From Cytobacillus kochii (lineage in GTDB: Bacteria > Bacillota > Bacilli > Bacillales > Cytobacillaceae), in the NCBI RefSeq assembly GCF_020171845.1, contig NZ_JAIVAM010000004.1, positions 62,001-126,000 of the forward strand: a DNA stretch of 64,000 nt, written 5' to 3'. The position numbers and the translations under genes are program-made. Numbering within the stretch: position 1 is the first letter of the stretch; each line of letters opens with the position of its first letter. This document shows positions 1 through 64,000 of the stretch, piece after piece. The notes under the pieces are model-generated. The model was not told the DNA's origin and did not search any database. It worked only from the letters and a program-made list of their open reading frames with translations.

Positions 1-216
1 AAAGCGTTTATATTTATCTTAATAGGTTTACTCATTATTCGCCTCGTTGCCAAACTGATGCTAAGTTCGACTATAGATGTAGGTGCACTTGCAGGAATGT
101 TTTACTTATTAGCATTTGCGATGATTGTTCCATGGCGTATGGCGATGTTCGTTCAATTTCGCAAAATGGACAAAGCGGTAAATGTTAAACAAGTAAGATC
201 GAGGCCAACTACTTAA
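1..216 (+). CDS. ccdC: CcdC-like membrane protein, 3' end only
   Basis: The window opens inside a reading frame whose last 71 codons are visible. They encode two hydrophobic segments followed by a basic tail (WRMAMFVQFRKMDK), which is how CcdC/DUF1453 membrane proteins end. CcdC lies with ccdA and ccdB in the cytochrome c maturation region of Bacillus subtilis, immediately before yneK. The next gene here is a clear yneK homologue on the opposite strand, which supports the call. The start and most of the protein lie outside the window, so the assignment rests on the C-terminal end and synteny. Any other small DUF1453-type membrane protein would also fit. Confidence 0.6.
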   Translation, partial: KAFIFILIGLLIIRLVAKLMLSSTIDVGALAGMFYLLAFAMIVPWRMAMFVQFRKMDKAVNVKQVRSRPTT

Positions 217-223
217 TAATGAA

Positions 224-268
224 AAGAAGCACCTTTAAGAGTGTCCAACTTTTAAAGGTGCTTCTTTA
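224..268. terminator. Bidirectional intrinsic terminator
   Basis: A 15-base stem (224-238 with 252-266, AAGAAGCACCTTTAA and its complement) is flanked by A-rich and T-rich tracts. It lies between the convergent ccdC-like gene and yneK homologue and can end transcription from both sides. Confidence 0.85.
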
Positions 269-293
269 TTATTGTGCAATTTTTTGCTTCGTT

Positions 294-719
294 TTAAAAA
301 AGATGTTCATATGGTGTCATGTTGATTTCTTTTTGTACCAATTTTTTTCTTAGAAATTTATGATCTTTTTTTGGAGTAGCAATTATGTAGCCGCGGATGA
401 GAATTTCTTCTGTTATCTTTGTTGCTTTTTCCTTTACAGCTAATTCCCCAATTTTTCCAGCTATCTTTTGTCGAGCGACATCACGAAAGAGTTCTGGTAC
501 TGGACTAACGAGATCATTCAATAACTCTTTTTCTTGTTGTCCCCATAAATGCTGTGTTTGTCTTACATAATATTCTTCCCAATCCATATCAGATTTACCG
601 TCAGCTTTAGGCAGCCGTTTTAAAAACTTTCGGAACATAAAGAAACCACCAATGGACATAAGGATTACTAATATGACAACCCAAAAAAGTATAAACCACA
701 TAAACCAACCATCGAGCAT
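294..719 (-). CDS. yneK: DUF2621 family membrane-anchored protein (YneK)
   Basis: The 141-residue protein has one N-terminal membrane segment (about residues 4-28) followed by a basic stretch and a soluble domain. The features PKADGKSDMDWEEYY, LVSPVPELFRDVARQKIAGKIGELA and a C-terminal TPYEHLF are the hallmarks of the DUF2621/YneK family of Bacillaceae, and the length matches. Function is unknown. It sits next to the ccdC-like gene as in B. subtilis, so a link to membrane thiol or cytochrome c biogenesis is possible but unproven. It is transcribed towards ccdC and shares its terminator. Confidence 0.85.
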   Translation of the reverse strand: MLDGWFMWFILFWVVILVILMSIGGFFMFRKFLKRLPKADGKSDMDWEEYYVRQTQHLWGQQEKELLNDLVSPVPELFRDVARQKIAGKIGELAVKEKATKITEEILIRGYIIATPKKDHKFLRKKLVQKEINMTPYEHLF

Positions 720-790
720 GTTCTTTTCACCCTTACCGTTCTTATTCTCTCATTATTATAAGGCTTCTTATTCAATCAGACAAGCAAGCG

Positions 791-988
791 TCACAGAAGA
801 GGTTCGTTTTTCCCAATTTGTGAAAACAGTGTGGCGTATTCCTTGTCGGTGATGAGTAATCGATGATGTAAATCATATGTTCTCAATACATATTCTTTTA
901 CACCAATAAATTCAGATTCAGTAATGACGAGAAAAGGAGTACCTTTTTGAAAATTTTGATAGTCTTTTAATAGACGTACTTTCTTCAT
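791..988 (-). CDS. Small protein of unknown function (65 aa)
   Basis: A 65-residue basic protein with no membrane segment or signal peptide. I recognise no family. It is supported as a gene by a GAGGG ribosome site 5-9 bases before its ATG, by codon use similar to its neighbours, and by its position upstream of and in the same direction as yneK. It is divergent from the DUF485/symporter pair across a 170-base promoter region. A DUF-type small cytosolic protein of Bacillaceae is the likeliest outcome of a search. Confidence 0.55.
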   Translation of the reverse strand: MKKVRLLKDYQNFQKGTPFLVITESEFIGVKEYVLRTYDLHHRLLITDKEYATLFSQIGKNEPLL

Positions 989-1097
989 GATTTCCCTCGC
1001 AAACTATAGTAAATAATTTACTTTCTATTATATTAAAATTTCTTGTTATTGTCGAAACTTGTCTAAAAATAAATCTTTTCTTTTAGTACAAATACTA

Positions 1098-1126
1098 TTG
1101 CATATATTTATTATATTTTTTAGAAT
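1098..1126 (+). promoter_or_regulatory. Sigma-A-type promoter for the DUF485-symporter operon
   Basis: TTGCAT (1098-1103), a 17-base spacer and TAGAAT (1121-1126) precede the DUF485 start by about 34 bases. The fit to the sigma-A consensus is good but not perfect, and the surrounding DNA is very AT-rich. Confidence 0.5.
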
Positions 1127-1159
1127 ATACATATATTTCAGAAAATGGGAGGGGATCCA

Positions 1160-1504
1160 TTGGATAACTTAGCGAAAGCACATGACCAAAAGGAAGAGAA
1201 TGTAGATTATGAGGTTGTGGCAAGTAGTTCAGCTTTTAAAAGATTATTAAGTGCTAAGAAAGCCTTTTTAGTACCAATGATTATTTTTTTCATGCTCTTT
1301 TATTTTATGCTACCGATACTGACTTCATTTACGAATGTGCTTAATCAACCGGCAATTGGTTCTATTACTTGGACTTGGATGTATGCGTTTGCACAATTTG
1401 TGATGACTTGGGTTTTATGCATGATTTACGTTAAAAAAGCTGCAAAATTTGATAAAGATGCAGAACAAATCATTGAAAGTCATAAAACACAAGGAGAACG
1501 TTAA
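1160..1504 (+). CDS. DUF485 membrane protein, partner of the acetate-type symporter
   Basis: A 114-residue protein with two membrane segments (roughly residues 33-56 and 68-91) and short charged ends, the arrangement of the DUF485/YjcH family. These small proteins are almost always encoded directly before sodium:solute symporters of the ActP type, as here, where the symporter starts 2 bases after this stop. I place the start at the TTG at 1160. An in-frame ATG lies at 1145, but the Shine-Dalgarno GGGAGGGG (1147-1154) overlaps that codon and is correctly spaced for the TTG. It is probably an accessory or stabilising subunit of the transporter. Confidence 0.85.
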   Translation: MDNLAKAHDQKEENVDYEVVASSSAFKRLLSAKKAFLVPMIIFFMLFYFMLPILTSFTNVLNQPAIGSITWTWMYAFAQFVMTWVLCMIYVKKAAKFDKDAEQIIESHKTQGER

Positions 1505-1506
1505 TT

Positions 1507-3030
1507 ATGAGTGGGATTGGCTTAACTTTATTCGTATTAATCGTAGCGATGACATTGGTGGTCACTTATTGGGCAGCAAAACGCACGAATACAGCAAGTG
1601 AGTTTTATACAGCTGGAGGGGGATTAACCGGTTGGCAGAATGGCTTAGCGATTGCTGGTGATTATTTATCAGCCGCTTCCTTTTTAGGTATTGCGGGCGC
1701 GATTGCATTATTCGGGTTTGATGGTTTCTTCTATTCTATTGGATACTTAGTAGCCTATTTAGTCGTATTATATATTGTTGCTGAACCACTAAGAAATTTG
1801 GGTAAATATACAATTGCTGATATGATTAGTGCCAGGTTTAGTGAAAAGAAAGTTCGAGGAGTAGCGGCAATTAGTACGATAACGATTGTAATTTTCTATA
1901 TGATTGCTCAATTAGTTGGAGCTGGTGCACTTATACAATTATTGTTGGGTATTGATTACTGGATTGCTGTTGTAATCGTAGGTGTAATGATGACAACTTA
2001 TGTTTTATTTGGCGGAATGACGGCAACTAGTTGGGTTCAAATTATTAAAGCAGCACTATTAATGATAGGAACAGTTATTATTTCATTCCTTGTATTAAAA
2101 GAGTTTAACTTTAATATTATTGGTATGTTTGAGCAAATGAAAACGGTAACATCCCACGGTGAATCGTATTTAAACCCAGGTGTGAAATATACGAACGGTG
2201 TTGACACGTTGTCAATGATGGTCGCTCTTGTATTAGGTACTGCTGGACTGCCTCATATTTTGATGAGATTTTTCACAGTAAAAGATGCTAAAACAGCGAG
2301 AAGTTCTGTTGTCACAGCTACTTGGATTGTAGGAATATTCTATATCTTAACGATCTTCCTAGGATTTGGAGCTGCAGCGTTTGTAGGCTCACAAGATATC
2401 GTTGCAGCCAATGCAGCTGGTAATATGGCAGCACCTCTATTAGCTGAAGCACTTGGTGGAGACTTCCTAATGTCATTCGTTTCTGCCGTTGCTTTTGCAA
2501 CCATTCTGGCCGTCGTTGCTGGGCTTGTGCTTTCAGGAGCTTCAGCCTTTGCACATGATATTTATGGGCAAATTATTAAAAAAGGTAAAGCAACTGAGAG
2601 AGAGCAAATGCTAGCTGCAAGATATGCCTCCATTGGTGTTTCTGTACTTTCGATTATTCTTGCCCTATTTGCGCAAACGTTAAATGTTGCCTTCTTAGTT
2701 TCTTTAGCTTTCTGTGTGGCAGCAAGTGCGAACCTTCCAGTTATCATTTATACAATTTACTGGAAGAAGTTCAACACAGCGGGTGCCATTTCAGGAATGG
2801 TTACCGGTCTCGTTACTGCACTTGTTCTAGTAGCTATTAGTCCAAGTGTATTGAGCCCTGAAGGAACAGCAATCCTTGTTGGTGATCCAATATTCCCATT
2901 AACCAACCCAGCAATCATATCAGTTCCAGCAGGATTTCTAGCAGCTTATATTGGTGCAGTTGTGTCAAATAAACGAGATGAGAAGAAATATAATGAAGTA
3001 ACTGTTAAAGCGAATACAGGTGTTAAATAA
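1507..3030 (+). CDS. Sodium:solute symporter, acetate/monocarboxylate (ActP-like)
   Basis: This 507-residue integral membrane protein has about 13 hydrophobic segments and the features of the SSF family. These include an N-terminal region with FYTAGGGLTGWQNGLAIAGDYLSAASFLG, a glycine-rich loop with VLGTAGLPHILMRFFTV, and AFATILAVVAGLVLSGASAFAHD. The sequence fits the ActP/MctC branch that takes up acetate, propionate and other short monocarboxylates with sodium. It is co-transcribed with the DUF485 gene (2-base gap). In an organism with several acid-degrading operons, short-chain acid uptake is a sensible role. The exact substrate cannot be read from sequence. Confidence 0.87.
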   Translation: MSGIGLTLFVLIVAMTLVVTYWAAKRTNTASEFYTAGGGLTGWQNGLAIAGDYLSAASFLGIAGAIALFGFDGFFYSIGYLVAYLVVLYIVAEPLRNLGKYTIADMISARFSEKKVRGVAAISTITIVIFYMIAQLVGAGALIQLLLGIDYWIAVVIVGVMMTTYVLFGGMTATSWVQIIKAALLMIGTVIISFLVLKEFNFNIIGMFEQMKTVTSHGESYLNPGVKYTNGVDTLSMMVALVLGTAGLPHILMRFFTVKDAKTARSSVVTATWIVGIFYILTIFLGFGAAAFVGSQDIVAANAAGNMAAPLLAEALGGDFLMSFVSAVAFATILAVVAGLVLSGASAFAHDIYGQIIKKGKATEREQMLAARYASIGVSVLSIILALFAQTLNVAFLVSLAFCVAASANLPVIIYTIYWKKFNTAGAISGMVTGLVTALVLVAISPSVLSPEGTAILVGDPIFPLTNPAIISVPAGFLAAYIGAVVSNKRDEKKYNEVTVKANTGVK

Positions 3031-3049
3031 TATTTTTAATACAACGAGC

Positions 3050-3085
3050 AGGAGCGGCTTTCCACTAGAAAGTCGCTCTTCTTAT
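3050..3085 (+). terminator. Terminator after the symporter gene
   Basis: An 11-base stem with one G-T pair (3052-3062 with 3068-3078, GAGCGGCTTTC) and a five-base loop is followed by TTCTTATATTTTG. It ends about 40 bases before the next start, so some read-through into the PLP gene is likely. Confidence 0.65.
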
Positions 3086-3118
3086 ATTTTGCGAAATAAT
3101 GGTGGTGGTGAGAATTTA

Positions 3119-4282
3119 ATGGATATGAAAAAAATAGAAAATGTATTGAAGCCTGCACTTTTATTAGATTTAGATGCTCTTGATCGAAACTGCCAGGTCA
3201 TCGCAATGCATGCAAAAGGAAAAAAAATAAGAGTAGCAACAAAGTCTATTCGTTCCATTGAAGTAATCAAGCGTATTTTGGCTTCAAATGAATGCTATCA
3301 AGGTATTATGACTTATTCTGCTGATGAGAGCTTAGTATTAGTGAAATATGGTTTTAATGACATTTTGCTTGGATACCCAAGTATGGATGAAAATTCTCTA
3401 ATGCTAATTGCTCGAGAGCACCCGAGAGAAATAACTGTCATGGTCGATTCTTTAGCGCATGTTGATTATTTAATAAAACTAGCAAAGTCTGTTAATGGCC
3501 AGTTTTCAGTTTGTATAGATATAGATATGAGTACAAATATTTTTGGATTTCATTTTGGTGTTCGCCGATCTTCTTTAAGAAGCTCCTCTGAGGTCCTAGC
3601 TATAGTAGAAGCTGTTCATGCTAGTGATGTGCTTCACTGGAAGGGACTCATGGGATATGAAGCACAAATTGCTGGCGTTGGTGATAACGTCCCGCATTCA
3701 TATGGGAAAAATACCATTATTCGTTTAATGAAACAAAAAGCAAAGCGAGAAGTAAAACGGAAGAGGGAAGAAATCATTACAGCTTTACAACAAAAAGGTT
3801 ATACACCTGCTTTAGTGAATGGTGGCGGGACTGGTAGTATCCATTATACGGCGACAGACGAACAAGTGTCGGAAATTACTGTCGGGTCAGGCTTTTATTC
3901 ACCACTTCTTTTTGATTATTATCAAGAGATAAAATACGAACCTGCTCTCTTCTTTGCCATACCTATTGTTCGTCAAGCGAAAGCGAATATATATACATGT
4001 CTCGGAGGAGGTTACATTGCTTCCGGTGTTACTGATCAAACGAAGATGCCACATCCCGTATATCCACATGGCATGAGACTTTTATCTATGGAAGGTGCTG
4101 GCGAGGTGCAAACACCATTGTCTTATTCAAAAGAACGTTTATCCATAGGAAGTGCCGTTGTTTTTAGAGCTGCGAAAGCTGGGGAGGTATGTGAAAGGTT
4201 CACAGAGATTCATTGCTACTCGGAAAATCAATCCACATCAACTGTAAAAACGTATAGAGGAGAAGGGATGTGTTTCCTATGA
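3119..4282 (+). CDS. PLP-dependent amino acid deaminase/aldolase (alanine racemase-like barrel)
   Basis: The 387-residue product has the fold-type III PLP enzyme pattern. The cofactor lysine is very probably Lys42 in RVATKSIRS. Other features are a barrel region with MVDSLAHVDYL and CIDIDMS, the glycine-rich phosphate site VNGGGTGSIH, and a C-terminal beta domain. It belongs with D-threonine aldolase / D-serine deaminase-like proteins annotated as amino acid deaminase/aldolase. The chosen ATG at 3119 follows GGTGAG at a 6-base spacing; upstream in-frame codons lack a ribosome site and overlap the previous gene and terminator. It overlaps the lactone oxidase gene by 13 bases, so the two are translationally coupled. 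The substrate is unknown. Confidence 0.75.
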   Translation: MDMKKIENVLKPALLLDLDALDRNCQVIAMHAKGKKIRVATKSIRSIEVIKRILASNECYQGIMTYSADESLVLVKYGFNDILLGYPSMDENSLMLIAREHPREITVMVDSLAHVDYLIKLAKSVNGQFSVCIDIDMSTNIFGFHFGVRRSSLRSSSEVLAIVEAVHASDVLHWKGLMGYEAQIAGVGDNVPHSYGKNTIIRLMKQKAKREVKRKREEIITALQQKGYTPALVNGGGTGSIHYTATDEQVSEITVGSGFYSPLLFDYYQEIKYEPALFFAIPIVRQAKANIYTCLGGGYIASGVTDQTKMPHPVYPHGMRLLSMEGAGEVQTPLSYSKERLSIGSAVVFRAAKAGEVCERFTEIHCYSENQSTSTVKTYRGEGMCFL

Positions 4283-5628
4283 GAAAAACTTCGCTCGCAT
4301 CTATCCGTAACTGGGCAGAAAATGTACAATTTAATGCTGAGCAACTATTTTTTCCACAAAGCATAGAGGATGTCATAAAAGTTGTAAATAATGCAAGAAA
4401 GGAAGAGAAGAAGATTAGAGTGATAGGATCTGGACATTCTTTCACAAATCTAATTCAAACCGAAGAGTGGTTCGTTTCATTAGACCGTTTATCAGGTATG
4501 ATTTCTTTTGATGAGGACCAAGGTTTAGTAGAGGTATATGGTGGTACCAAATTATATGAAATCGGCAAATACTTAGGTGAGAAAGGTTGGGCGCAAGAAA
4601 ACCTCGGTGATATAAACACGCAAAGTATTGCCGGCGCAATATCAACTGGTACACACGGGACAGGTATGAAATTCGGCAATATTTCTACACAAGTTGAAGA
4701 ATTAGTGCTGATTACAGCAGGAGGAGAGGAACTGCTAATCTCTCGTCAAGTAAACTCACAATTGTACGATGCCTCGCTCGTTTCGTTAGGGTTGTTGGGC
4801 ATCGTTGTAAAGGTGAAATTAAAAGTCATTCAAGCGCCGACCTATGTTTATAAAAGTAGGAAAATACTTTATAGTGATTTAAAGCCTCATATTAGTTTAT
4901 ATATCCATAACAATCGCCATTTTGAATGCTTCTTATTTCCCTTTTCTAACCATGTGCAAATAAAAACAATGAATATAACAGACAAGAAGCCGAGGACAAG
5001 AAAATGGCGTAAGATGGAAAGTATGATAATGGAAAATTATATATTTGGTTTTCTATCTGTCTTATGTCGCAAGTGGCCAAATCTATCGAAATCAGTTAGT
5101 CGTATAAGCGCAAAAGCCATTAGTAATAGTGAGCAATATGCGCCAAGTTATGATTTATTTGCTACTCCACGAAAAGTAAAGTTCGTTGAAATGGAGTATG
5201 CGATTTCATTAGAGCATATGGTTGCTTGTCTCGATGAAATAAGGAAAAAGATAGAAGAGCAGCAATATAAGGTCCATTTTCCTATCGAATGTCGCGTCGT
5301 GAAAAGAGACAATATTTGGTTAAGTCCATCTTTTGGGAGAGATTCAGCTTATATTGCTTTTCATATGTTTAAAGGTATGCCATATGAAACCTATTTTAAC
5401 GATATGGAAGCAATTATGAATAAGTATAATGGGCGTCCTCATTGGGGGAAGATTCATCAAGCAAAGCTTTCAGAGTTGACTAGTAAATACAGCCACCTAA
5501 GAGAATTCCTCACATGGAGAGCAAAACTTGATCCAAACCATTTATTTGTCAATCCGTATTTGGCGAAGTTGTTAAATATTGAAAAGGGCAACATGTACGG
5601 GAAAGAAACAATGACAGAAAAGCCATGA
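4270..5628 (+). CDS. FAD-binding oxidase, D-arabinono-1,4-lactone oxidase family
   Basis: A 452-residue protein with an N-terminal FAD PP-loop domain and a C-terminal ALO domain. The flavin site RVIGSGHSFTNL includes His56, the residue that carries covalent FAD in family members. GAISTGTHGTG (around 120) and the C-terminal RPHWGKIH are also diagnostic. Relatives oxidise sugar lactones or polyols (gulonolactone, arabinonolactone, xylitol) and make hydrogen peroxide. The GTG at 4270 is 7 bases after GGAG; an ATG at 4279 is an alternative. It overlaps the PLP gene. Pairing of these two genes recurs in Bacillus and actinobacteria to my knowledge, but no joint pathway is established. Confidence 0.8.
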   Translation: MFPMRKTSLASIRNWAENVQFNAEQLFFPQSIEDVIKVVNNARKEEKKIRVIGSGHSFTNLIQTEEWFVSLDRLSGMISFDEDQGLVEVYGGTKLYEIGKYLGEKGWAQENLGDINTQSIAGAISTGTHGTGMKFGNISTQVEELVLITAGGEELLISRQVNSQLYDASLVSLGLLGIVVKVKLKVIQAPTYVYKSRKILYSDLKPHISLYIHNNRHFECFLFPFSNHVQIKTMNITDKKPRTRKWRKMESMIMENYIFGFLSVLCRKWPNLSKSVSRISAKAISNSEQYAPSYDLFATPRKVKFVEMEYAISLEHMVACLDEIRKKIEEQQYKVHFPIECRVVKRDNIWLSPSFGRDSAYIAFHMFKGMPYETYFNDMEAIMNKYNGRPHWGKIHQAKLSELTSKYSHLREFLTWRAKLDPNHLFVNPYLAKLLNIEKGNMYGKETMTEKP

Positions 5629-5700
5629 TTTTTCTAATATACAATAGGGATATGGTAAGATAGTATTATCGAATCTACATTCAGGAGGATTCAGTCTATC

Positions 5701-6780
5701 TTGTCTAAAGAACTATTTCAAAAAGCTCAGGAATTTATTTATCAGTTTTACGAAGAAACAAGGCAATCAAAAGAACAAGCGGATAGAAGATTAAGTATGA
5801 TATTTGATGAAATAGAATCAACTGGAACATATACGCAATTACAGGAAGAATTGGCTTATGGTAGCAAACTTGCATGGCGTAATAGTAATCGTTGTATAGG
5901 GCGTTTCTTTTGGGAAACACTTCAAGTCATCGATAAGAGATTATGTAACACAGAAGAGGAAGTAGCAAAGGCGCTTTTTGAGCACATAAAACTAGCGACG
6001 AATAGTGGGAAAATTAAACCTTTTATTACTGTATTTCCAAGTAACGAGAGTGATACAACCTTTCGTCTATGGAATCACCAATTAATTAGGTATGCTGGAT
6101 ACGACACCAAAGATGGTATATTAGGTGATTCATCTTCTATTGAATTTACAAAAAAGTGCATCGAGCTAGGTTGGGAGCCGACCTATAGTCGTTTCGATAT
6201 ATTACCGCTTGTTATTCAAAAGAACAATGAAGAACCCAAATGGTTTACGATCCCAACAGAATTAATTGTTGAGGTAGAAATCGAACATCCCGAATATACT
6301 TGGTTTAAAGAATTACAGTTAAAATGGTATGGAATCCCCATCATTGCTGATATGAAAATGGAAATAGGCGGTCTTATTTATGAAGCTGCACCTTTTAACG
6401 GTTGGTATATGGGGACAGAAATAGGTGCTAGAAATTTAGCAGATGAAGAGAGGTACAATCAGCTACCTATTATAGCAGAAATGTTAGAGTTAAATATTCG
6501 CTCGAATGCTTCACTTTGGAAAGATCGTGCATTAATTGAATTAAATTTAGCTGTCATGCATTCTTTCCGACGGGCAGGAGTTAGTATTGTAGATCACCAT
6601 ACGGCTGCGGAACAATTCAAACAATTTGAAACGAAGGAAAGAAAACATAAGAGAGAAGTCACTGGAGAGTGGACTTGGCTTATCCCCCCTTTATCACCAG
6701 CTACTACTCACATTTTTCATAAACCTTATAAAAATGTAAGTAAGTCACCCAATTATTATTATCAGCATAAACCTTATTAA
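5701..6780 (+). CDS. nos: Nitric oxide synthase oxygenase (bacterial NOS)
   Basis: A 359-residue protein matching the heme oxygenase domain of NOS without a reductase domain, as in Bacillus. The heme thiolate is Cys65 in AWRNSNRCIGR. The arginine-binding glutamate is Glu240 in WYMGTEIGARN, and the pterin/dimer region includes AVMHSFRRAGVSIVDHHTAA. It makes NO from L-arginine using generic cellular flavodoxin-type reductases and, in other Bacilli, protects against oxidative stress and antibiotics. The start is TTG at 5701, set by AGGAGGAT (5683-5690) at 10 bases; no in-frame ATG fits better. The gene appears monocistronic, with a terminator directly after the stop. Confidence 0.95.
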   Translation: MSKELFQKAQEFIYQFYEETRQSKEQADRRLSMIFDEIESTGTYTQLQEELAYGSKLAWRNSNRCIGRFFWETLQVIDKRLCNTEEEVAKALFEHIKLATNSGKIKPFITVFPSNESDTTFRLWNHQLIRYAGYDTKDGILGDSSSIEFTKKCIELGWEPTYSRFDILPLVIQKNNEEPKWFTIPTELIVEVEIEHPEYTWFKELQLKWYGIPIIADMKMEIGGLIYEAAPFNGWYMGTEIGARNLADEERYNQLPIIAEMLELNIRSNASLWKDRALIELNLAVMHSFRRAGVSIVDHHTAAEQFKQFETKERKHKREVTGEWTWLIPPLSPATTHIFHKPYKNVSKSPNYYYQHKPY

Positions 6781-6829
6781 AAAAAGATAGATACTCTACC
6801 CTAATGGTTAGAATATCTATCTTTTTTTT
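6781..6829. terminator. Bidirectional terminator between nos and the tetR gene
   Basis: AAAAAAGATAGAT pairs with ATCTATCTTTTTT across a loop of about 20 bases, with A-tract and T-tract on either side. It serves the convergent nos and TetR-family genes. Confidence 0.8.
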
Positions 6830-7700
6830 ATGATTGGGAAAAAGTTTTGTGAACAATAGACTGAAGCCGTATAATACTCCCTTTATTACAAATTGAATCT
6901 GTCCGTTTTAATGTCTCTAAGGCACTATCAATAAGAAACTTCCTTGGTTTTTTTCTTAAAAGGAGTTCGTCTTGAATAAACTGTATCAATAATTCTTCGT
7001 CCTTAGTTATTGCTTCCGTTTCCAAGATAAGTTCACATAAATACTTAATTTCATCCTGTGTTTCAGTACCTAATAAATCGTTGATCTCTGTATCGATTAA
7101 AGAAGGTGAGAATAGTTGAACTTCTTTTGTCGCAACTTGATTTGTCATTTCTACAATTCTCTCAACACTATATTGAACAACCTTAGTAATACTGACCGAT
7201 GATTGAAATAATTCAGTATAATATTTGCTCAACTGATGAAGAATACCAAGGAAGATAATAGACATATCAAGAAGGTATGCTCGCCGATTCTCTCCAAACA
7301 GATCAATAAAACGGTAATAAATCCACTTAACTGTCTGGAGCTGACCTTTTCTTATAAATGCTTTAAGTTCTAAGTCATCTGATATGAACATTTCATCAAA
7401 TAAGGAGACAAGCTGGTGTTTATGATTAAACATGACTTGCTGTTCAACTTGCTGCTTGAAAACATCAATACTTTGTGGGCTTTTTCCGATAAGTAAAGCA
7501 TCTCTCTCCTTTTCCATCAGTTTGTAACTATCTTTAAAGATGGCCATCAGTAATTCTGATTTTGATGAAAAGTAATTGTAGAATGTACCTTTAGATATAC
7601 CTGTATAAGATAATATATCTTGGATAGAAGTAGCTTGAAATCCCTTTTCAATAAATAATTCATGAGCTAAATGAATGACATGTAATTTTCTGTCCTTCAA
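6828..7700 (-). CDS. TetR family transcriptional regulator
   Basis: A 290-residue regulator, longer than the usual 190-220. Its N-terminal helix-turn-helix is typical: FIEKGFQATSIQDILSYTGISKGTFYNYF at about residues 15-43. The long alpha-helical remainder is a ligand/dimer domain with no recognisable signature. The start is TTG at 7700, preceded by AAGGTGATA. It is divergent from the efflux pump gene at 7878, and a palindrome lies between them, so it most likely represses that pump and itself. Confidence 0.85.
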   Translation of the reverse strand: MKDRKLHVIHLAHELFIEKGFQATSIQDILSYTGISKGTFYNYFSSKSELLMAIFKDSYKLMEKERDALLIGKSPQSIDVFKQQVEQQVMFNHKHQLVSLFDEMFISDDLELKAFIRKGQLQTVKWIYYRFIDLFGENRRAYLLDMSIIFLGILHQLSKYYTELFQSSVSITKVVQYSVERIVEMTNQVATKEVQLFSPSLIDTEINDLLGTETQDEIKYLCELILETEAITKDEELLIQFIQDELLLRKKPRKFLIDSALETLKRTDSICNKGSIIRLQSIVHKTFSQS

Positions 7701-7767
7701 AAAATATCACCTTATTTTTAAGTTTTAAATAATTAGTATCATAACATAAAATTCTACTAAGAAAAAA

Positions 7768-7818
7768 TTCGCAAAGCGAAATATAATGATTGCATTCACT
7801 AATCATATCAGTTATGAT
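7768..7818 (+). promoter_or_regulatory. Promoter and candidate operator for the efflux pump
   Basis: A perfect 13-base palindrome TTCGC-AAA-GCGAA (7768-7780) lies upstream of TTGCAT (7790-7795), a 17-base spacer and TATGAT (7813-7818). The promoter points to the MFS gene. The palindrome is a candidate TetR operator; a TATAAT at 7782-7787 may belong to another promoter. Confidence 0.5.
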
Positions 7819-7877
7819 AAGTCCTACGTGAAATAGTGGTATAAACAATTGAACAATGTGTATAGGGAGGGGAACCA

Positions 7878-9404
7878 ATGACCGCAAATCACCAAAACTC
7901 AAATACACCACCCTATGGATTATTAGCAATCCTAATGGTAGGTGCATTTATTGCGTTTTTAAACAATACTTTATTAAATATCGCCTTACCATCAATCATG
8001 GAGGATTTGAATGTAGATACAGCTACTGTCCAGTGGCTAACAACTGGCTATATGTTAGTAAATGGGGTCTTAATCCCTGCAACGGCGTTCTTAATCCGTA
8101 AATATAGTGTTCGCATTTTGTTTTTATTTGCGATGCTTATGTTCACATTAGGAACATTTGTAGCTGGATTTGCCGATATTTTTAGCATGTTACTTATAGG
8201 AAGAATGATGCAGGCATCCGGTTCGGCTATATTAATGCCTGTTCTAATGAATGTGATGCTCGTTTCTTTCCCTGTTGAAAAGCGTGGTTCTGCGATGGGG
8301 ATATTTGGTTTAATATTAATGGCAGCCCCAGCGATAGGTCCAACATTGTCAGGTTGGATAGTCGAAAATTATGATTGGCGAATGCTGTTTCATTTTATTT
8401 CTCCAATTGCAATTATCGTTTTACTATTAGGCTTTATATGGTTAAGAGATAAAAAAGAAAAGCAATCAATTAAATTAGATTTTCTTTCATTATTATTGTC
8501 TAGTATTGGGTTTGGTGGAATTTTATATGGATTCAGCTCAGCAGGTAATGATGGATGGAGTGCTGCGAACGTTTATTTAACTATCATTGTTGGTGCTATT
8601 TCTCTATTCATTTTTATTTTTAGACAAAACAAGCAAAAAGAACCAATGTTAAACTTTGGTGTTTTTCAATTTCCAATGTTTACTCTCTCAACGATTATTA
8701 CAATGGTTGTGAATATGGCGATGTTCTCAGGGATGCTACTCATTCCTATCTATGTACAGAATATCCGAGGTATTTCCCCTTTTGATGCCGGTTTAATGAT
8801 GCTGCCAGGTGCATTAATAATGGCAGCAATGTCACCCCTAACTGGAAAGTTATTTGATAAATTCGGTGGGAAAATATTAGCTTTAACCGGCTTAAGCATT
8901 ATGACTATCTCGACTTACTTTTTTAGTCGTCTTGGTATGGATACAGGGGTAATTCATATTATGGTATTACATACGATTAGAATGTTCGGTATGTCAATGG
9001 TCATGATGCCTGTATCGACAAACGGTTTGAATCAATTACCACCACGGTTTTATCCCCATGGTACGGCGATGAATAATACACTTAACCAAGTATCTGGTGC
9101 CATTGGTACAGCATTACTTATTACAATTATGTCTAATAAAGCAAACGCTGTCGGAGAAGATTTAGCAAAAACTACTCTACGTGAAAATGGTGGAGGAGAA
9201 TTATCTCAAGAAGCGATGATACAAATTGGGTTGCAATCTACATTAGACGGGATTAATTTTGCCTTTTTCGTTTCAACCTTTATCTCGGCTATTGCGTTGA
9301 TTCTCGTCTTCTTTATGAAACGCTCAGTACCTGCAAAAGATCCTGAAGAACAGACGGAAGCATTAGAAACAGAACCTTTAAATGAAACAGAATCGTCAAG
9401 ATGA
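7878..9404 (+). CDS. MFS multidrug efflux transporter, DHA2 (EmrB/QacA) family
   Basis: A 508-residue membrane protein with about 14 membrane segments, as expected for DHA2 drug:proton antiporters. Family features include FLNNTLLNIALPSIM in helix 1, QWLTTGYMLVNGVLIPATAFL, and the motif-C-like GLILMAAPAIGPTLSGWIVE in helix 5. The ATG at 7878 follows AGGGAGGGGA at a good distance. It is divergent from a TetR gene, the usual organisation for inducible efflux. The exported compound is unknown. A strong terminator follows. Confidence 0.88.
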   Translation: MTANHQNSNTPPYGLLAILMVGAFIAFLNNTLLNIALPSIMEDLNVDTATVQWLTTGYMLVNGVLIPATAFLIRKYSVRILFLFAMLMFTLGTFVAGFADIFSMLLIGRMMQASGSAILMPVLMNVMLVSFPVEKRGSAMGIFGLILMAAPAIGPTLSGWIVENYDWRMLFHFISPIAIIVLLLGFIWLRDKKEKQSIKLDFLSLLLSSIGFGGILYGFSSAGNDGWSAANVYLTIIVGAISLFIFIFRQNKQKEPMLNFGVFQFPMFTLSTIITMVVNMAMFSGMLLIPIYVQNIRGISPFDAGLMMLPGALIMAAMSPLTGKLFDKFGGKILALTGLSIMTISTYFFSRLGMDTGVIHIMVLHTIRMFGMSMVMMPVSTNGLNQLPPRFYPHGTAMNNTLNQVSGAIGTALLITIMSNKANAVGEDLAKTTLRENGGGELSQEAMIQIGLQSTLDGINFAFFVSTFISAIALILVFFMKRSVPAKDPEEQTEALETEPLNETESSR

Positions 9405-9411
9405 TAGAATA

Positions 9412-9448
9412 AAGTGACTGGAGATCCTCATCTCACAGTCATTTTTTT
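9412..9448 (+). terminator. Terminator after the efflux pump gene
   Basis: Two stacked stems, TGACTG/CAGTCA and GAGAT/ATCTC (from about 9415 to 9440), end in a seven-T run. Confidence 0.85.
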
Positions 9449-9565
9449 ATGATTTTTTAAAAGGAAGATTAGTTGTATCTTTATACGAAATAATTGCGAA
9501 TTTCTGATACCCGTGAAATAATAGGTACAATACATAATAGTTTTTATTAAAAGGAAGTGTTTTCT

Positions 9566-10501
9566 TTGGAGAAAATATATATTATTCACGAGAATGATGA
9601 ATGGACAGACCATTTGACAAGTAGATTAGATGAATTACAAGTACCTTATGAAACATGGCACTTGCATGAGGGATTAATCGATTTAACTTCTACACCACCA
9701 GAAGGTGTGTTTTATAATCGCATGAGTGCTTCATCTCACACGAGAGGGCATCGTTTCGCTCCAGAATTAGCAGCAAGTGTGATTGCATGGCTAGAAAGTC
9801 ACGGTAGACAAGTGTTAAATGGGAGTAACGCACTTTCGTTAGAAGTGAGTAAAGTGAAACAATATGCTCTACTAGAAAAAAGCGGGATTAAAACACCAAA
9901 AACAATTGGAGCAGTTGGGAAAGAAAATATTATAACTGCAGCTGAAAGATTAGGAACCACTCCTTTTATAACGAAACACAACCGTGCAGGAAAAGGTTTA
10001 GGTGTGCAGTTATTCCAAACAATCGATTCTTTAAGAACATATGTTAATAGCAATTCCTTCGAAGAACCTGTTGATGGGATTACTCTTATTCAGCAATATA
10101 TAAAATCGGAGGATCAGATAATTACAAGGGCAGAGTTCATTGGCGGGAAGTTTTATTATGCTGTAAATGTTGATACTTCGGAAGGGTTTGAATTATGTCC
10201 GGCAGATGCTTGTCAAATTGGCGATGCTTTTTGTCCGGTGGGAGAAGAGCCACAGATACGTCCTAAATTCGAAATCACTGATGAAGTGGATACCGAACAA
10301 ATGGTTAAATATGAGAAATTTCTTGAATATGCAGGAATTGATGTAGCAGGGATTGAATTTATAAAAGATGGTGAGGGTAACGTTTATACGTATGACATCA
10401 ATACAAATACGAATTATAATCCAGACGCTGAAGCAATTGCAGGTAAATATGGTATGTTACAACTAGCAACGTTTTTGAAGGAACAGTTGAAACGAGCATA
10501 A
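9566..10501 (+). CDS. ATP-grasp ligase, RimK-like
   Basis: A 311-residue ATP-grasp protein. The ATP-binding region shows PFITKHNRAGKGLGVQLF (around 136-153) and LIQQYIKSEDQIITRAEFIGGKFYYAVN. Metal-binding residues sit in GIEFIKDGEGNVYTYDINTNTNYN near the C-terminus. This resembles RimK-type alpha-L-glutamate ligases and short uncharacterised Bacillus ATP-grasp enzymes that join a carboxylate to an amine. The TTG at 9566 is 8 bases after AAGGAAG; an upstream GTG at 9557 overlaps the ribosome site. The gene stands alone, so its substrates cannot be inferred from context. Confidence 0.75.
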   Translation: MEKIYIIHENDEWTDHLTSRLDELQVPYETWHLHEGLIDLTSTPPEGVFYNRMSASSHTRGHRFAPELAASVIAWLESHGRQVLNGSNALSLEVSKVKQYALLEKSGIKTPKTIGAVGKENIITAAERLGTTPFITKHNRAGKGLGVQLFQTIDSLRTYVNSNSFEEPVDGITLIQQYIKSEDQIITRAEFIGGKFYYAVNVDTSEGFELCPADACQIGDAFCPVGEEPQIRPKFEITDEVDTEQMVKYEKFLEYAGIDVAGIEFIKDGEGNVYTYDINTNTNYNPDAEAIAGKYGMLQLATFLKEQLKRA

Positions 10502-10908
10502 TTCATGTTAGCCATCATATACTAATGAAGCTAGTCCATTTTTCTATGAACAGTTCTAATTAGAGTGACATATGCTAATTCAAAATGTGTATGTGAGTAA
10601 TACTGAAATGTTAGCTAATACATCTAAGGGCTGCTTAGTTTTAAGCAGCTCTTGATTATGGAGGTTTTTAAGGTTATTTCTTGACATTTGCTCAAAAAAG
10701 AGTATATTTATAACTCGTGATAGCGTTAATTTTAAAGAAAAATTTACATTGTCATAGAACGTTCATAATTATCGACTATAATCATAATATGCTTCTGTTC
10801 AATACAAACAGGGAAAGTAGTTGGTAAGAAAAGGGTTTTTATTACCAATTGCTTATAGAATTTTTTTAAAAGCATGTTATAATAATGTGCTAGAAGGTAG
10901 GTGCAATA
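10502..10908. other. 407-base intergenic region upstream of ltaS
   Basis: No coding frame with a ribosome site was found. The stretch holds a GGGCTGCTTA/TAAGCAGCTCT hairpin (about 10628-10652) that may end the ATP-grasp transcript, although no T-run follows it. It also holds the ltaS promoter candidate at 10681. The roughly 170-base leader before ltaS has a second TATAAT (10777-10782) without a clear -35. Confidence 0.5.
10681..10708 (+). promoter_or_regulatory. Sigma-A-type promoter candidate for ltaS
   Basis: TTGACA (10681-10686), a 16-base spacer and TATATT (10703-10708). It would give a leader of about 190 bases before the ltaS ATG. Confidence 0.45.
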
Positions 10909-12903
10909 ATGGATAATTTATCTAAAAAAGGTCAAAGTTTATTCTTCGATAAATATATTGGCTTCTTTATGTTAGCTGTATTCTTCCTTTGGATGAAAAC
11001 GTATATAACACAATTAACTCAATTTAATCTCGGGGTTGACAGCCCAATACAGCAATTTCTCTTATTTTTAAATCCTTTAGGATCATCGTTGATTTTTCTT
11101 AGTTTAGCTTTATTCTTTAAAGGAAGACGAAAGTATATTGCAACATTAGTGATATACAGCATAATGTCATTCTTGTTATATGCGAATGTGGTATATTATC
11201 GTTCATTTACGGATTTTATTACATTACCAACATTAACAATGACACAGAACTTTGCAGATGTTAGTAAGAGTGTAACCACTCTACTACGCCCATATGATTT
11301 CTTATTCTTCATAGACATCCTTTTCTTAATTGGTCTATTAGCATTTAAATTTGTTAAGATCGAGAAGAAAGATTATGGTAAGAGACGCATGGTTGCCGTA
11401 TTATCTTTAGGATTAGCAATCTCATGTGCAAACCTAGGACTGGCTGAAGCAGATCGACCACAATTATTAACACGTGGGTTTGATAGAAACTATATTGTTA
11501 AATATCTCGGTATGTACAATTATACTATTTATGATGCAGTACAAAGTACGAAAGCATCAGCTCAAAGGGTTATGGCAGATAGCAATGATACAACCGAAGT
11601 CGTGAACTTTACGCAATCAAATTATGCTGAACCAAATCCAGAAACATTCGGTATTGGGAAGGATATGAATGTGATATATCTTCACTTGGAATCCATTCAA
11701 ACCTTCTTAATGAACTATGAATTGCATGGAGAAGAAGTTACACCATTTCTCAATTCATTAATTGAAGAAGAAAACACAACTTATTTTGATAACTTCTTCC
11801 ATCAAACAGCTCAAGGAAAAACAGCTGATGCAGAATTTATGCTTGAAAACTCCTTATACGGGTTACCGCAAGGTTCTGCTTTTACTACAAAAGGAATGAA
11901 TACATTCCATGCAGCACCAGCCATTTTAAAAGAAGAAGGCTATACGTCTGCAGTATTCCATGGAAATAATGGGACATTCTGGAATAGGAATGAGATATAT
12001 AAAGGATTTGGTTATGACCGTTTTTATGATTCAAGTTATTTTGATATGAATTCAGATAACTTAACTGACTATGGATTAATGGATAAACCATTCTTTGAGC
12101 AATCAGAAGCTTATTTGGATGAATTACCACAACCTTTCTATACGAAGTTTATTACCGTAACACATCACTATCCGTATCCATTAGATGAAGAAGAAGCGAC
12201 AATTGATAAACATACAACTGGCGATCCATCTGTGGATAATTATTTCCAAACGGCAAGATATGCGGATGAAGCACTTGAAGAGTTCTTTAATTATCTTAAA
12301 GAATCAGGACTCTATGATAATTCAATTATCGTTATGTATGGTGACCATTATGGCATTTCAAGTAGCCATAAGAAAGCAATGGAACAAGTATTAGATACAG
12401 AGTATAGTGATTTTCTTGATACAAGTTTACAACGTGTGCCGTTATTTATTCGTGTCCCAGGTATGGAAGGTGGAACGAACCATGAATATTCCGGCCAAAT
12501 TGATTTAAAACCAACGTTATTACATTTACTTGGTATCGATTCGAAAGAGTATATCCACTTTGGAACTGATATTTTCTCAAAAGAACATGATGATTTAATA
12601 CCGTTCAGAAATGGAGATTTTGTTAGTCCAACAATTACAGCTATCGGTGGAAAATATTACGATTCAAATACAGGTGAACTTATAGAAGATGAAGAAGTGA
12701 TTGCTAAAGGCGATGAGATGAATGAAAATGTTGAGCAAAAGCTCGCATATTCAGATAAAGTCGTCAATGCTGATTTACTTCGATTCTATGAACCAGAGAA
12801 TTTCACTCCTGTAAATCGATCAGATTATGATTATGCCGACTTTAAAAAGTTGTTTACTGACACTGAATCAAGTACAAACTCAAACGATATGATTAGAGAA
12901 TAA
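10909..12903 (+). CDS. ltaS: Lipoteichoic acid synthase (LtaS-type)
   Basis: A 664-residue polyglycerolphosphate polymerase that transfers glycerol phosphate from phosphatidylglycerol onto the glycolipid anchor outside the cell. It has five N-terminal membrane helices (to about residue 180), a linker with an Ala-x-Ala-like site near KASAQ (signal peptidase cleavage is known in this family), and an extracellular sulfatase-fold domain. The catalytic Thr305 lies in QGKTADAEF. Metal ligands are Glu261 in HLESIQ and Asp479-His480 in YGDHYG. These positions match the S. aureus and B. subtilis enzymes closely. ATG at 10909 follows AGAAGGTAGG. It is monocistronic, ending in a strong terminator. Bacilli often have paralogues, so this could be a YfnI/YqgS-type copy. 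Confidence 0.93.
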   Translation: MDNLSKKGQSLFFDKYIGFFMLAVFFLWMKTYITQLTQFNLGVDSPIQQFLLFLNPLGSSLIFLSLALFFKGRRKYIATLVIYSIMSFLLYANVVYYRSFTDFITLPTLTMTQNFADVSKSVTTLLRPYDFLFFIDILFLIGLLAFKFVKIEKKDYGKRRMVAVLSLGLAISCANLGLAEADRPQLLTRGFDRNYIVKYLGMYNYTIYDAVQSTKASAQRVMADSNDTTEVVNFTQSNYAEPNPETFGIGKDMNVIYLHLESIQTFLMNYELHGEEVTPFLNSLIEEENTTYFDNFFHQTAQGKTADAEFMLENSLYGLPQGSAFTTKGMNTFHAAPAILKEEGYTSAVFHGNNGTFWNRNEIYKGFGYDRFYDSSYFDMNSDNLTDYGLMDKPFFEQSEAYLDELPQPFYTKFITVTHHYPYPLDEEEATIDKHTTGDPSVDNYFQTARYADEALEEFFNYLKESGLYDNSIIVMYGDHYGISSSHKKAMEQVLDTEYSDFLDTSLQRVPLFIRVPGMEGGTNHEYSGQIDLKPTLLHLLGIDSKEYIHFGTDIFSKEHDDLIPFRNGDFVSPTITAIGGKYYDSNTGELIEDEEVIAKGDEMNENVEQKLAYSDKVVNADLLRFYEPENFTPVNRSDYDYADFKKLFTDTESSTNSNDMIRE

Positions 12904-12935
12904 AAAGAGGAGCCATAAGCGCTCCTCTTTTTATT
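12903..12935 (+). terminator. Terminator after ltaS
   Basis: AAAAAGAGGAGC pairs with GCTCCTCTTTTT across a short loop directly after the stop codon. Confidence 0.9.
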
Positions 12936-13058
12936 ATTTTACGTTATTTTTTCAAAAACTATTGAATTTTTTAAAAATTTTAATTATTATATAATGTATA
13001 AACCAATGACAGTAATTACCTTACTGCAAAAATGGTTTCCCTTTTTGAAATGTGAATA

Positions 13059-13083
13059 TGAAAATCATTGACAATGATTCACT
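13059..13083. promoter_or_regulatory. Fur/PerR-like palindrome
   Basis: A perfect 7-3-7 palindrome AATCATT-GAC-AATGATT (13063-13079) sits within TGAAAATCATTGACA and TGACAATGATTCACT. Each matches the 7-1-7 Fur-family consensus TGATAAT-N-ATTATCA at most positions. It lies between ltaS and the CoA-transferase operon. Binding by Fur, PerR or Zur is inference. Confidence 0.4.
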
Positions 13084-13112
13084 TGATTTTTCTTGCCGAA
13101 AAACAAGCCGTG

Positions 13113-13174
13113 AATAGGAGTCAGTAGAGTAAACTTTTCGGAGGAAAGTTTACTCTACTGACTCCTATTTTATT
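13113..13174 (+). terminator. Very long perfect hairpin before the CoA-transferase operon
   Basis: A 25-base arm (13113-13137) and its perfect complement (13145-13169) enclose a seven-base loop TCGGAGG and are followed by TTTATTG. It lies 26 bases upstream of the first gene of the operon and well after the ltaS terminator. It may be a terminator/attenuator, the 3' end of a small RNA, or a mobile hairpin repeat. The stem is far longer than the other terminators in this window. Confidence 0.6.
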
Positions 13175-13199
13175 GTTGTAGAAATGGAGTGTATAAAAG

Positions 13200-14387
13200 A
13201 TGAGGCTTGCATTAGAAGGGGTTAAGATTATCGACCTATCACGGGTGTTAGCAGGACCATTCTGTACGATGATACTGGGTGATTTAGGTGCAGAAGTCAT
13301 CAAAATTGAACATCATCAGAATGGAGATGAAACAAGATTCTGGGGACCTCCTTTTGTTGAAGGTGAAAGCGCTTATTATTTATGTGCAAACAGAAATAAA
13401 GAGAGTATGACATTAAACTTAAAAGCTGAAGAAGGAAAGGAGATTTTTCGTCAATTAGTAAAAGATGCTGATATCGTAGTACAGAATTTCAAAACAGGTA
13501 CATTAGATAAATGGGGACTTGGATACGAGCAGTTAAATGAATGGAACAGTAAAATTATTTTAGCTTCTATTACAGGGTTTGGTCAAAGTGGGCCATATAA
13601 AGATCTACCTGGGTATGATTACATCATTCAAGCAATGAGTGGTTTAATGAATATTACCGGAGAGGAAGCTGGCTCACCAATGAAAGTTGGTGTTGCCATT
13701 TCTGATGTGATCACAGGTTTATATACTTGTATTGGAATATTAAGTGCATTACAACACCGTCAACACACTGGAGAAGGTCAAGAAATTGATATAGCATTAT
13801 TAGATTGTCAAATATCGGCCTTAGTTAATGTAGCGAGTAATTATTTGGTCGGTCAAACAGAACCTAAGCGGTTAGGTAATCGCCATCCAAATATAGCCCC
13901 TTATCAAGTATTTACGGTGGCTGATGGAGAAATGGTCATTGCTGTTGGCAACGATCAACAATTTGCCCGTTTCTGTAATATTTTAGAATTAGCTGAGTTG
14001 ATAAACGATAATCGGTATGCCACCAATCGTAGTCGCGTTGAAAATCGTAGTTCGCTAATACCAATTCTTCAACGAGAGTTATTAAAAAATTCAAAACAAA
14101 ATTGGAAGCGTTTATTTGATGAACATGCGATTCCAAACGGTCCAATTCATACAATTAGCGAAATGTTTAATGATCCACAAGTTCTTGCAAGAGAGATGGT
14201 GATAGAGGGCAATCATCCTCATATACCGTCTTTGAAATTAACAGGTTCTCCATTAAAGCTGTCAAAATCTCCGGTCAAAGTAAGACATCATCCGCCGCTT
14301 TATGGGGAGCAGACAGCCGAAATATTACAGAGAGTGGGATATACCAGAGCGGAAATAAAAGAAATGAAAAAAAATCAAGTGATATAG
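13200..14387 (+). CDS. CaiB/BaiF (family III) CoA-transferase
   Basis: A 395-residue family III CoA-transferase that moves CoA from an acyl-CoA donor onto a carboxylic acid through an aspartyl-CoA anhydride. The N-terminal motif LALEGVKIIDLSRVLAGPFC, LGDLGAEVIKIEH and the catalytic Asp140 in PGYDYIIQAMSG are all present, as is GQEIDIALLDCQ. Length is standard. It heads an operon with an acyl-CoA dehydrogenase (11-base gap), DUF3870 and a MaoC-like protein. It could activate a ring acid or recover CoA from pimeloyl- or glutaryl-type products of the neighbouring alicyclic pathway. The substrate is not determinable from sequence. Confidence 0.87.
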   Translation: MRLALEGVKIIDLSRVLAGPFCTMILGDLGAEVIKIEHHQNGDETRFWGPPFVEGESAYYLCANRNKESMTLNLKAEEGKEIFRQLVKDADIVVQNFKTGTLDKWGLGYEQLNEWNSKIILASITGFGQSGPYKDLPGYDYIIQAMSGLMNITGEEAGSPMKVGVAISDVITGLYTCIGILSALQHRQHTGEGQEIDIALLDCQISALVNVASNYLVGQTEPKRLGNRHPNIAPYQVFTVADGEMVIAVGNDQQFARFCNILELAELINDNRYATNRSRVENRSSLIPILQRELLKNSKQNWKRLFDEHAIPNGPIHTISEMFNDPQVLAREMVIEGNHPHIPSLKLTGSPLKLSKSPVKVRHHPPLYGEQTAEILQRVGYTRAEIKEMKKNQVI

Positions 14388-14398
14388 GAGGAATTATA

Positions 14399-15619
14399 AT
14401 GATGAATTTCGAATTAACAGAAGAACAAGAAAGTGTAAAAAAATTAGTGAGACGGTTCGTTGACAATGAAATTATGCCAAATATTCAAGAGTGGGATCGT
14501 AAACAACATTTTGAACCTCGTATTTTAGAAAGGCTGTCAGAACTTCAATTAATGGGTGTATGTATTCCTGAGCAATACGGCGGGGCGGGGATGGATTATA
14601 ACACCCTAGCAATTGTATGTGAAGAATTAGAAAGAGGAGACACAGCATATAGAACAGCAGTGTCTGTTCATACAGGGTTAAATAGTATGACCTTATTGCA
14701 ATGGGGAACTGAAGAACAAAAGCAAAAATATTTAGTTCCTCAAGCAAAAGGTGTAAAAGTAGGTGCTTTTGGTCTTACTGAACCGAATGCTGGATCAGAT
14801 GTAGCAGCAATGAATTCGACAGCGAAAAAAGATGGTGACTATTATATTTTAAACGGATCAAAGACTTGGATTTCACTTTGTGATGTTGCTGATCACTTTC
14901 TTGTATTTGCTAAAACAGATCATGATGCAGCTCATAAAGGTATCACAGCTTTTATCGTAGAGAGAACATTTGCAGGTGTAGAAACAAAGGCTATTAAAGG
15001 AAAGTTAGGTATACGAGCGGGTAATACTGGTGAAGTGTTCTTATCTGATGTAAAAGTACCAGTAGCCAACCGTTTAGGTGAGGAAGGGGAAGGCTTCAAA
15101 ATTGCCATGTCAGCTTTAGATAATGGTCGATTCACAGTAGCTGCTGGTGCAGTAGGCTTAATCGCTGCTAGTTTAGAAGCGAGTGTGAAATATTGTCATG
15201 AAAGGAAAACATTTGGTAAAGAGATAGGAAAGCATCAACTTGTTCAACAAATGATTGCTAAGATGACTGCTAACCTAGAAATTTCACGCCTACTTGTTTT
15301 CAAAGCTGGATCGCTGAAAAATGCTGGTAAGAGAAATACAAAAGAAACATCATTAGCCAAATGGATTGCGTGTGATGCTGCGTTTGAGGCGGCAAATGAT
15401 GCGGTACAAGTCCATGGTGCTTATGGTTATTCAGATGAATACCCCGTAGAAAGGTACTTGAGAAATTCAAAAGCTCCGGTTATTTACGAAGGAACGAGAG
15501 AAATTCATACCGTTATGCAAGGTGAATATGCACTAGGCTATCGTGAAGATAAGCCATTGCGTAACCCACTGCCATCTTGGCCGTTTGAAGAAGAAGAGGT
15601 GGCAATTCAACAAAGATAA
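14399..15619 (+). CDS. Acyl-CoA dehydrogenase
   Basis: A 406-residue FAD acyl-CoA dehydrogenase of normal length. The flavin-binding segments FGLTEPNAGSD and TWISL, the RKTFGK segment, and the catalytic Glu364 in VIYEGTREIH are all intact. The protein oxidises an acyl-CoA to the 2,3-enoyl-CoA and passes electrons to ETF. AGGAGG lies 7 bases before ATG 14399. With the CoA-transferase in front and the bad/ali-like genes behind, it may act on cyclohexanecarboxyl-CoA or on a dicarboxyl-CoA such as pimeloyl- or glutaryl-CoA. I cannot choose between these from sequence. Confidence 0.88.
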   Translation: MMNFELTEEQESVKKLVRRFVDNEIMPNIQEWDRKQHFEPRILERLSELQLMGVCIPEQYGGAGMDYNTLAIVCEELERGDTAYRTAVSVHTGLNSMTLLQWGTEEQKQKYLVPQAKGVKVGAFGLTEPNAGSDVAAMNSTAKKDGDYYILNGSKTWISLCDVADHFLVFAKTDHDAAHKGITAFIVERTFAGVETKAIKGKLGIRAGNTGEVFLSDVKVPVANRLGEEGEGFKIAMSALDNGRFTVAAGAVGLIAASLEASVKYCHERKTFGKEIGKHQLVQQMIAKMTANLEISRLLVFKAGSLKNAGKRNTKETSLAKWIACDAAFEAANDAVQVHGAYGYSDEYPVERYLRNSKAPVIYEGTREIHTVMQGEYALGYREDKPLRNPLPSWPFEEEEVAIQQR

Positions 15620-15633
15620 GGAGAGCAACTATC

Positions 15634-15948
15634 ATGAATACATTTTTTCTAGCAGGACACGCTAAGCTTCCTCAAGGAATGGCGGCAAGGAACCTATATG
15701 ATTCTATTACAATTACATTAGAATTGGATCAAAAGTATGGTGTAATCATTGATGCATCATGCACGTTAGCAACAGAGCATGGAAGAGAATTTATTCGCCA
15801 GTTATTAAGAGGATATAGTTTAAATGATGGTTTGGAACCTTTGATACAGAGAGTAAAAGATCATTATAAGGGCAAAGCGGGTCAAGCAATATTAGCTGCT
15901 TTAAAAGATGTACACACACAATATGAAATGGTTTTATCTGTGAAATAA
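15634..15948 (+). CDS. DUF3870 domain protein
   Basis: A 104-residue soluble protein. GHAKLPQGMAARNLYD, the stretch around VIIDASCTLATEHGREF, LLRGYSL and the C-terminal AALKDVHTQYE mark the DUF3870 family, whose function is unknown. The conserved Cys in DASCTLATEHG invites a catalytic or metal role, but this is only suggestion. It follows the acyl-CoA dehydrogenase by 14 bases and so belongs to the CoA-transferase operon. A terminator-like hairpin comes straight after it. Confidence 0.8.
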   Translation: MNTFFLAGHAKLPQGMAARNLYDSITITLELDQKYGVIIDASCTLATEHGREFIRQLLRGYSLNDGLEPLIQRVKDHYKGKAGQAILAALKDVHTQYEMVLSVK

Positions 15949-15950
15949 GG

Positions 15951-15985
15951 AGGGGGGCTGCTTTCATGCAGACCCCTTTTTCTTA
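15951..15985 (+). terminator. Intra-operon terminator or attenuator
   Basis: GGGGGCTGC pairs with GCAGACCCC (one mismatch; about 15953-15977) across a TTTCAT loop and is followed by TTTTTC. It lies between the DUF3870 and MaoC-like genes and probably lowers expression of the MaoC and regulator genes. Confidence 0.7.
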
Positions 15986-16013
15986 TCATCGTGTAAAAAA
16001 GGAGAAGAGTGAT

Positions 16014-16430
16014 ATGGATACCATTCGTTTTAAAATCGGAGACAGTGCAGCCATTGCAAGAAAATTTACGGAAGAAGAAATTTTGAGTTGTCAGCAACTA
16101 ACAAATGATTATAGCCCTGTTTACCAATTACACAAAAAGAAATGGGATGAACCTTTTCACAAACCAATCGTACCCGCATTGTTAATTGAAGGACTGATTC
16201 ATCAAGTAGTTAGTGAGAAATTACCAGGTTGTCCATGTGTGCTCCTTCAAAAAGAACTGTTATTTTATGACCCTGTTTACCGTAACGAAACCATCACAGC
16301 TAAGTTAGATTTGCTAGACTGTCATAACGAACGTCATTGGTTGACGATAAAAGTATCATGTACAAACGAAGATCATCATGAAGTCATTAGAGGTCAGCTC
16401 GTGGTACAATTACTCGAGCCTAAAGGTTGA
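16014..16430 (+). CDS. MaoC-like hot-dog dehydratase
   Basis: A 138-residue hot-dog protein with the hydratase-2 pattern in degenerate form: FTEEEILSCQQLTNDYSPVYQLHKKKWDEPFHKPIVPALLIEGL. The usual catalytic Asp/His pair of (R)-hydratases (GDxNPxH) reads NDYSPVY here, so the Asp may be present while the His is replaced by Tyr. Catalysis is therefore uncertain. The start ATG 16014 is set by GGAGAAGAG; a more upstream in-frame ATG at 15966 lies inside the preceding hairpin. It could supply the cyclohexenecarboxyl-CoA hydration step missing from the neighbouring operon, or act as a thioester-binding or editing protein. Confidence 0.7.
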   Translation: MDTIRFKIGDSAAIARKFTEEEILSCQQLTNDYSPVYQLHKKKWDEPFHKPIVPALLIEGLIHQVVSEKLPGCPCVLLQKELLFYDPVYRNETITAKLDLLDCHNERHWLTIKVSCTNEDHHEVIRGQLVVQLLEPKG

Positions 16431-16435
16431 ATAAG

Positions 16436-17746
16436 ATGAAGGATATAACATTGATGGAACAATCTCATCAAAATCCTATATTAATCGTAACTGAGCACGG
16501 AAGAATGGTTACTGCTAACCCTATATTTACCCAACGGTTTGCGATTACAATACAAGAATTGAAAGATCAGTTGATTGAGGTTAGTAATTTTCCTTATTTG
16601 ATTGGCAAGCTTCATTGTCTAACGATTTTATCGGTTCTCTGTATCGTCAAAGTTAATAAGGAAAATGGGCATTATCGTTTAACTATTTTTTTAAAAGCAG
16701 ATGAAATTTCTCTCCCTGTTTTAAAACAGTTTCTTTCTTTATTACAAGAAAAAGAGCAATATACACCTAAGAATCATACAGCTAATTATGAATTTGCGCA
16801 TATTATCGGTGAAAGTCAAAAGTTATTAGAAGTGAAAGAACTAGCTGCTCGTATAGCTGTTAGTTCATCCACGGTTTTAATTACCGGTGAAAGTGGTACT
16901 GGTAAAGAATTATTCGCTCAAGCGATTCATCATGCCAGTCCAAGGAGAAGAGGTCCTTTTATTGCAGTCAATTGTGCAGCCATTCCATCAGAATTATTTG
17001 AATCTGAAGTATTTGGTTATGAAGAAGGCGCATTTAGTGGAGCGAAAAAAACAGGTAAACCAGGAAAAATTGAGCTAGCACAAAATGGCACATTGTTCCT
17101 TGACGAAATTTCTGAATTGCCTAAAGCGGCTCAAGGAAAGCTATTAAGGGTATTGCAAGAGAGAGAAGTTGAGAGGCTTGGATCCATAGGAAAAAAGCGA
17201 GTGGATATTCGGATTATAGCCGCCACGAATAGAGATTTATTTGAGCTCGTCTCGGCAGGGGAATTCAGACAAGATCTATATTATCGTTTATTCGTATTTG
17301 ATCTACCTATCCCCCCTTTAAGAGACAGAAAAGAAGATATATTACCGCTTGTTCACTATTTTTTAGATAAATATAATCAACAACTAAATAAAAACATAAA
17401 TCAGATTCATCCCCATTTGCTAAAATGCTTAATGGATCATGAATGGCCAGGTAATATAAGAGAATTAAAAGCTGTGGTAGAAAGAGGGGTAACACTTTCT
17501 TTAGGAGAAGAGTTAGGTGACAATGCAATGGTGAAAAGAATAGCGACTCAAACTAGTCAAACCCAGTGTTTACCAAGCAATAATAATTCAAAAACCTTAG
17601 AAGAGATCGTGAAAGAAACAGAGAAAAAAGCTATTGTTGAGGCTTTAGAAAAATCGGATGGAGATAAAACGATGGCTGCTGTCAAATTAAATATTCATTT
17701 GGCCAGTTTATATAGAAAAATGGCTAAATATCAAATCAAGACCTAA
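16436..17746 (+). CDS. Sigma-54-dependent transcriptional activator (PAS-AAA-Fis)
   Basis: A 436-residue enhancer-binding protein. A PAS-like sensor domain (about 1-110) precedes the AAA+ domain, which has Walker A GESGTGKE (151-158), Walker B GTLFLDEI and the arginine-finger region. A Fis-type helix-turn-helix lies at the C-terminus. The sigma-54 contact loop reads GAFSGA (198-203) instead of GAFTGA, a conservative change. The ATG at 16436 is preceded by AAAGG; a TTG at 16427 overlaps the previous gene. A clear -24/-12 promoter begins about 185 bases downstream of the gene, in front of the ali/bad-like operon, so this is very likely its dedicated activator. The PAS domain may sense a ring-acid ligand. 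Confidence 0.92.
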   Translation: MKDITLMEQSHQNPILIVTEHGRMVTANPIFTQRFAITIQELKDQLIEVSNFPYLIGKLHCLTILSVLCIVKVNKENGHYRLTIFLKADEISLPVLKQFLSLLQEKEQYTPKNHTANYEFAHIIGESQKLLEVKELAARIAVSSSTVLITGESGTGKELFAQAIHHASPRRRGPFIAVNCAAIPSELFESEVFGYEEGAFSGAKKTGKPGKIELAQNGTLFLDEISELPKAAQGKLLRVLQEREVERLGSIGKKRVDIRIIAATNRDLFELVSAGEFRQDLYYRLFVFDLPIPPLRDRKEDILPLVHYFLDKYNQQLNKNINQIHPHLLKCLMDHEWPGNIRELKAVVERGVTLSLGEELGDNAMVKRIATQTSQTQCLPSNNNSKTLEEIVKETEKKAIVEALEKSDGDKTMAAVKLNIHLASLYRKMAKYQIKT

Positions 17747-17754
17747 GTAAGTAG

Positions 17755-17803
17755 AAAACGTAAGCAGATTTTGGCAGGGAGCCAATTTGTTTACGTTTTT
17801 TTG
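17755..17803 (+). terminator. Terminator after the sigma-54 activator
   Basis: AAAACGTAAGCA with an inner ATT/GGC arm pairs with the complementary arm ending TTTACGTTTTTTTG. The paired region is about 20 bases with a few mismatches. Confidence 0.8.
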
Positions 17804-17841
17804 TTGATAACACTCGTTCATTTACTGTATGATGACACATT

Positions 17842-17880
17842 TTTGCAAATATAATTCGCAAAAGTGAGATAAATTCGCAA
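17842..17880. promoter_or_regulatory. Candidate upstream activating sequence for the sigma-54 activator
   Basis: A near-perfect 21-base palindrome (17842-17862, TTTGCAAATATAATTCGCAAA) is followed by a further half site, AATTCGCAA (17872-17880), that directly repeats 17853-17861 at a 19-base period. It lies about 50-90 bases upstream of the -24/-12 promoter, a normal distance for enhancer sites. Confidence 0.65.
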
Positions 17881-17930
17881 TGGTAAGAAGAATGAAACCG
17901 AATAAACAGCTTCAAACAAATAAATTAATT

Positions 17931-17947
17931 TGGCATGGTTCTTGCTT
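17931..17947 (+). promoter_or_regulatory. Sigma-54 (-24/-12) promoter
   Basis: TGGCAT-GGTTC-TTGCTT. The invariant GG (17932-17933) and GC (17944-17945) are separated by exactly 10 bases, matching the TGGCAY-N5-TTGC consensus. It is 24 bases upstream of the acyl-CoA dehydrogenase start. Confidence 0.88.
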
Positions 17948-17970
17948 ATTAGTAACTGAGAGGAGGATGG

Positions 17971-19137
17971 ATGATGTTACAATTTTCATTTACTGAAGAG
18001 CAAGAGGACTTTCGAAAAACCTTAAGACAATATTCTAAAGAGGTATTATTACCTCAATATACAAAATGGGACAGGGAAAAAAAAACGCCGAGACATTTAT
18101 GGGAGGAGCTAGGGGAGTTAGGTGTAACAGGTCTGCGTATTCCAGAAAAATATGGTGGAAGTGCTGCAGATTGTATCACGACAGGTATTGCTGCTGAAGA
18201 AATAGGCAAAGGTGATTTTAATTTAACTTATTCAGTAATGTTAAATGCATTAATAGGAGAAATTCTCTCTATTCATGCAAATAATGCTATGAAATCAGAG
18301 TGGCTACCGAAAATTGCACAAGGAAAATCAATTGTTGGGATTGCAATTACTGAGCCACAAGCAGGTACCGATGCAGGTGGAATACAATCAACAGCTATTA
18401 GAAAAGGGAATCATTTCATTCTAAATGGTGAGAAATCCGGGATTAGTGTGGCAACAGTGGCGGATGCATTTATTCTTTTTGCTAAAACTGACCCAACTGC
18501 CGGAAATAGAGGAATATCCGCTTTTCTTGTACCTAGTGATCTACCAGGAGTAGATTGCAGAGGTTATGAAGATATGGGAAATATCCCAATAGGTAGAGGC
18601 TCCGTTTATTTAACTGATGTGAGGATTCCTGAGCAATACTTGATTGGTAATCTAAATGAAGGCTTCTCTCAAGTGATGAATGGCTTTGATTTAAGTCGAC
18701 TTTTAATAGGACTTCAATGTATAGGGACAGCCACACAAAGTTTGGATGAAACAATAGAACATGTGAAAACAAGACATTCTTTCGGCAAACCACTAGCTGT
18801 GAATCAAGCAGTCTCTTTTCCGATAGTACACCATTATACTCAACTGGAGCTTGTTAAATGGCAAGCTTATCGAGGACTGTGGCTGCGTGATGAAGGTTTA
18901 CAACATACGAAGGAAGCAGCATCTGTTAAGTGGCTTGCACCTAAATATAGTAGTGAAGCGATTCATGAATGCCTCCTATTAAATGGGCACTATGCTTATA
19001 CAAAAGAAATGCCATTTGAACAAAGATTAAGAGATGTCATTGGATTAGAGATTGGTGATGGAACAGCCCAAGCAAACCAAATGGTAATCGCCAAACATCT
19101 TATAGGGAAAGAATTCCGATCTTATCAAAAAATATAA
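17971..19137 (+). CDS. Acyl-CoA dehydrogenase, AliB-like
   Basis: A 388-residue acyl-CoA dehydrogenase with IAITEPQAGTDAGG, LNGEKSGIS and the RHSFGK segment. The residue aligned with the usual catalytic glutamate is Asp363 in EIGDGTAQ. Aspartate at this site occurs in some subfamilies and may suit alicyclic or branched substrates. It is the first gene behind the sigma-54 promoter and is followed by BadI-, AliA- and BadH-like genes. I therefore infer cyclohexanecarboxyl-CoA dehydrogenase (to cyclohex-1-ene-1-carboxyl-CoA). AGGAGG precedes the start; two ATGs (17971, 17974) are possible. Confidence 0.8.
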   Translation: MMLQFSFTEEQEDFRKTLRQYSKEVLLPQYTKWDREKKTPRHLWEELGELGVTGLRIPEKYGGSAADCITTGIAAEEIGKGDFNLTYSVMLNALIGEILSIHANNAMKSEWLPKIAQGKSIVGIAITEPQAGTDAGGIQSTAIRKGNHFILNGEKSGISVATVADAFILFAKTDPTAGNRGISAFLVPSDLPGVDCRGYEDMGNIPIGRGSVYLTDVRIPEQYLIGNLNEGFSQVMNGFDLSRLLIGLQCIGTATQSLDETIEHVKTRHSFGKPLAVNQAVSFPIVHHYTQLELVKWQAYRGLWLRDEGLQHTKEAASVKWLAPKYSSEAIHECLLLNGHYAYTKEMPFEQRLRDVIGLEIGDGTAQANQMVIAKHLIGKEFRSYQKI

Positions 19138-19167
19138 ATACAAATCAGAAGAAAAGGAGAATCACTA

Positions 19168-19968
19168 ATGGAATTAATAGATACGATACTAGAAAAGAAA
19201 AATGGCGTAGCGAAAATAACTATTAACCGACCAGAAGTTTATAATGCCTTTCGAGCACAAACAATTAAAGAATTAATTTGGTGTTTTCGTGAAGCTTGGG
19301 ATGATAACACAATTGGTGTGGTGATTTTAACAGGTACAGGAGAAAAAGCATTTTGCACAGGTGGCGATCAAAAACAAAAAGATGGAGAAAGTGGCTATGA
19401 TGGTAAAGGTGGTCTAGGAAATGGAATTGGCCTTGAAATAGAGAATCTCCATCAAACGATAAGAAACATCCCTAAGCCAGTTATTGCTGCGGTTAATGGC
19501 TATGCAATCGGTGGGGGCCACGTATTACATGTAGTGTGTGATTTAACAATTGCCGCTGATACCGCAAAGTTTGGGCAATCAGGGCCAAAGGTTGGGAGCT
19601 TTGATGCAGGATATGGATCTGCCTATTTAGCAAGAATCGTTGGTGAGAAGAAAGCGAGAGAAATTTGGTACTTATGTGAACAATATAGCGCTGATGAATG
19701 TAAGGAAATGGGACTAGTGAATAAAGTAGTACCATTACAAGAATTACAGCAGGCGGCTGAAGACTGGGCACAAAAAATACTGCAAAAAAGTCCAACAGCA
19801 ATTAAAATGTTGAAACTGTCCTTCAATGCAGATAGTGCAAATATCCAAGGGATTACGCAGTTGTCAATGGCCAATTTAGCATTATTCTATCAATCTAATG
19901 AATCAGCGGAAGGGAAAAATGCTTTCCTAGAAAAACGGCCAGTAGATTTTTCTACGTTTAGAAGTTAA
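19168..19968 (+). CDS. badI: 2-ketocyclohexanecarboxyl-CoA hydrolase (BadI-like crotonase)
   Basis: A 266-residue crotonase close to the MenB/BadI branch rather than to ordinary enoyl-CoA hydratases. The MenB-type block GQSGPKVGSFDAGYGSAYLARIVGEKKAREIWYLC is nearly complete, and the oxyanion-hole segments FCTGGDQK and NGYAIGGGH are present. BadI opens the ring of 2-ketocyclohexanecarboxyl-CoA to pimeloyl-CoA by a reverse Dieckmann reaction. MenB itself would be expected beside menD/menE, which are absent here. The neighbouring AliA- and BadH-like genes support the BadI role. Confidence 0.78.
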   Translation: MELIDTILEKKNGVAKITINRPEVYNAFRAQTIKELIWCFREAWDDNTIGVVILTGTGEKAFCTGGDQKQKDGESGYDGKGGLGNGIGLEIENLHQTIRNIPKPVIAAVNGYAIGGGHVLHVVCDLTIAADTAKFGQSGPKVGSFDAGYGSAYLARIVGEKKAREIWYLCEQYSADECKEMGLVNKVVPLQELQQAAEDWAQKILQKSPTAIKMLKLSFNADSANIQGITQLSMANLALFYQSNESAEGKNAFLEKRPVDFSTFRS

Positions 19969-19992
19969 ATGAAAGATGAAGGAGTGTTTATT

Positions 19993-21603
19993 GTGGAACA
20001 ATTAGATGGATTAACATCATATTCTTCACAATGGCTCAATAAAACGATGATTGATTACTTAGATGAAGCAATCACACGTACACCAAATAAAACAGCGATT
20101 ATCGATAGTAAAAGTCGATACACATACAAAATGTTAGGTTCAGTGGTCGATCGCGTCGCACTAGGTTTATTGGACTTAGGTATAAAAAAAGGCGATGTCA
20201 TTTCTATTCAGCTTCCGAATTGGAATGAGTTTGTTATTCTGCATTATGCTGCTTCAAAAATTGGGGCGATTACGAACCCTCTTGTACCTATTTACCGAGA
20301 AAGAGAACTTACTTATATGGTTAAAGAGGCAGGGGCTAAATTATTAATTATTCCAGATTGTTTTAGAGGCCATGATTATATTGAAATGGTAGGAAAATGT
20401 CTAAACGAATGGCCGGAACTTGAGAATGTTGTTGTTGTAGGAAATTCGTTACCAATACCGAAAAAAATGAAATCGTTTGCATCAATAGTCACTTCTATAG
20501 ACATACTTCAAAAACGTAGAGATGAGCTAAACATAGAAATAGATCCTAATGAAGTGACTGAGATCATCTTTACATCAGGCACAACAGGTCTTCCTAAAGG
20601 TGTCATGCATACTCATAATACTTTATGTATTACTTCCCATTATTGGATTGATCATTTGCAATTAACGAATGAAGATGTGTTATTTATGGCTTCAACCTTT
20701 GCCCATCAAACTGGGTTTGCATACGGTGTAAGGTTACCAACACAATATGGTGGTACAGCCGTCTACCAAGATACTTGGAATCCAGATTCATTCTTAAAGC
20801 TTATAGAAACAGAGAAAGTGACTTTTACGGCTGGAGCTACACCTTTTCTAAAAGACACAATCGCAGCGGCTAAAAAAAGCACAGCAGATATTAGTAGTTT
20901 GAAGTATTTTATTGCTTTAGGCGCCCCTATTCCGAGAAACTTAGTCAAACAAGCAGAAAAGGTTGTATCATTCAAAATATTGGCCGGTTGGGGGCAAACA
21001 GAAAATGGGTTAGTTACCTTAACAAAGAGAACTGATTCCATTCAAAAATTGACGGAAACAGATGGTGTTGCTTTCACTGGCATGGAAGTAAAGGTTGTCA
21101 ATCAAGAAGGGGAGACTTGCCAGGCAGGAGAAGAAGGTAATATTTATTGCCGTGGACCGGCTTTATTTCGCGGTTATTATAAACAAATAGAGAAAACGCA
21201 GTCTGAATTCGATCGAGATTGGTTTATTACTGGTGATAGAGGCGTGTTGGATGAGGATGGTTATTTAAGAATTACTGGTAGAAACAAAGATATTATTATT
21301 CGAGGTGGGGAAAATATCCCCGTATCTTATATTGAAAATGTCCTATATGAGTATGAGTTGATCAATGATGTGCAGGTTGTGGCAATGCCAGATGAACGAT
21401 TGCAAGAAAAAGCATGCGCATTTATTCAATTGAAACAAGGGGCTACTACGCTTACTTTAGCGATGTTACAACAGTTTTTACTGGAAAAAGGGGTAGCGAA
21501 ACAATATTGGCCCGAACATTTTGTTCTTCTAGAGGAATTTCCACGAACAGCAAGTGGAAAAATCCAGAAGTTTAAATTAAGAGAATCGTTACTAAAGAAT
21601 TGA
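19993..21603 (+). CDS. aliA: Acyl-CoA ligase, cyclohexanecarboxylate-CoA ligase (AliA-like)
   Basis: A 536-residue AMP-forming ligase. The AMP motif is FTSGTTGLPKGVMHTHN; other features are GWGQTENG, WFITGDRGVLDEDGYLRITGRNKD and the C-terminal adenylation lysine region PRTASGKIQK. The GTG at 19993 is 8 bases after AAGGAG and is preferred over the ATG at 19969, which has no ribosome site and abuts the previous stop. It would activate the ring acid with ATP and CoA. Relatives include cyclohexanecarboxylate and medium-chain fatty acid ligases, so specificity is inferred from the operon. Confidence 0.78.
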   Translation: MEQLDGLTSYSSQWLNKTMIDYLDEAITRTPNKTAIIDSKSRYTYKMLGSVVDRVALGLLDLGIKKGDVISIQLPNWNEFVILHYAASKIGAITNPLVPIYRERELTYMVKEAGAKLLIIPDCFRGHDYIEMVGKCLNEWPELENVVVVGNSLPIPKKMKSFASIVTSIDILQKRRDELNIEIDPNEVTEIIFTSGTTGLPKGVMHTHNTLCITSHYWIDHLQLTNEDVLFMASTFAHQTGFAYGVRLPTQYGGTAVYQDTWNPDSFLKLIETEKVTFTAGATPFLKDTIAAAKKSTADISSLKYFIALGAPIPRNLVKQAEKVVSFKILAGWGQTENGLVTLTKRTDSIQKLTETDGVAFTGMEVKVVNQEGETCQAGEEGNIYCRGPALFRGYYKQIEKTQSEFDRDWFITGDRGVLDEDGYLRITGRNKDIIIRGGENIPVSYIENVLYEYELINDVQVVAMPDERLQEKACAFIQLKQGATTLTLAMLQQFLLEKGVAKQYWPEHFVLLEEFPRTASGKIQKFKLRESLLKN

Positions 21604-21635
21604 ATGTGACTTAAGTAAAAAGGAGTGTTTGAATA

Positions 21636-22376
21636 ATGAGTAAAATTGCCTATATTACCGGTGGCGGTAGGGGGATGGGAAGAGCAATTTGTTTAGCCGT
21701 TGCAAATAATTATCAAGTGGTTGCCAGTGATATCAATATAAATAATGCGAAAGAAACTATTGAACTTGTGAAAGAAATAGGTGGAGAGGGGTTTGCTGTA
21801 CATTGTGATGTTACGAGTTTAGAAAGTGTAGAACGATCAGTAAAGGAAGTGCAGCAGAAGTATGGGCGTATTGATTTACTTGTAAATAATGCGGGATGGG
21901 ATAAAATTGAACCATTTTTACAAAGTGAACCCGATACTTGGAGAAAGGTAATAGACATTAATTTAATGGGTCAAGTACACACATGTAAAACGATCCTGCC
22001 ATTAATGATAGAAAATGGGAAAGGAAAGGTAGTCAACATTGCTTCAGATTCTGGGAGAGTAGGTTCAAGTGGAGAAGGAGTTTACTCTGCTGCTAAAGGT
22101 GGTGTAATTGCATTTACAAAGACGATTGCAAGAGAAATGGCCAGATATCAGATTAATGTGAACTGCATTGCGCCAGGTCCAGCCGATACGCCACTTTTCC
22201 AGGAGATAGGATCTTATAATAAAGGGATTGCTGCTGCACTAGAGAAAGCCATTCCATTCCGAAAATTAGCCCAACCAGAGGATATTGCTGGGGCAGTCGC
22301 TTTTTTTGCTTCGAAGGAAGCGGATTATATTACCGGGCAAACACTTTCTGTTAACGGTGGTTTAACAATGTGTTAA
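21636..22376 (+). CDS. badH: 2-hydroxycyclohexanecarboxyl-CoA dehydrogenase (BadH-like SDR)
   Basis: A 246-residue classical SDR. It has the nucleotide motif TGGGRGMG (9-16), NNAG, and the catalytic Ser and Tyr-x3-Lys (VYSAAK). The passage NNAGWDKIEPFLQSEP and the IASDSGRVGSSGE segment resemble BadH of Rhodopseudomonas rather than FabG. BadH oxidises 2-hydroxy- to 2-ketocyclohexanecarboxyl-CoA with NAD, the substrate for the BadI-like enzyme two genes upstream. It is last in the sigma-54 operon; a short AAAAAGG/CCTTTTT hairpin (22386-22405) follows the stop. Confidence 0.82.
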   Translation: MSKIAYITGGGRGMGRAICLAVANNYQVVASDININNAKETIELVKEIGGEGFAVHCDVTSLESVERSVKEVQQKYGRIDLLVNNAGWDKIEPFLQSEPDTWRKVIDINLMGQVHTCKTILPLMIENGKGKVVNIASDSGRVGSSGEGVYSAAKGGVIAFTKTIAREMARYQINVNCIAPGPADTPLFQEIGSYNKGIAAALEKAIPFRKLAQPEDIAGAVAFFASKEADYITGQTLSVNGGLTMC

Positions 22377-22442
22377 ACAAGATAAAAAAAAGGATAACCT
22401 TTTTCCTAAGTTCTTAAGGATAGAAAATAAAGAATAAGAGCA

Positions 22443-22480
22443 TGCAAACAAGCCGAAACCTTATTCGGCTTGTTTGTATT
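22443..22480. terminator. Bidirectional terminator
   Basis: A perfect 13-base stem, CAAACAAGCCGAA (22445-22457) with 22464-22476, lies between the convergent BadH-like and YdaT-like genes. Confidence 0.85.
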
Positions 22481-22507
22481 TGTGCTTGAATAGGCAGTAA
22501 TATATTG

Positions 22508-22966
22508 TTACTCTTCTATATCATAAGAATGTTTCTCGTCAATGGTCCCATCTTTTTTATATATTACAAGATGTGTATTTTTATTTTGAGCGATTTCCTT
22601 TGCTCTTTTGACTGCTTCTGCCTTCGTAGGAAGGATCTCAGATGGTTTTTTTCCTTGATCAGTTGTAATTGCCCAACCATCATCGTGTGGTAGTACATGT
22701 TGTCCTTCTTGAACGCGTTTACTCTTTTCTTTATCCCCTTTTCCTTTGGGTTGTAACTCACTGTCAGTTGCTTGAATCATTTGGTTTCGTTCTTTCGTTG
22801 TTGCATTGCTATACCATTTTTTACTTTGTTCAATGGCAATTGGGATAGCACGACTTTCATTATAGCCATCACGTATGAGGCTGTTAGCTATTTCAATGGC
22901 TTTTTTCTTCATCGCTGTTTCTAAGTTTTTGAATGAATCGGGATAATCTGTCGTATGCCAGGGCAT
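22508..22966 (-). CDS. DUF2188 domain protein (YdaT-like)
   Basis: A 152-residue hydrophilic protein. The N-terminus (MPWHTTDYPDSFKNLE, AIEIANSLIRDGYNESRAIPIAI) matches the YdaT family of Bacillus. The C-terminus carries a DUF2188 repeat (DDGWAITTDQGKKPSEILPTKAEA). In B. subtilis ydaT is a general-stress gene; no sigma-B promoter was checked convincingly here. The ATG at 22966 is used because AGGAGGTGG ends just before it; the upstream GTG is inside the ribosome site. Biochemical function is unknown. Confidence 0.82.
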   Translation of the reverse strand: MPWHTTDYPDSFKNLETAMKKKAIEIANSLIRDGYNESRAIPIAIEQSKKWYSNATTKERNQMIQATDSELQPKGKGDKEKSKRVQEGQHVLPHDDGWAITTDQGKKPSEILPTKAEAVKRAKEIAQNKNTHLVIYKKDGTIDEKHSYDIEE

Positions 22967-23086
22967 GTTCTCCACCTCCTAGTTTATTATTAAATGCATA
23001 CCCTAGTTTGATAAAGATTACTCATAAAAATAAAAGTAAGAGTAGTACATAACAATAGTGAAATATCTAAAAATTTAGAATAATGA

Positions 23087-23115
23087 TTGACAAATGATGG
23101 GTATCTATTTAAAAT
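23087..23115 (+). promoter_or_regulatory. Sigma-A promoter for the alpha/beta hydrolase gene
   Basis: TTGACA (23087-23092), a 17-base spacer and TAAAAT (23110-23115) give a near-consensus promoter. Confidence 0.75.
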
Positions 23116-23123
23116 TAAAACAA

Positions 23124-23141
23124 TGTTTTGTTATAGAAACA
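23124..23141. promoter_or_regulatory. Candidate IclR operator, site 1
   Basis: TGTTT-N8-AAACA starts 9 bases after the -10 box (23115), within a longer ATGTTT/AAACAT inverted repeat (23123-23142). The same 18-base pattern follows the promoters of the MFS and cupin genes. Confidence 0.55.
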
Positions 23142-23161
23142 TAATGAAGAGGAGGAGTAAA

Positions 23162-23965
23162 ATGCCTACCATAAGAGTAAGTAAAGAAATGAAGATTCAT
23201 TACAGAGTGAAAGGTGAGGGAAAGCCGCTTATTATTTTACACGGGTTAGGTAATAATTCTCAGTCGTGGACAAAACAATTGGATGATTTATCAAAAGACT
23301 TTCAAGTATTCGTTTGGGATGCACCAGGTTATGGTCAAAGTAGTGATCCGGAGGAAGAGTTTACAAGTTTTCGGCAATTTGCTGATGTACTAAAGCAATT
23401 TGTCGATGCACTAGAATTACAAAAATTTTACTTACTTGGTCATTCAATGGGTTCTGCCATAGCTATAGATTTTACCTACCGTTACAAAGATAGAGTTGAA
23501 TTACTTATTATTGCTGATCCAACACGAGGGGCTGCTGGGAATAGTGAAGAAGAGAACAGGAAAAAGTTAACTAGAAGAGTTTATAATGTGACAAACCTGA
23601 CAGGAGAAGAACTAGCAAAACAAAGAGTAAGAGAATTGTTGGCGCCAGAGGCGAATCTGGAGGTTGTGAAAGAAGCAGAAAGAATTATGGCACAAGTTCG
23701 ACCGAAAGGGTATATCTCGGTTGCTAACTCATTATATTCCTTGGATCACACAGACATTTATGGGAGTATAACAACGCCAACTTTAATATTATGTGGTGAA
23801 TTTGATAAGGCAACTCCTGTTGAAGAAGCAGAAATATTTCATCATGCGATTGCCGAATCACAGTTGGTGATCATTCCTAAGACAGGCCATCTATGCTATC
23901 AAGAGGATCCAGCATCTTTTAATGAAGCCGTTCGGACATTTCTGCAAAATCCTGTAAATATATAA
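23162..23965 (+). CDS. Alpha/beta hydrolase, meta-cleavage-type
   Basis: A 267-residue alpha/beta hydrolase with nucleophile Ser95 (GHSMGSA), acid Asp215 (GEFDKATPV) and His243 (KTGHLCY); the oxyanion region is LHGLGNNSQSW. It resembles 3-oxoadipate enol-lactonases and C-C hydrolases of meta-cleavage products. With an extradiol dioxygenase in the same cluster, hydrolysis of the ring-fission product is a plausible role. The ATG at 23162 is set by GAGGAGGAG; the longer frame from 23087 would overlap its own promoter. A Fur-like TGAAAATGATTCTTA follows the stop. Confidence 0.8.
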   Translation: MPTIRVSKEMKIHYRVKGEGKPLIILHGLGNNSQSWTKQLDDLSKDFQVFVWDAPGYGQSSDPEEEFTSFRQFADVLKQFVDALELQKFYLLGHSMGSAIAIDFTYRYKDRVELLIIADPTRGAAGNSEEENRKKLTRRVYNVTNLTGEELAKQRVRELLAPEANLEVVKEAERIMAQVRPKGYISVANSLYSLDHTDIYGSITTPTLILCGEFDKATPVEEAEIFHHAIAESQLVIIPKTGHLCYQEDPASFNEAVRTFLQNPVNI

Positions 23966-24048
23966 ATGAAAATGATTCTTAATATCTTTTTCATCGATTT
24001 TTTGTTAAAATAGTAATATAGCATTTACTGGGAAAGTGGGGTGATGGA

Positions 24049-24825
24049 GTGGCTAACGGTGAAAAAGAGAGATATAATGCCAATTCATTAGTCAGAGGAT
24101 TAGAAATTTTGAAATTATTCAACGGTGGACGTCCAACGATGTCTCTAGCTGAAATTGCGAAGGAACTAAATGTAAGTCGTACAGTACCATACCGTTTACT
24201 TTATACATTGCAAACGTTAGGTTACTTACATCAAGATGAACATACAAAGCGCTATAGCTTAACACCAAAAGTGCTTGAGCTTGGGTTTGCTTATTTGAAT
24301 AGTTTAAACTTACCTGAAATCATTCAGCCTTATTTGGATACACTCCGTGATACAACTGGAGCGTCATGTCATTTATCGATATTAGATGATTATGAAGTCG
24401 TATACATAGGTAGTGCACCTGTTCGCGGGGTATCTGCCATAAATGTAAATATCGGTTTAAGATTGCCTGCACATGCAACAGCTAATGGCAAGCTTCTATT
24501 AGCTATGCAACCAGAAGGGAAGCTACGTGAGACAGTGTATGGATCTAACTTAAAACCGTATACAGAAAAAACGCAAACTGATTTACCTGGGTTCTTTGAA
24601 GAATTAGAAACAATCAGGAAAAACGGTTATGCGATATCTTTAGGTGAATTCCATCAAGGGATTCAATCTGTGGCTGCGCCAATCTATGATCGTAGTGGAA
24701 AAGTGGTAGCAGCCATAAATATTGTCGCCACTGATGTCACATATCAGAATGATTTTATCGAAAAAGTAGCTTTACCGAAAATCCTTGATATATCCAAACA
24801 ATTATCCGGACTTGTTGGAAATTGA
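24049..24825 (+). CDS. IclR family transcriptional regulator
   Basis: A 258-residue IclR protein. The N-terminal winged helix (LVRGLEILKLFNGG, SLAEIAKELNVSRTVPYRLLYTLQTLGYL, about 13-63) is followed by the effector domain with LPAHATANGKLLLA and GIQSVAAPIYDRSGKVVAAINI. Such proteins control aromatic acid catabolism and bind small aromatic or keto acids. GTG 24049 follows GGGGTGATGGA. It lies between the hydrolase and the transporter, whose promoters share a palindromic motif. It is therefore the obvious candidate regulator of the cluster. Confidence 0.9.
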   Translation: MANGEKERYNANSLVRGLEILKLFNGGRPTMSLAEIAKELNVSRTVPYRLLYTLQTLGYLHQDEHTKRYSLTPKVLELGFAYLNSLNLPEIIQPYLDTLRDTTGASCHLSILDDYEVVYIGSAPVRGVSAINVNIGLRLPAHATANGKLLLAMQPEGKLRETVYGSNLKPYTEKTQTDLPGFFEELETIRKNGYAISLGEFHQGIQSVAAPIYDRSGKVVAAINIVATDVTYQNDFIEKVALPKILDISKQLSGLVGN

Positions 24826-24864
24826 TTCACTAGAAGACACGAACTACTCACTATCAATTGTTGT

Positions 24865-24892
24865 ACCCGAATCTTATTGATTCGGGTTTTTG
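24865..24892 (+). terminator. Terminator after the iclR-type gene
   Basis: ACCCGAATC pairs perfectly with GATTCGGGT (24879-24887) and is followed by TTTTTG. Confidence 0.88.
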
Positions 24893-25299
24893 TATTGGAT
24901 TTACCTTTTTCTTTACCATGAAACTTAGTTCTTTCCAGTTTATGAAAGAGTAATTGTTTGGTTCATTTATGTACAATCTTTCCCCTGGTGTTGCACTCAT
25001 AGTTATAACTCTACAATCTAATCTACTAGATTAACCATTACTATTTCAACTCTTCATTTGTCTTTCCTTTGACTCTCTTTTTATAAATCGTTCACGATAA
25101 AAAACGTCAATAAATTGAATAGATTCTAAAAAAATAAATGAAATCACCTGATAAAGTGACATTTATCTCTTAATTTTCGAAACTTTATGGGATTCTTTAA
25201 AATAATACGCATTCACTATTAGAATAAGCGAACTCACTTGAGATGTTCAATTTTCATTATAAGTATAGTGAAAATAGTTTTAATTTATAACAATCTGTA

Positions 25300-25328
25300 T
25301 TGACAAAATTTTTTAAAAATTTTAAGAT
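25300..25328 (+). promoter_or_regulatory. Sigma-A promoter for the MFS importer
   Basis: TTGACA (25300-25305), a 17-base spacer and TAAGAT (25323-25328). Confidence 0.7.
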
Positions 25329-25334
25329 TATATA

Positions 25335-25362
25335 AACTTTGTTTTGTATAAAAAACAAAGTT
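25335..25362. promoter_or_regulatory. Candidate IclR operator, site 2
   Basis: A perfect 11-base inverted repeat, AACTTTGTTTT with 25352-25362, spaced by 6 bases. It includes TGTTT-N8-AAACA (25340-25357) and starts 7 bases after the -10 box, where a repressor would block transcription. Confidence 0.65.
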
Positions 25363-25439
25363 TTGGATGAATAGACATTTGAATGGAGGTGATTTTTGTT
25401 AATTAGTGATTTTTTCCACATATGATAGGAGGGTAAAGG

Positions 25440-26711
25440 ATGTTAACAGGAAAGAAAAGATGGTTATATATTGCTGTACCGATATTTTTCTTTTGGTTTT
25501 TTGGCCAAATTGACAAGCTCGGTATTTCTATTATTCAAACAGATGCTGATTTTCTTAGTGACTTAGGGATTGCTGGTGAAAATGCCAAGATTGGTTTCAT
25601 CACTTTTATATTCACAATTGCTTATGCGGTTTCAAACCTATTTTGGGGTGTAATTATTGATAAACTAGGTGCCAGAAAAACAGCAATGTTAGGTTTGGTT
25701 GTTTGGACCATTACTATGATTACTGCTGGCTTATCGACTACATATGAAATGTTTATCTTATCAAGAATCGTTCTTGGATTTGGTGAGGGAATGATGATTC
25801 CTGTATGTGGAAAATTCATTGCTAACTGGTTCCATTATAAAGAATTAGGAAAAGCACAAGCTTCATGGTTATCTGGTAACTATTTAGGCCCGGCTGTTGG
25901 TGCATTAATGTTAACCGCTATCATTGCTAGTCTCCATTGGCAAGCTGCATTTTTCTTACTCGCTGCTTTTAATTTATTGCTTGTACTGCCACTTTTTTAT
26001 TTTCTTACAAGAGATATACCAGAAGAGCACAAAGGGATTACACATGATGAGCTTTCCTATATACGTGAGAAAAACCCGGTTGATAAAAAAGATGGATCGA
26101 AAAATTTTGCCCAAGACTATCGGTACTGGATTGTATGGTTTGGAATGCTGATGTCTTCCTTCTTATTTTTTGGTATTAGTATATGGTTACCTACTTATTT
26201 AATCGAAGCGAAGAGTTTTTCTAGGGAAGCAATGAGTAGTATTACATCCTTATCTTGGTTATTTGCCTTAGGATTTGTCCTTATTTGTGGTTACTTATCA
26301 GATAAGACAAACCGTCCAAGCCTGATGGCGACCATTTTATTTGTACTAACAACAATCTTTTTATGTGGTGGTATTATGTCACCTAACGCGATAGTTGCTG
26401 GTATTTGCATGGGGTTAGCTATGGGTACACAAGGTGGAGTCTTCCATCTAAGTAATTTATTTATTGTGAAATTCTCTACACCTGAAACCGCTGGTAGAGC
26501 AGCAGGTATGATGGGGTTTACTAATATTATGGGTGGTTTCGCCAGTTATATTATGGGATATTTACGAGATCTATCAAACGGAGACTTTGGGACATCAATT
26601 ATTGTGTTAATTTTTGCCTCCACGTTAGGTTTTGTTGCATATTTATTTACTCTTAAGCGTGAATCAACTGAGTTAAGGGTTGTTCATAATAACCAGTCAA
26701 TAGTGGGGTAA
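25440..26711 (+). CDS. MFS transporter, anion:cation symporter family
   Basis: A 423-residue transporter with about 12 membrane helices. FGQIDKLGISIIQTD in helix 1 and the signature between helices 2 and 3 (DKLGARKTAMLGLVVW) place it in the ACS branch, which takes up organic acids such as hexuronates, glucarate or 4-hydroxyphenylacetate. AGGAGGG precedes the ATG. It has its own promoter with a palindromic operator and opens the catabolic part of the aromatic cluster. It is probably the uptake system for the cluster's substrate, which would then be an aromatic carboxylate. Confidence 0.85.
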   Translation: MLTGKKRWLYIAVPIFFFWFFGQIDKLGISIIQTDADFLSDLGIAGENAKIGFITFIFTIAYAVSNLFWGVIIDKLGARKTAMLGLVVWTITMITAGLSTTYEMFILSRIVLGFGEGMMIPVCGKFIANWFHYKELGKAQASWLSGNYLGPAVGALMLTAIIASLHWQAAFFLLAAFNLLLVLPLFYFLTRDIPEEHKGITHDELSYIREKNPVDKKDGSKNFAQDYRYWIVWFGMLMSSFLFFGISIWLPTYLIEAKSFSREAMSSITSLSWLFALGFVLICGYLSDKTNRPSLMATILFVLTTIFLCGGIMSPNAIVAGICMGLAMGTQGGVFHLSNLFIVKFSTPETAGRAAGMMGFTNIMGGFASYIMGYLRDLSNGDFGTSIIVLIFASTLGFVAYLFTLKRESTELRVVHNNQSIVG

Positions 26712-26758
26712 TCGTTTTATTTCAACTATTTATCTTTTTAAAATTTTCTCAAAATTTG

Positions 26759-26787
26759 TTGACTTTTTTGTTAACAGATTTTAAAAT
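26759..26787 (+). promoter_or_regulatory. Sigma-A promoter for the cupin gene
   Basis: TTGACT (26759-26764), a 17-base spacer and TAAAAT (26782-26787). Confidence 0.7.
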
Positions 26788-26798
26788 TGATTTATAGG

Positions 26799-26824
26799 AG
26801 AAACAGTGTTTCTAATATAAAACA
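26799..26824. promoter_or_regulatory. Candidate IclR operator, site 3
   Basis: TGTTT-N8-AAACA at 26807-26824 overlaps a perfect 7-1-7 palindrome AGAAACA-G-TGTTTCT (26799-26813). It is just downstream of the -10 box, as at sites 1 and 2. Confidence 0.55.
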
Positions 26825-26842
26825 TAAAGGAGTGTTTTTAAA

Positions 26843-27370
26843 ATGGCAATTGATGTTAAAGAATTTGAAAAGAAGCATGTAGCAAGATTACAGGATCGTT
26901 CATTAGATTGGAATGTTCTTAAATTCCAAGAAGAAATTGACCCAAGATTTAAAAGAGCACAAATGAGATATATTGGTCGTGGAGCCACTGCAAATGCTGA
27001 TTCTAATGTTATTGCAGCTGAGCACTTTACATTAAGCACAATGGTATTACCTGCAGGTTGTATTGGACCATTGCATTTACATGATGATGTTGAAGAAGTT
27101 TTCTTCATTATTAAAGGAAGTGTAAAAGCGTTGATTCAAGAAGTAGATAGTGATGAGGTTCATGAAATTCGTTTAAACGAGCGTGATTGTATCAGCTCCC
27201 CACCTGGCGTATATCGTGGGATTCATAATGATGGTGACGAAGAAGCATTAATGTTGGTTATGCTTGGTGCAGTTAAACCGAATTTGCCAACTTACGTTAA
27301 AGGGAGCGAATTAGAAGAACTTCGTCTTCAAAGAGCGAAAGAAAGAGAAGCAATTATTGCAGATAAATAA
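26843..27370 (+). CDS. Cupin domain protein
   Basis: A 175-residue single-cupin protein. The first cupin motif is visible as GPLHLHDDVEEVFFIIKGSV (metal ligands probably the two His and a Glu of HLHDDVEE) and the second as SPPGVYRGIHNDGDEEALML. It could be a metal-dependent dioxygenase, isomerase or a binding protein; relatives occur in aromatic clusters. It has its own regulated promoter and ends in a strong terminator, so it may be made in excess over the following genes. The reaction is unknown. Confidence 0.72.
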   Translation: MAIDVKEFEKKHVARLQDRSLDWNVLKFQEEIDPRFKRAQMRYIGRGATANADSNVIAAEHFTLSTMVLPAGCIGPLHLHDDVEEVFFIIKGSVKALIQEVDSDEVHEIRLNERDCISSPPGVYRGIHNDGDEEALMLVMLGAVKPNLPTYVKGSELEELRLQRAKEREAIIADK

Positions 27371-27378
27371 TTAAGTGA

Positions 27379-27425
27379 GGTAAGGAAGACCAATCTCATA
27401 TGGTCTATCCTTACCGATTTTTATT
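27379..27425 (+). terminator. Strong terminator after the cupin gene
   Basis: GGTAAGGAAGACCA pairs with TGGTCTATCCTTACC (27401-27415; one unmatched base) and is followed by GATTTTTATT. The extradiol dioxygenase gene downstream needs read-through or its own promoter, which I cannot identify. Confidence 0.88.
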
Positions 27426-27508
27426 AACATTCTATATTTACCAATAATTTGTAACGAGCGAAACATTTACCACGAACTTTCGCTTTATTTATAGAGGAGG
27501 TTTTCAAA

Positions 27509-28423
27509 ATGATTGGTATTACCCATTTAAGACATATCAGTCTTATTACTCCGAACATTGAAGAACAAGCAGCCTTTTATGAAAAAGTTTGGGGATTAGA
27601 CAAAACGGCTGAGGATGAACAAACGGTTTATTTCAGAGGAGCAGGACCTGAGAACCATATTCTTAGTTTGCACAGTGGAGACAGAAGTGCTCTTCATCAT
27701 ATCGCATTTGGCATGGTGGATAAGCATGCTGTTGACCGTGCTGCAGAATATTTACAAGAAAAAGGCGTACCGATTGTGCAAGCACCGGGCTATTTAGATG
27801 AGGAAGGTAAAGGTTATGGTCTCCGCTTTGCTGATCCAGAAAATCGTGTAATCGAATTATCGACGTGGGTTGAAATTCATACATCTATTTGGAATCAAAA
27901 AAATGTAGATCCAGTCAAGCTTAATCATGTAGTCATGAATACCGCTGATTTACAAATGATTACAGAATTTTATACAGATATTCTTGGCTTTAAAGTGACA
28001 GACTGGAGCGAAGATAAAATGGTGTTCTTACGTTGTAATCGAAAACATCACTCCATTGCTTTTAATCAAGAGGGTCATGCATCTGTCAATCATATTGCTT
28101 ACGAAGTTGACACAGTTGATGAGGTAATGCGTGGCATTGCTAATGTGCGGAAAGCTGGATTGAGTGAACTATGGGGACCAGGTAGACACGGACCAGGAGA
28201 TAATATCTTTTGCTATTTCAAAGACCCAGGTAATTTTGTTATGGAATACACTTGTTATCTTGAAACGATTGAGGATGAAGCAGAATGGAAAGCAAGAGTA
28301 TGGAAACGTGTACCACACTTAATGGATCAGTGGGGGATTGCTGGGCCACCATCCAAAGAAGCACGTGCAGCAATGGGGGGAAAACCAGATCCAGGCTGGG
28401 CAAAATTACAATCTTTGATTTAA
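27509..28423 (+). CDS. Extradiol (catechol 2,3-type) dioxygenase, VOC superfamily
   Basis: A 304-residue two-module type I extradiol dioxygenase, the usual length. The Fe(II) ligands in the second module are His140 (LNHVVMNT), His195 (VNHIAYEV) and Glu246 (VMEYTCYL). The first module keeps LRHISLIT and LHHIAFGM. These enzymes open catechols next to the two hydroxyls to give yellow ring-fission products. Relatives include 2,3-dihydroxybiphenyl and homoprotocatechuate dioxygenases. It would act after the Rieske dioxygenase and cis-diol dehydrogenase encoded downstream. An AGGAGG site lies before ATG 27509. Confidence 0.85.
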   Translation: MIGITHLRHISLITPNIEEQAAFYEKVWGLDKTAEDEQTVYFRGAGPENHILSLHSGDRSALHHIAFGMVDKHAVDRAAEYLQEKGVPIVQAPGYLDEEGKGYGLRFADPENRVIELSTWVEIHTSIWNQKNVDPVKLNHVVMNTADLQMITEFYTDILGFKVTDWSEDKMVFLRCNRKHHSIAFNQEGHASVNHIAYEVDTVDEVMRGIANVRKAGLSELWGPGRHGPGDNIFCYFKDPGNFVMEYTCYLETIEDEAEWKARVWKRVPHLMDQWGIAGPPSKEARAAMGGKPDPGWAKLQSLI

Positions 28424-28450
28424 TGCCTAACTTAAGAAAGGAAGAGTGTA

Positions 28451-29242
28451 ATGGATTTAGGATTAAATAATAAAGTAGCAATTATTATGGGAGGGACTTC
28501 AGGCGTTGGATTGAAAACGGCTGAGATGTTCCTAGCTGAAGGTGCTAAAGTTGCTATTTGTGGTAGAGATGAAACAAGAAAAAATACGGCAGAGAAGTAT
28601 TTAACTGATTTAGCATCTGCTGATCGCATTTTTGCCGAAACATGTGATGTAACGAATAAAGAAGATGTACAGCGTTTTGTCAAAGGTGCGGCAGAAAAAT
28701 TTTCAGGTATTGATATTTTAGTTAATGCAGCAGGGCAAAGTGTAATGGGACATTTCTTTGATGTTACTGATGATCAATGGGAACAACAGATTCAATTAAA
28801 GTATTTTGCTATCATCCACGCTGTAAAAGCTGTTCATCCCTACTTAGTTAAGCGTGGCGGCGGTCGAATAATAAATATAAATGCTACGCTCGCGAAAGAA
28901 CCGGAGAGGCATATGATTGCAACAGCTGCGACAAGAGCAGGATTACTTAATTTAAGTAAAACATTATCGCAAGAACTGGCGAGTGATAATATTCTTGTGA
29001 ATTCTGTAAGTCTTGGCTTAATTAGAACGGATCAATGGGAGAGAAGAAGGAAAAAAAATGCACCCGAGATGGATCCAGAAAGTTATTATGCAGACTTAGC
29101 GAAGAAAAGAAATATCCCACTTGGTCGTGTTGGAGAAGCAGAAGAAGTAGCTAGTGTGATTTTATTTTTAGCATCCAAGCATGCAAGTTATGTCGCTGGC
29201 TCAACTATTGAAACAGCAGGTGCATTAGGAAAGGCGTTATAA
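28451..29242 (+). CDS. SDR-fold protein lacking the usual catalytic residues
   Basis: A 263-residue Rossmann protein with a recognisable but altered nucleotide motif (MGGTSGVG) and NAAG. At the Tyr-x3-Lys position the sequence reads TAATR, with Thr158 and Arg162 in place of Tyr and Lys; the catalytic serine region reads NINATLAKEP. Ordinary SDR oxidoreduction is therefore unlikely by the standard mechanism. Atypical SDRs of this kind exist in catabolic clusters and may act as lyases, decarboxylases or isomerases. It is co-transcribed with the TPP enzyme (26-base gap). Confidence 0.8.
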   Translation: MDLGLNNKVAIIMGGTSGVGLKTAEMFLAEGAKVAICGRDETRKNTAEKYLTDLASADRIFAETCDVTNKEDVQRFVKGAAEKFSGIDILVNAAGQSVMGHFFDVTDDQWEQQIQLKYFAIIHAVKAVHPYLVKRGGGRIININATLAKEPERHMIATAATRAGLLNLSKTLSQELASDNILVNSVSLGLIRTDQWERRRKKNAPEMDPESYYADLAKKRNIPLGRVGEAEEVASVILFLASKHASYVAGSTIETAGALGKAL

Positions 29243-29268
29243 ATACACAAAAAAGGTAGGAAGATACT

Positions 29269-30990
29269 ATGACAGAAACAAAGCAAATGGAGACAGCGGG
29301 GGTAACAGATAACTCGGAGATGAACTATACGGTTGCTGATGCGATTGTTCAAGAGCTTGTTAAAGCGGGCGTTACGACAGCATTTGGAATTGTAAGTATA
29401 CATAATATGCCGATTTATGATGCCATTCTACGAGAAGGAAGCATCCATCTTGTTTGTGCACGTGGCGAAAGTGGCGCGGTAAATATGGCCGATGGCTACG
29501 CACGTGTTACAGGAGAGTTAGGTGTTGTCATTACAAGTACAGGAACAGGCGCAGGTAATGCAGCTGGCGCACTTGTTGAGGCTTGGGCAGCAGGTGTACC
29601 ACTTCTGCATCTAACTGGTGAAGTAGCATCCCCCTATTTAGGTACTGGCCGTGGCTATATTCATGAATGTAAAGATCAATTATCAATGTTAGAAGGATGT
29701 TCTAAACAAGCGATGCGCTTAAGAGTGCCACATCAAGCAAAAGCAGTGGTAAGGCAGGCGGTTGTAACTGCTCAAACTGCGCCGGCAGGACCTGTTTCGT
29801 TAGAAATCCCCATTGATTATCAATCTGCGATTATTCCTGACCTGCATTTACAAGACTGGTCGGTAAAAACTCCGGAAGCTAACTCAAATACATATATTCC
29901 TGAAGATATTCTCTCATTGGTTGCTAAAGCGAAACGTCCTGTGATTTGGGCTGGTGGAGGTGTCATTTCAGCAAATGCATCCCAAGAGTTAACAAGATTG
30001 GCCAATCAGCTAGGAGCTGCTGTTATTACGAGCCAATCTGGAAAAGGAAGCATCCCTGAAGATCATCCTCAATGTATTGGTCATTTTGCTGCCTATCCAG
30101 ATACGAAAGAAATGCTCAAGAATGCGGATTTGTTAATTAGTGTCGGTGTGAGATTTAGAGGAAATGAAACGTCCAATTGGAAGGTTGAAGTGCCGAATAA
30201 TCATATTGCAATTGATGCCGATTGGCAAGGAATGAATCGAAATTATCCTTGTAGTTATGGACTGGTTGGAGACGCGAAGGATATTTTAAATAACTTTGTC
30301 ACGCAATTACAGACAAAAGACGTTCAAGATAAACCATCGTATAAGGCTGAAGTAAAGCAACTAAGAGAAAAATTACGAGCTAATTTACGTGCAACTTTAG
30401 GTCCATATGAGCAAATAATGGACGAAATGAGAGCAGCATTACCGAAAGATACAGTGCTCGTACGAGATGTAACAGTACAAGCTAATGTATGGGGCAGCAG
30501 ATTATTCGAGATTCTTGAACCGAGAACATCTATTCATGCTTCCGGTGGTGGAATAGGTCAAGGGTTACCGACAGCGATTGGCGCTCAAATGGCTGCAAAG
30601 GATCGCAAAGTAGTTTTAATGGCTGGTGATGGGGGCTTTATGGTCAATGTTGGTGAAATGCCGACTGCTGCCGAGGAAGCACTCCCACTTATTGTTATCT
30701 TATTTGATGATGGTGGTTATGGCGTTCTTCGTAATATTCAACAAAATGCATATGGTCGTCAAGTAGCTGTTGATCTACTAAGTCCTGATTTTGTGCAATT
30801 GGGAGAGTCTATGGGATTTGATGCGGTACGAATTCATTCAAGTGATGAATTTGCGGTAGAAATTAATAAAGCGGCAAAAAGTGTTAATCCGACAATCATC
30901 GTTGTAGATATGGAAGCTGTAGGACCAATGGCTAAACCTTTTGAGGGACCTCCTGGTGCTGCTGATGCGTTTAAACCGAAGAAGTTATAA
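29269..30990 (+). CDS. Thiamine pyrophosphate enzyme, acetolactate synthase/decarboxylase-like
   Basis: A 573-residue three-domain TPP enzyme. The cofactor-activating Glu67 is in CARGESGAVNMADGYAR. The central domain has PVIWAGGGVI, and the TPP-binding motif is GDGGFMVNVGEMPTAAEEALPLIVILFDDGG, with FDDGG replacing the more common NN. It groups with acetolactate synthase, benzoylformate decarboxylase and benzaldehyde lyase-type proteins, but no IlvN partner is nearby. In this cluster a decarboxylation of an aryl or alkyl 2-oxoacid giving an aldehyde for the next gene product (an aldehyde dehydrogenase) is a reasonable inference. Confidence 0.82.
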   Translation: MTETKQMETAGVTDNSEMNYTVADAIVQELVKAGVTTAFGIVSIHNMPIYDAILREGSIHLVCARGESGAVNMADGYARVTGELGVVITSTGTGAGNAAGALVEAWAAGVPLLHLTGEVASPYLGTGRGYIHECKDQLSMLEGCSKQAMRLRVPHQAKAVVRQAVVTAQTAPAGPVSLEIPIDYQSAIIPDLHLQDWSVKTPEANSNTYIPEDILSLVAKAKRPVIWAGGGVISANASQELTRLANQLGAAVITSQSGKGSIPEDHPQCIGHFAAYPDTKEMLKNADLLISVGVRFRGNETSNWKVEVPNNHIAIDADWQGMNRNYPCSYGLVGDAKDILNNFVTQLQTKDVQDKPSYKAEVKQLREKLRANLRATLGPYEQIMDEMRAALPKDTVLVRDVTVQANVWGSRLFEILEPRTSIHASGGGIGQGLPTAIGAQMAAKDRKVVLMAGDGGFMVNVGEMPTAAEEALPLIVILFDDGGYGVLRNIQQNAYGRQVAVDLLSPDFVQLGESMGFDAVRIHSSDEFAVEINKAAKSVNPTIIVVDMEAVGPMAKPFEGPPGAADAFKPKKL

Positions 30991-31019
30991 GTAAACATCT
31001 GAGTATAGGAGGAAGCAAA

Positions 31020-32465
31020 ATGATTTCAACATATCCTAAAGTTTCAGGAAAATTTTTAATTGATGGTAAATGGTTGGAAGCGGAAAATAAAAAAGAAGTC
31101 ATTAATCCAGCAAATACGCAAGAAGTAGTTGGAGAAGTTGCCCTTTGTACAAAGGAGCATGTTGATAAAGCGATAACATCAGCAGTGACGGCATTCGAAT
31201 CTTGGTCACAATCAGATATTCACGAACGCGCAGAAAAAATGAAGCTAGCAGCAGGAGCGATTGAAAAAATCGTTGAAGAGAATGTGAATTTACTCGTAAG
31301 GGAAAATGGTAAAATATTAATTGAAGCAAAGAAAGATCTACTTCGATGTGTCGACATTATGAGAGAAGCGTCCGATGAATTATTAACTTGGTGGCAACCA
31401 GAGTCATTAGATGGAAAACAGAAAGTGCAAATTCGGAGAAGGCCGAGAGGGGTAACTGCGGTAATCTCACCATGGAATTCACCGATGATTTTAACCTTTA
31501 AGCGTGTTATTCCTGCTATCTTAACAGGTAATACAGTTATCGTTAAACCGGCTACAAGTTGTCCGCTAACGATTATGACATTTCTAGAAAAAGTGGCTTC
31601 ATACTTTCCAAATGGTGTATTGAATGTTGTAACAGGATCAGGTTCAATAATAGGAGATGCACTTTGCAAAGATTCTAGTGTACGCACAGTTGCCTTTGTT
31701 GGTAGTACGGAAACGGGTAAAGAAATTATGAAAGCGTCAGCTAGCAATGTGAAAAACATTTTCATGGAATTAGGCGGGAATGATGCAGCCATTATCTTGG
31801 AAGATGCGAAACTCGATGATGAATTAATAACTAAGTTAAGATTTGGTATCTTACGAGCAGCTGGTCAAGTATGCTCAGCAGTTAAAAGGGTATATGTGCA
31901 TGAATCTCGTTATGAAGAGCTTGTAGAAAAATTAAGGAAAAAGTTCCAATATATTCGTGTTGGTAGTGGGATTCAACCAGATGTAGAGATGGGGCCGTTA
32001 AATAATCAATCACAATATGAATATGTGAAAGGGTTAATTTCGAGAGCGAAAGATGGAGGGGCAGAAGTCCTTACAGGTGGAATCAAAATTGATCCAGAAG
32101 GTTGGAATGATGGATACTTTATTGAACCTACCATTATTACTGGTGTTAATCAAAATAGCGAAATTGTTCAAGCAGAACAATTTGGACCAGTAATTCCGAT
32201 TCTCTCATTTCAAACAAATGAAGAAGCTTTAAAGCTTGCAAATGATAGCCATTTTGGTTTGCGTGCGTCTGTTTGGACAGAAAATGAAAAGAAAGCGATT
32301 GCTTTTGCTGATCAATTAGAAGCCGGTGCTGTATTTATCAATAACCATACCGTATTCCAGGACCTTCATTTAGATTTTCCTGGTTTAAAAGAAAGTGGTA
32401 TTTCACGCGAAACGAGACACTGTAGCTTGGAATTTTTTGCAGACACTTATGGATTCGCGAATTAG
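31020..32465 (+). CDS. NAD(P)-dependent aldehyde dehydrogenase
   Basis: A 481-residue aldehyde dehydrogenase with catalytic Cys285 (GQVCSAVKR), general base Glu250 (MELGGND), the cofactor loop VGSTETGKEI and the substrate-region PWNSPMI. It oxidises an aldehyde to the acid. Its position directly behind the TPP enzyme (29-base gap) suggests it takes the aldehyde released by that enzyme. Relatives include benzaldehyde, vanillin and succinate-semialdehyde dehydrogenases; the specificity cannot be read. Confidence 0.88.
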   Translation: MISTYPKVSGKFLIDGKWLEAENKKEVINPANTQEVVGEVALCTKEHVDKAITSAVTAFESWSQSDIHERAEKMKLAAGAIEKIVEENVNLLVRENGKILIEAKKDLLRCVDIMREASDELLTWWQPESLDGKQKVQIRRRPRGVTAVISPWNSPMILTFKRVIPAILTGNTVIVKPATSCPLTIMTFLEKVASYFPNGVLNVVTGSGSIIGDALCKDSSVRTVAFVGSTETGKEIMKASASNVKNIFMELGGNDAAIILEDAKLDDELITKLRFGILRAAGQVCSAVKRVYVHESRYEELVEKLRKKFQYIRVGSGIQPDVEMGPLNNQSQYEYVKGLISRAKDGGAEVLTGGIKIDPEGWNDGYFIEPTIITGVNQNSEIVQAEQFGPVIPILSFQTNEEALKLANDSHFGLRASVWTENEKKAIAFADQLEAGAVFINNHTVFQDLHLDFPGLKESGISRETRHCSLEFFADTYGFAN

Positions 32466-32481
32466 AAAGTAGGGTTAAAAA

Positions 32482-33264
32482 ATGAAGCTGGGATTAATAG
32501 GTGGAGGAAATATCGGAAAATTTTTGCTACAATCTATCAATAGCGATAAATTGGTAGATGGCGCACAATTCGTTGGATTGTATACAAGAAATCAAGAGAA
32601 AGCAAATGAGCTGGCAGAAGAGTATGATTTGCGAAGCTACCAATCCATCGATGAGTTGATTGCTTCAGATATAGATGTGATAGTTGAAGCAGCTACTGTA
32701 GAAGTTGTTCGAGCTCATGCCACATCGGTTCTCACACATGGTAAAGATCTCGTTGTGAGCAGTGTTGGCGCATTTTCTGATAACGACTATTTTCTCCAAT
32801 TAGAAACAATTTGTAAAGAACAAGGGACAACGATTCATTTACCTTCAGGTGCGGTAGGAGGCTTGGATATATTAAAAGCTGCTAAAGCTATTGGTGCTTT
32901 ACAAGAAGTATCGTTAACAACAACAAAGCCACCGCATGCCTTAAACGGTGTTACTCTCGAGAATAAAACAGTCTTATTTGAAGGTAATGCCTATGAAGCG
33001 ATTAAACAGTTTCCTAAGAATATTAACGTATCAATTATTCTATCGTTAGCTGGACTTGGTTCAAAAGAGACAAAAGTGAAGATTATTGCTGATCCAAAAG
33101 CAACGAAAAATAGCCATGAGATTACAGCTAAAGGGGCGTTTGGAAAAGTGAAACTATTGGTTGAGAATGACCCGATGCCAAACAACCCAAAGACAAGTTA
33201 CTTAGCAGCTTTAAGTGTTCTCTCAACATTGAAACATAAGGATCAATCTATCAAAGTGGGGTAA
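32482..33264 (+). CDS. L-aspartate dehydrogenase-like oxidoreductase (DUF108)
   Basis: A 260-residue protein with the N-terminal Rossmann motif LGLIGGGNIGKFL and the C-terminal DUF108 domain (LPSGAVGGLDILKAAKAIG; KNINVSIILSLAGLG). This is the layout of L-aspartate dehydrogenase (NadX). The nad genes that would signal NAD synthesis are absent. Proteins of this family also appear in catabolic clusters, where they may reduce or oxidise imines or aldehydes. It is 16 bases after the aldehyde dehydrogenase. Confidence 0.75.
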   Translation: MKLGLIGGGNIGKFLLQSINSDKLVDGAQFVGLYTRNQEKANELAEEYDLRSYQSIDELIASDIDVIVEAATVEVVRAHATSVLTHGKDLVVSSVGAFSDNDYFLQLETICKEQGTTIHLPSGAVGGLDILKAAKAIGALQEVSLTTTKPPHALNGVTLENKTVLFEGNAYEAIKQFPKNINVSIILSLAGLGSKETKVKIIADPKATKNSHEITAKGAFGKVKLLVENDPMPNNPKTSYLAALSVLSTLKHKDQSIKVG

Positions 33265-33323
33265 GAATTAGTACAATAATCTTTGTGACATCGATGAATC
33301 AATTGGTAAGAAGGGGGATTATT

Positions 33324-34625
33324 ATGATTAAAACGGTAAAAGACATAGAGGATATGACAAAATCGGAACTATTGGAACATTTGAATGATACGGTCAAACC
33401 GGAAGTAGGAGAAATACCTGCATACGTATTGGCCGATCCGAAAGTTTATGATCTAGAACATAAAAAAGTCTTTATGAAAACATGGATATTTATTGGTCAT
33501 GAATCAGAAATACCTAATAAAAATGATTATATGCTGAGAGACTTAGCCGGATATTCAATTATTGTATCTAGAAATCCAGATAGCAGCATCAAGGCATTTT
33601 ACAATATGTGTACGCATCGTGGGATGAAGTTGTGTCGTGCAGACAAAGGGAATAAATCTGCTTTTGTTTGTCCATATCATGGATTTAACTTTAAAAACAA
33701 TGGTGATTTAATTGGTGTTCCATTACAAAAAAACATTTATGGCGAAGAGCTAGATAAATCTACTATGGGTTTAACAGAAGTGCGAATTGAATCCTATAAA
33801 GGATTGTTATTTGGTACTTGGAATGATGAGGCAGAATCATTAGATGATTTTTTAGGAGACTTTAAATGGTATCTTGATATATTAGTAGGTCGAGCTGAAA
33901 TGGAAGTGCTCGGTGCTCCACAACGTTTCGTGATTCATTCGAATTGGAAAATTGGTGCTGATAATTTTGTTGGTGACTCCTATCATACAATGGTGACACA
34001 TGGCTCAATTGCTAAATTAGGAATGGTACCCTCTGCAACGTATTCCAAAATGGGTTATCAAATTCATAGTGAAAATGGCCATGGTCTAAATCTTGGGACA
34101 CCAAACCCTGATTTTGCTTTCCCAGAAGAATTAATAGAAGAATATAAATCGAATTTATCGTCAGAACAGTTCGAAGTGTTAAGTAACTTGAAGAATATGA
34201 TCGGGAACATCTTTCCACATCTATCTTTCTTAATTTCTCATACGAAAGTAAAAGGGCAATTAATTTCCAATACCACTGTTAGGTTATGGCGACCAATCGA
34301 TCACGACAAAATGGAAGTGATTGCTTGGTTTTTAGTGGAAAAAAATGCACCGGAAGATTGGAAGAGACGTTCACGTGAATCCTTTGTCCTTACATTCAGC
34401 CCATCAGGCATTTTTGAACAAGACGATACGGAAGTATTTACTGACATTACTGCCGCAGCAAAAGGTCCTATGCCAGTAATGAAAAATTTAACTTATAACT
34501 ACACAATGGGACTGCATAGAAAACCAGTAGACTTTATTGGTCCTGGAGTTGCTTATGATGATAAATTCTCTGAAGCGAACCAAAGAAATTTTTATAAATA
34601 CTGGTTGGAGCTAATGAATAGCTAA
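33324..34625 (+). CDS. Rieske aromatic ring-hydroxylating dioxygenase, alpha subunit
   Basis: A 433-residue large subunit. The Rieske [2Fe-2S] ligands are Cys96, His98, Cys116 and His119 (Cys-x-His-x17-Cys-x2-His). The bridging Asp218 and iron ligands His221 and His226 follow in GDSYHTMVTH, and the third ligand is probably Asp367 or Asp368. The enzyme adds O2 to an aromatic ring to give a cis-dihydrodiol. The ATG at 33324 follows AAGAAGGGGG; the longer frame from 33285 has no ribosome site. The beta subunit follows by 28 bases. No ferredoxin or reductase is encoded nearby, so electron donors must come from elsewhere. Confidence 0.92.
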   Translation: MIKTVKDIEDMTKSELLEHLNDTVKPEVGEIPAYVLADPKVYDLEHKKVFMKTWIFIGHESEIPNKNDYMLRDLAGYSIIVSRNPDSSIKAFYNMCTHRGMKLCRADKGNKSAFVCPYHGFNFKNNGDLIGVPLQKNIYGEELDKSTMGLTEVRIESYKGLLFGTWNDEAESLDDFLGDFKWYLDILVGRAEMEVLGAPQRFVIHSNWKIGADNFVGDSYHTMVTHGSIAKLGMVPSATYSKMGYQIHSENGHGLNLGTPNPDFAFPEELIEEYKSNLSSEQFEVLSNLKNMIGNIFPHLSFLISHTKVKGQLISNTTVRLWRPIDHDKMEVIAWFLVEKNAPEDWKRRSRESFVLTFSPSGIFEQDDTEVFTDITAAAKGPMPVMKNLTYNYTMGLHRKPVDFIGPGVAYDDKFSEANQRNFYKYWLELMNS

Positions 34626-34653
34626 ATATTCTTGAAGAAAGGAGATAGATGAA

Positions 34654-35163
34654 ATGAGTATGGAAAAAATGCTTGCAAACTATGAATTTGAACAATGGCT
34701 ATATAAAGAAGCACAATTATTGGATGATATCGATTTTGATGGCTGGTTCAGTTTGATGCATCAAGATTTGAAGTATCAAATGCCAGTCCGTATAAATAAG
34801 GAAGGAACAGAGCGACCTGATTATACGACAGATATGTTTTGTTTCGATGATGATATTGACTTGCTAAAACTCAGAGTGGATCGATTAAAAACAGATTATG
34901 CTTGGGCGGAAATTCCACCTTCTCGAACTCGACGTTTTGTCAGTAATGTAAAACTGGATGATTATAAAGAGGGAGAATTTGCGTCAGTGAATAGTTATTT
35001 ACTTCTTTATAGAAGTAGAAGTACAGATATCCATCACGATATTATTTCAGGAGAGCGTCGTGATGAATTCAAGTTCGAGAACGGCAAATGGAAGTTATCG
35101 AAACGGGTATTTATCGTGGATCAAACAACAATCAATACTCGAAATCTAGCAATCTTTATTTAA
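34654..35163 (+). CDS. Ring-hydroxylating dioxygenase, beta subunit
   Basis: A 169-residue small subunit of the NTF2-like fold. EQWLYKEAQLLDDIDFDGWFSLM near the start, VDRLKTDYAWAEIPPSRTRRFVSNV and the end WKLSKRVFIVDQTTINTRNLAIFI are typical of RHO beta chains. It has no cofactor and completes the alpha3beta3 hexamer. AAAGGAGATAG precedes its ATG. It is directly behind the alpha gene and before the dihydrodiol dehydrogenase. Confidence 0.9.
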   Translation: MSMEKMLANYEFEQWLYKEAQLLDDIDFDGWFSLMHQDLKYQMPVRINKEGTERPDYTTDMFCFDDDIDLLKLRVDRLKTDYAWAEIPPSRTRRFVSNVKLDDYKEGEFASVNSYLLLYRSRSTDIHHDIISGERRDEFKFENGKWKLSKRVFIVDQTTINTRNLAIFI

Positions 35164-35196
35164 TTTATTCACAAGGAAGAGAGGAGGACAACTAGA

Positions 35197-35982
35197 ATGG
35201 CAGAGTTTAGTGGTCGCTCGCTTTATGTAACTGGTGGGGCATCAGGTATTGGGAGAGCTGTGGTGGATTCATTTCTGAATGAAGGAGCAAATGTGACGAT
35301 TCTTGATCGCTCAAAAGACGGATTAGCTGCTATCAAGGCACAATATGGTGAGCAGGTGATTTGTATAGAAGGAGATGTGACTATTTTTGAAGACCACGAA
35401 AAAGCGGTATATCAAGCTGTTGAAAAATTTGGGGGACTAGATGTCTTTATAGCTAATGCAGGGGTATTCGATGGATTTGCAAAATTCGAAAATGTGACCG
35501 CTGAAGCAATGAATGATGCTTATGATTTATTAATGAACATTAATGTTAAAGGGTATTTCAACGGTGCGAAAGCTTCCCTTCACGAATTGCAAAAGACAAA
35601 AGGTAATATCATTTTCACCGTTTCAGGTGCAGGATTTTACCCTGATGGTGGTGGGGTATGGTACACCGCTAGTAAACATGCGCAAATTGGTTTAATGAGA
35701 CAATTAGCTTTTGAGGTTGCCCCAGACGTAAGAGTGAATGCAGTTGCCCCTGGTGGGACATTAACAGCACTTAATGTCATCCCACCTTTAAAACCATTTG
35801 TGAAGGAAATCGACAATGATACGAAAGCGAAAAGCATAAAAACGAGAAATCCATTAAGAATCGCAATGAATGCTGATGATCATGTTGGTCCATATTTATT
35901 ATTAGCTTCGAGTAAATCACGCGCCATTACTGGTGAAGTCATTTCGAGTGATGGAGGCCTAGCCATCAGAGGGCTTAGTTAA
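35197..35982 (+). CDS. cis-dihydrodiol dehydrogenase (BphB-like SDR)
   Basis: A 261-residue SDR with TGGASGIG (12-19), NAG, and an intact active site SGAGFYPDGGGVWYTASKHA. The long FYPDGGG insert before the catalytic tyrosine is characteristic of cis-2,3-dihydrodiol dehydrogenases acting after Rieske dioxygenases. It would re-aromatise the cis-diol to a catechol using NAD, making the substrate of the extradiol dioxygenase. It is 33 bases downstream of the beta subunit with a GAGAGGAGG site. Confidence 0.88.
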   Translation: MAEFSGRSLYVTGGASGIGRAVVDSFLNEGANVTILDRSKDGLAAIKAQYGEQVICIEGDVTIFEDHEKAVYQAVEKFGGLDVFIANAGVFDGFAKFENVTAEAMNDAYDLLMNINVKGYFNGAKASLHELQKTKGNIIFTVSGAGFYPDGGGVWYTASKHAQIGLMRQLAFEVAPDVRVNAVAPGGTLTALNVIPPLKPFVKEIDNDTKAKSIKTRNPLRIAMNADDHVGPYLLLASSKSRAITGEVISSDGGLAIRGLS

Positions 35983-35994
35983 GAAAGGGGATAA

Positions 35995-36960
35995 ATGATT
36001 ATGGCATCGAATACGAAAATACAGCCACTTCTTGGTAGTACAGAGGTCAATCAATTAGCATTTGTTGTTAATGATATTGAAAAAGCCTCGGCTGATTTTT
36101 CAAAACTGTTAGGTATCGCTAATCCTGGCTGGTTCTTAACAGGTGATGAGGAAGTCTCTAAAGTAATTTATAAAGGAAAGCCGACCGCTTCACAAAGTAA
36201 ACTAGCATTCCTAAATACACCGACTGTTCAATTTGAACTTATAGAACCTAATATGGAGCCGGGAACAATGCGCGAATTTCTCAATGAGACAGGAGAAGGA
36301 ATCCATCATATTGCGGTTGATGTTGATATGATTCAAAATCATTTGTCAAACCTAGAAAAAAATGGTTATCCACTTCTTCAATCAGGTGAGTTTACATCAA
36401 GTGATGGAAGGTACATTTATGTTGATACAGCGAATGAAACGAAAACTTTGATTGAATTATTAGAGAGTGCCGAACCTAGGGATACTACATACAAAGCGGG
36501 AGAAGAAAAGCCACTTTTAGGTACAAATGTTGTTGAACAACTTGCTATCGTGGTTAAAGATTTAGATAGAGCAGCAGATAAGTTTTGTCAATTGCTAGGT
36601 GTGAAAAAATCAGAAGTGATTCAATCAGGTCATAGTGACATAACAAAAGTTGTTTATAACGGTGAAGCAACGGAAGCGGATAGTCGCTATATGTTCATTC
36701 GAACACCATTATTAGAAATTGAGTTAATAGAGCCTGGAAAAGCGCCAAGCACATGGAAGACACATTTAGAATCATTTGGAGAAGGTGTTCACCATATATC
36801 CTTTGTTGTAAAAGATATGGATGAAAAGATTACACTTCTAGAAGAAATGGGCTATCCTGTTATTCAAAGAGGTAATTTTTATAACGGAAAAGGCAGATAT
36901 GCTTATATGGACACAACTTCAACTTTTAAAGTCATCATTGAGTTGTTAGAAAAATATTAA
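35995..36960 (+). CDS. Tandem VOC/methylmalonyl-CoA epimerase-like protein
   Basis: A 321-residue protein built from two similar VOC halves (about 15-155 and 175-320). Both contain VNQLAFVVNDIEKA/VEQLAIVVKDLDRA, FELIEPNMEPGT/IELIEPGKAPST and GEGIHHIAVDVDM/GEGVHHISFVVKDM. The metal-binding His and Glu pattern resembles methylmalonyl-CoA epimerase more than extradiol dioxygenases. It may be an isomerase, lyase or a second dioxygenase for the ring-fission product. The start is ATG 35995, with 36001 as an alternative 10 bases after AAAGGGG. Confidence 0.75.
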   Translation: MIMASNTKIQPLLGSTEVNQLAFVVNDIEKASADFSKLLGIANPGWFLTGDEEVSKVIYKGKPTASQSKLAFLNTPTVQFELIEPNMEPGTMREFLNETGEGIHHIAVDVDMIQNHLSNLEKNGYPLLQSGEFTSSDGRYIYVDTANETKTLIELLESAEPRDTTYKAGEEKPLLGTNVVEQLAIVVKDLDRAADKFCQLLGVKKSEVIQSGHSDITKVVYNGEATEADSRYMFIRTPLLEIELIEPGKAPSTWKTHLESFGEGVHHISFVVKDMDEKITLLEEMGYPVIQRGNFYNGKGRYAYMDTTSTFKVIIELLEKY

Positions 36961-37110
36961 ACAATATTGGGAAGCGCTTTGTAAATGAAGAGGTATACAA
37001 GGTTGCTTCTCTCAATTTTTTAAGGAAATACTTATCAGGTGATTGCATAACAATAGTTGATGTTTTTATTATCTGAATTTTCAAATAAAAAAATAAGCGA
37101 GGGTTATATG

Positions 37111-38310
37111 ATGGAATTAAAGGAGAAAGCACTAGCGCTTCATCGTTTGCATAAGGGAAAACTTAGTATTAGCACAAAGGTGCCAGTAAAAACGAAAGAA
37201 GATTTAAGTTTGGCGTATTCTCCAGGTGTAGCTGAACCTTGCTTAAAGATTGCTGAGCATGAAGAGTCAGCCTATGAATATACGAGTAAAGGCAATATGG
37301 TCGCAGTCGTTTCAGACGGTAGTGCCGTTTTAGGCCTTGGAAACATAGGTGCACAGGCATCTTTACCTGTAATGGAGGGAAAGGCGATTCTTTTTAAAGA
37401 GTTTGCCAATGTCGATGCTGTGCCAATCTGTCTTCAGACCAATGATGTAGATGAGATTGTCCGTACGGTCAAATTATTAGAGCCCTCATTTGGAGGGGTG
37501 AACCTTGAAGATATTTCTGCACCTAGATGTTTTGAAATTGAACAAAGATTAATTGAAGAATGCGGAATTCCTGTCTTCCATGACGATCAACACGGTACGG
37601 CAATTGTAACAGTAGCTGGTTTAATCAACAGCTTGAAGGTTGTGGGGAAAAAGCTTGATGAAATAAAAGTAGTCGTTAATGGTGCAGGTGCAGCAGGGAT
37701 TTCAATTATTAAATTATTAAGAAAATTAAATGTTGGCGAAATGATTCTTTGTGATACAAAAGGAATGATTTATAGCGGAAGAGAGGAAGGGATGAACGCG
37801 ATTAAAGAAGAGGTAGCCAAAATAACAAACAGTAAGTCTCTATCGGGTACGTTAAAAGAGGCAATTAATGGGGCAGACGTGTTTATTGGAGTCTCTGCAG
37901 CAGGTGTATTATCTAAAGAAATGGTACAAACAATGAATCGTGATGCGATAATTTTTGCGATGGCTAATCCTAGTCCAGAAATTATGCCAGAGGAAGCCAA
38001 AGATGCTGGAGCAGCCATCATTGGTACCGGCCGGTCTGATTTTCCTAATCAAGTGAACAATGTATTAGCTTTTCCAGGGATTTTTAGAGGTGCATTAGAT
38101 GTAGGAGCCAAAGTGATTAATGAGGAAATGAAGATTGCGGCTGCTTATGCAATAGCAGGTATGATTAACGAAGAAAAACTTACTAGAGACTATATTATCC
38201 CAGATCCATTTGATACCAATGTAGCACATAATGTGGCGAAAGCAGTTAGTGAAGCAGCCATTTCTACTGGTGTCACTAGAAATGCATATAGAGAACCAAT
38301 TTTTATATAA
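37111..38310 (+). CDS. NAD(P)-dependent malic enzyme
   Basis: A 399-residue short (bacterial type) malic enzyme that decarboxylates malate to pyruvate. The active-site regions SLAYSPGVAEPCL, VFHDDQHGTAIVTVAGL and the nucleotide motif VVNGAGAAGISI are clear. Length matches YtsJ/MaeA-type enzymes. GAGGG lies 7 bases before ATG 37111; ATG 37108 is a close alternative and the longer frame from 37057 lacks a site. At the end of the aromatic cluster it could balance C4 and C3 pools when ring carbon enters the TCA cycle. It may be a separate unit. Confidence 0.9.
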   Translation: MELKEKALALHRLHKGKLSISTKVPVKTKEDLSLAYSPGVAEPCLKIAEHEESAYEYTSKGNMVAVVSDGSAVLGLGNIGAQASLPVMEGKAILFKEFANVDAVPICLQTNDVDEIVRTVKLLEPSFGGVNLEDISAPRCFEIEQRLIEECGIPVFHDDQHGTAIVTVAGLINSLKVVGKKLDEIKVVVNGAGAAGISIIKLLRKLNVGEMILCDTKGMIYSGREEGMNAIKEEVAKITNSKSLSGTLKEAINGADVFIGVSAAGVLSKEMVQTMNRDAIIFAMANPSPEIMPEEAKDAGAAIIGTGRSDFPNQVNNVLAFPGIFRGALDVGAKVINEEMKIAAAYAIAGMINEEKLTRDYIIPDPFDTNVAHNVAKAVSEAAISTGVTRNAYREPIFI

Positions 38311-38410
38311 AATAATGAATTCGCCGGGGATGTTTGTCCAAACAAAATAAAGATGTGGACATACTATAATTGTGTAAGATCTCCTCCCTATTAGATCTTT
38401 TGATCTACTT

Positions 38411-38445
38411 TGGCCACAAGTCATTTAAACTTGTGGTCTTTTTTA
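38411..38445 (+). terminator. Terminator after malic enzyme
   Basis: GGCCACAAG (38412-38420) pairs with CTTGTGGTC (one G-T pair) and is followed by TTTTTT. Confidence 0.88.
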
Positions 38446-38460
38446 TGTCCAATTAGAAAC

Positions 38461-38492
38461 AAAATAAAAGCTACCAAACATGCCGGTAGCCT
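38461..38492 (-). terminator. Terminator after the holin-like gene
   Basis: On the minus strand GCTACC (38485-38490) pairs with GGTAGC (38470-38475) and a T-rich run follows (38461-38469 read in reverse). Confidence 0.7.
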
Positions 38493-38524
38493 TTACTCTC
38501 ACGAACACCATACCTCCTCAAATA

Positions 38525-38806
38525 TCAGCCCTCGTTATCTGTTTTTTTATTTATCACTATCCCTTCCTTTGTTTGTTTCAAAACCTGATGACCAAAAACA
38601 GCGATACCAGCTGCAATAATACCGTTAACAATCGCCTCTAATGAAAAACCATATCCGATGCTCCCAATACCGATAGAACAAATAAACAAAATCCAAATGA
38701 TTGTCCAATCAGGGATAATAGGGGTCTGTTTGAGTGCATGTCCAATGAGCCAAAGCGCCGGTATTAATACAAAATAATTTTGGTTCAAAAATTGCACAAG
38801 GTTCAT
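38525..38806 (-). CDS. Phage holin family protein
   Basis: A 93-residue membrane protein with about three hydrophobic segments and a charged tail (KKTDNEG). The layout, with the segment IIPDWTIIWILF and a HQVLKQTKEGI end, fits the phage-holin superfamily found in Bacillus chromosomes. AAGGAGGTGGTGAC precedes the ATG at 38806. No endolysin or other phage genes are nearby, so it is either a remnant or a domesticated gene. A role in peptidoglycan-enzyme export is possible but unproven. Confidence 0.72.
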   Translation of the reverse strand: MNLVQFLNQNYFVLIPALWLIGHALKQTPIIPDWTIIWILFICSIGIGSIGYGFSLEAIVNGIIAAGIAVFGHQVLKQTKEGIVINKKTDNEG

Positions 38807-39100
38807 GTCACCACCTCCTTATTCCGGCTATTAAATATAGTATGAAAACCGCATAAGATTGCTTGTTCGCTTGCACTAAGTTTAGAAGCAGAAAGGTATT
38901 ATTTTTGAAAAATACTAGAAATAGTAATAAATAAATGCTTATTTTTAGGTGATCTGCTGTGTGTAATAGGAGTGGAACAATCTCAAAAGTTCTAATAAAT
39001 GAAAGCACCTTGTGAGTAGCTCAGTATTAATTTATCTGATGATAGCCTGTCTCTTTTGCATTTTAACTTTTATATAAGAAGTGAAAGGGGGGAAGAGAAT

Positions 39101-39319
39101 ATGGCACAAACAATTTTAGTTGATTCAAAGCTACGATTAAGTTTTGAAACAGGTGTAAATGAAAAGGGAGAAGCGGAGTATAAGGTGAAAACTTTTAGCC
39201 ACGTGAGATCAGAAACTACGGCTGACCAATTATATCGATTTGCTGAGGCGTATGGATCTTTAGCACAATCACCACTCGTTTCTATCCAAAGAAATGACAA
39301 CCATGATATTTTACAATAA
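39101..39319 (+). CDS. DUF1659 small protein
   Basis: A 72-residue protein. KLRLSFETGVNEKGE and KVKTFSHVRSETTADQLYRFAEAY are characteristic of DUF1659. These short proteins are common in Bacillaceae, next to DUF2922 and YvrJ proteins, as here. The ATG at 39101 follows AAAGGGGGGAAGAG; the longer frame from 39056 is an artefact. The function is not known. A weak promoter TTGAAA-17-TAAATA lies at 38905-38933. Confidence 0.85.
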   Translation: MAQTILVDSKLRLSFETGVNEKGEAEYKVKTFSHVRSETTADQLYRFAEAYGSLAQSPLVSIQRNDNHDILQ

Positions 39320-39345
39320 TACTATTTGAAGGGGGAGAATAAAGA

Positions 39346-39564
39346 ATGACGAAAAAATTAGAGTTAACTTTTGGAACGGCAGATGGAAGTGTTTCGACCA
39401 TTTCAGTTGATGAGCCTAAAGAACCTATTGACATCGCTGAAGTCATTACTGTAATGGAAGAAATGATTGCTTCAGAAGCGGTTCAATCAACAAAAGGAAA
39501 GCTTACAAATGTTAAAGGTGCAAGACTTGTAGAAAGAACCGTTACTGATTATGAGATAGTGTAA
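39346..39564 (+). CDS. DUF2922 small protein
   Basis: A 72-residue protein starting TKKLELTFGTADGSVSTISVDEPKE and ending ARLVERTVTDYEIV, the DUF2922 pattern. It follows the DUF1659 gene by 26 bases with its own GGGGGAG site, so the two form an operon. DUF2922 and DUF1659 proteins share a similar size and beta-rich character and may assemble together; this is inference. Confidence 0.85.
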   Translation: MTKKLELTFGTADGSVSTISVDEPKEPIDIAEVITVMEEMIASEAVQSTKGKLTNVKGARLVERTVTDYEIV

Positions 39565-39596
39565 TATAAGGTCATTGTTACCAAGTTGTAATTTTA

Positions 39597-39638
39597 GGTG
39601 AACCTCTATCTTTTGCAAGGAAAGAGGTTCATCTTTTT
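39597..39638 (+). terminator. Terminator between DUF2922 and yvrJ-type genes
   Basis: GAACCTCT (39600-39607) pairs with AGAGGTTC (39623-39630) and TTTTT follows. Confidence 0.8.
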
Positions 39639-39685
39639 AATTATCTTCTATATTCTTATTACGCTAAATTTAGGAGGGAACGAAT

Positions 39686-39823
39686 GTGAGTGAGCTTGTT
39701 AAAATGATCAGTGAAGTCGGCTTTCCTATCATTGTGACATTGTATTTACTTTACCGCATTGAGGCGAAGTTAGATGTCGTTGTTCAATCGATTCAAAGCT
39801 TGCCTGAGAAGCTAAAAGATTAA
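39686..39823 (+). CDS. YvrJ family small membrane protein (45 aa)
   Basis: A 45-residue protein beginning MSELVKMISEVGFPIIVTLY. One membrane segment with VGFPIIVTLYLLYRIEAKLD, then a short amphipathic tail ending LPEKLKD, fits the YvrJ family. The GTG start is set by AGGAGGG (39673-39679). Members lie next to DUF1659/DUF2922 genes in Bacilli. Function unknown. The small size means automated callers may miss it. Confidence 0.82.
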   Translation: MSELVKMISEVGFPIIVTLYLLYRIEAKLDVVVQSIQSLPEKLKD

Positions 39824-39835
39824 AAGCGTAATTTG

Positions 39836-39864
39836 TTGACAGTGATGGGGATAGATGCTAAATT
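39836..39864 (+). promoter_or_regulatory. Sigma-A promoter for the cold-shock gene
   Basis: TTGACA (39836-39841), a 17-base spacer and TAAATT (39859-39864). It would give a 5' untranslated leader of about 125 bases, as expected for cold-shock genes. Confidence 0.65.
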
Positions 39865-39958
39865 TAAATTAACCGTTACTCATTAGTGGTATATGAAGAA
39901 AGCTTTTCCTTTGATTGGATAGGTCTTTGTAAGTACAATGATTAAAGGTGAATTTTTA

Positions 39959-39986
39959 TATGGTTGTTTTTTTAACCATAAGGAGG
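39959..39986 (+). promoter_or_regulatory. Leader hairpin abutting the cold-shock gene ribosome site
   Basis: TATGGTT (39959-39965) pairs with AACCATA (39974-39980); AGGAGG starts at the next base (39981). This stem could control access to the ribosome site in the long leader. Confidence 0.55.
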
Positions 39987-39996
39987 ATTTTTTGTT

Positions 39997-40197
39997 ATGA
40001 AAAACGGTAAAGTAAAATGGTTTAACGCAGAAAAAGGTTTTGGATTTATCGAAGGCGAAGACGGAAATGATGTATTCGTACATTATTCTGCAATCCAATC
40101 TGAAGGATTCAAATCACTAGATGAAGGTCAAGAAGTTTCTTTCGAAGTTGTTGAAGGTGCTCGTGGACCTCAAGCGGCTAACGTTAATAAAATATAA
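39997..40197 (+). CDS. Cold-shock protein (CspA/CspB family)
   Basis: A 66-residue single cold-shock domain with RNP1 (KGFGFIE) and RNP2 (VFVHYSAI), identical in layout to CspB/CspD of Bacillus. It binds single-stranded RNA and DNA and acts as an RNA chaperone. AGGAGG lies 10 bases before the ATG, preceded by a leader of about 125 bases with a hairpin next to the ribosome site. It is monocistronic. Confidence 0.96.
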
Positions 40198-40206
40198 TTC
40201 GATGAT

Positions 40207-40240
40207 AAACAGTCTAACATTTGTTAGGCTGTTTTTATAT
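40207..40240 (+). terminator. Terminator after the cold-shock gene
   Basis: AACAGTCTAACA pairs with TGTTAGGCTGTT (one G-T pair), followed by TTT. Confidence 0.85.
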
Positions 40241-40825
40241 ATATAAATAATAGTTGATCTTTTCACTTAATGAGATGCTGAACCCACTTACGAAACATCT
40301 CATCAAAATCAGTCATTTTAAAGGAATAGGAGGAATGATGCTTCAATATATTTTAAAAAACATTTGTAAAGTATTACCTGCTGACTTCGTACTTGCCCAC
40401 TTTCATTAATAATCTCTTGAGTCACATGCTTGCAAGGTTTTGCCCTCATATCATCATTGCTTCTTCATTTTTGGAATCTTTCATATGTATAACAATTGGT
40501 TGATTTTGACGTACACGGTTCATTTTTTGCACTCGGTAGGAGTAATCATCGAGATGATTACTCAATCACTATGATGAACCAATAATCATCCCCGTTCACT
40601 CCCTAACAAGCAGTACACCTTTTATATGATAATCTGATGATCCTTCCAATCATTGCGTTATTGTCCGTTCTAGCCCATCTTTTTCCTTAATAAATTATTA
40701 TGCTCACTCCTTTATTTGTTTTTATTTAAAAATATTCAAAAAATGAAATGGAATATATTAATCTTTGTATGAAGAAAATGTTATTAAGATATAGCTTGTA
40801 ATTATAGTAGATTATTTGTGATAAT
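40241..40825. other. 585-base region without a convincing gene
   Basis: All frames are interrupted and no ribosome site is properly spaced to a start. An AGGAGG at 40328 sits only 1-4 bases before ATGs of a 24-codon frame and is not credible. The only structure I see is the perfect palindrome at 40540-40563. The stretch looks like decayed coding DNA or spacer. Confidence 0.5.
40540..40563. repeat. Perfect inverted repeat
   Basis: GAGTAATCATC (40540-40550) and its exact complement (40553-40563) are separated by two bases. No T-run follows, so it is not a typical terminator; a protein-binding site or cruciform is possible. Confidence 0.6.
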
Positions 40826-41107
40826 ATGGTGAGAAAATTGGTTACAGAGTTAATGGTTCGATTATGGGAAAAGGAAGGCTTCGTCATTACTAACAATAAG
40901 ACCTTACGAATCGATACTGTATGATTGATTGCAGATATGGGATGTAAGGATTACCTATGTGCCGCAGCATTCGCTTGCTATGAAAGTACGACTTTATTAA
41001 GATATATGGTTATTGAAGATAAGATAACATCAGTAGATGTTTTCACAATGTGGAAGAAAAGCAATATGAAGGCAGATTTGCCTCATTTTTATAAAAGGTT
41101 AAAGTAG
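40826..41107 (+). pseudogene. Possible interrupted small gene (in-frame TGA)
   Basis: From ATG 40826 a frame of 32 codons ends at TGA 40922-40924, and the same frame continues without a break to the stop at 41105-41107. Together they would encode about 92 residues with amphipathic character (VRKLVTELMVRLWEKEGF before the stop, CAAAFACYES after). No good ribosome site precedes either part. I do not recognise a family. It is either a small gene inactivated by a nonsense change or chance open frames. Confidence 0.3.
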
Positions 41108-41141
41108 GCAAACAAAGATACATAGAAGAGAGGGAAAATAA

Positions 41142-42287
41142 GTGAAATTTATTCATACAGCTGATTGGCATTTAGGAAAGCTTGTTCATGGGGTTTATAT
41201 GACAGAGGATCAATCATATATGCTAAAGCAATTAGTTAAGCTTGTTGAGGAGGAACAACCAGATTGTTTAGTTATAGCAGGTGACCTTTATGACCGATCT
41301 GTCCCGCCCGTTGCTGCGGTAGAATTATTAAATGAAGTATTATTCACAATCAATGTAAAATTAGGTGTCCCCATTGTGGCAATTGGTGGAAACCATGATA
41401 GTGCAGAACGATTATCATTTGGCAGTTCGTGGTATCAACAAAGTGATTTTTACTTAGCGGGAAAGCTGAAAGACACGGTTGACAGTGTAAATATTAAGGG
41501 AGTGAATTTCCATCTTGTTCCCTTTGCTGAACCAGGTCTAGTAAAATATGCTTTCAATGATGATCGGATTATCTCACATGAAGAGGCAATGAAAGCGATT
41601 ATCGAAAAAATAGAAAAGAAGATGAACCATAATGAGCCAAATGTGCTCGTCGGTCATGCATTTGTACTTGGGGGAGAAACGACAGATTCAGAGCGAATAT
41701 TATCTGTAGGTGGTTCGGGCTGTGTAAGTGCCCGTAACTTCGATTTATTTGATTATACAGCTCTTGGTCATTTACATAGTCCAGATGCGATATCTCATAA
41801 CAAAATTAAATATGCGGGATCTTTGATGAAGTATTCTTTCTCAGAGGCAAAACAACAAAAATCGGTTTCAATTATTGAGATGAATGATAATGGTACTTTT
41901 CAATTAGAGAGAAAAAGTTTAATGCCGCTCCGAGATATGAGGGAAATTGAGGGCTATTTAGACGAGTTATTAGACGAGCGTTTTTATAGCGAGCAGAAGA
42001 AGGATGATTATATAAAAGTAACCCTATTGGATGAAGGCGCGTTGATTGACCCCATCAATAAATTAAGACAAATTTACCCTAATATTCTTCATTTAGAACG
42101 AAAGCGTACTTTGCAAGATATGAAAAAGAAGACGAAATTAAATGTTTTAACTGATGAGAGAAAAAGTGAACTTGAACTATTTTCGCATTTTTATCAAGAA
42201 GTAACAACAGCTGAATTCACTGATGATAAGCAAAATATTATTGTTGATGTAATAGAAAAAATGAGAAGGGAGGGAGTTGGCCAATGA
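41142..42287 (+). CDS. sbcD: Exonuclease subunit SbcD
   Basis: A 381-residue calcineurin-like nuclease. Its metal motifs are in order: HTADWHLGK (Asp8, His10), AGDLYDRS (Asp48), GGNHDSAERL (Asn-His near 83) and GHAFVLGGE, with TALGHLH. With SbcC it forms the Mre11-Rad50-type complex that cuts hairpins and protein-blocked DNA ends. The GTG start follows AGAGAGGGAAA. Its stop overlaps the sbcC ATG by four bases, so the subunits are coupled. Confidence 0.96.
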   Translation: MKFIHTADWHLGKLVHGVYMTEDQSYMLKQLVKLVEEEQPDCLVIAGDLYDRSVPPVAAVELLNEVLFTINVKLGVPIVAIGGNHDSAERLSFGSSWYQQSDFYLAGKLKDTVDSVNIKGVNFHLVPFAEPGLVKYAFNDDRIISHEEAMKAIIEKIEKKMNHNEPNVLVGHAFVLGGETTDSERILSVGGSGCVSARNFDLFDYTALGHLHSPDAISHNKIKYAGSLMKYSFSEAKQQKSVSIIEMNDNGTFQLERKSLMPLRDMREIEGYLDELLDERFYSEQKKDDYIKVTLLDEGALIDPINKLRQIYPNILHLERKRTLQDMKKKTKLNVLTDERKSELELFSHFYQEVTTAEFTDDKQNIIVDVIEKMRREGVGQ

Positions 42288-45200
42288 AACCACTGTTATT
42301 AACAATGCAAGCGTTTGGACCATATGCCGGTAAAGAAATGATTGATTTTACTCAATTAGGTGGTCGTTCAATGTTTGTTATATCCGGAAAAACAGGAGCG
42401 GGAAAAACAACTATTTTTGACGGGATAACATTTGCCATTTATGGGAAGGCGAGTGGGGAAGATCGAATGGGTGCAGACTTACGTAGTCAGTTTGCAGAAG
42501 AAGAGTTAATAACGGAAGTATCGCTCACATTCACAATTAAAGAGAAACGATTCTATATTGTTCGCTCTCCTCAGCAATTGAAGAAAAAAACGAGAGGGGA
42601 CGGCTTCACAACCCTTGGTGCAAAGGCCGAATTATATTCGATTTCTAATGATGGTACAAAGCAACAATTAGCTGCGAATGTTCGAGATGTAGATGAAAAG
42701 ATTAAAGAAATCATGCTTATTGATAGCAACCAATTCAGGCAAATACTGATGATTCCACAAGGAGAGTTTCGTAAATTACTCACTTCAGATAGTAAAGAAA
42801 AGGAAGTCATACTGCAAAAACTATTTCATACAGAGGTATATAAAAGAATAGAAGAAAGATTAAAAGATGAAGCAGCTGAACTGCGCAAAAATGTGGAAGT
42901 GAAATTTGAGCAAAAGCAGAGAATCGCGCAGCAAATTCATGCTGTTATGAATCAGGAGTTACAGAGCGTACTAGAAGAGGATAAGCTTGAGTCTATCAAT
43001 CATCATCAGTTTGTAAAACTTTTATCAGAAGAATTAGCACAAATGGAAGAAAAAATAATTGACTGGTCAAAAAAAATAAAAGAGCTTGAAAAGAGAAGTT
43101 TAGAATTTCAGCAAAAGAAAATAGAAGGAAACCGGATTATTGAACAATTCACATTAAAGGAAAGATTAACTGAAAGGTATGAACAGCTAAAAGATACTGA
43201 GGAAATAATAGCGAAGAAAGAGAAAGATTTATCATCGGCGTACAAAGCAGCTGTCTTATTCGAACAGGAACAAAATTGCCACCGTTTAAAAAAAGAAATG
43301 AATCATATTTCCGAGCAAATGCAATCAGTCCAAAGTGAAGAAAAAATCCAAAAGGAACGGCTATTACATGCAAATAAAGCATTAGAGATGGAATTGCTTC
43401 GGGAGAAAGAAAGAGAATTAGTAGAATCAGAGTGGTTGTCATTAAAAAATTTACACGATGATATCCACATCTTTGCTGACACAGAGAAAAAGGTTTCATT
43501 ATTAGATCATGCAATGACTAGTAAAAAGAAAGAGATTGATAAAAGCCAACAAAAACTTCATCATTTACAGCAAGAATTAAAAAAAGTAAAAGAAGAAAAG
43601 CAAGAGCTTGAGAAAAATCAAGAACATATGCTATCAATAGAACAACAACTTCATCAACACAAATATGAAATCAAACAATTACAATCACTTATACACTCAG
43701 AGCAAGAATTAGTTATTGAAAAGCAATCTTATGAAGAGAAAGATAAATATCTGCAGAATGCAATTGCGCGCTTGAATGATAGTAAATCACTTCAGCACGA
43801 ACTCGAGAAGAAGTGGATAGAAGGACAAGCAAGTATTCTAGCAAGGCAGCTTCAACAAGGTGAACCATGTCTTGTTTGTGGTTCAATTCATCATCCATCA
43901 ATTGCTAATGGTCATGAAACCATTCCAACTGAGGAGGATTTAAACGCAGCTAAACATCAAGTATTAGTCGTTGAAAAGGAAAAAATAGCGGCAGAGCAAG
44001 CTTTCTACCTAGTACAATCTAAATTACAACATATCGAAAAATCAATTGCGAAACTATTAACAGAAATACAATCAGAGCATCTACATCATTTAACATTAGA
44101 TAATGCAAAAGAAGTTTTAGCAGAAGTGGAAGAAAACGAAAGAAAAAAAAGGCAACAGAAAAATCAACTAGAAAAAGAAAAATCAAAGCTAAAGCAATGT
44201 CAAGAAAAAATCATTTTGTTAGAAGAAGAGGTAAGTCAGTATGCAGAAAAAACAGATACGCTTAAGCAATCTGTTGTTGATTTAAACAATGAATATATAA
44301 AGCATCATACCTCGCTGCAAAGATTGATTAAGATTATTCCAGAGGATTTACGTTCTTTACCGCAATACAAAATGGCTTTGCAAAATAAACAGGACAAATT
44401 GCAGACATTAAAAGACCAATTAAAGTTGGCAGAAGAACAGAAAGATAAAGTGGCTAAACAATTAACCATTTTGAAATCGCGTTATGAAACATTCACCCAA
44501 CAACATGACCATTTACAAGGACAATTACATCAGGAAAGAACGGACTTTGTTAATCGAATGCAGGAGCAAGGCTTTCAAAGTTATAGTGAATATGCCAATG
44601 CGCAAATTTCAGAAGAGCTTAGGGAACAAATCGCTCAAGAGATACGTTCGTATCGTGAAGAATTTCGTTCTGTTAATGACCGCTTAAATGAGTTGACGAA
44701 ACAATTAAGAGATATAATGAAACCAGATCTAGAGCAAATTGAATTGAAAATAAATGAACTCGCTAATAAGATGCAATTTGAAAATGAGCAATACAATCAA
44801 CTTATGTATAAGAAAAGAGATAATGAAAAGGCATATACACGTTTAGAAAGTCTTCATGAAGAAATTGCCGATTTAGAAGAACGTTATCGCCTCATTGGTC
44901 ATTTATCCGATATTTCGAAAGGGCAAAATACGTATAGATTGACGTTCGAACGGTTTGTTTTAGCGGCTTTCTTAGATGATATCCTTATTCAAGCCAATGT
45001 ACGTTTATATAAAATGACGAACGGAAGATATGAATTAACGAGAAAAACAGATCGTTCCAAAGGAAATGTACAAAGTGGATTAGAACTACTTGTATTTGAC
45101 CAGTACACAGGACAGGAAAGACATGTTAAAACATTATCAGGTGGGGAGAGTTTCAAGGCTTCTCTTGCCCTTGCATTAGGTCTTGCTGATGTGGTTCAAT

Positions 45201-45430
45201 CACATGCAGGTGGCGTTTCGATGGAAACCATGTTCATAGATGAAGGTTTCGGTACACTTGATCCTGAATCATTAGAACAAGCCATTGAATCACTCATCGA
45301 AATACAGAGTAGCGGAAGATTAGTGGGCATTATTTCCCACGTGCCCGAGTTAAAAGAAAGAATGGATGCACGCCTAGAGGTAGAGTCATCTAAAGGGGGC
45401 AGTACAACCAAGTTTATTTTTACAGCCTAA
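42284..45430 (+). CDS. sbcC: ATPase subunit SbcC
   Basis: A 1048-residue SMC-like protein. Walker A is GKTGAGKT (35-42). Long coiled coils run from about 190 to 850 and are interrupted by the zinc hook Cys529-x2-Cys532. The signature LSGGESFKASLALALGLAD and Walker B (FIDEGFGTLD) lie near the C-terminus. It partners SbcD in ATP-dependent processing of DNA hairpins and breaks. Length and order match Bacillus SbcC (about 1130 residues in B. subtilis), slightly short. A terminator follows. Confidence 0.96.
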   Translation: MKPLLLTMQAFGPYAGKEMIDFTQLGGRSMFVISGKTGAGKTTIFDGITFAIYGKASGEDRMGADLRSQFAEEELITEVSLTFTIKEKRFYIVRSPQQLKKKTRGDGFTTLGAKAELYSISNDGTKQQLAANVRDVDEKIKEIMLIDSNQFRQILMIPQGEFRKLLTSDSKEKEVILQKLFHTEVYKRIEERLKDEAAELRKNVEVKFEQKQRIAQQIHAVMNQELQSVLEEDKLESINHHQFVKLLSEELAQMEEKIIDWSKKIKELEKRSLEFQQKKIEGNRIIEQFTLKERLTERYEQLKDTEEIIAKKEKDLSSAYKAAVLFEQEQNCHRLKKEMNHISEQMQSVQSEEKIQKERLLHANKALEMELLREKERELVESEWLSLKNLHDDIHIFADTEKKVSLLDHAMTSKKKEIDKSQQKLHHLQQELKKVKEEKQELEKNQEHMLSIEQQLHQHKYEIKQLQSLIHSEQELVIEKQSYEEKDKYLQNAIARLNDSKSLQHELEKKWIEGQASILARQLQQGEPCLVCGSIHHPSIANGHETIPTEEDLNAAKHQVLVVEKEKIAAEQAFYLVQSKLQHIEKSIAKLLTEIQSEHLHHLTLDNAKEVLAEVEENERKKRQQKNQLEKEKSKLKQCQEKIILLEEEVSQYAEKTDTLKQSVVDLNNEYIKHHTSLQRLIKIIPEDLRSLPQYKMALQNKQDKLQTLKDQLKLAEEQKDKVAKQLTILKSRYETFTQQHDHLQGQLHQERTDFVNRMQEQGFQSYSEYANAQISEELREQIAQEIRSYREEFRSVNDRLNELTKQLRDIMKPDLEQIELKINELANKMQFENEQYNQLMYKKRDNEKAYTRLESLHEEIADLEERYRLIGHLSDISKGQNTYRLTFERFVLAAFLDDILIQANVRLYKMTNGRYELTRKTDRSKGNVQSGLELLVFDQYTGQERHVKTLSGGESFKASLALALGLADVVQSHAGGVSMETMFIDEGFGTLDPESLEQAIESLIEIQSSGRLVGIISHVPELKERMDARLEVESSKGGSTTKFIFTA

Positions 45431-45437
45431 GTAATTT

Positions 45438-45473
45438 TGGACTCTCTTCATTGATAAGGGAGTCCTTTTTACG
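45438..45473 (+). terminator. Terminator after sbcC
   Basis: GGACTC (45439-45444) pairs with GAGTCC (45460-45465), followed by TTTTT. Confidence 0.82.
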
Positions 45474-45700
45474 TAACAAAAAAGGTTTGGATTATGTAGA
45501 AACGACATCACTTCGTTTCGAATGATTTTTTTCGAGCGATTATTCACTATTATTAGGAATTTTCGGGCGAATAGAAGTGTTTGTCTATAGTCACTTTTTC
45601 ACAAAAAGAAAATACTTGTGCGAAAGCAACAGACAGATAAGAGCAAGGTAAAAAAGTAAGTGCTTCACTCAGAAGCACAAAAGGTGAAAAAGGGGAGCAT

Positions 45701-45820
45701 ATGATGTTTGACCTTTACTCCGAACGAAAGATAGAAATGAAAGCTGTGCCAACAAACAAGGCTAGCCTGAGTGAATTAGGTTCAAAAACTCCTAACAAGA
45801 CCCCAGCAAAAATTGTTTAA
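45701..45820 (+). CDS. Candidate 39-aa leader peptide upstream of the Tet(L)-like gene
   Basis: A 40-codon frame starting with two ATGs has a correctly spaced AAGGGGAG site and ends 95 bases before the efflux gene. The peptide is hydrophilic and basic (SERKIEMKAVPTNK) with no membrane segment. A GTGCTTC/GAAGCAC hairpin (about 45662-45680) lies just upstream, and a GAAACGA/TCGTTTC stem with a T-run lies at 45499-45526. Chromosomal tet(L) genes of Bacillus are controlled through a translated leader peptide. This could be an analogue, or simply a small independent protein. Confidence 0.5.
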   Translation: MMFDLYSERKIEMKAVPTNKASLSELGSKTPNKTPAKIV

Positions 45821-45914
45821 TGTTTTCTTTCGAAAAGCGGAATAATAGGAATCAAAGTTTAATTATTGTATAATTATTAATAATCAGAAAATAATTAAAA
45901 GGAGGTGAAAAGGC

Positions 45915-47276
45915 ATGGCCGTTGCATCCTTCACTCGAACGAGCGCTCATAAGCAAGAAAACCCACAATATAAAAAGTTAATTTTAGCACTCTGTTTTTG
46001 TAGCTGGTTTGTCGTTATGAACACAACAATGTTTAATATAGCCTTGCCCAATATAATAACAAACTTACATATTACCCCGATTATCGGTTCGTGGATGGTT
46101 TCTGGATACTCCATCGCTTTTGCCATTTTTACACTCACATTTAGTCGATTATCCGATTATATTTCTATAAAAAAATTGCTCCTTATTGGACTTAGTATAT
46201 TTATAAGCTCTTCGTTGGTTGGATTTTTTGCTGAAAATTTTATTATCCTTTTATGTTCACGAATCTTACAAGCGGTGGGTGCTGGGGCTGTTCCAGGATT
46301 ATCTATGATCATTGCTAGTAGATATGTGCCGATATCAGAAAGAGCAAAATCAATTGCCATGATTGGTTCAGGTGCAGCATTAGGTTTTGGTTTAGGTCCA
46401 GTAGTAGGTGGGGTGGCAACACAATTCTTTGGTTGGAATTACTTATTTCTAATACCGCTAATGGTTCTTGTCTTTTTGCCTATACTAATGCAACTGTCTC
46501 CGGAAAATGAAAGAAGGGAAGGGAGCTTTGATATATTTGGTTGCTTACTTACTAGTTGTACAACTATTGCCGCCCTTTTAACTATCTCGCAAACATCTTA
46601 TTTATTCGGCGCAGTATTTGTAGGTTTAGCAATCCTTACAATGTTCTATTTGATGAAGCAGAATCACCCATTTATATTTCCGCAATTACTATTCAATAAA
46701 CACTATATACGATTATTAGTCATTGGTTTATCAGGTTTTATTTTCCATTTTTCAAATTTATTTATGATGCCACTTATTTTAGGGAATTTGCATCATAGAG
46801 ACCCAATTATTATGGGCCTATTGATATTTCCCGGTGCCATCATCGCTATGTTTGCTGGACCCTATATTGGTAAGTTGATAGATTTATATGGAAGCAAGCG
46901 TTTTATTTCTCTTGGCCAATTAACATTACTGATCGCCTCCTTACTGTTTGCTTTTTTACAAGCGTACAATTCGTACTTTATTATGGGTGCTTACATTTTT
47001 GCAAGTATCGGTTTTTCTATGCTAAATAGCAGCGTTGCCAATGAAACAGCCTATCTATTATCAGCAGAATTGAACAGTGCAGGTATGGGTCTGTTACAAC
47101 TACTTCAATTTATTGGTGGAGGAATTGGAGTGACAATATGTGGATTATTAATGAATCTTCAGGAGGAATTGCCACTATATATTCAGTATGAACGCGTCTA
47201 CTTTATGCTTGCATGTATACTCGTACTCGCTTTTAGCTATCAAATCATCTTTCGGAAAGTAGATATTGAAACTTAA
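45915..47276 (+). CDS. MFS efflux protein, Tet(L)/Tet(K)-like
   Basis: A 453-residue transporter with about 14 hydrophobic segments. The length and several blocks recall Tet(L)/Tet(K) proton antiporters: NIALPNIITNLHITPIIGSWM, SRILQAVGAGAVPGLSMIIASRYVP, and motif C as GSGAALGFGLGPVVGG. Those proteins export tetracycline-Co or sodium and potassium. Similarity to the resistance proteins is moderate, so a general cation or drug exporter is likelier than clinical-type resistance. AAGGAGGTG precedes the ATG; TATAAT at 45869-45874 is a possible -10 within the spacer after the leader frame. Confidence 0.8.
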   Translation: MAVASFTRTSAHKQENPQYKKLILALCFCSWFVVMNTTMFNIALPNIITNLHITPIIGSWMVSGYSIAFAIFTLTFSRLSDYISIKKLLLIGLSIFISSSLVGFFAENFIILLCSRILQAVGAGAVPGLSMIIASRYVPISERAKSIAMIGSGAALGFGLGPVVGGVATQFFGWNYLFLIPLMVLVFLPILMQLSPENERREGSFDIFGCLLTSCTTIAALLTISQTSYLFGAVFVGLAILTMFYLMKQNHPFIFPQLLFNKHYIRLLVIGLSGFIFHFSNLFMMPLILGNLHHRDPIIMGLLIFPGAIIAMFAGPYIGKLIDLYGSKRFISLGQLTLLIASLLFAFLQAYNSYFIMGAYIFASIGFSMLNSSVANETAYLLSAELNSAGMGLLQLLQFIGGGIGVTICGLLMNLQEELPLYIQYERVYFMLACILVLAFSYQIIFRKVDIET

Positions 47277-47324
47277 TAGTTCAAAACAATATAATAATAG
47301 AAAAAGAATTCAAGGGGACAATAG

Positions 47325-47783
47325 ATGATGGAATTGATGATCGATGATTTATCAGGTACAGATATTCAACAATTGATAATGGAACATTTAGCGGATATGA
47401 GCAGTCAATCACCTCCTGAAAGTACACATGCTCTAAATTTAAATGGTTTAAAACATCCTTCTGTGACCGTTTGGAGCTGCTGGGAATCTGGTTTGCTCGT
47501 TGGTTGTGCGGCATTAAAAGAGCTAGACAACCAACATGGTGAGATCAAATCGATGAGAACAGCAAAAAACGCTTTACGAAAAGGGGTAGCAGGAAAACTA
47601 TTAGATCATTTGCTTCATGAAGCAAAGGAGCGGGGGTACTTACGTTTAAGTTTAGAAACAGGTTCGATGGAATCTTTCGAACCAGCTAGAAAATTGTACG
47701 AAAGTAGAGGGTTTCAATATTGCCAACCATTTGAACACTATAAGGAAGATCCCAATAGTGTGTTTATGACACGAACAATTTAG
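47325..47783 (+). CDS. GNAT family N-acetyltransferase
   Basis: A 152-residue acetyltransferase. The acetyl-CoA binding motif is in KNALRKGVAGKLLDHLLHEAKERGY, a variant of the R/Q-x2-G-x-G/A loop. LRLSLETGSMESFEPARKLYESRGF is typical of YdfB/PhinO-like GNATs. Substrate is unknown; many act on amino groups of small molecules or protein N-termini. The ATG at 47325 follows AAGGGGA; ATG 47328 is an alternative. A terminator follows at 47839. Confidence 0.87.
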   Translation: MMELMIDDLSGTDIQQLIMEHLADMSSQSPPESTHALNLNGLKHPSVTVWSCWESGLLVGCAALKELDNQHGEIKSMRTAKNALRKGVAGKLLDHLLHEAKERGYLRLSLETGSMESFEPARKLYESRGFQYCQPFEHYKEDPNSVFMTRTI

Positions 47784-47838
47784 AATAAGAAAATTATTCT
47801 TGTTAGGTGATGCTAGTTAAGAACAGCTACAATAAAAA

Positions 47839-47874
47839 AGGGTGCAAACCGAATGTGATTTGCACCTGTTTTTC
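47839..47874 (+). terminator. Terminator after the GNAT gene
   Basis: GGTGCAAA pairs with TTTGCACC, followed by TGTTTTT. Confidence 0.88.
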
Positions 47875-47896
47875 TTCGCATTATGGAAATATTTTT

Positions 47897-48073
47897 TTAA
47901 AGGACAAAGGTGAAAATGAAAAATAAAATGTAAATGAAGATTAATAAGCCGATAATTGTAAAGGCAATAGTTGCTATTTTACTACTAGAGTATTTATTAA
48001 GAACAAACACCATCACAATATAGAGAATAAAAAAGATTAGAGCTGGTAAGAAAATAAAGAATGTTGAACTCAA
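47897..48073 (-). CDS. Small two-helix membrane protein (58 aa)
   Basis: On the minus strand a TTG start, preceded by AAAGGG about 8 bases away, opens a 58-residue frame. It holds two hydrophobic helices (about 4-25 and 34-57) joined by the polar loop NKYSSSK. I recognise no family. It is convergent with the GNAT gene. Its clean two-helix profile and ribosome site argue that it is translated. Confidence 0.55.
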   Translation of the reverse strand: MSSTFFIFLPALIFFILYIVMVFVLNKYSSSKIATIAFTIIGLLIFIYILFFIFTFVL

Positions 48074-48750
48074 TTGGAAAACCCTTTCTTTTGCAATATA
48101 TGTACATTCTCTACTATCTTAAATGAAAGCTAGTAGGACATGCAATATTTCATAAAGAGCATAACCTTTTTGGGTTATTTTTCAAGCGTATGATAGGTAT
48201 ATTAAAACGGTAACAGAAGGAGATATGTAAACGTGAAAAAATAGAAAGATGGAACAGCAACCTCCCTTTCAATTGTTTGCTATCTTCTCTTTACTAGTGC
48301 GAGGGAAGCTATACATACAATAAAAATATGACAATTACATAAAATAAACATTCTTTGTGGTAGAAAACGATGTGATACTGAATAATTCCCCCCCTTATAA
48401 TGAAAAGTTTCTGTGATCTCCTTTAAGCAATTGCGACTTCTTAACACACTAATTAAGGAAGGGGTGTATCTTTTTTGGAGCGCCACTCGTTTGTCGGTTC
48501 ACACCCACATCCTCAGTCAATTGTAGTTCTGTCCACTTTTTTCGCTACACAACAGATATGGAATCCTTGAGCAATTCCTTTCCCTCTTTTCATACATGTG
48601 GATTTTTACAGTATTATTTAAAATGTCAAAATGAAATGTAAAAAAATTTAGATAATTATTAACCTTTTTATTTTGTTGAGGATATTTATGGTATCATTTG
48701 TAAATAACAAAGATCCTAAATTCTAGTGAAAAAGGAGATTTGCGCGACAA
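48074..48750. other. 677-base region without a convincing gene
   Basis: Neither strand has a frame with a good ribosome site and gene-like composition. The only longer frame (minus strand, 48280-48486) has no such site and an unlikely composition. The last 100 bases probably contain the promoter of the next MFS gene (a TATCAT at 48692-48697 without a clear -35). Confidence 0.5.
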
Positions 48751-49998
48751 TTGATATCATTACATAATTTGAAAGAATGGAAAAACCCCATCATTTTATT
48801 TATCTCACTTTCTAGTGCCCATATTGGTAGTTTTGTATATTTAGCAGCCATTAATGTATTGGTGTACAAAATAACAGATGGTTCAGCAGCGGCTGTCGCT
48901 GGTCTATGGATGATTTCACCAATAATCAACATGATGACAAAGTTGTGGACAGGTAGTTTTATAGATTATCGTAGTAAAAAGAAAATCGTGATGATTACTT
49001 ATGTTTTACGTGCTTTATTAATTGTAACCATGTTCTTCGCAACGAATATAACCTACTTGTATCTTATTTTAATTGCTTTAAGTGTGGCGCAATCATTTTT
49101 TGTCCCTGCGTCAGTAACCTATACAACGATGATAGTCCCCTTTGAGAAAAGAAAAAAGTTCAATACATTCCGTTCGGTCACATCATCTAGTGCTTTTATA
49201 ATTGGGCCAGCGATAGCTGGTGTATTTATCTTGTTGACAACCGTTGAGGTGACTCTTTTATTAACTAGTTTGTTTTTTGTCATTGCAGCCCTCTTTATTT
49301 GCTTTCTACCTGATGTTGATAAGAAGAAGATGGAGGTCCCTCGATTAACAGTTAACAGAGTAAAAGGAGATTTTACCATGGTTTTTACCTTCTTAAAAAA
49401 AGAGAAATATGTCAGCTTTGTCTACTTAGGTTGTTTATTTCTGGTAATCATTGCCTATGTTATGGATGCGCAAGAGGTCGCTTTTATTCAAACAGTAGTC
49501 GGCCTTTCTGAGACTGATTATAGCTTTCTTTTGAGTATTACAGGTATAGGATCGGTTGGTGGCGCTTTAGTATTAACCATAATGGCAAATAGACTAACAA
49601 TCCGATCAATGATTACTTGTGGAATGTTCATGATGGCTATCGGATATGTTATCTACTCATTATCCTCATCATTTACGGCTGTGATGAGCAGTTTTATTCT
49701 ATTAGGTTTTTTTAATAGTTTCTTAAATGCTGGAGCCTTAACTTTTTACCAAAATAATATCCCGGTAGAAATGATGGGCAGAGTAACAAGTATCTTTCAA
49801 TTGCTGCAAAGTATGCTTCAAGTAGGATATTTAAGTATCATTATACTAATGACTCATCTCATTCCATTAAAAAATATTATCATTACATTGAGTCTGCTCC
49901 TTTTTGCATTCACTTGTCTTTATGTTGTAGTTATTTTTCGCTATTCTTTTCAACGTTATTTTACAGAAAAAGGGGAGGAGATGTCTTCTGATGAATAA
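48751..49998 (+). CDS. MFS transporter (MFS_3/EntS-like)
   Basis: A 415-residue protein with about 12 membrane segments. The loop KLWTGSFIDYRSKKKIVMITYVLRALLI between helices 2 and 3 and the segment FVPASVTYTTMIVPFEKRKKFNTFRS are typical of the MFS_3 group with macrolide and siderophore exporters. The only candidate start is TTG 48751, 13 bases after GGAG, which is rather long. It is not clearly linked to neighbours. The exported compound is unknown. Confidence 0.8.
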   Translation: MISLHNLKEWKNPIILFISLSSAHIGSFVYLAAINVLVYKITDGSAAAVAGLWMISPIINMMTKLWTGSFIDYRSKKKIVMITYVLRALLIVTMFFATNITYLYLILIALSVAQSFFVPASVTYTTMIVPFEKRKKFNTFRSVTSSSAFIIGPAIAGVFILLTTVEVTLLLTSLFFVIAALFICFLPDVDKKKMEVPRLTVNRVKGDFTMVFTFLKKEKYVSFVYLGCLFLVIIAYVMDAQEVAFIQTVVGLSETDYSFLLSITGIGSVGGALVLTIMANRLTIRSMITCGMFMMAIGYVIYSLSSSFTAVMSSFILLGFFNSFLNAGALTFYQNNIPVEMMGRVTSIFQLLQSMLQVGYLSIIILMTHLIPLKNIIITLSLLLFAFTCLYVVVIFRYSFQRYFTEKGEEMSSDE

Positions 49999-50113
49999 CA
50001 GCAAATTGCCATGTTTGCATACGACTTTTCTGCAAACAGTTTTATTTGCTACCTAAGAGTGAAAGGAGTATGATGTGTTATAAGAATATTCAGTTTATTG
50101 AAAGGGGGATTAT

Positions 50114-50794
50114 ATGGGAAAAACGGCTTTATCATGGAGTGGGGGGAAGGACGCTTGTTTGGCATTAGACTACTTATTGGCTAATGGAATAAGTGTTGAA
50201 GTATTGATTACAACAAAACAACCATCTGCAAAAAGGACATATGGTCATGGAGAAAAAACAAATCTGTTAGTAAAACAAAGTGAATCATTAGGTATACCTA
50301 TCCATTTTATTGACACAGACATAGATAACTATACAGATAGATTTGTAGAAGAATTAAAGCAAATGAAGATAAAATATGATTTAGAGGCAATTGCATTTGG
50401 GGACATTTATTTTACGCCCCATAAAGATTGGGGAGAGAAGCTTGCTTCAACAGTCGGGTTACAGGCTATTTATCCATTATGGAGAAAAAAAGAAGAAGTA
50501 GATGCACTTCTAAAATCGTTTATTCAGCGTGGTTATAGAGCTAAAGTGATAAGAGTCCGTCCGGATTGTTTATCTGATAGTTGGCTAGGCAGAGAGATAG
50601 ATGATGAGTTTTTTCAGAAGATTAAGTTAGAAGAAGTCTGTCCGATGGGAGAAGCAGGAGAATATCATAGCTTTGTTTATGATGGACCGATTTTTTCTAA
50701 AGCGGTTTCACTCCTTACTAAGGAAACAGTGTTATGGGAAGGATCTAAGAAGGTTGATTACCATTTAATTCATGATGGGGAGGTAGAAGTATGA
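50114..50794 (+). CDS. Dph6-like adenine nucleotide alpha hydrolase (diphthine--ammonia ligase family)
   Basis: A 226-residue PP-loop ATP pyrophosphatase with SWSGGKDACLALDYLL at the N-terminus, AIAFGDIYFTPHKDWGEK in the middle and GEAGEYHSFVYDGPIF at the end, the full Dph6/MJ0570 pattern. Eukaryal and archaeal members amidate diphthine on EF-2. Bacteria lack diphthamide, so here another ATP-dependent amidation or adenylation is likely. Its last four bases overlap the ATG of the PanE-like gene. AAAGGGGG precedes the start. Confidence 0.88.
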   Translation: MGKTALSWSGGKDACLALDYLLANGISVEVLITTKQPSAKRTYGHGEKTNLLVKQSESLGIPIHFIDTDIDNYTDRFVEELKQMKIKYDLEAIAFGDIYFTPHKDWGEKLASTVGLQAIYPLWRKKEEVDALLKSFIQRGYRAKVIRVRPDCLSDSWLGREIDDEFFQKIKLEEVCPMGEAGEYHSFVYDGPIFSKAVSLLTKETVLWEGSKKVDYHLIHDGEVEV

Positions 50795-51747
50795 AAATAG
50801 GTGTGGCCGGGGCAGGAGCAGTTGGAAGTTTGTTTGGGGCATTACTTGCAAATGCTCATCATGAAGTGACCTTTCTAGCCAGAGGTAAGCATTTAACTAG
50901 ATTGCAAGAGAGGGGCATAAAAGTAGTTAGTGAGCAATATCCTATCCTTAACTTAAATAATGAACATACGATTTTCACTAATGACATACATGCGTTAGCT
51001 TCAGTAGACATCCTTCTATTTTGTGTAAAGTCTACTGATACGAAAAAGTTAGCTGATAGCCTTAAGGGTGTTATTAAAGATGAGACAATGATTGTAACGA
51101 TGCAAAATGGGGTGGATAATGAAGAAGTATTGGCACGAAGTCTAACGAATAATAAAATTTTTTCTTGTGCGACTTATGTGCAAGCAAGTATAACTGAACC
51201 AGGCATTGTGAAAGAATCGGGATCACATCAATTATTAATAGGTGCATTACAAAAAGAAGATAGCAATCAAGCGAGAAAAATAGTTGATTTATTTCAAAGA
51301 GCAGGAATAAGTGCAAAATTCACAGAAGAAATCCTTAACCATAAGTGGAAAAAGCTTCTTTGGAATATTACCTTTAATCCGTTGTCGGCTATTACAAAAG
51401 CAACAATTGGCGAAATATTAGAAAGTGTGGAATTAAGTGCTTTGGCGAAAAACGTGGCGGCAGAAGCCGTTTCTGTGGCAGCAAGACAAGGTTATCCATT
51501 TGATAAAGAAAAAGTGATTCAGTCTATTTTTAAAAAAGCGACCTATGCCAAAGAACATCAGACATCTATGCTACAAGACCGGTTAAATGGTAAGGCCATG
51601 GAATACGAATCGATGTGTGGGTATGTTCTTAAACTTGCCCATGAAACAAAAATAGAAGTGCCAACGATTATGTTTTTATATAGTATTTTGAAATTTTGGG
51701 ACGAAAAAGAAAAAAGAAAGGACTACGGATATGCTGAAACCTTATAA
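50791..51747 (+). CDS. 2-dehydropantoate 2-reductase family protein (PanE/ApbA)
   Basis: A 318-residue NADP-dependent reductase. The Rossmann motif is GVAGAGAVGSLFGALL; the catalytic Lys is probably in LNHKWKKLLWNITFNP, and the NxxxxxLxxxxx pattern of ApbA proteins is present. It reduces ketopantoate in pantothenate synthesis or similar 2-keto acids. No panB or panC is nearby, so it may act on another ketoacid. It overlaps both neighbours (ATGA and 17 bases), forming a tight three-gene operon. Confidence 0.87.
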   Translation: MKIGVAGAGAVGSLFGALLANAHHEVTFLARGKHLTRLQERGIKVVSEQYPILNLNNEHTIFTNDIHALASVDILLFCVKSTDTKKLADSLKGVIKDETMIVTMQNGVDNEEVLARSLTNNKIFSCATYVQASITEPGIVKESGSHQLLIGALQKEDSNQARKIVDLFQRAGISAKFTEEILNHKWKKLLWNITFNPLSAITKATIGEILESVELSALAKNVAAEAVSVAARQGYPFDKEKVIQSIFKKATYAKEHQTSMLQDRLNGKAMEYESMCGYVLKLAHETKIEVPTIMFLYSILKFWDEKEKRKDYGYAETL

Positions 51748-52552
51748 ACATGAAGGTGTGATTTGCGCCGAAGGAAATTTATTGAAGAATAGTAAAATTT
51801 CAAGAAAAATATTCTCTTTTATTATCGACGGTTTGGTGATTGATACTGGGCCGTATTCGATGTCATCTGCCTTCACTCAATTTTATCAATCCTATTTTGT
51901 TGATCAGGTCGTTTTAACACATAGTCATGAAGATCATTCTGGCAATGCCTCGTGGTTTGCTAAACAACAAATTCCTATTTTTTGTCATCGGTTAGGGGTA
52001 GAGATTTGTTCTGAAGAGGCGCCGTACCCCTTGTATAGGCAAAAAACATGGGGAGCAAGAAAAGCGTTTCCTGCCTATCCGTTATCGCAAAAAGTTTCGT
52101 CAAGACAGCTTGATTGGGAGGTAATAGAGACACCCGGTCATGCGGATGACCATGTTGCTCTATTTTGCCGCAATAAAGGGATAATGTTTACAGGTGATTT
52201 ATATGTTCAGCCTCATACAAAGATTGCGATGGATACAGAATCCATTCCGGAAATTATACAATCAATAAAAAAATTGTTAACTTATGATTTTGAGGCAATG
52301 TTTTGTTCTCATTCAGGGTATTTTCCTCATGGTAAAGAACAATTGCAAGCGAAATTGAATTATTTAGAGAATCTCAGTGGTGAAATCATGCAATTGTATC
52401 TTGAAGGAAAAAGTGTTTTAGAGATTCAACAATTACTTTTTCCAAAGCACTATCAAATGATTGCGTTATCAAATGGTGAATGGGATACCCTTCATATTGT
52501 TACTTCGATCATTAATGGCAATCAAGAAAAAATCAAAAAATCATCGGTTTAG
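51731..52552 (+). CDS. MBL-fold metallo-hydrolase
   Basis: A 273-residue metallo-beta-lactamase-fold protein with the metal motif His64-x-His66-x-Asp68-His69 (THSHEDH), the second His in ETPGHADDHVALF and a later Asp in TGDLY. A C-terminal helical segment follows, as in glyoxalase II/LACTB2-type hydrolases acting on thioesters or nucleic acids. It overlaps the PanE-like gene. Substrate unknown. Confidence 0.87.
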   Translation: MLKPYKHEGVICAEGNLLKNSKISRKIFSFIIDGLVIDTGPYSMSSAFTQFYQSYFVDQVVLTHSHEDHSGNASWFAKQQIPIFCHRLGVEICSEEAPYPLYRQKTWGARKAFPAYPLSQKVSSRQLDWEVIETPGHADDHVALFCRNKGIMFTGDLYVQPHTKIAMDTESIPEIIQSIKKLLTYDFEAMFCSHSGYFPHGKEQLQAKLNYLENLSGEIMQLYLEGKSVLEIQQLLFPKHYQMIALSNGEWDTLHIVTSIINGNQEKIKKSSV

Positions 52553-52599
52553 TCTTGGCAAGAGAAACAATCTCTGATATTATAATGAATATTAAAAAC

Positions 52600-52617
52600 A
52601 TACTGACTAGTCAGATA
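52600..52617. promoter_or_regulatory. TetR-type operator, site A
   Basis: CTGACTAGTCAG is a perfect 12-base palindrome within an 18-base element resembling sites B and C. It lies just downstream of TATAAT (52581). Confidence 0.55.
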
Positions 52618-52757
52618 ATATTTGATGTTTTTATTACTCCATGATACATTTCCATTCAACTACTAAGAACTTTGCAAAATTACTGCGTGGTTTGGCTGTA
52701 GACACTTCTATGTTTTTAGTTCCATTACTACCTCTGCCAAACGTTTTTATCAATGAA

Positions 52758-52772
52758 ATGAAAGCGTTTCCT
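52758..52772. promoter_or_regulatory. Catabolite-responsive element (cre)
   Basis: ATGAAAGCGTTTCCT matches the CcpA cre consensus WTGNAANCGNWNNCW at every position. Its location about 230 bases before the acyl-CoA operon fits repression by preferred sugars. Confidence 0.75.
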
Positions 52773-52922
52773 AACTATTACGTTCAAAGAAATTTAACAT
52801 CATTGTTCTAAGCCAGTTGTAAAATGAATACATTCATAATGTCATTTAGAGGTGGCTACTCTATGCTTCGCAACAGGCAAGAGTAAAACAAAATTGATCA
52901 TGTTGTTATTAATAATGTGAAA

Positions 52923-52940
52923 AAACTAACCGGTTAGTAT
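52923..52940. promoter_or_regulatory. TetR-type operator, site B
   Basis: ACTAACC-GGTTAGT is a perfect 14-base palindrome; centre-to-centre distance to site C is 34 bases, about three helical turns. Confidence 0.65.
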
Positions 52941-52956
52941 GTAAAAAAGTTCTAAC

Positions 52957-52974
52957 ATACTAACTAGTTAGTAT
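52957..52974. promoter_or_regulatory. TetR-type operator, site C
   Basis: ATACTAACTAGTTAGTAT is a perfect 18-base palindrome overlapping TATAAA and ending 12 bases before the ribosome site of the first gene, ideal for repression. Confidence 0.75.
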
Positions 52975-52999
52975 AAATAAATAGATAGAGGTGAAAAGA

Positions 53000-54178
53000 A
53001 TGGATTTACGGTTAACAGAAGAACAAAAAATGGTACAACAAACCATTAGAAAGTTTGTGGAGAAAGAATTAATTCCGTTAGAAAATGAAGTGTTAAAGAA
53101 TGAACGAGAAGGAAAACCAAGTCTTTCTAAAGAAGTGCAGAAGAAACTACAGTTAAAAGCAAAGGAAGCAGGTTTTTGGGGAATTAACACACCTGAGGAA
53201 TACGGTGGAGCTGATTTGGGACAAATGATGCAAGCCATTGTTTGTATTGAAGTAGCTAAAACGTTTGTGCCATTTAGTTTTGGTGGATCTGCTGACAACA
53301 TTCTTTATTATGCTAATGAAGAACAAAAACAAAATTATTTAATTCCGACGATAAATGGTGAGAAAAAATCTTGTTTCGCTATGACTGAACCTGGAGCAGG
53401 ATCTGATACGCAAAATATTCGCATGACAGCAGTGAAAGATGGAGATGAGTGGGTTCTAAATGGTGAGAAAACTTTCATTACTGGTGGTAATGAAGCAGAT
53501 TTTGTTATGGTCATCGCGATAACGGATAAGGAGCTACATAAGAAAACAAAGGGTAGAGATGGTGTCACTTGTTTTATCGCTGACCGCGAAATGGGCTGGA
53601 AATCAGAATTTATCCATACGATGGGTGAATGGGGACCAGCTGGACTTGTATTTGATAATGTACGAGTGCCAGAGAAGAATATACTAGGTGAATTGCATGG
53701 TGGTTATAAACTTGGCCTTGAATGGATTGGATTTGCTCGTTGGATAGTAGGAGCAAGAGCAGTTGGAGCAGCAGAGAGACTATTGCAAATGGCATTAGAT
53801 TATGCAAAAGAACGAGAAACTTTTGGCAAACCAATTGCTGAGAGACAGGCAATTCAATGGCAAATTGCCGATTCAGCCGTTGAAATTGAGGCAGCTAAGT
53901 GGCTAGCTTTAAATGCTGCATTTACTTTGGATCAAGGGGAAGATAATCGACACTATGCATCAATGGCAAAACTTTATGGGTCTAATATGGGGAACAGAGT
54001 CGTTGACCGCGTATTACAAATTCATGGGGGCATGGGGTATACAAGAGAGCTTCCGATTGAGAGATGGTACCGCGAGGCAAGACTTTGGAGAATATATGAT
54101 GGCACAGATGAAATCCAACGTATGATTATCTCAAGAAACTTACTGAAGGGGCATGTGAAAATCGGACAACAAATATAA
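53000..54178 (+). CDS. Acyl-CoA dehydrogenase, first gene of the TetR-controlled operon
   Basis: A 392-residue acyl-CoA dehydrogenase with CFAMTEPGAGSD, VLNGEKTFITGG and RETFGK. The catalytic site reads IYDGTDEIQ, so the usual glutamate is Asp367. The ATG at 53000 is preferred because AGAGGTGAAA precedes it; the GTG at 52991 lies within that site. It directly follows the operators. Aspartate here occurs in subfamilies for branched or bulky acyl chains. Substrate unknown. Confidence 0.85.
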   Translation: MDLRLTEEQKMVQQTIRKFVEKELIPLENEVLKNEREGKPSLSKEVQKKLQLKAKEAGFWGINTPEEYGGADLGQMMQAIVCIEVAKTFVPFSFGGSADNILYYANEEQKQNYLIPTINGEKKSCFAMTEPGAGSDTQNIRMTAVKDGDEWVLNGEKTFITGGNEADFVMVIAITDKELHKKTKGRDGVTCFIADREMGWKSEFIHTMGEWGPAGLVFDNVRVPEKNILGELHGGYKLGLEWIGFARWIVGARAVGAAERLLQMALDYAKERETFGKPIAERQAIQWQIADSAVEIEAAKWLALNAAFTLDQGEDNRHYASMAKLYGSNMGNRVVDRVLQIHGGMGYTRELPIERWYREARLWRIYDGTDEIQRMIISRNLLKGHVKIGQQI

Positions 54179-54198
54179 AGGAATGATACAGGGGGCAT

Positions 54199-54966
54199 AT
54201 GAAAATGACAAGATTCACAGGGAAAACTGCATTTATTACTGGTGGAAGCCGAGGAATTGGTAAAGGCGTCGCTGAGCTCTTCGCACAAGAGGGGGCAAAT
54301 ATTGCTATTATTGATATCAATGAGGAGGCATTAGCAGAAACAGCCGCAGAATTCAAGGAAAAGGGCTATCATATCTTCGTGAAAAAAGCGAATGTTGTGG
54401 AAGCAGGCGAAGTAGAAACAGCAATGGAGGAAGTTGTGCAACAGTTTGGTACACTTGATATTTTAGTTAATAACGCTGGTATCATCCGCGATAATTTACT
54501 GTTTAAAATGACGGACGATGATTGGCAATTAGTAATGGATGTACATCTGAAGGGATCCTTTAATGCATCGCGTGCCGCACAAAAATATATGGTCAAGCAA
54601 AACTATGGCAGAATCATTAGTATTTCTTCTACTTCTGCTCTCGGTAATAGAGGTCAGGCTAACTATGCAACAGCAAAAGCTGGTTTACAAGGGTTAACAA
54701 AAACTTTAGCCATTGAACTTGGACGCTATGGTATCACAGCAAATAGTGTCGCACCTGGTTTCATTGAAACAGAGATGACAAAGGCTACAGCAGAAAGAGT
54801 AGGGGTACCTTTTGCAGACTTTATAAAAGGAGCGATTGCGGCTATACCGGTTGCGAGAAGCGGAAAACCTGAGGATATCGCCAATACAGTTGCTTTCTTT
54901 GCAGATGAGAAATCATCATTTGTGAACGGTCAAGTTATCTATGTTGCGGGCGGTCCAAAAAATTAA
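54199..54966 (+). CDS. SDR oxidoreductase (FabG-like)
   Basis: A 255-residue classical SDR with TGGSRGIG, NNAG, the Ser/Tyr/Lys triad (ISSTSALGN, NYATAK) and the C-terminal GQVIYVAGG. Most likely a 3-hydroxyacyl-CoA dehydrogenase or ketoreductase in the operon. Two ATGs (54199 and 54205) are possible; the second is better spaced from AGGGGG. Confidence 0.88.
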   Translation: MKMTRFTGKTAFITGGSRGIGKGVAELFAQEGANIAIIDINEEALAETAAEFKEKGYHIFVKKANVVEAGEVETAMEEVVQQFGTLDILVNNAGIIRDNLLFKMTDDDWQLVMDVHLKGSFNASRAAQKYMVKQNYGRIISISSTSALGNRGQANYATAKAGLQGLTKTLAIELGRYGITANSVAPGFIETEMTKATAERVGVPFADFIKGAIAAIPVARSGKPEDIANTVAFFADEKSSFVNGQVIYVAGGPKN

Positions 54967-54986
54967 AAAAGGAGTTGATACACAGG

Positions 54987-55436
54987 ATGTACACGGATGT
55001 GATTGGCAAAGTATCAGGTAAGGTGAAGAATACTGTTGAACGTGGGTTAGTCAAACGGTTCGCGCAATCGATTGGCGACCCTCATCCCATTTTTATTGAC
55101 GAAGAATATGGAAAGAGAAGTAAGTATGGCACAAATATTGCGCCACCTACTTTTCCACGTGTGTTTGAATCAGGCACAATTGAAGAGTTACAGCTCCCTA
55201 AGAAAGGTTTGATTCATGGTGAGCAAAGGTTCCATTATGAAAGACCTCTCCTCGTTGGAGAAGATGTTTATGTTTGGACCGAAGTAAAGGATTATTATGA
55301 AAAGAAAGGGAACAATGGTTTAATGGGTTTTCTTTCCGTAGTGAAGTATGGAGAAGATAAGGATGGGAAGCTCATTTTTAAAGAAGAAGCCATTACCATC
55401 ATTACAGAAGCTGTGAGAAAGGCGATGAGTGTATGA
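54987..55436 (+). CDS. MaoC-type dehydratase subunit, HadA-like
   Basis: A 149-residue hot-dog protein of the N-terminal MaoC dehydratase type (FAQSIGDPHPIFIDEEYGK, FHYERPLLVGEDVYV). Such proteins lack the full active site and pair with a catalytic partner, here the next gene, which overlaps it by four bases. Together they would form a split (R)-specific enoyl-CoA hydratase, as with mycobacterial HadAB. The ATG at 54987 is chosen; a TTG at 54975 is directly against the GGAG. Confidence 0.83.
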   Translation: MYTDVIGKVSGKVKNTVERGLVKRFAQSIGDPHPIFIDEEYGKRSKYGTNIAPPTFPRVFESGTIEELQLPKKGLIHGEQRFHYERPLLVGEDVYVWTEVKDYYEKKGNNGLMGFLSVVKYGEDKDGKLIFKEEAITIITEAVRKAMSV

Positions 55437-55837
55437 GTAATATCTTGACTTTAGAAAAAGGAAAAACATTGTCAGAAACCTTAGCGCCTGTATCGAGAAT
55501 GGACTTAATAAAGTATTCAGGTGCATCTGGAGATTTTAACCCCATTCATACAGTTGATGAGGAAGCAAAGAAAACGGGACTTCCTGGAATTATCGCTCAT
55601 GGCATGTGGACAATGGGTAATTTGGCCAAATTATTCACACCATATTATGAAGAAGGATTTATAAAGGATTATCGCATTCGTTTTTCAGGTATGGTCTTTA
55701 TTGATGATGTGATTACACTGGTTGCTACAGTGACTACTGAAGAGGAGCAGGAAATCGCATTTGAGGTGAAAGCAGTCAATCAAGCAGGGAAAGCAGTCTT
55801 AAAAGGTGATGTCACGTTTGTTAAAACAAATGGATAA
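55433..55837 (+). CDS. MaoC-type dehydratase, catalytic subunit
   Basis: A 134-residue hot-dog protein with the hydratase-2 motif SGASGDFNPIHTVDEEA, carrying the catalytic Asp and His, and GIIAHGMWTMG. It hydrates 2-enoyl-CoA to 3-hydroxyacyl-CoA, probably as a heterodimer with the preceding protein. It overlaps that gene and is 15 bases before the next dehydrogenase. Confidence 0.87.
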   Translation: MSNILTLEKGKTLSETLAPVSRMDLIKYSGASGDFNPIHTVDEEAKKTGLPGIIAHGMWTMGNLAKLFTPYYEEGFIKDYRIRFSGMVFIDDVITLVATVTTEEEQEIAFEVKAVNQAGKAVLKGDVTFVKTNG

Positions 55838-55852
55838 GAGGAGGTGCGTGTA

Positions 55853-57079
55853 ATGAATTTTGAATATTCGGATAAAGTAAAGCGTTTACAAGAAAAAATT
55901 AGTGATTTTATGGACCAATATGTTTTTCCAAATGAGAAAACCTATATGGAGCAAATAAGTAAGGAGAATCGATTTAGTACCCATCCATCCATTATGGAGG
56001 AACTAAAAGCAAAAGCAAAAGCAGAAGGATTATGGAATTTATTCTTACCGGATAGCGAAGATGGTGCAGGTTTAAGCAATATCGAATACGCTCCATTATG
56101 TGAGTTAATGGGGAGGTCATCTATAGGACCTGAAGTATTTAACTGTGCAGCGCCAGATACAGGTAATATGGAAGTATTAGTACGCTACGGAACGGATGAA
56201 CAGAAGGAAAAGTGGCTAAAACCATTACTAAACGGTGAAATACGCTCTTGTTTTTCCATGACTGAACCGAATGTGGCCTCATCTGATGCGACCAATATCG
56301 AATCCAGCATTATTCGTGATGGAGATGAGTATGTCATTAATGGAACAAAGTGGTGGTCATCAGGGGCAGGTGATCCTAGATGTAAAATTGCCATTGTCAT
56401 GGGTAAAAACGATCCAAACGCAGAAAAACATAAACAACAATCGATGATATTAGTCCCACTTGATACACCAGGTGTAAAAATCAAACGTACATTAAATGTG
56501 TTTGGTTACGATCATGCTCCTCATGGTCATGCAGAAATTGAATATAACAATGTAAGAGTCCCTGCTAGTAATATGCTACTAGGTGAAGGAAGAGGCTTTG
56601 AAATTGCACAAGGCAGATTAGGACCAGGGCGCATTCATCATTGCATGAGAACGATTGGGGCAGCGGAAAGAGCATTATCCATTCTTTGTGAGCGTGTCCA
56701 AGAGCGCATTGCCTTTGGCAAAACATTAGCAGAACAAGGTGTTATTCAAGAATGGATTGCCGAAGCTAGAATGAATATAGAACAATCTCGTTTACTTACG
56801 TTGAAAGCTGCTTATATGATGGACACTGTTGGAAATAAAGCTGCCAAAACAGAGATTGCCATGATTAAGGTAGTCGCACCAAATGTGGCACTTCAAGTGA
56901 TTGATCACGCCATTCAAGCACTAGGTGCAAAAGGAGTAAGTCAAGATACACCGCTTGCTGCAAGTTGGGCGAATATTCGAACATTACGGTTAGCAGACGG
57001 TCCAGATGAAGTCCATAAAAGAGCGATTGCAAGACAAGAGTTAAAAAAATATAAAAAAGTAGCACAGGGGGTCCAATAA
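55853..57079 (+). CDS. Acyl-CoA dehydrogenase, ACAD10/11-like
   Basis: A 408-residue acyl-CoA dehydrogenase. [29 protein letters not shown] and the C-terminal [11 protein letters not shown] (Asp382 at the catalytic site) mark the ACAD10/11 branch. Mammalian ACAD10/11 fuse such a domain to an APH-type kinase and handle 4-hydroxyacyl-CoAs through a phosphorylated intermediate. An APH protein is encoded four genes downstream. The ATG at 55853 is set by GAGGAGGTG. It overlaps the following SDR gene by one base. Confidence 0.86.
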
Positions 57080-57852
57080 TGCATGTAAAAGAACTGTTCG
57101 ATCTATCTGGGAAAACAGCTATTGTCACTGGGGGCGGAAGAGGATTAGGTGAACAAATTGCTGAAGGGTTTGCCGAAGCTGGAGCAAACATCGTGTTATG
57201 TTCCAGGAAAAAAGAGAATTGTGATGAAGTGGCCGATCGTTTAAAAGAACTTGGTGTTGAAGTACTGACTTTTAAATGTGATATTACTAATCCAGAAGAA
57301 GTGCAAACAGTCGTCGACGAAACGATTCAGCGTTTTGGAAAGATTGATATTCTTGTCAATAATAGTGGGGCAACATGGGGGGCTCCAGTAGAAGAAATGC
57401 CTCTAGAAGCCTTTCAAAAAGTGGTCAATGTAAATGTTGTAGGCACATTTCTAATGTCACAAGCTGTTGGTAAAGCAATGCTGGTTGAAAAACAAGGGAA
57501 AATCATTAATATAGCTTCTGTTGCTGGACTTAAGGGGTCAAATCCAGAGTTAATGGACGCAATTGGATATAACTCAAGTAAAGGTGGTGTCATTTCTTTT
57601 ACAAAAGATTTGGCTGTGAAATGGGGACCGAGAGGCATTCATGTCAATGCGATTGCACCTGGGTTTTTCCCAACAAAAATGTCCAAGGTTCTTATTGAAA
57701 GAAACAGCGATCGCTTCTTGCAAAGGACACCACTTAGGAAATTTGGTTCCGACTCGGATTTAAAAGGAGTGGCTTTATTTTTAGCCAGTGGTGCGTCCAA
57801 TTTCATTACTGGTGAAACAATTGCTGTAGATGGTGGAACAACGGCAATGTAA
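57079..57852 (+). CDS. SDR family oxidoreductase
   Basis: A 257-residue SDR with TGGGRGLG (17-24), NNSG, and the triad in IASVAGLKGSN and GYNSSKGG. It resembles gluconate 5-dehydrogenase-type and 3-oxoacyl reductase proteins. In a beta-oxidation operon it probably oxidises a 3-hydroxyacyl-CoA, complementing the other SDR. Its ATG overlaps the previous stop codon. Confidence 0.87.
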   Translation: MHVKELFDLSGKTAIVTGGGRGLGEQIAEGFAEAGANIVLCSRKKENCDEVADRLKELGVEVLTFKCDITNPEEVQTVVDETIQRFGKIDILVNNSGATWGAPVEEMPLEAFQKVVNVNVVGTFLMSQAVGKAMLVEKQGKIINIASVAGLKGSNPELMDAIGYNSSKGGVISFTKDLAVKWGPRGIHVNAIAPGFFPTKMSKVLIERNSDRFLQRTPLRKFGSDSDLKGVALFLASGASNFITGETIAVDGGTTAM

Positions 57853-57871
57853 AGAGAAGGGGATGGATGAA

Positions 57872-59050
57872 ATGGGTAATAGAGAAGCAGTAATCGTTTC
57901 AGCTGTACGCACAGCGATTGGTAGGCAGGGAGGTGCTCTTGCCTCCGTTCCAGCTCACGTATTTGGTGGCGAAGTTATTAAGGCAGCAGTAGAGCGGGCG
58001 CAAGTGAATGTGGGAGAGATTGATGATGTGATTTTTGGTAATGTGCTAAGTGGTGGAGGAAATATTGCTAGATTATCAAGTCTTCAATCAGGTCTTTCTC
58101 TTAATCTACCTGGCTTAACAATAGACCGCCAATGCGGATCAGGTATGAATGCTGTTGCACTTGCTGCAGCAATGATTAAAGCGGGTGAGGGAGATGTCTA
58201 TATTGCAGGTGGAGTAGAAAGTATGTCGAGGGCACCTTACTTGATGGATAGGGCTGATCAGCCGTATAGTCCAAGACCCCCTCAATTTAGAAAATCACGA
58301 CTTTCACCTGATGAAGTTGGAGATCCACCTATGGGGATAACAGCAGAAAATTTAGTAGAAAAATATGATATTTCTCGTCAAGAGCAAGATGAATATGCCA
58401 ATCGTAGTCAAGCAAGAATGGCTAAGGCGATGGCAGAAGGCCGTTTTAATGAACAAATTGTTCCGATAAAGATTCCTATTAGAAAAGGTGAGCCGATTAC
58501 TTTTAATGAGGATGAACACCCAAGACCACAAACGAATATAGAGGGGTTAGCTAAACTTAAACCTGCATTTAAGCAAGCTGGCAGTGTGACAGCCGGTAAC
58601 AGTTCAGGCTTAAATGATGCCGCTTCGGCGCTTGTTATCATGTCGAGAGAAAAAGCGAATTCACTCGGTTTACGTCCATTAGCCGTCATAAAAGAATCAA
58701 CTGTCGCTGGTGTTGACCCTAATATTATGGGAATAGGTCCTGTACCTGCTGTTAGAAAACTATTAAAGAAAACTGGCAAAACACTTGAAGATATTGATTT
58801 AATTGAATTAAATGAAGCATTTGCTGCACAAGTCATTGCTTGTGACAGGGAGTTATCATTCAATCCTGAAAAGTTGAATGTGAATGGCGGAGCGATTGCT
58901 CATGGTCATCCATTAGGCGCAACAGGTGCCATACTTGTTACGAAAGCAGTGTATGAATTGCAACGGTCACTGAGCCAGACGGCTTTAATTACCGCTTGTA
59001 TTGGTGGAGGTCAAGGGATTGCCCTTCTCATTGAAAGAGAACTAGTCTAA
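57872..59050 (+). CDS. Acetyl-CoA acetyltransferase / 3-ketoacyl-CoA thiolase
   Basis: A 392-residue thiolase with nucleophile Cys88 (DRQCGSGMN), the His of NGGAIAHGHPLGATG and the second Cys in CIGGGQG. It cleaves a 3-ketoacyl-CoA to release acetyl- or propionyl-CoA. The ATG at 57872 is set by GAAGGGG; the longer frame overlaps the SDR gene. It is the last step of the pathway and directly precedes the tetR gene. Confidence 0.93.
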   Translation: MGNREAVIVSAVRTAIGRQGGALASVPAHVFGGEVIKAAVERAQVNVGEIDDVIFGNVLSGGGNIARLSSLQSGLSLNLPGLTIDRQCGSGMNAVALAAAMIKAGEGDVYIAGGVESMSRAPYLMDRADQPYSPRPPQFRKSRLSPDEVGDPPMGITAENLVEKYDISRQEQDEYANRSQARMAKAMAEGRFNEQIVPIKIPIRKGEPITFNEDEHPRPQTNIEGLAKLKPAFKQAGSVTAGNSSGLNDAASALVIMSREKANSLGLRPLAVIKESTVAGVDPNIMGIGPVPAVRKLLKKTGKTLEDIDLIELNEAFAAQVIACDRELSFNPEKLNVNGGAIAHGHPLGATGAILVTKAVYELQRSLSQTALITACIGGGQGIALLIERELV

Positions 59051-59083
59051 GAATAGGCATAGTCATAGTCAGGAGGGCTTTTA

Positions 59084-59668
59084 GTGAAAAATCAAATTTT
59101 AAAGAAAAGCATCGATTTGTTTGATGATAAAGGCTTTAAAGAAACGACCATTCAAGATATTGTGGATCAACTCGATGTGACAAAAGGTACTTTTTATTAT
59201 TATTTCAACAGTAAGCAGGAAGTATTAAGGGATATCCATTTAGAATACATCGAAGGTTTATTACAAGAACAAGAGGAAATCTTACAAAATCAAACATTAA
59301 GTAATAAAGAAAAGCTCTACGAAAACATTTATTTAACATTAAGTAAGATTGACACCCAGGGCAAAGAAGCACGAATTGTGCACCGGGAGTTAAGGCATTT
59401 ACATGAAGATCATGTCAAACAAATTAAATTAAAGAGAAAAGAATATCGATTAAATTTTGAAAAGATTATTGATGAAGGTAAAAAGACAAAAGAATTTAGT
59501 AATCATATTCGTACGGATATTCTTGCATTCGGATTTTTAGGAATGACGAATTATAGCTATTATTGGTTTCGAACAGATGGTGAACTAACGGATAAGGAAT
59601 TAGCACGATTTTATACAGAAATCATTTTAAAGGGTATTGAAGAAGTGCCTGTTAAAGAGGGGATTTGA
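59084..59668 (+). CDS. TetR family regulator (FadR/KstR2-type)
   Basis: A 194-residue TetR protein. The helix-turn-helix is FKETTIQDIVDQLDVTKGTFYYYF at about 17-40 and the C-terminal part resembles the fatty acid/steroid-responsive TetR_C group. The GTG follows CAGGAGG. It lies within the operon, and the three palindromes in front of it are probably its sites, released by an acyl-CoA. It overlaps the thioesterase start. Confidence 0.88.
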   Translation: MKNQILKKSIDLFDDKGFKETTIQDIVDQLDVTKGTFYYYFNSKQEVLRDIHLEYIEGLLQEQEEILQNQTLSNKEKLYENIYLTLSKIDTQGKEARIVHRELRHLHEDHVKQIKLKRKEYRLNFEKIIDEGKKTKEFSNHIRTDILAFGFLGMTNYSYYWFRTDGELTDKELARFYTEIILKGIEEVPVKEGI

Positions 59669-60108
59669 TGATGCATAAAAAACATCAAATAGAGGTGTAT
59701 GTACGGTTTAGTGAAACCGATGCTGTTGGCCATGTCAATAATACAAGTTATTTTCTTTATTTTGAAGAGGCAAGAACGAAATTATTTTATGAGATCCTAC
59801 CTAATAGAAATAAACAAAGTAGCATGATTTTGGCTTCTATTCATTGTGATTATGTTGCCCCAGCTTTCGCAGGTGAGGAACTAGTTGTGACAACTGAGGT
59901 TAGCAATATTGGCCGTAAAAGCTTTGAATTACAGCATTTGTTGACAAGAAAGATGGATGGGAAATTGGTGGCTAAAGCAAGTTGTGTCACTGTGTGTTAT
60001 AACTTCATAGATGATCATTCTATTTTGATTCCAGAACATTTAAGGAATAACTTAGAAAAATATCAGCCTCTCGCATTACTAAGTACAACAGAGGAGGGTG
60101 TTCAATGA
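59668..60108 (+). CDS. Acyl-CoA thioesterase (hot-dog, 4HBT family)
   Basis: A 146-residue thioesterase with the motif VRFSETDAVGHVNNTSYFLYFEEART, which carries the catalytic Asp, as in 4-hydroxybenzoyl-CoA thioesterases. It hydrolyses acyl- or aroyl-CoAs and may remove dead-end CoA esters. ATG 59668 overlaps the TetR stop; 59671 is equally possible. It overlaps the APH gene by four bases. Confidence 0.87.
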   Translation: MMHKKHQIEVYVRFSETDAVGHVNNTSYFLYFEEARTKLFYEILPNRNKQSSMILASIHCDYVAPAFAGEELVVTTEVSNIGRKSFELQHLLTRKMDGKLVAKASCVTVCYNFIDDHSILIPEHLRNNLEKYQPLALLSTTEEGVQ

Positions 60109-61166
60109 CATCTGATACAATTCCCATTCGAGAAGGTGAAGGGCTGGATGTTCATCGCTTAGAACAATATTTAAAAGCAAACATAGATGAAATACCTAAC
60201 AAACCATTAGAAATCTCCCAATTTAGTGCAGGTAAATCAAATCTAACCTATCAATTAAAAGTTGGCAACTGGGAGGCTGTGTTAAGAAGACCGCCTATGG
60301 GACCAGTAGCACCTAAAGCGCATGATATGGAGAGGGAATATAAAGTACTACAGGAGATCCACCCTTTTTTCAATCAAGCACCAAAGCCTTTTATTTACAG
60401 TGATAAAGAACTTTTAGGTGCACCGTTCTTTATTATGGAAAGAAAAAAAGGGGTGGTGATAGACGATTCCCTCACTATTCCTGATGGTGACAGTGCTTAT
60501 GATGTCGGTCAAAGGATATCACAATTGATGGTAAACGCTCTTGTACAATTACATGATATCAATTATCAGAAGACCAAACTAAAAGATATGACGAGACCAG
60601 CTGGGTTCATGCAAAGGCAAGTAGATGGATGGATAAGCCGATATCATCGTAGTAAAACAGATGAAATTCTTGGGATTGATGAACTTACAAATTGGTTAGA
60701 GTCCCATCTCCCACATTCCGAAAAAACAACGATTATCCATTATGATTTCAAGTTAAATAACAGTATGTTCAATCAACAGTTAACAAGATTAATCGGTGTC
60801 TTTGATTGGGAAATGTCAACTGTTGGTGACCCATTAGCGGATCTAGGTGTTGCCTTAAGCTACTGGCATGAAAAAGGTGATTCCGATCTATTGAAGAGAG
60901 GTCTAGGAAACGAGTCGGTGACAACAAAGCCTGGCTTCTTCACAAGAGAAGAGTTTATTCAAGCATATGCTCTAAAAAGTGGGACAGATGTCAGTCAAAT
61001 TCATTATTATTTAACATTTGCTTACTTCAAACTCGCCGTTATATGTCAGCAAATTTATTATCGTTGGAAGCGCGGACAAACAAAAGACGAGCGCTTTTCT
61101 AATCTAAACTTATATGTAAATAACTTAATACAACATGCTGTAAAGACATCTAGAAGAAAATTGTGA
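60105..61166 (+). CDS. APH/ACAD10-type phosphotransferase
   Basis: A 353-residue kinase-fold protein of the aminoglycoside/choline kinase superfamily. The nucleotide loop is FSAGKSNLTYQL, the catalytic Asp214 is in HYDFKLNN and Asp234 in VFDWEMSTVGDPLADLG. Close relatives are fused to or encoded beside acyl-CoA dehydrogenases of the ACAD10/11 branch. LvaA in Pseudomonas phosphorylates 4-hydroxyvaleryl-CoA. It therefore probably phosphorylates a hydroxyacyl-CoA. It overlaps the thioesterase gene by four bases. Confidence 0.88.
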   Translation: MTSDTIPIREGEGLDVHRLEQYLKANIDEIPNKPLEISQFSAGKSNLTYQLKVGNWEAVLRRPPMGPVAPKAHDMEREYKVLQEIHPFFNQAPKPFIYSDKELLGAPFFIMERKKGVVIDDSLTIPDGDSAYDVGQRISQLMVNALVQLHDINYQKTKLKDMTRPAGFMQRQVDGWISRYHRSKTDEILGIDELTNWLESHLPHSEKTTIIHYDFKLNNSMFNQQLTRLIGVFDWEMSTVGDPLADLGVALSYWHEKGDSDLLKRGLGNESVTTKPGFFTREEFIQAYALKSGTDVSQIHYYLTFAYFKLAVICQQIYYRWKRGQTKDERFSNLNLYVNNLIQHAVKTSRRKL

Positions 61167-61176
61167 GGTTATTGAT

Positions 61177-61905
61177 ATGGTGAAACTTCATGTAGTCATG
61201 AAAAAAGAAGAAATCGATAAAGAGAAATTAAATGGGCAGAAGGTGGTCGTTGTTTTTGATATTTTGATGGCCACATCAGTTATAACAACTGCGATTCAAC
61301 ACGGGGCAAAGGCGGTTATACCAGTAGCGAATCAAGAGGATGCATTATATGAAGCAAGTATTCGTGAAAAAGGAACATATGTGTTAGTTGGAGAATATAA
61401 CGGGCTAACGATAGACGGTTTTGAATCGCCCCATCCAGAAAGGTTATCTAAAACTGTATTAGGTAAGGATATCATCTTAACAACCACCAATGGAACAGTG
61501 GCCATCAAACATGCACTTAATGCAAAGAAAGTGTATATAGCATCCCTTTTAAATGCCAAACATTCTGCTAAGGCAGTTTGTAACGAACATCTTGATGAGA
61601 CGGTAGTACTTGTTTGTTCGGGATCTTCTGGTGCATTTAATGTCGAGGACTTTTATGGAGTCGGTTATTACATCGATTGTTTAATAACTAGCAGTCATAA
61701 AGCTTGGGAAATGTCAGATACAGCACTATGTGCCCATCAGTTTTATTTGGGTGCAAAAGAAAAAGGAACAGAATTATTAATGGCTTCACGTGTAGGTAAA
61801 ATGATTGCAAATCACGGTATGAAGACAGAAGTAGCGTTCGCAGCTCAAAAAGATATTTTTGCCGTTGCACCTATTGTAACGGATGAAGGCGTAATCGGCG
61901 TTTAA
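61177..61905 (+). CDS. 2-phosphosulfolactate phosphatase (ComB) family protein
   Basis: A 242-residue protein with the ComB pattern: VVVVFDILMATSVITTAIQHGAKAVIPV, VGEYNGLTIDGFESPHPE, LTTTNGTVAIKHAL and CSGSSGAFNVEDFYGVG. ComB is a magnesium-dependent phosphatase in coenzyme M or spore sulfolactate synthesis (YitC in B. subtilis). No ComA/YitD-like or sulfolactate gene is nearby. It follows the APH kinase by 10 bases, so a role in removing phosphate from that pathway's intermediates is an attractive inference. Confidence 0.82.
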   Translation: MVKLHVVMKKEEIDKEKLNGQKVVVVFDILMATSVITTAIQHGAKAVIPVANQEDALYEASIREKGTYVLVGEYNGLTIDGFESPHPERLSKTVLGKDIILTTTNGTVAIKHALNAKKVYIASLLNAKHSAKAVCNEHLDETVVLVCSGSSGAFNVEDFYGVGYYIDCLITSSHKAWEMSDTALCAHQFYLGAKEKGTELLMASRVGKMIANHGMKTEVAFAAQKDIFAVAPIVTDEGVIGV

Positions 61906-61925
61906 TAAAAAAATGAGGTGAAGAT

Positions 61926-62714
61926 ATGACATCGAAAACAATGAGTCATTTACTAATGAAAATTGAGAATGGTGTAATGGAATTAACATTAAATCGACCT
62001 GAGGCATTAAATTCATTTAGCCCTGAGCTAATTCAAGGGTTAAAGTCAGCACTACAACAAGCGAAAGCAGATAAAGATATTCGTGTTATTGTATTGAAGG
62101 GTGCAGGAAGAGCTTTCAGTTCTGGTGGAGATGTAAAAAGGATGGGTTCAAGGTCGCCTCTAGCTACTTATGAACATATTGGTAATTTGAATGAGCTTAT
62201 TCTTTTAATACAATCTGTAGAGAAACCAATCATTGCAGCCGTACATGGATATGCGGCAGGAGCTGGGTTTAATCTAGCACTAGCATGTGATTTAATCTTA
62301 GCTGAAGAAGAAACTAAATTTATTTTAAGTTTTTCTAAAGTAGGCTTAATTTCGGATGGCGGCGGCTCTTATTTTCTACCTCGATTAGTTGGATTGCAAC
62401 GTGCGAAGGAACTATTATTTAGCGCAGAGCCATTAACAGTTGAAAAAGCATACGAATTTGGCATCGTAAACCATATTTACAAAAAAGGTCACTTTGAAGA
62501 TGAAGTAAAACAATATGCGGAAAAATTAAGTGCTGGGCCAAATATTGCGTATGGATTTATTAAAAAACTTACTAACGAATCTTATCAGTTATCATTAAAA
62601 CAAGTATTAGAACAGGAAAGGATTACACAAGGAACGATGGTAACAACAGAGGACCATCATGAAGGAATTACTGCTTTTAAAGAAAAAAGACAACCTGACT
62701 TCAAACGTTCTTAA
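61926..62714 (+). CDS. Enoyl-CoA hydratase/isomerase (PaaG-like crotonase)
   Basis: A 262-residue crotonase with both oxyanion-hole segments (RAFSSGGDVK; HGYAAGAGFNLALACDL). KVGLISDGGGSYFLPRLVG resembles PaaG-type isomerases, where an Asp near the active site drives isomerisation. It could hydrate or isomerise an enoyl-CoA in the operon. It follows the ComB-like gene by 20 bases with a GAGGTGAAG site. Confidence 0.87.
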   Translation: MTSKTMSHLLMKIENGVMELTLNRPEALNSFSPELIQGLKSALQQAKADKDIRVIVLKGAGRAFSSGGDVKRMGSRSPLATYEHIGNLNELILLIQSVEKPIIAAVHGYAAGAGFNLALACDLILAEEETKFILSFSKVGLISDGGGSYFLPRLVGLQRAKELLFSAEPLTVEKAYEFGIVNHIYKKGHFEDEVKQYAEKLSAGPNIAYGFIKKLTNESYQLSLKQVLEQERITQGTMVTTEDHHEGITAFKEKRQPDFKRS

Positions 62715-62770
62715 ATTAAATATGACACCTCTATGAGCTATTCTAAAAAGTTAAGGAGGAGATTAAATTA

Positions 62771-64000
62771 ATGCAAACAAGACATTTTGATCACTGGCCA
62801 AAGCTTCCAAAAAAATTGATTGTTCCAGAAACTTCAGTTTACCAAAACTTGGAATTCTCAGCACTTCAATATCCTTCGCGAGAGGCTATCCATTATTATG
62901 GAAATGAAATAAGCTTTAAGCAATTATTAGACGAAGTGAAGAGTGTTTCTAGTTATCTTCAAACGGAATTACAGGTAAAAAAAGGAGATAAAGTCCTGCT
63001 CTTTATGCAGAATTCTCCACAGTTTGTCATTAGCTTCTATAGCATTATGAGAATCGGCGCAGTCGTCGTTCCGATTAACCCAATGCTTGTTACGAGTGAG
63101 TTAGCATTTTATATTAATGATTGTCAAATTGAAACAGCAGTTATCGGTCAAGAATTACAACCTATTGTAAAACCACTTATTGAACAGACTTCTTTGAAAC
63201 ACCTACTTATTGCCTCCTATTCAGATTATATTGACCCACAAGATAACATAGATAGACCAGATGTAGTTGCAGAACCACGAAAAGAATGGACAGAAGAGCA
63301 AGATCATTTCCGGTGGGATGACGCTATAAAGATGAGAGAAATCGTTCCTTATTATACGAGCAAACAGGATGATTTAATCGTCCTTCCTTACACTTCAGGA
63401 ACAACCGGTGTACCAAAAGGCTGTATGCATACGAATTATTCTGTTCAAGCCAATACCGTTGGTGGTGCTTTATGGGGGAGGATTTCAAGTAGCAATGTCA
63501 TTTTATCTTCTTTGCCATTTTTCCATGTGACCGGAATGGTGCAAAGTATGCATGTACCCATTTATGCTGGAAGTACCATGGTCATTATGACTAGATGGAA
63601 TAAAGATACGGCATTACAACTTATTGAGAGAAAGCAGTGTAGTAATTGGACAGCTATAAGTACGATGTTAATTGATTTTATTTCTAATCCTAAATTAACA
63701 GCTGATCGTATAGCTTCACTTATTGGCATTTCCGGTGGTGGCGCTACTTTGCCGGAAGCAGTTGGTCAGAAATTAGAGAAATTAACTGGATTAACTTTTT
63801 TAGAAGGGTATGGCTTGACCGAAACAATTGCACAAACCCATTCAAATCCAACAGATCATCCGAAAATGCAATGTTTAGGCATTCCCTTCTTCGATGTGGA
63901 TGCTAGAATCATAGATCCTATTACAAATGAAGAATTGGGTATCGATGAGGTTGGTGAAATCATCATTCATGGTCACCAAGTAATGAAAGGTTACTATAAT
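62771..64000 (+). CDS. AMP-forming acyl-CoA ligase, truncated by the window end
   Basis: The frame is open from ATG 62771 (behind AAGGAGGAG) to the last base, about 410 codons, so the C-terminal third lies outside. The adenylation motif YTSGTTGVPKGCMHTN, the substrate region FFHVTGM and EGYGLTETI are present. It probably activates the acid that feeds the operon. Relatives include medium/long-chain fatty acid ligases and aryl-acid ligases. Confidence 0.9.
   Translation, partial: MQTRHFDHWPKLPKKLIVPETSVYQNLEFSALQYPSREAIHYYGNEISFKQLLDEVKSVSSYLQTELQVKKGDKVLLFMQNSPQFVISFYSIMRIGAVVVPINPMLVTSELAFYINDCQIETAVIGQELQPIVKPLIEQTSLKHLLIASYSDYIDPQDNIDRPDVVAEPRKEWTEEQDHFRWDDAIKMREIVPYYTSKQDDLIVLPYTSGTTGVPKGCMHTNYSVQANTVGGALWGRISSSNVILSSLPFFHVTGMVQSMHVPIYAGSTMVIMTRWNKDTALQLIERKQCSNWTAISTMLIDFISNPKLTADRIASLIGISGGGATLPEAVGQKLEKLTGLTFLEGYGLTETIAQTHSNPTDHPKMQCLGIPFFDVDARIIDPITNEELGIDEVGEIIIHGHQVMKGYYN

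Follow-up and report, generated by a model that had tools for sequence, protein, structure and literature searches.

Kynurenic acid, a tryptophan product of animals and microbes, has effects on both the nervous system and the immune system. It is mostly treated as an end product, and its breakdown is known in some pseudomonads. The chemistry of this breakdown from ring dioxygenation through aldehyde oxidation (steps 2 to 7 of the route given below) was worked out around 1960, and the pathway enzymes are classified as EC 1.14.99.2, 1.3.1.18 and 1.13.11.10. Kynurenate (quinoline-branch) catabolism in Pseudomonas was reportedly described by Taniuchi, Hayaishi and co-workers, and Delftia acidovorans is reportedly the organism in which this branch was studied early on. 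Kynurenate catabolism exists as a known bacterial pathway (PMC5610271, PMC11354673), and the products that pseudomonads form from kynurenate include glutamate and alanine (PMC11354673). The Pseudomonas pathway proceeds through a dihydrodiol and a dihydroxy compound to extradiol cleavage, side-chain reduction, 2-oxo-acid decarboxylation and aldehyde oxidation, which matches, in order, the gene set of the module described here. The known pathway represents Gram-negative enzymology, whereas the module studied here is a Gram-positive variant with an alpha-beta Rieske enzyme. Its end, ring opening and an L-aspartate dehydrogenase (AspDH), is a proposal made here.

The hca/mhp phenylpropionate and bph biphenyl pathways share with the module a Rieske alpha-beta enzyme, an HcaB/BphB-like dehydrogenase, an extradiol enzyme and an alpha/beta hydrolase. 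In contrast to these pathways, the module is devoid of a hydratase, an aldolase and an acylating acetaldehyde dehydrogenase, and contains a TPP enzyme, an aldehyde dehydrogenase (ALDH), an atypical SDR, a cupin and AspDH. The original prediction that the layout is not the classic one with hydratase and aldolase was borne out. Its statement that the usual lower pathway is absent holds for the locus, as no 2-oxopent-4-enoate hydratase, aldolase or acylating aldehyde dehydrogenase was found within 23–38 kb, but not for the genome, which carries a complete ordinary meta-cleavage lower pathway on contig 11.

The gene run and its enzymes

The window is the whole stretch of 64,000 nucleotides of Cytobacillus kochii DNA that was analysed. 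Its genes from about position 23162 to 38310 form one co-directional run, described here as a 14-kb operon.

23162–23965, +, alpha/beta hydrolase (Pfam); proposed C-C or ring-opening hydrolase
24049–24825, +, IclR-family regulator (PF01614/PF09339)
24865–24887, +, terminator-like hairpin 3' of the IclR gene; such sites are not more numerous in the region than expected by chance
25440–26711, +, MFS transporter (PF07690), kept in Bacillaceae modules; proposed substrate uptake
26843–27370, +, cupin (PF07883); may act as a metal-dependent hydrolase or isomerase once the pyridine has been opened
27509–28423, +, type I extradiol ring-cleaving dioxygenase (PF00903; HpaD/C23O relatives)
28451–29242, +, SDR2, atypical SDR (NF005468/PRK07062 above cut-off); would reduce the C=C bond in the side chain of the 2-oxo acid
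29269–30990, +, TPP-dependent 2-oxo-acid decarboxylase-like enzyme (NF005470/PRK07064, 662 bits, cut-off 495; GDG motif)
31020–32465, +, ALDH (PF00171; catalytic Cys in GQVC)
32482–33264, +, AspDH, archaeal/NadX subtype (PF01958, formerly DUF108; NF009830 and TIGR03855 above cut-offs)
33285–34625, +, Rieske dioxygenase alpha subunit (PF00355/PF00848; C-H/C-H and D-H-H motifs)
34654–35163, +, Rieske dioxygenase beta subunit (PF00866)
35197–35982, +, SDR1, cis-dihydrodiol dehydrogenase, classical SDR with S-Y-K (HcaB/BphB relatives)
35995–36960, +, tandem VOC protein (PF13669 twice); optional accessory
37057–38310, +, malic enzyme (family recognised from sequence)
38412–38438, +, terminator-like hairpin closing the gene run, 3' of the malic enzyme gene

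Pfam and NCBIfam scans verified the gene identities between 26843 and 36960, and thereby the Rieske alpha and beta subunits, diol dehydrogenase, extradiol enzyme, TPP enzyme, ALDH, AspDH, cupin and tandem VOC protein named beforehand. The C-C hydrolase is also present, but outside this interval, upstream and next to the IclR gene. For the hydrolase gene, the ATG at 23162 has a good ribosome site, while the list of open reading frames gives TTG 23087; the true start of the Rieske alpha gene is probably ATG 33324. The intergenic gaps from the extradiol gene through the tandem VOC gene measure 12–33 bp. A malic enzyme gene also ends the gene run in two other genomes.

Active site residues are strictly retained in several of the enzymes. 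The Ser-Asp-His triad S96/D216/H244 of the alpha/beta hydrolase is invariant in 11 modules; its sequence relatives are esterases, meta-cleavage hydrolases and RutD. Similarly, the ligands H140/H195/E246 and residues H181/Y236 of the extradiol enzyme are invariant in 13 modules. In SDR1, S143/Y156/K160 are invariant, which at the family level agrees with the NAD-dependent cis-dihydrodiol dehydrogenase expected for kynurenate. SDR2 has T158/R162 in place of the YxxxK pair, which is missing in all members, and this suits a C=C reductase. Its closest fold is 3lf1/3lf2 ("atypical catalytic centre"), that is P. aeruginosa Q9HYA2, which is about 40% identical and has the same missing Tyr/Lys pair, followed by AerF with bound 4-hydroxyphenylpyruvate, an aryl 2-oxo acid, and this likeness speaks for the proposed reductase role. 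The TPP enzyme and ALDH, both present in nearly all modules, correspond at the family level to the expected 2-oxo-acid decarboxylase and aldehyde dehydrogenase. The best solved relative of the Rieske alpha subunit is Rhodococcus naphthalene dioxygenase 2b1x, an enzyme for bicyclic rings. An electron donor for the Rieske enzyme was looked for among ferredoxin reductases; the genome has none from the Reductase_C family, which counts against the proposed pathway. In the cupin, HxHxxxE and most of the core are invariant. Its AF2 model has a pLDDT of 81.7, and the best folds are generic metal cupins, so that deducing a function from fold comparison was abandoned; the roles of the cupin and of the tandem VOC protein are guesses.

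Conservation of the module

The gene set is one conserved module that is widespread in bacteria, far beyond chance. Among the best 80 genomic relatives of the TPP enzyme, 56 loci contain all eight companion genes, and the full module is found in Bacillota, Actinomycetota and Pseudomonadota. The families that accompany the TPP gene each recur in 60–63 of 63 modules (cupin 63, AspDH 60), and the most conserved genes are those of the cupin, SDR2, TPP enzyme, ALDH and AspDH. Nearly the same gene order occurs in 9 of the 25 same-genus genomes searched, a count that includes the genome of the window. The type-strain genome of Acinetobacter baylyi has the complete module. An IclR gene lies inside or adjoins many modules. 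Of the 23 module loci having a Rieske beta gene, 13 also have the tandem VOC gene. No relatives were found on viral contigs. The initial view of the locus as an odd mixture is contradicted by this conservation across several phyla.

The upper enzymes of the Bacillaceae differ from those in Gram-negative modules: in the Bacillaceae variant, the lower pathway is unchanged but is fed by a naphthalene-dioxygenase-like Rieske enzyme of the alpha-beta type and by another diol dehydrogenase.

AspDH occupies its slot in two subfamilies, PRK13304/NadX in the window (NF009830, 287 bits, cut-off 267; TIGR03855, 256 bits, cut-off 207) and PRK13303 in Klebsiella and Nitratireductor. The NxH motif is invariant, and structural relatives are 2dc1 and 1j5p. 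Purified KpnAspDH from Klebsiella pneumoniae is active (26.5 U/mg amination; PMC5554190), and the AspDH of the Klebsiella module shares with it both termini and the mass of 26.82 kDa. KpnAspDH, which is of the other subfamily than the AspDH of the window, was studied for making aspartate-family amino acids, and a link to aromatic catabolism was not seen in the part of that article that was read.

Kynurenate as the proposed substrate and the alternatives

Because the chemistry of the module follows the order of the known kynurenate pathway, we propose, with a probability of roughly 0.6, that the operon serves the catabolism of kynurenate (kynurenic acid; 4-hydroxyquinoline-2-carboxylate); what is inferred is the identity of the substrate, which gene serves which step, and the whole of steps 8 and 9. 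The MFS transporter would import kynurenate (step 1), and the Rieske alpha-beta enzyme would add O2 at C7/C8 (step 2). SDR1 would then yield 7,8-dihydroxykynurenate (step 3), whose C8–C8a bond would be opened by the extradiol enzyme to give 4,6-dihydroxypicolinate with a -CH=CH-CO-COOH side chain (step 4). SDR2 would reduce the side-chain C=C bond (step 5), the TPP enzyme would decarboxylate the 2-oxo acid (step 6), and ALDH would produce 5-(2-carboxyethyl)-4,6-dihydroxypicolinate (step 7). Hydrolysis of the lactam and of the beta-diketone C-C bond by the alpha/beta hydrolase and the cupin may release glutarate and iminosuccinate (step 8), the latter being converted to L-aspartate by AspDH (step 9). 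Malic enzyme and a glutarate route would lead into central metabolism, and the IclR protein may regulate the operon. On paper the carbon balances (C10 = CO2 + C5 + C4), and the gene unit contains no CoA chemistry.

The original prediction knew of no described pathway with this gene set. Kynurenate catabolism, an established biochemical pathway, agrees with it at each step; what stands is that no assignment of genes to this catabolism was found in the searchable literature, and that neither the older EC numbers nor locus tags of P. aeruginosa led to anything relevant there. The odds are about even that this operon gives the orphan kynurenate pathway its first gene set, ending in pyridine hydrolysis to glutarate and iminosuccinate and capture of the latter as aspartate, with the upper part replaced in Bacillaceae by a naphthalene-dioxygenase-like Rieske enzyme and another diol dehydrogenase.

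The main rival, which we consider unlikely, retains the lower-pathway logic for another bicyclic N-heteroaromatic acid (quinaldate, xanthurenate or another hydroxyquinoline carboxylate), in which case kynurenate would be no more than an intermediate. Upper-pathway and extradiol enzymes are strongly diverged between some lineages (about 21–30% identity), so that substrates could differ; a Rieske gene does not adjoin one Vibrio module, and some modules have genes for a Mo-hydroxylase or a flavin monooxygenase in their vicinity. However, the conservation of the cupin, SDR2, TPP enzyme, ALDH and AspDH implies that the modules have one set of intermediates in common, which the known route of kynurenate contains. 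The Mo-hydroxylase genes adjoining three Burkholderiales modules belong to the broad family of quinaldate 4-oxidase, which also speaks for the kynurenate reading. Their reading as quinaldate oxidase was rejected: the likeness is at the family level only, and among solved structures 4-hydroxybenzoyl-CoA reductase is a closer match than quinoline oxidoreductase, a point against the kynurenate reading.

Less probable still is an N-free, phenylpropanoid-type aromatic, whose ring-fission product would be split by the hydrolase, while SDR2, TPP enzyme and ALDH would replace hydratase and aldolase and process 2-oxopentenoate to a C4 acid, and AspDH would only recycle ammonia or cofactor. The Hca-like Rieske beta subunit and diol dehydrogenase and the meta-cleavage relatives of the hydrolase agree with such a substrate. 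However, the near-constant AspDH is best accounted for if the substrate contains nitrogen, and is left unexplained here, as it is by the simple aromatic acids and plant phenolics suggested earlier. Also left unexplained is the association of AspDH with the extradiol enzyme among the best 80 TPP loci (Fisher p = 2e-8, relatedness ignored). RidA enamine/imine deaminase genes in several operons also indicate imines; the Pigmentiphaga modules contain RidA and no recognised AspDH. Moreover, the ordinary lower pathway on contig 11 is already available. Two unrelated pathways as chance neighbours, to which the differing Bacillaceae upper enzymes might point, are highly improbable, since many genera from several phyla share the set with almost the same gene order, and simple chance adjacency was rejected in view of the conservation across the 80 TPP loci.

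Further neighbours were considered with respect to the substrate. A search of 47 genomes, the majority bearing the module, found tryptophan 2,3-dioxygenase, the enzyme that would provide kynurenine, in 34. It was not found beside the module in the genomes searched, lies on a different contig in Burkholderiales genomes having both, and is absent from the Acinetobacter genomes checked; kynurenine-pathway genes as neighbours of the module thus found no support, which counts against the kynurenate reading. Upstream in the window, and also beside the Pseudosulfitobacter module, a CaiB CoA-transferase and an acyl-CoA dehydrogenase are encoded. A link to glutarate via these is weak: both score below curated cut-offs (the transferase with 459 bits against 750 for the succinate-glutarate transferase model), and in the window they belong to a cyclohexanecarboxylate-like unit.

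If the kynurenate assignment is true, it would provide sequences for enzymes known only by EC number, and would account for a catabolic module that Klebsiella, Acinetobacter, Pseudomonas and many Bacillaceae carry. AspDH would have a catabolic role in the bacteria that bear the module, and gut and soil metagenomes could be screened for the loss of kynurenate.

Gene content of the run and its surroundings

Every gene between positions 23162 and 38310 of the window is encoded on the + strand. The order of the products is as follows:

23162-38310, + strand
alpha/beta hydrolase
IclR regulator
MFS transporter
cupin
type I extradiol dioxygenase
SDR2 (SDR without YxxxK)
TPP enzyme
ALDH
aspartate dehydrogenase (AspDH)
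Rieske alpha subunit
Rieske beta subunit
SDR1 (proposed cis-dihydrodiol dehydrogenase)
tandem VOC protein
malic enzyme

The combination of Rieske and extradiol genes with TPP, ALDH and AspDH genes, as described in the original prediction, was confirmed, and all of them belong to this one run. From the extradiol gene through the tandem VOC gene, intergenic gaps measure 12-33 bp. Terminator-like hairpins lie 3' of the IclR gene and 3' of the malic enzyme gene; the region-wide tally of such hairpins is not above chance. The Rieske alpha subunit, the TPP enzyme, ALDH, the hydrolase, the extradiol enzyme, AspDH and SDR1 all retain their catalytic motifs. The closest named relative is Cytobacillus stercorigallinarum, with 95% identity in the TPP enzyme. 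A search of the window's genome for ferredoxin reductases of the Reductase_C family found no Rieske electron donor.

The usual lower pathway, which had been noted as missing, is indeed absent here. An ordinary, complete meta-cleavage lower pathway is located elsewhere in the same genome (L133, contig 11, 128000-145999). It comes with separate genes for an extradiol enzyme, a hydrolase, a hydratase, an aldehyde dehydrogenase, an aldolase, an IclR regulator and an MFS transporter. The absence from the module is therefore a real difference.

Further runs were observed in the window. Positions 13200-22376 encode a CaiB CoA-transferase, two acyl-CoA dehydrogenases, a MaoC-like protein, a sigma-54 activator, a BadI/MenB-like hydrolase, a cyclohexanecarboxylate-CoA ligase-like protein and a BadH-like SDR; this separate run looks like aerobic cyclohexanecarboxylate degradation, and part of it is also close to the module in genome G022. 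A dense run at 52991-62714 (acyl-CoA dehydrogenases, SDRs, MaoC proteins, thiolase, TetR regulator, thioesterase, phosphotransferase, enoyl-CoA hydratase) may serve lipid- or steroid-type catabolism. The product of 5701-6780 resembles the oxygenase domain of bacterial nitric oxide synthases.

Conservation of the module

Of 25 same-genus genomes searched, 9, counting that of the window, carry the cluster in near-identical gene order; in some of these, the tandem VOC gene is absent or broken. Gene conservation does not continue farther out on either side in most of them, which puts the limits of the unit at the hydrolase and approximately at the tandem VOC gene.

A TPP-alignment scan of approximately 85,000 species genomes yielded the best 80 loci, which were scored with reference proteins from the window and from Gram-negative modules for eight companions of the TPP gene (hydrolase, cupin, extradiol enzyme, SDR2, ALDH, AspDH, Rieske enzyme, SDR1). 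All eight were present in 56 of the 80 loci and at least six in 63, each companion being kept in 60-63 of these 63; as the sample is skewed to close TPP relatives and kinship is uncorrected, the counts stand for conservation and not for independent events. Hosts include Bacillaceae, Acinetobacter, Providencia, Budvicia, Pseudomonas, Paraburkholderia, Streptomyces and Amycolatopsis, and an Acidobacteria contig carries most module families. The same set is found in publicly annotated plasmid records from Nitratireductor, Pseudosulfitobacter, Paracoccus, Vibrio (no Rieske gene alongside), Acinetobacter, Klebsiella, Novosphingobium and Caballeronia. Where a TPP relative has no extradiol gene beside it, AspDH is mostly missing too. 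The module genes are one unit.

In the Klebsiella record labelled plasmid (L017, NZ_CP129771.1), tkt, epd, pgk and fbaA adjoin the module, which makes a chromosomal location of this stretch probable. Four module loci (L045, L055, L056, L059) are flanked by a protein of 589-591 aa with a two-oxoacid:acceptor oxidoreductase-like start, after which a distant TPP protein follows in three of them; a link to 2-oxoacid metabolism is possible. A second conserved cluster (L062, L064, L068) combines a TPP paralogue at 53-56% identity with a Rieske-like protein at 31-33%, ALDHs and a sigma-54 regulator; it has neither an extradiol enzyme nor AspDH.

Probable correspondence with kynurenate catabolism

Kynurenate is degraded via the 7,8-dihydrodiol to 7,8-dihydroxykynurenate, whose extradiol cleavage gives 5-(3-carboxy-3-oxopropenyl)-4,6-dihydroxypicolinate; side-chain reduction, decarboxylation to an aldehyde and oxidation to an acid follow. 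Compared to this route, the module offers one candidate enzyme per step. A kynurenate pathway has been proposed for Pseudomonas, with glutamate and alanine among the products (PMC5610271; PMC11354673). All SDR2 members lack the YxxxK pair (T158/R162), and so does the nearest relative of solved structure, whose catalytic centre has been called atypical; AerF, next in line, has a crystal structure with a bound aryl 2-oxo acid. These features fit, but do not prove, an enzyme that reduces a conjugated 2-oxo acid.

Cupin and hydrolase would then hydrolyse the lactam of the last acid and cleave its beta-diketone, which on paper yields glutarate and iminosuccinate (C10 to CO2 + C5 + C4). Iminosuccinate, the oxidised form of aspartate, would be what AspDH acts on. 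We infer the substrate, the step order and the roles of cupin and tandem VOC protein. The predicted enzyme combination stands and its first reading is partly supported: the set is a conserved module rather than a mixture, and a described route, that of kynurenate, fits it.

AspDH is the telling gene for a nitrogen-bearing substrate. RidA-family proteins, which handle enamines and imines, are encoded in several module operons, and two Pigmentiphaga modules have RidA and no recognisable AspDH. Two subfamilies occupy the AspDH slot: the window has the PRK13304/NadX type, Klebsiella and Nitratireductor the PRK13303 type. At its N- and C-termini the AspDH of the Klebsiella module matches what the published primers for KpnAspDH encode, and its mass is equal; purified KpnAspDH was shown to aminate oxaloacetate and to oxidise aspartate (PMC5554190).

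Tryptophan dioxygenase showed no linkage to the module in the cases checked; most kynurenate would accordingly be of external origin. Molybdenum hydroxylase genes adjoin Burkholderiales modules (L018, L123, L127; the large subunits share 64-65% identity with that of L018), possibly as a feeder for another quinoline acid.

Exchange of the upper enzymes

As in the window, a Rieske beta gene is present in all 23 Bacillota module loci of the scan. The best solved relative of the window's two-subunit enzyme is Rhodococcus naphthalene dioxygenase, and its SDR1 is HcaB/BphB-like. Gram-negative modules contain a single-subunit Rieske enzyme, kin to carbazole dioxygenase and dicamba demethylase, and a different SDR in the SDR1 slot (21-30% identity to the window's). 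The extradiol enzymes form two groups with 24% or 40% identity to that of the window; cupin, SDR2 and TPP enzyme share approximately 39-54% between window-type and Gram-negative modules. Judged from these comparisons, exchanged upper and retained lower enzymes suggest that the modules converged on a common catechol and its degradation.

In the papers searched, no gene assignment for the kynurenate pathway was found; no claim of priority follows from this. With a probability of roughly 0.6, the window operon is a Gram-positive variant of a widespread kynurenate catabolic module without earlier gene assignment.
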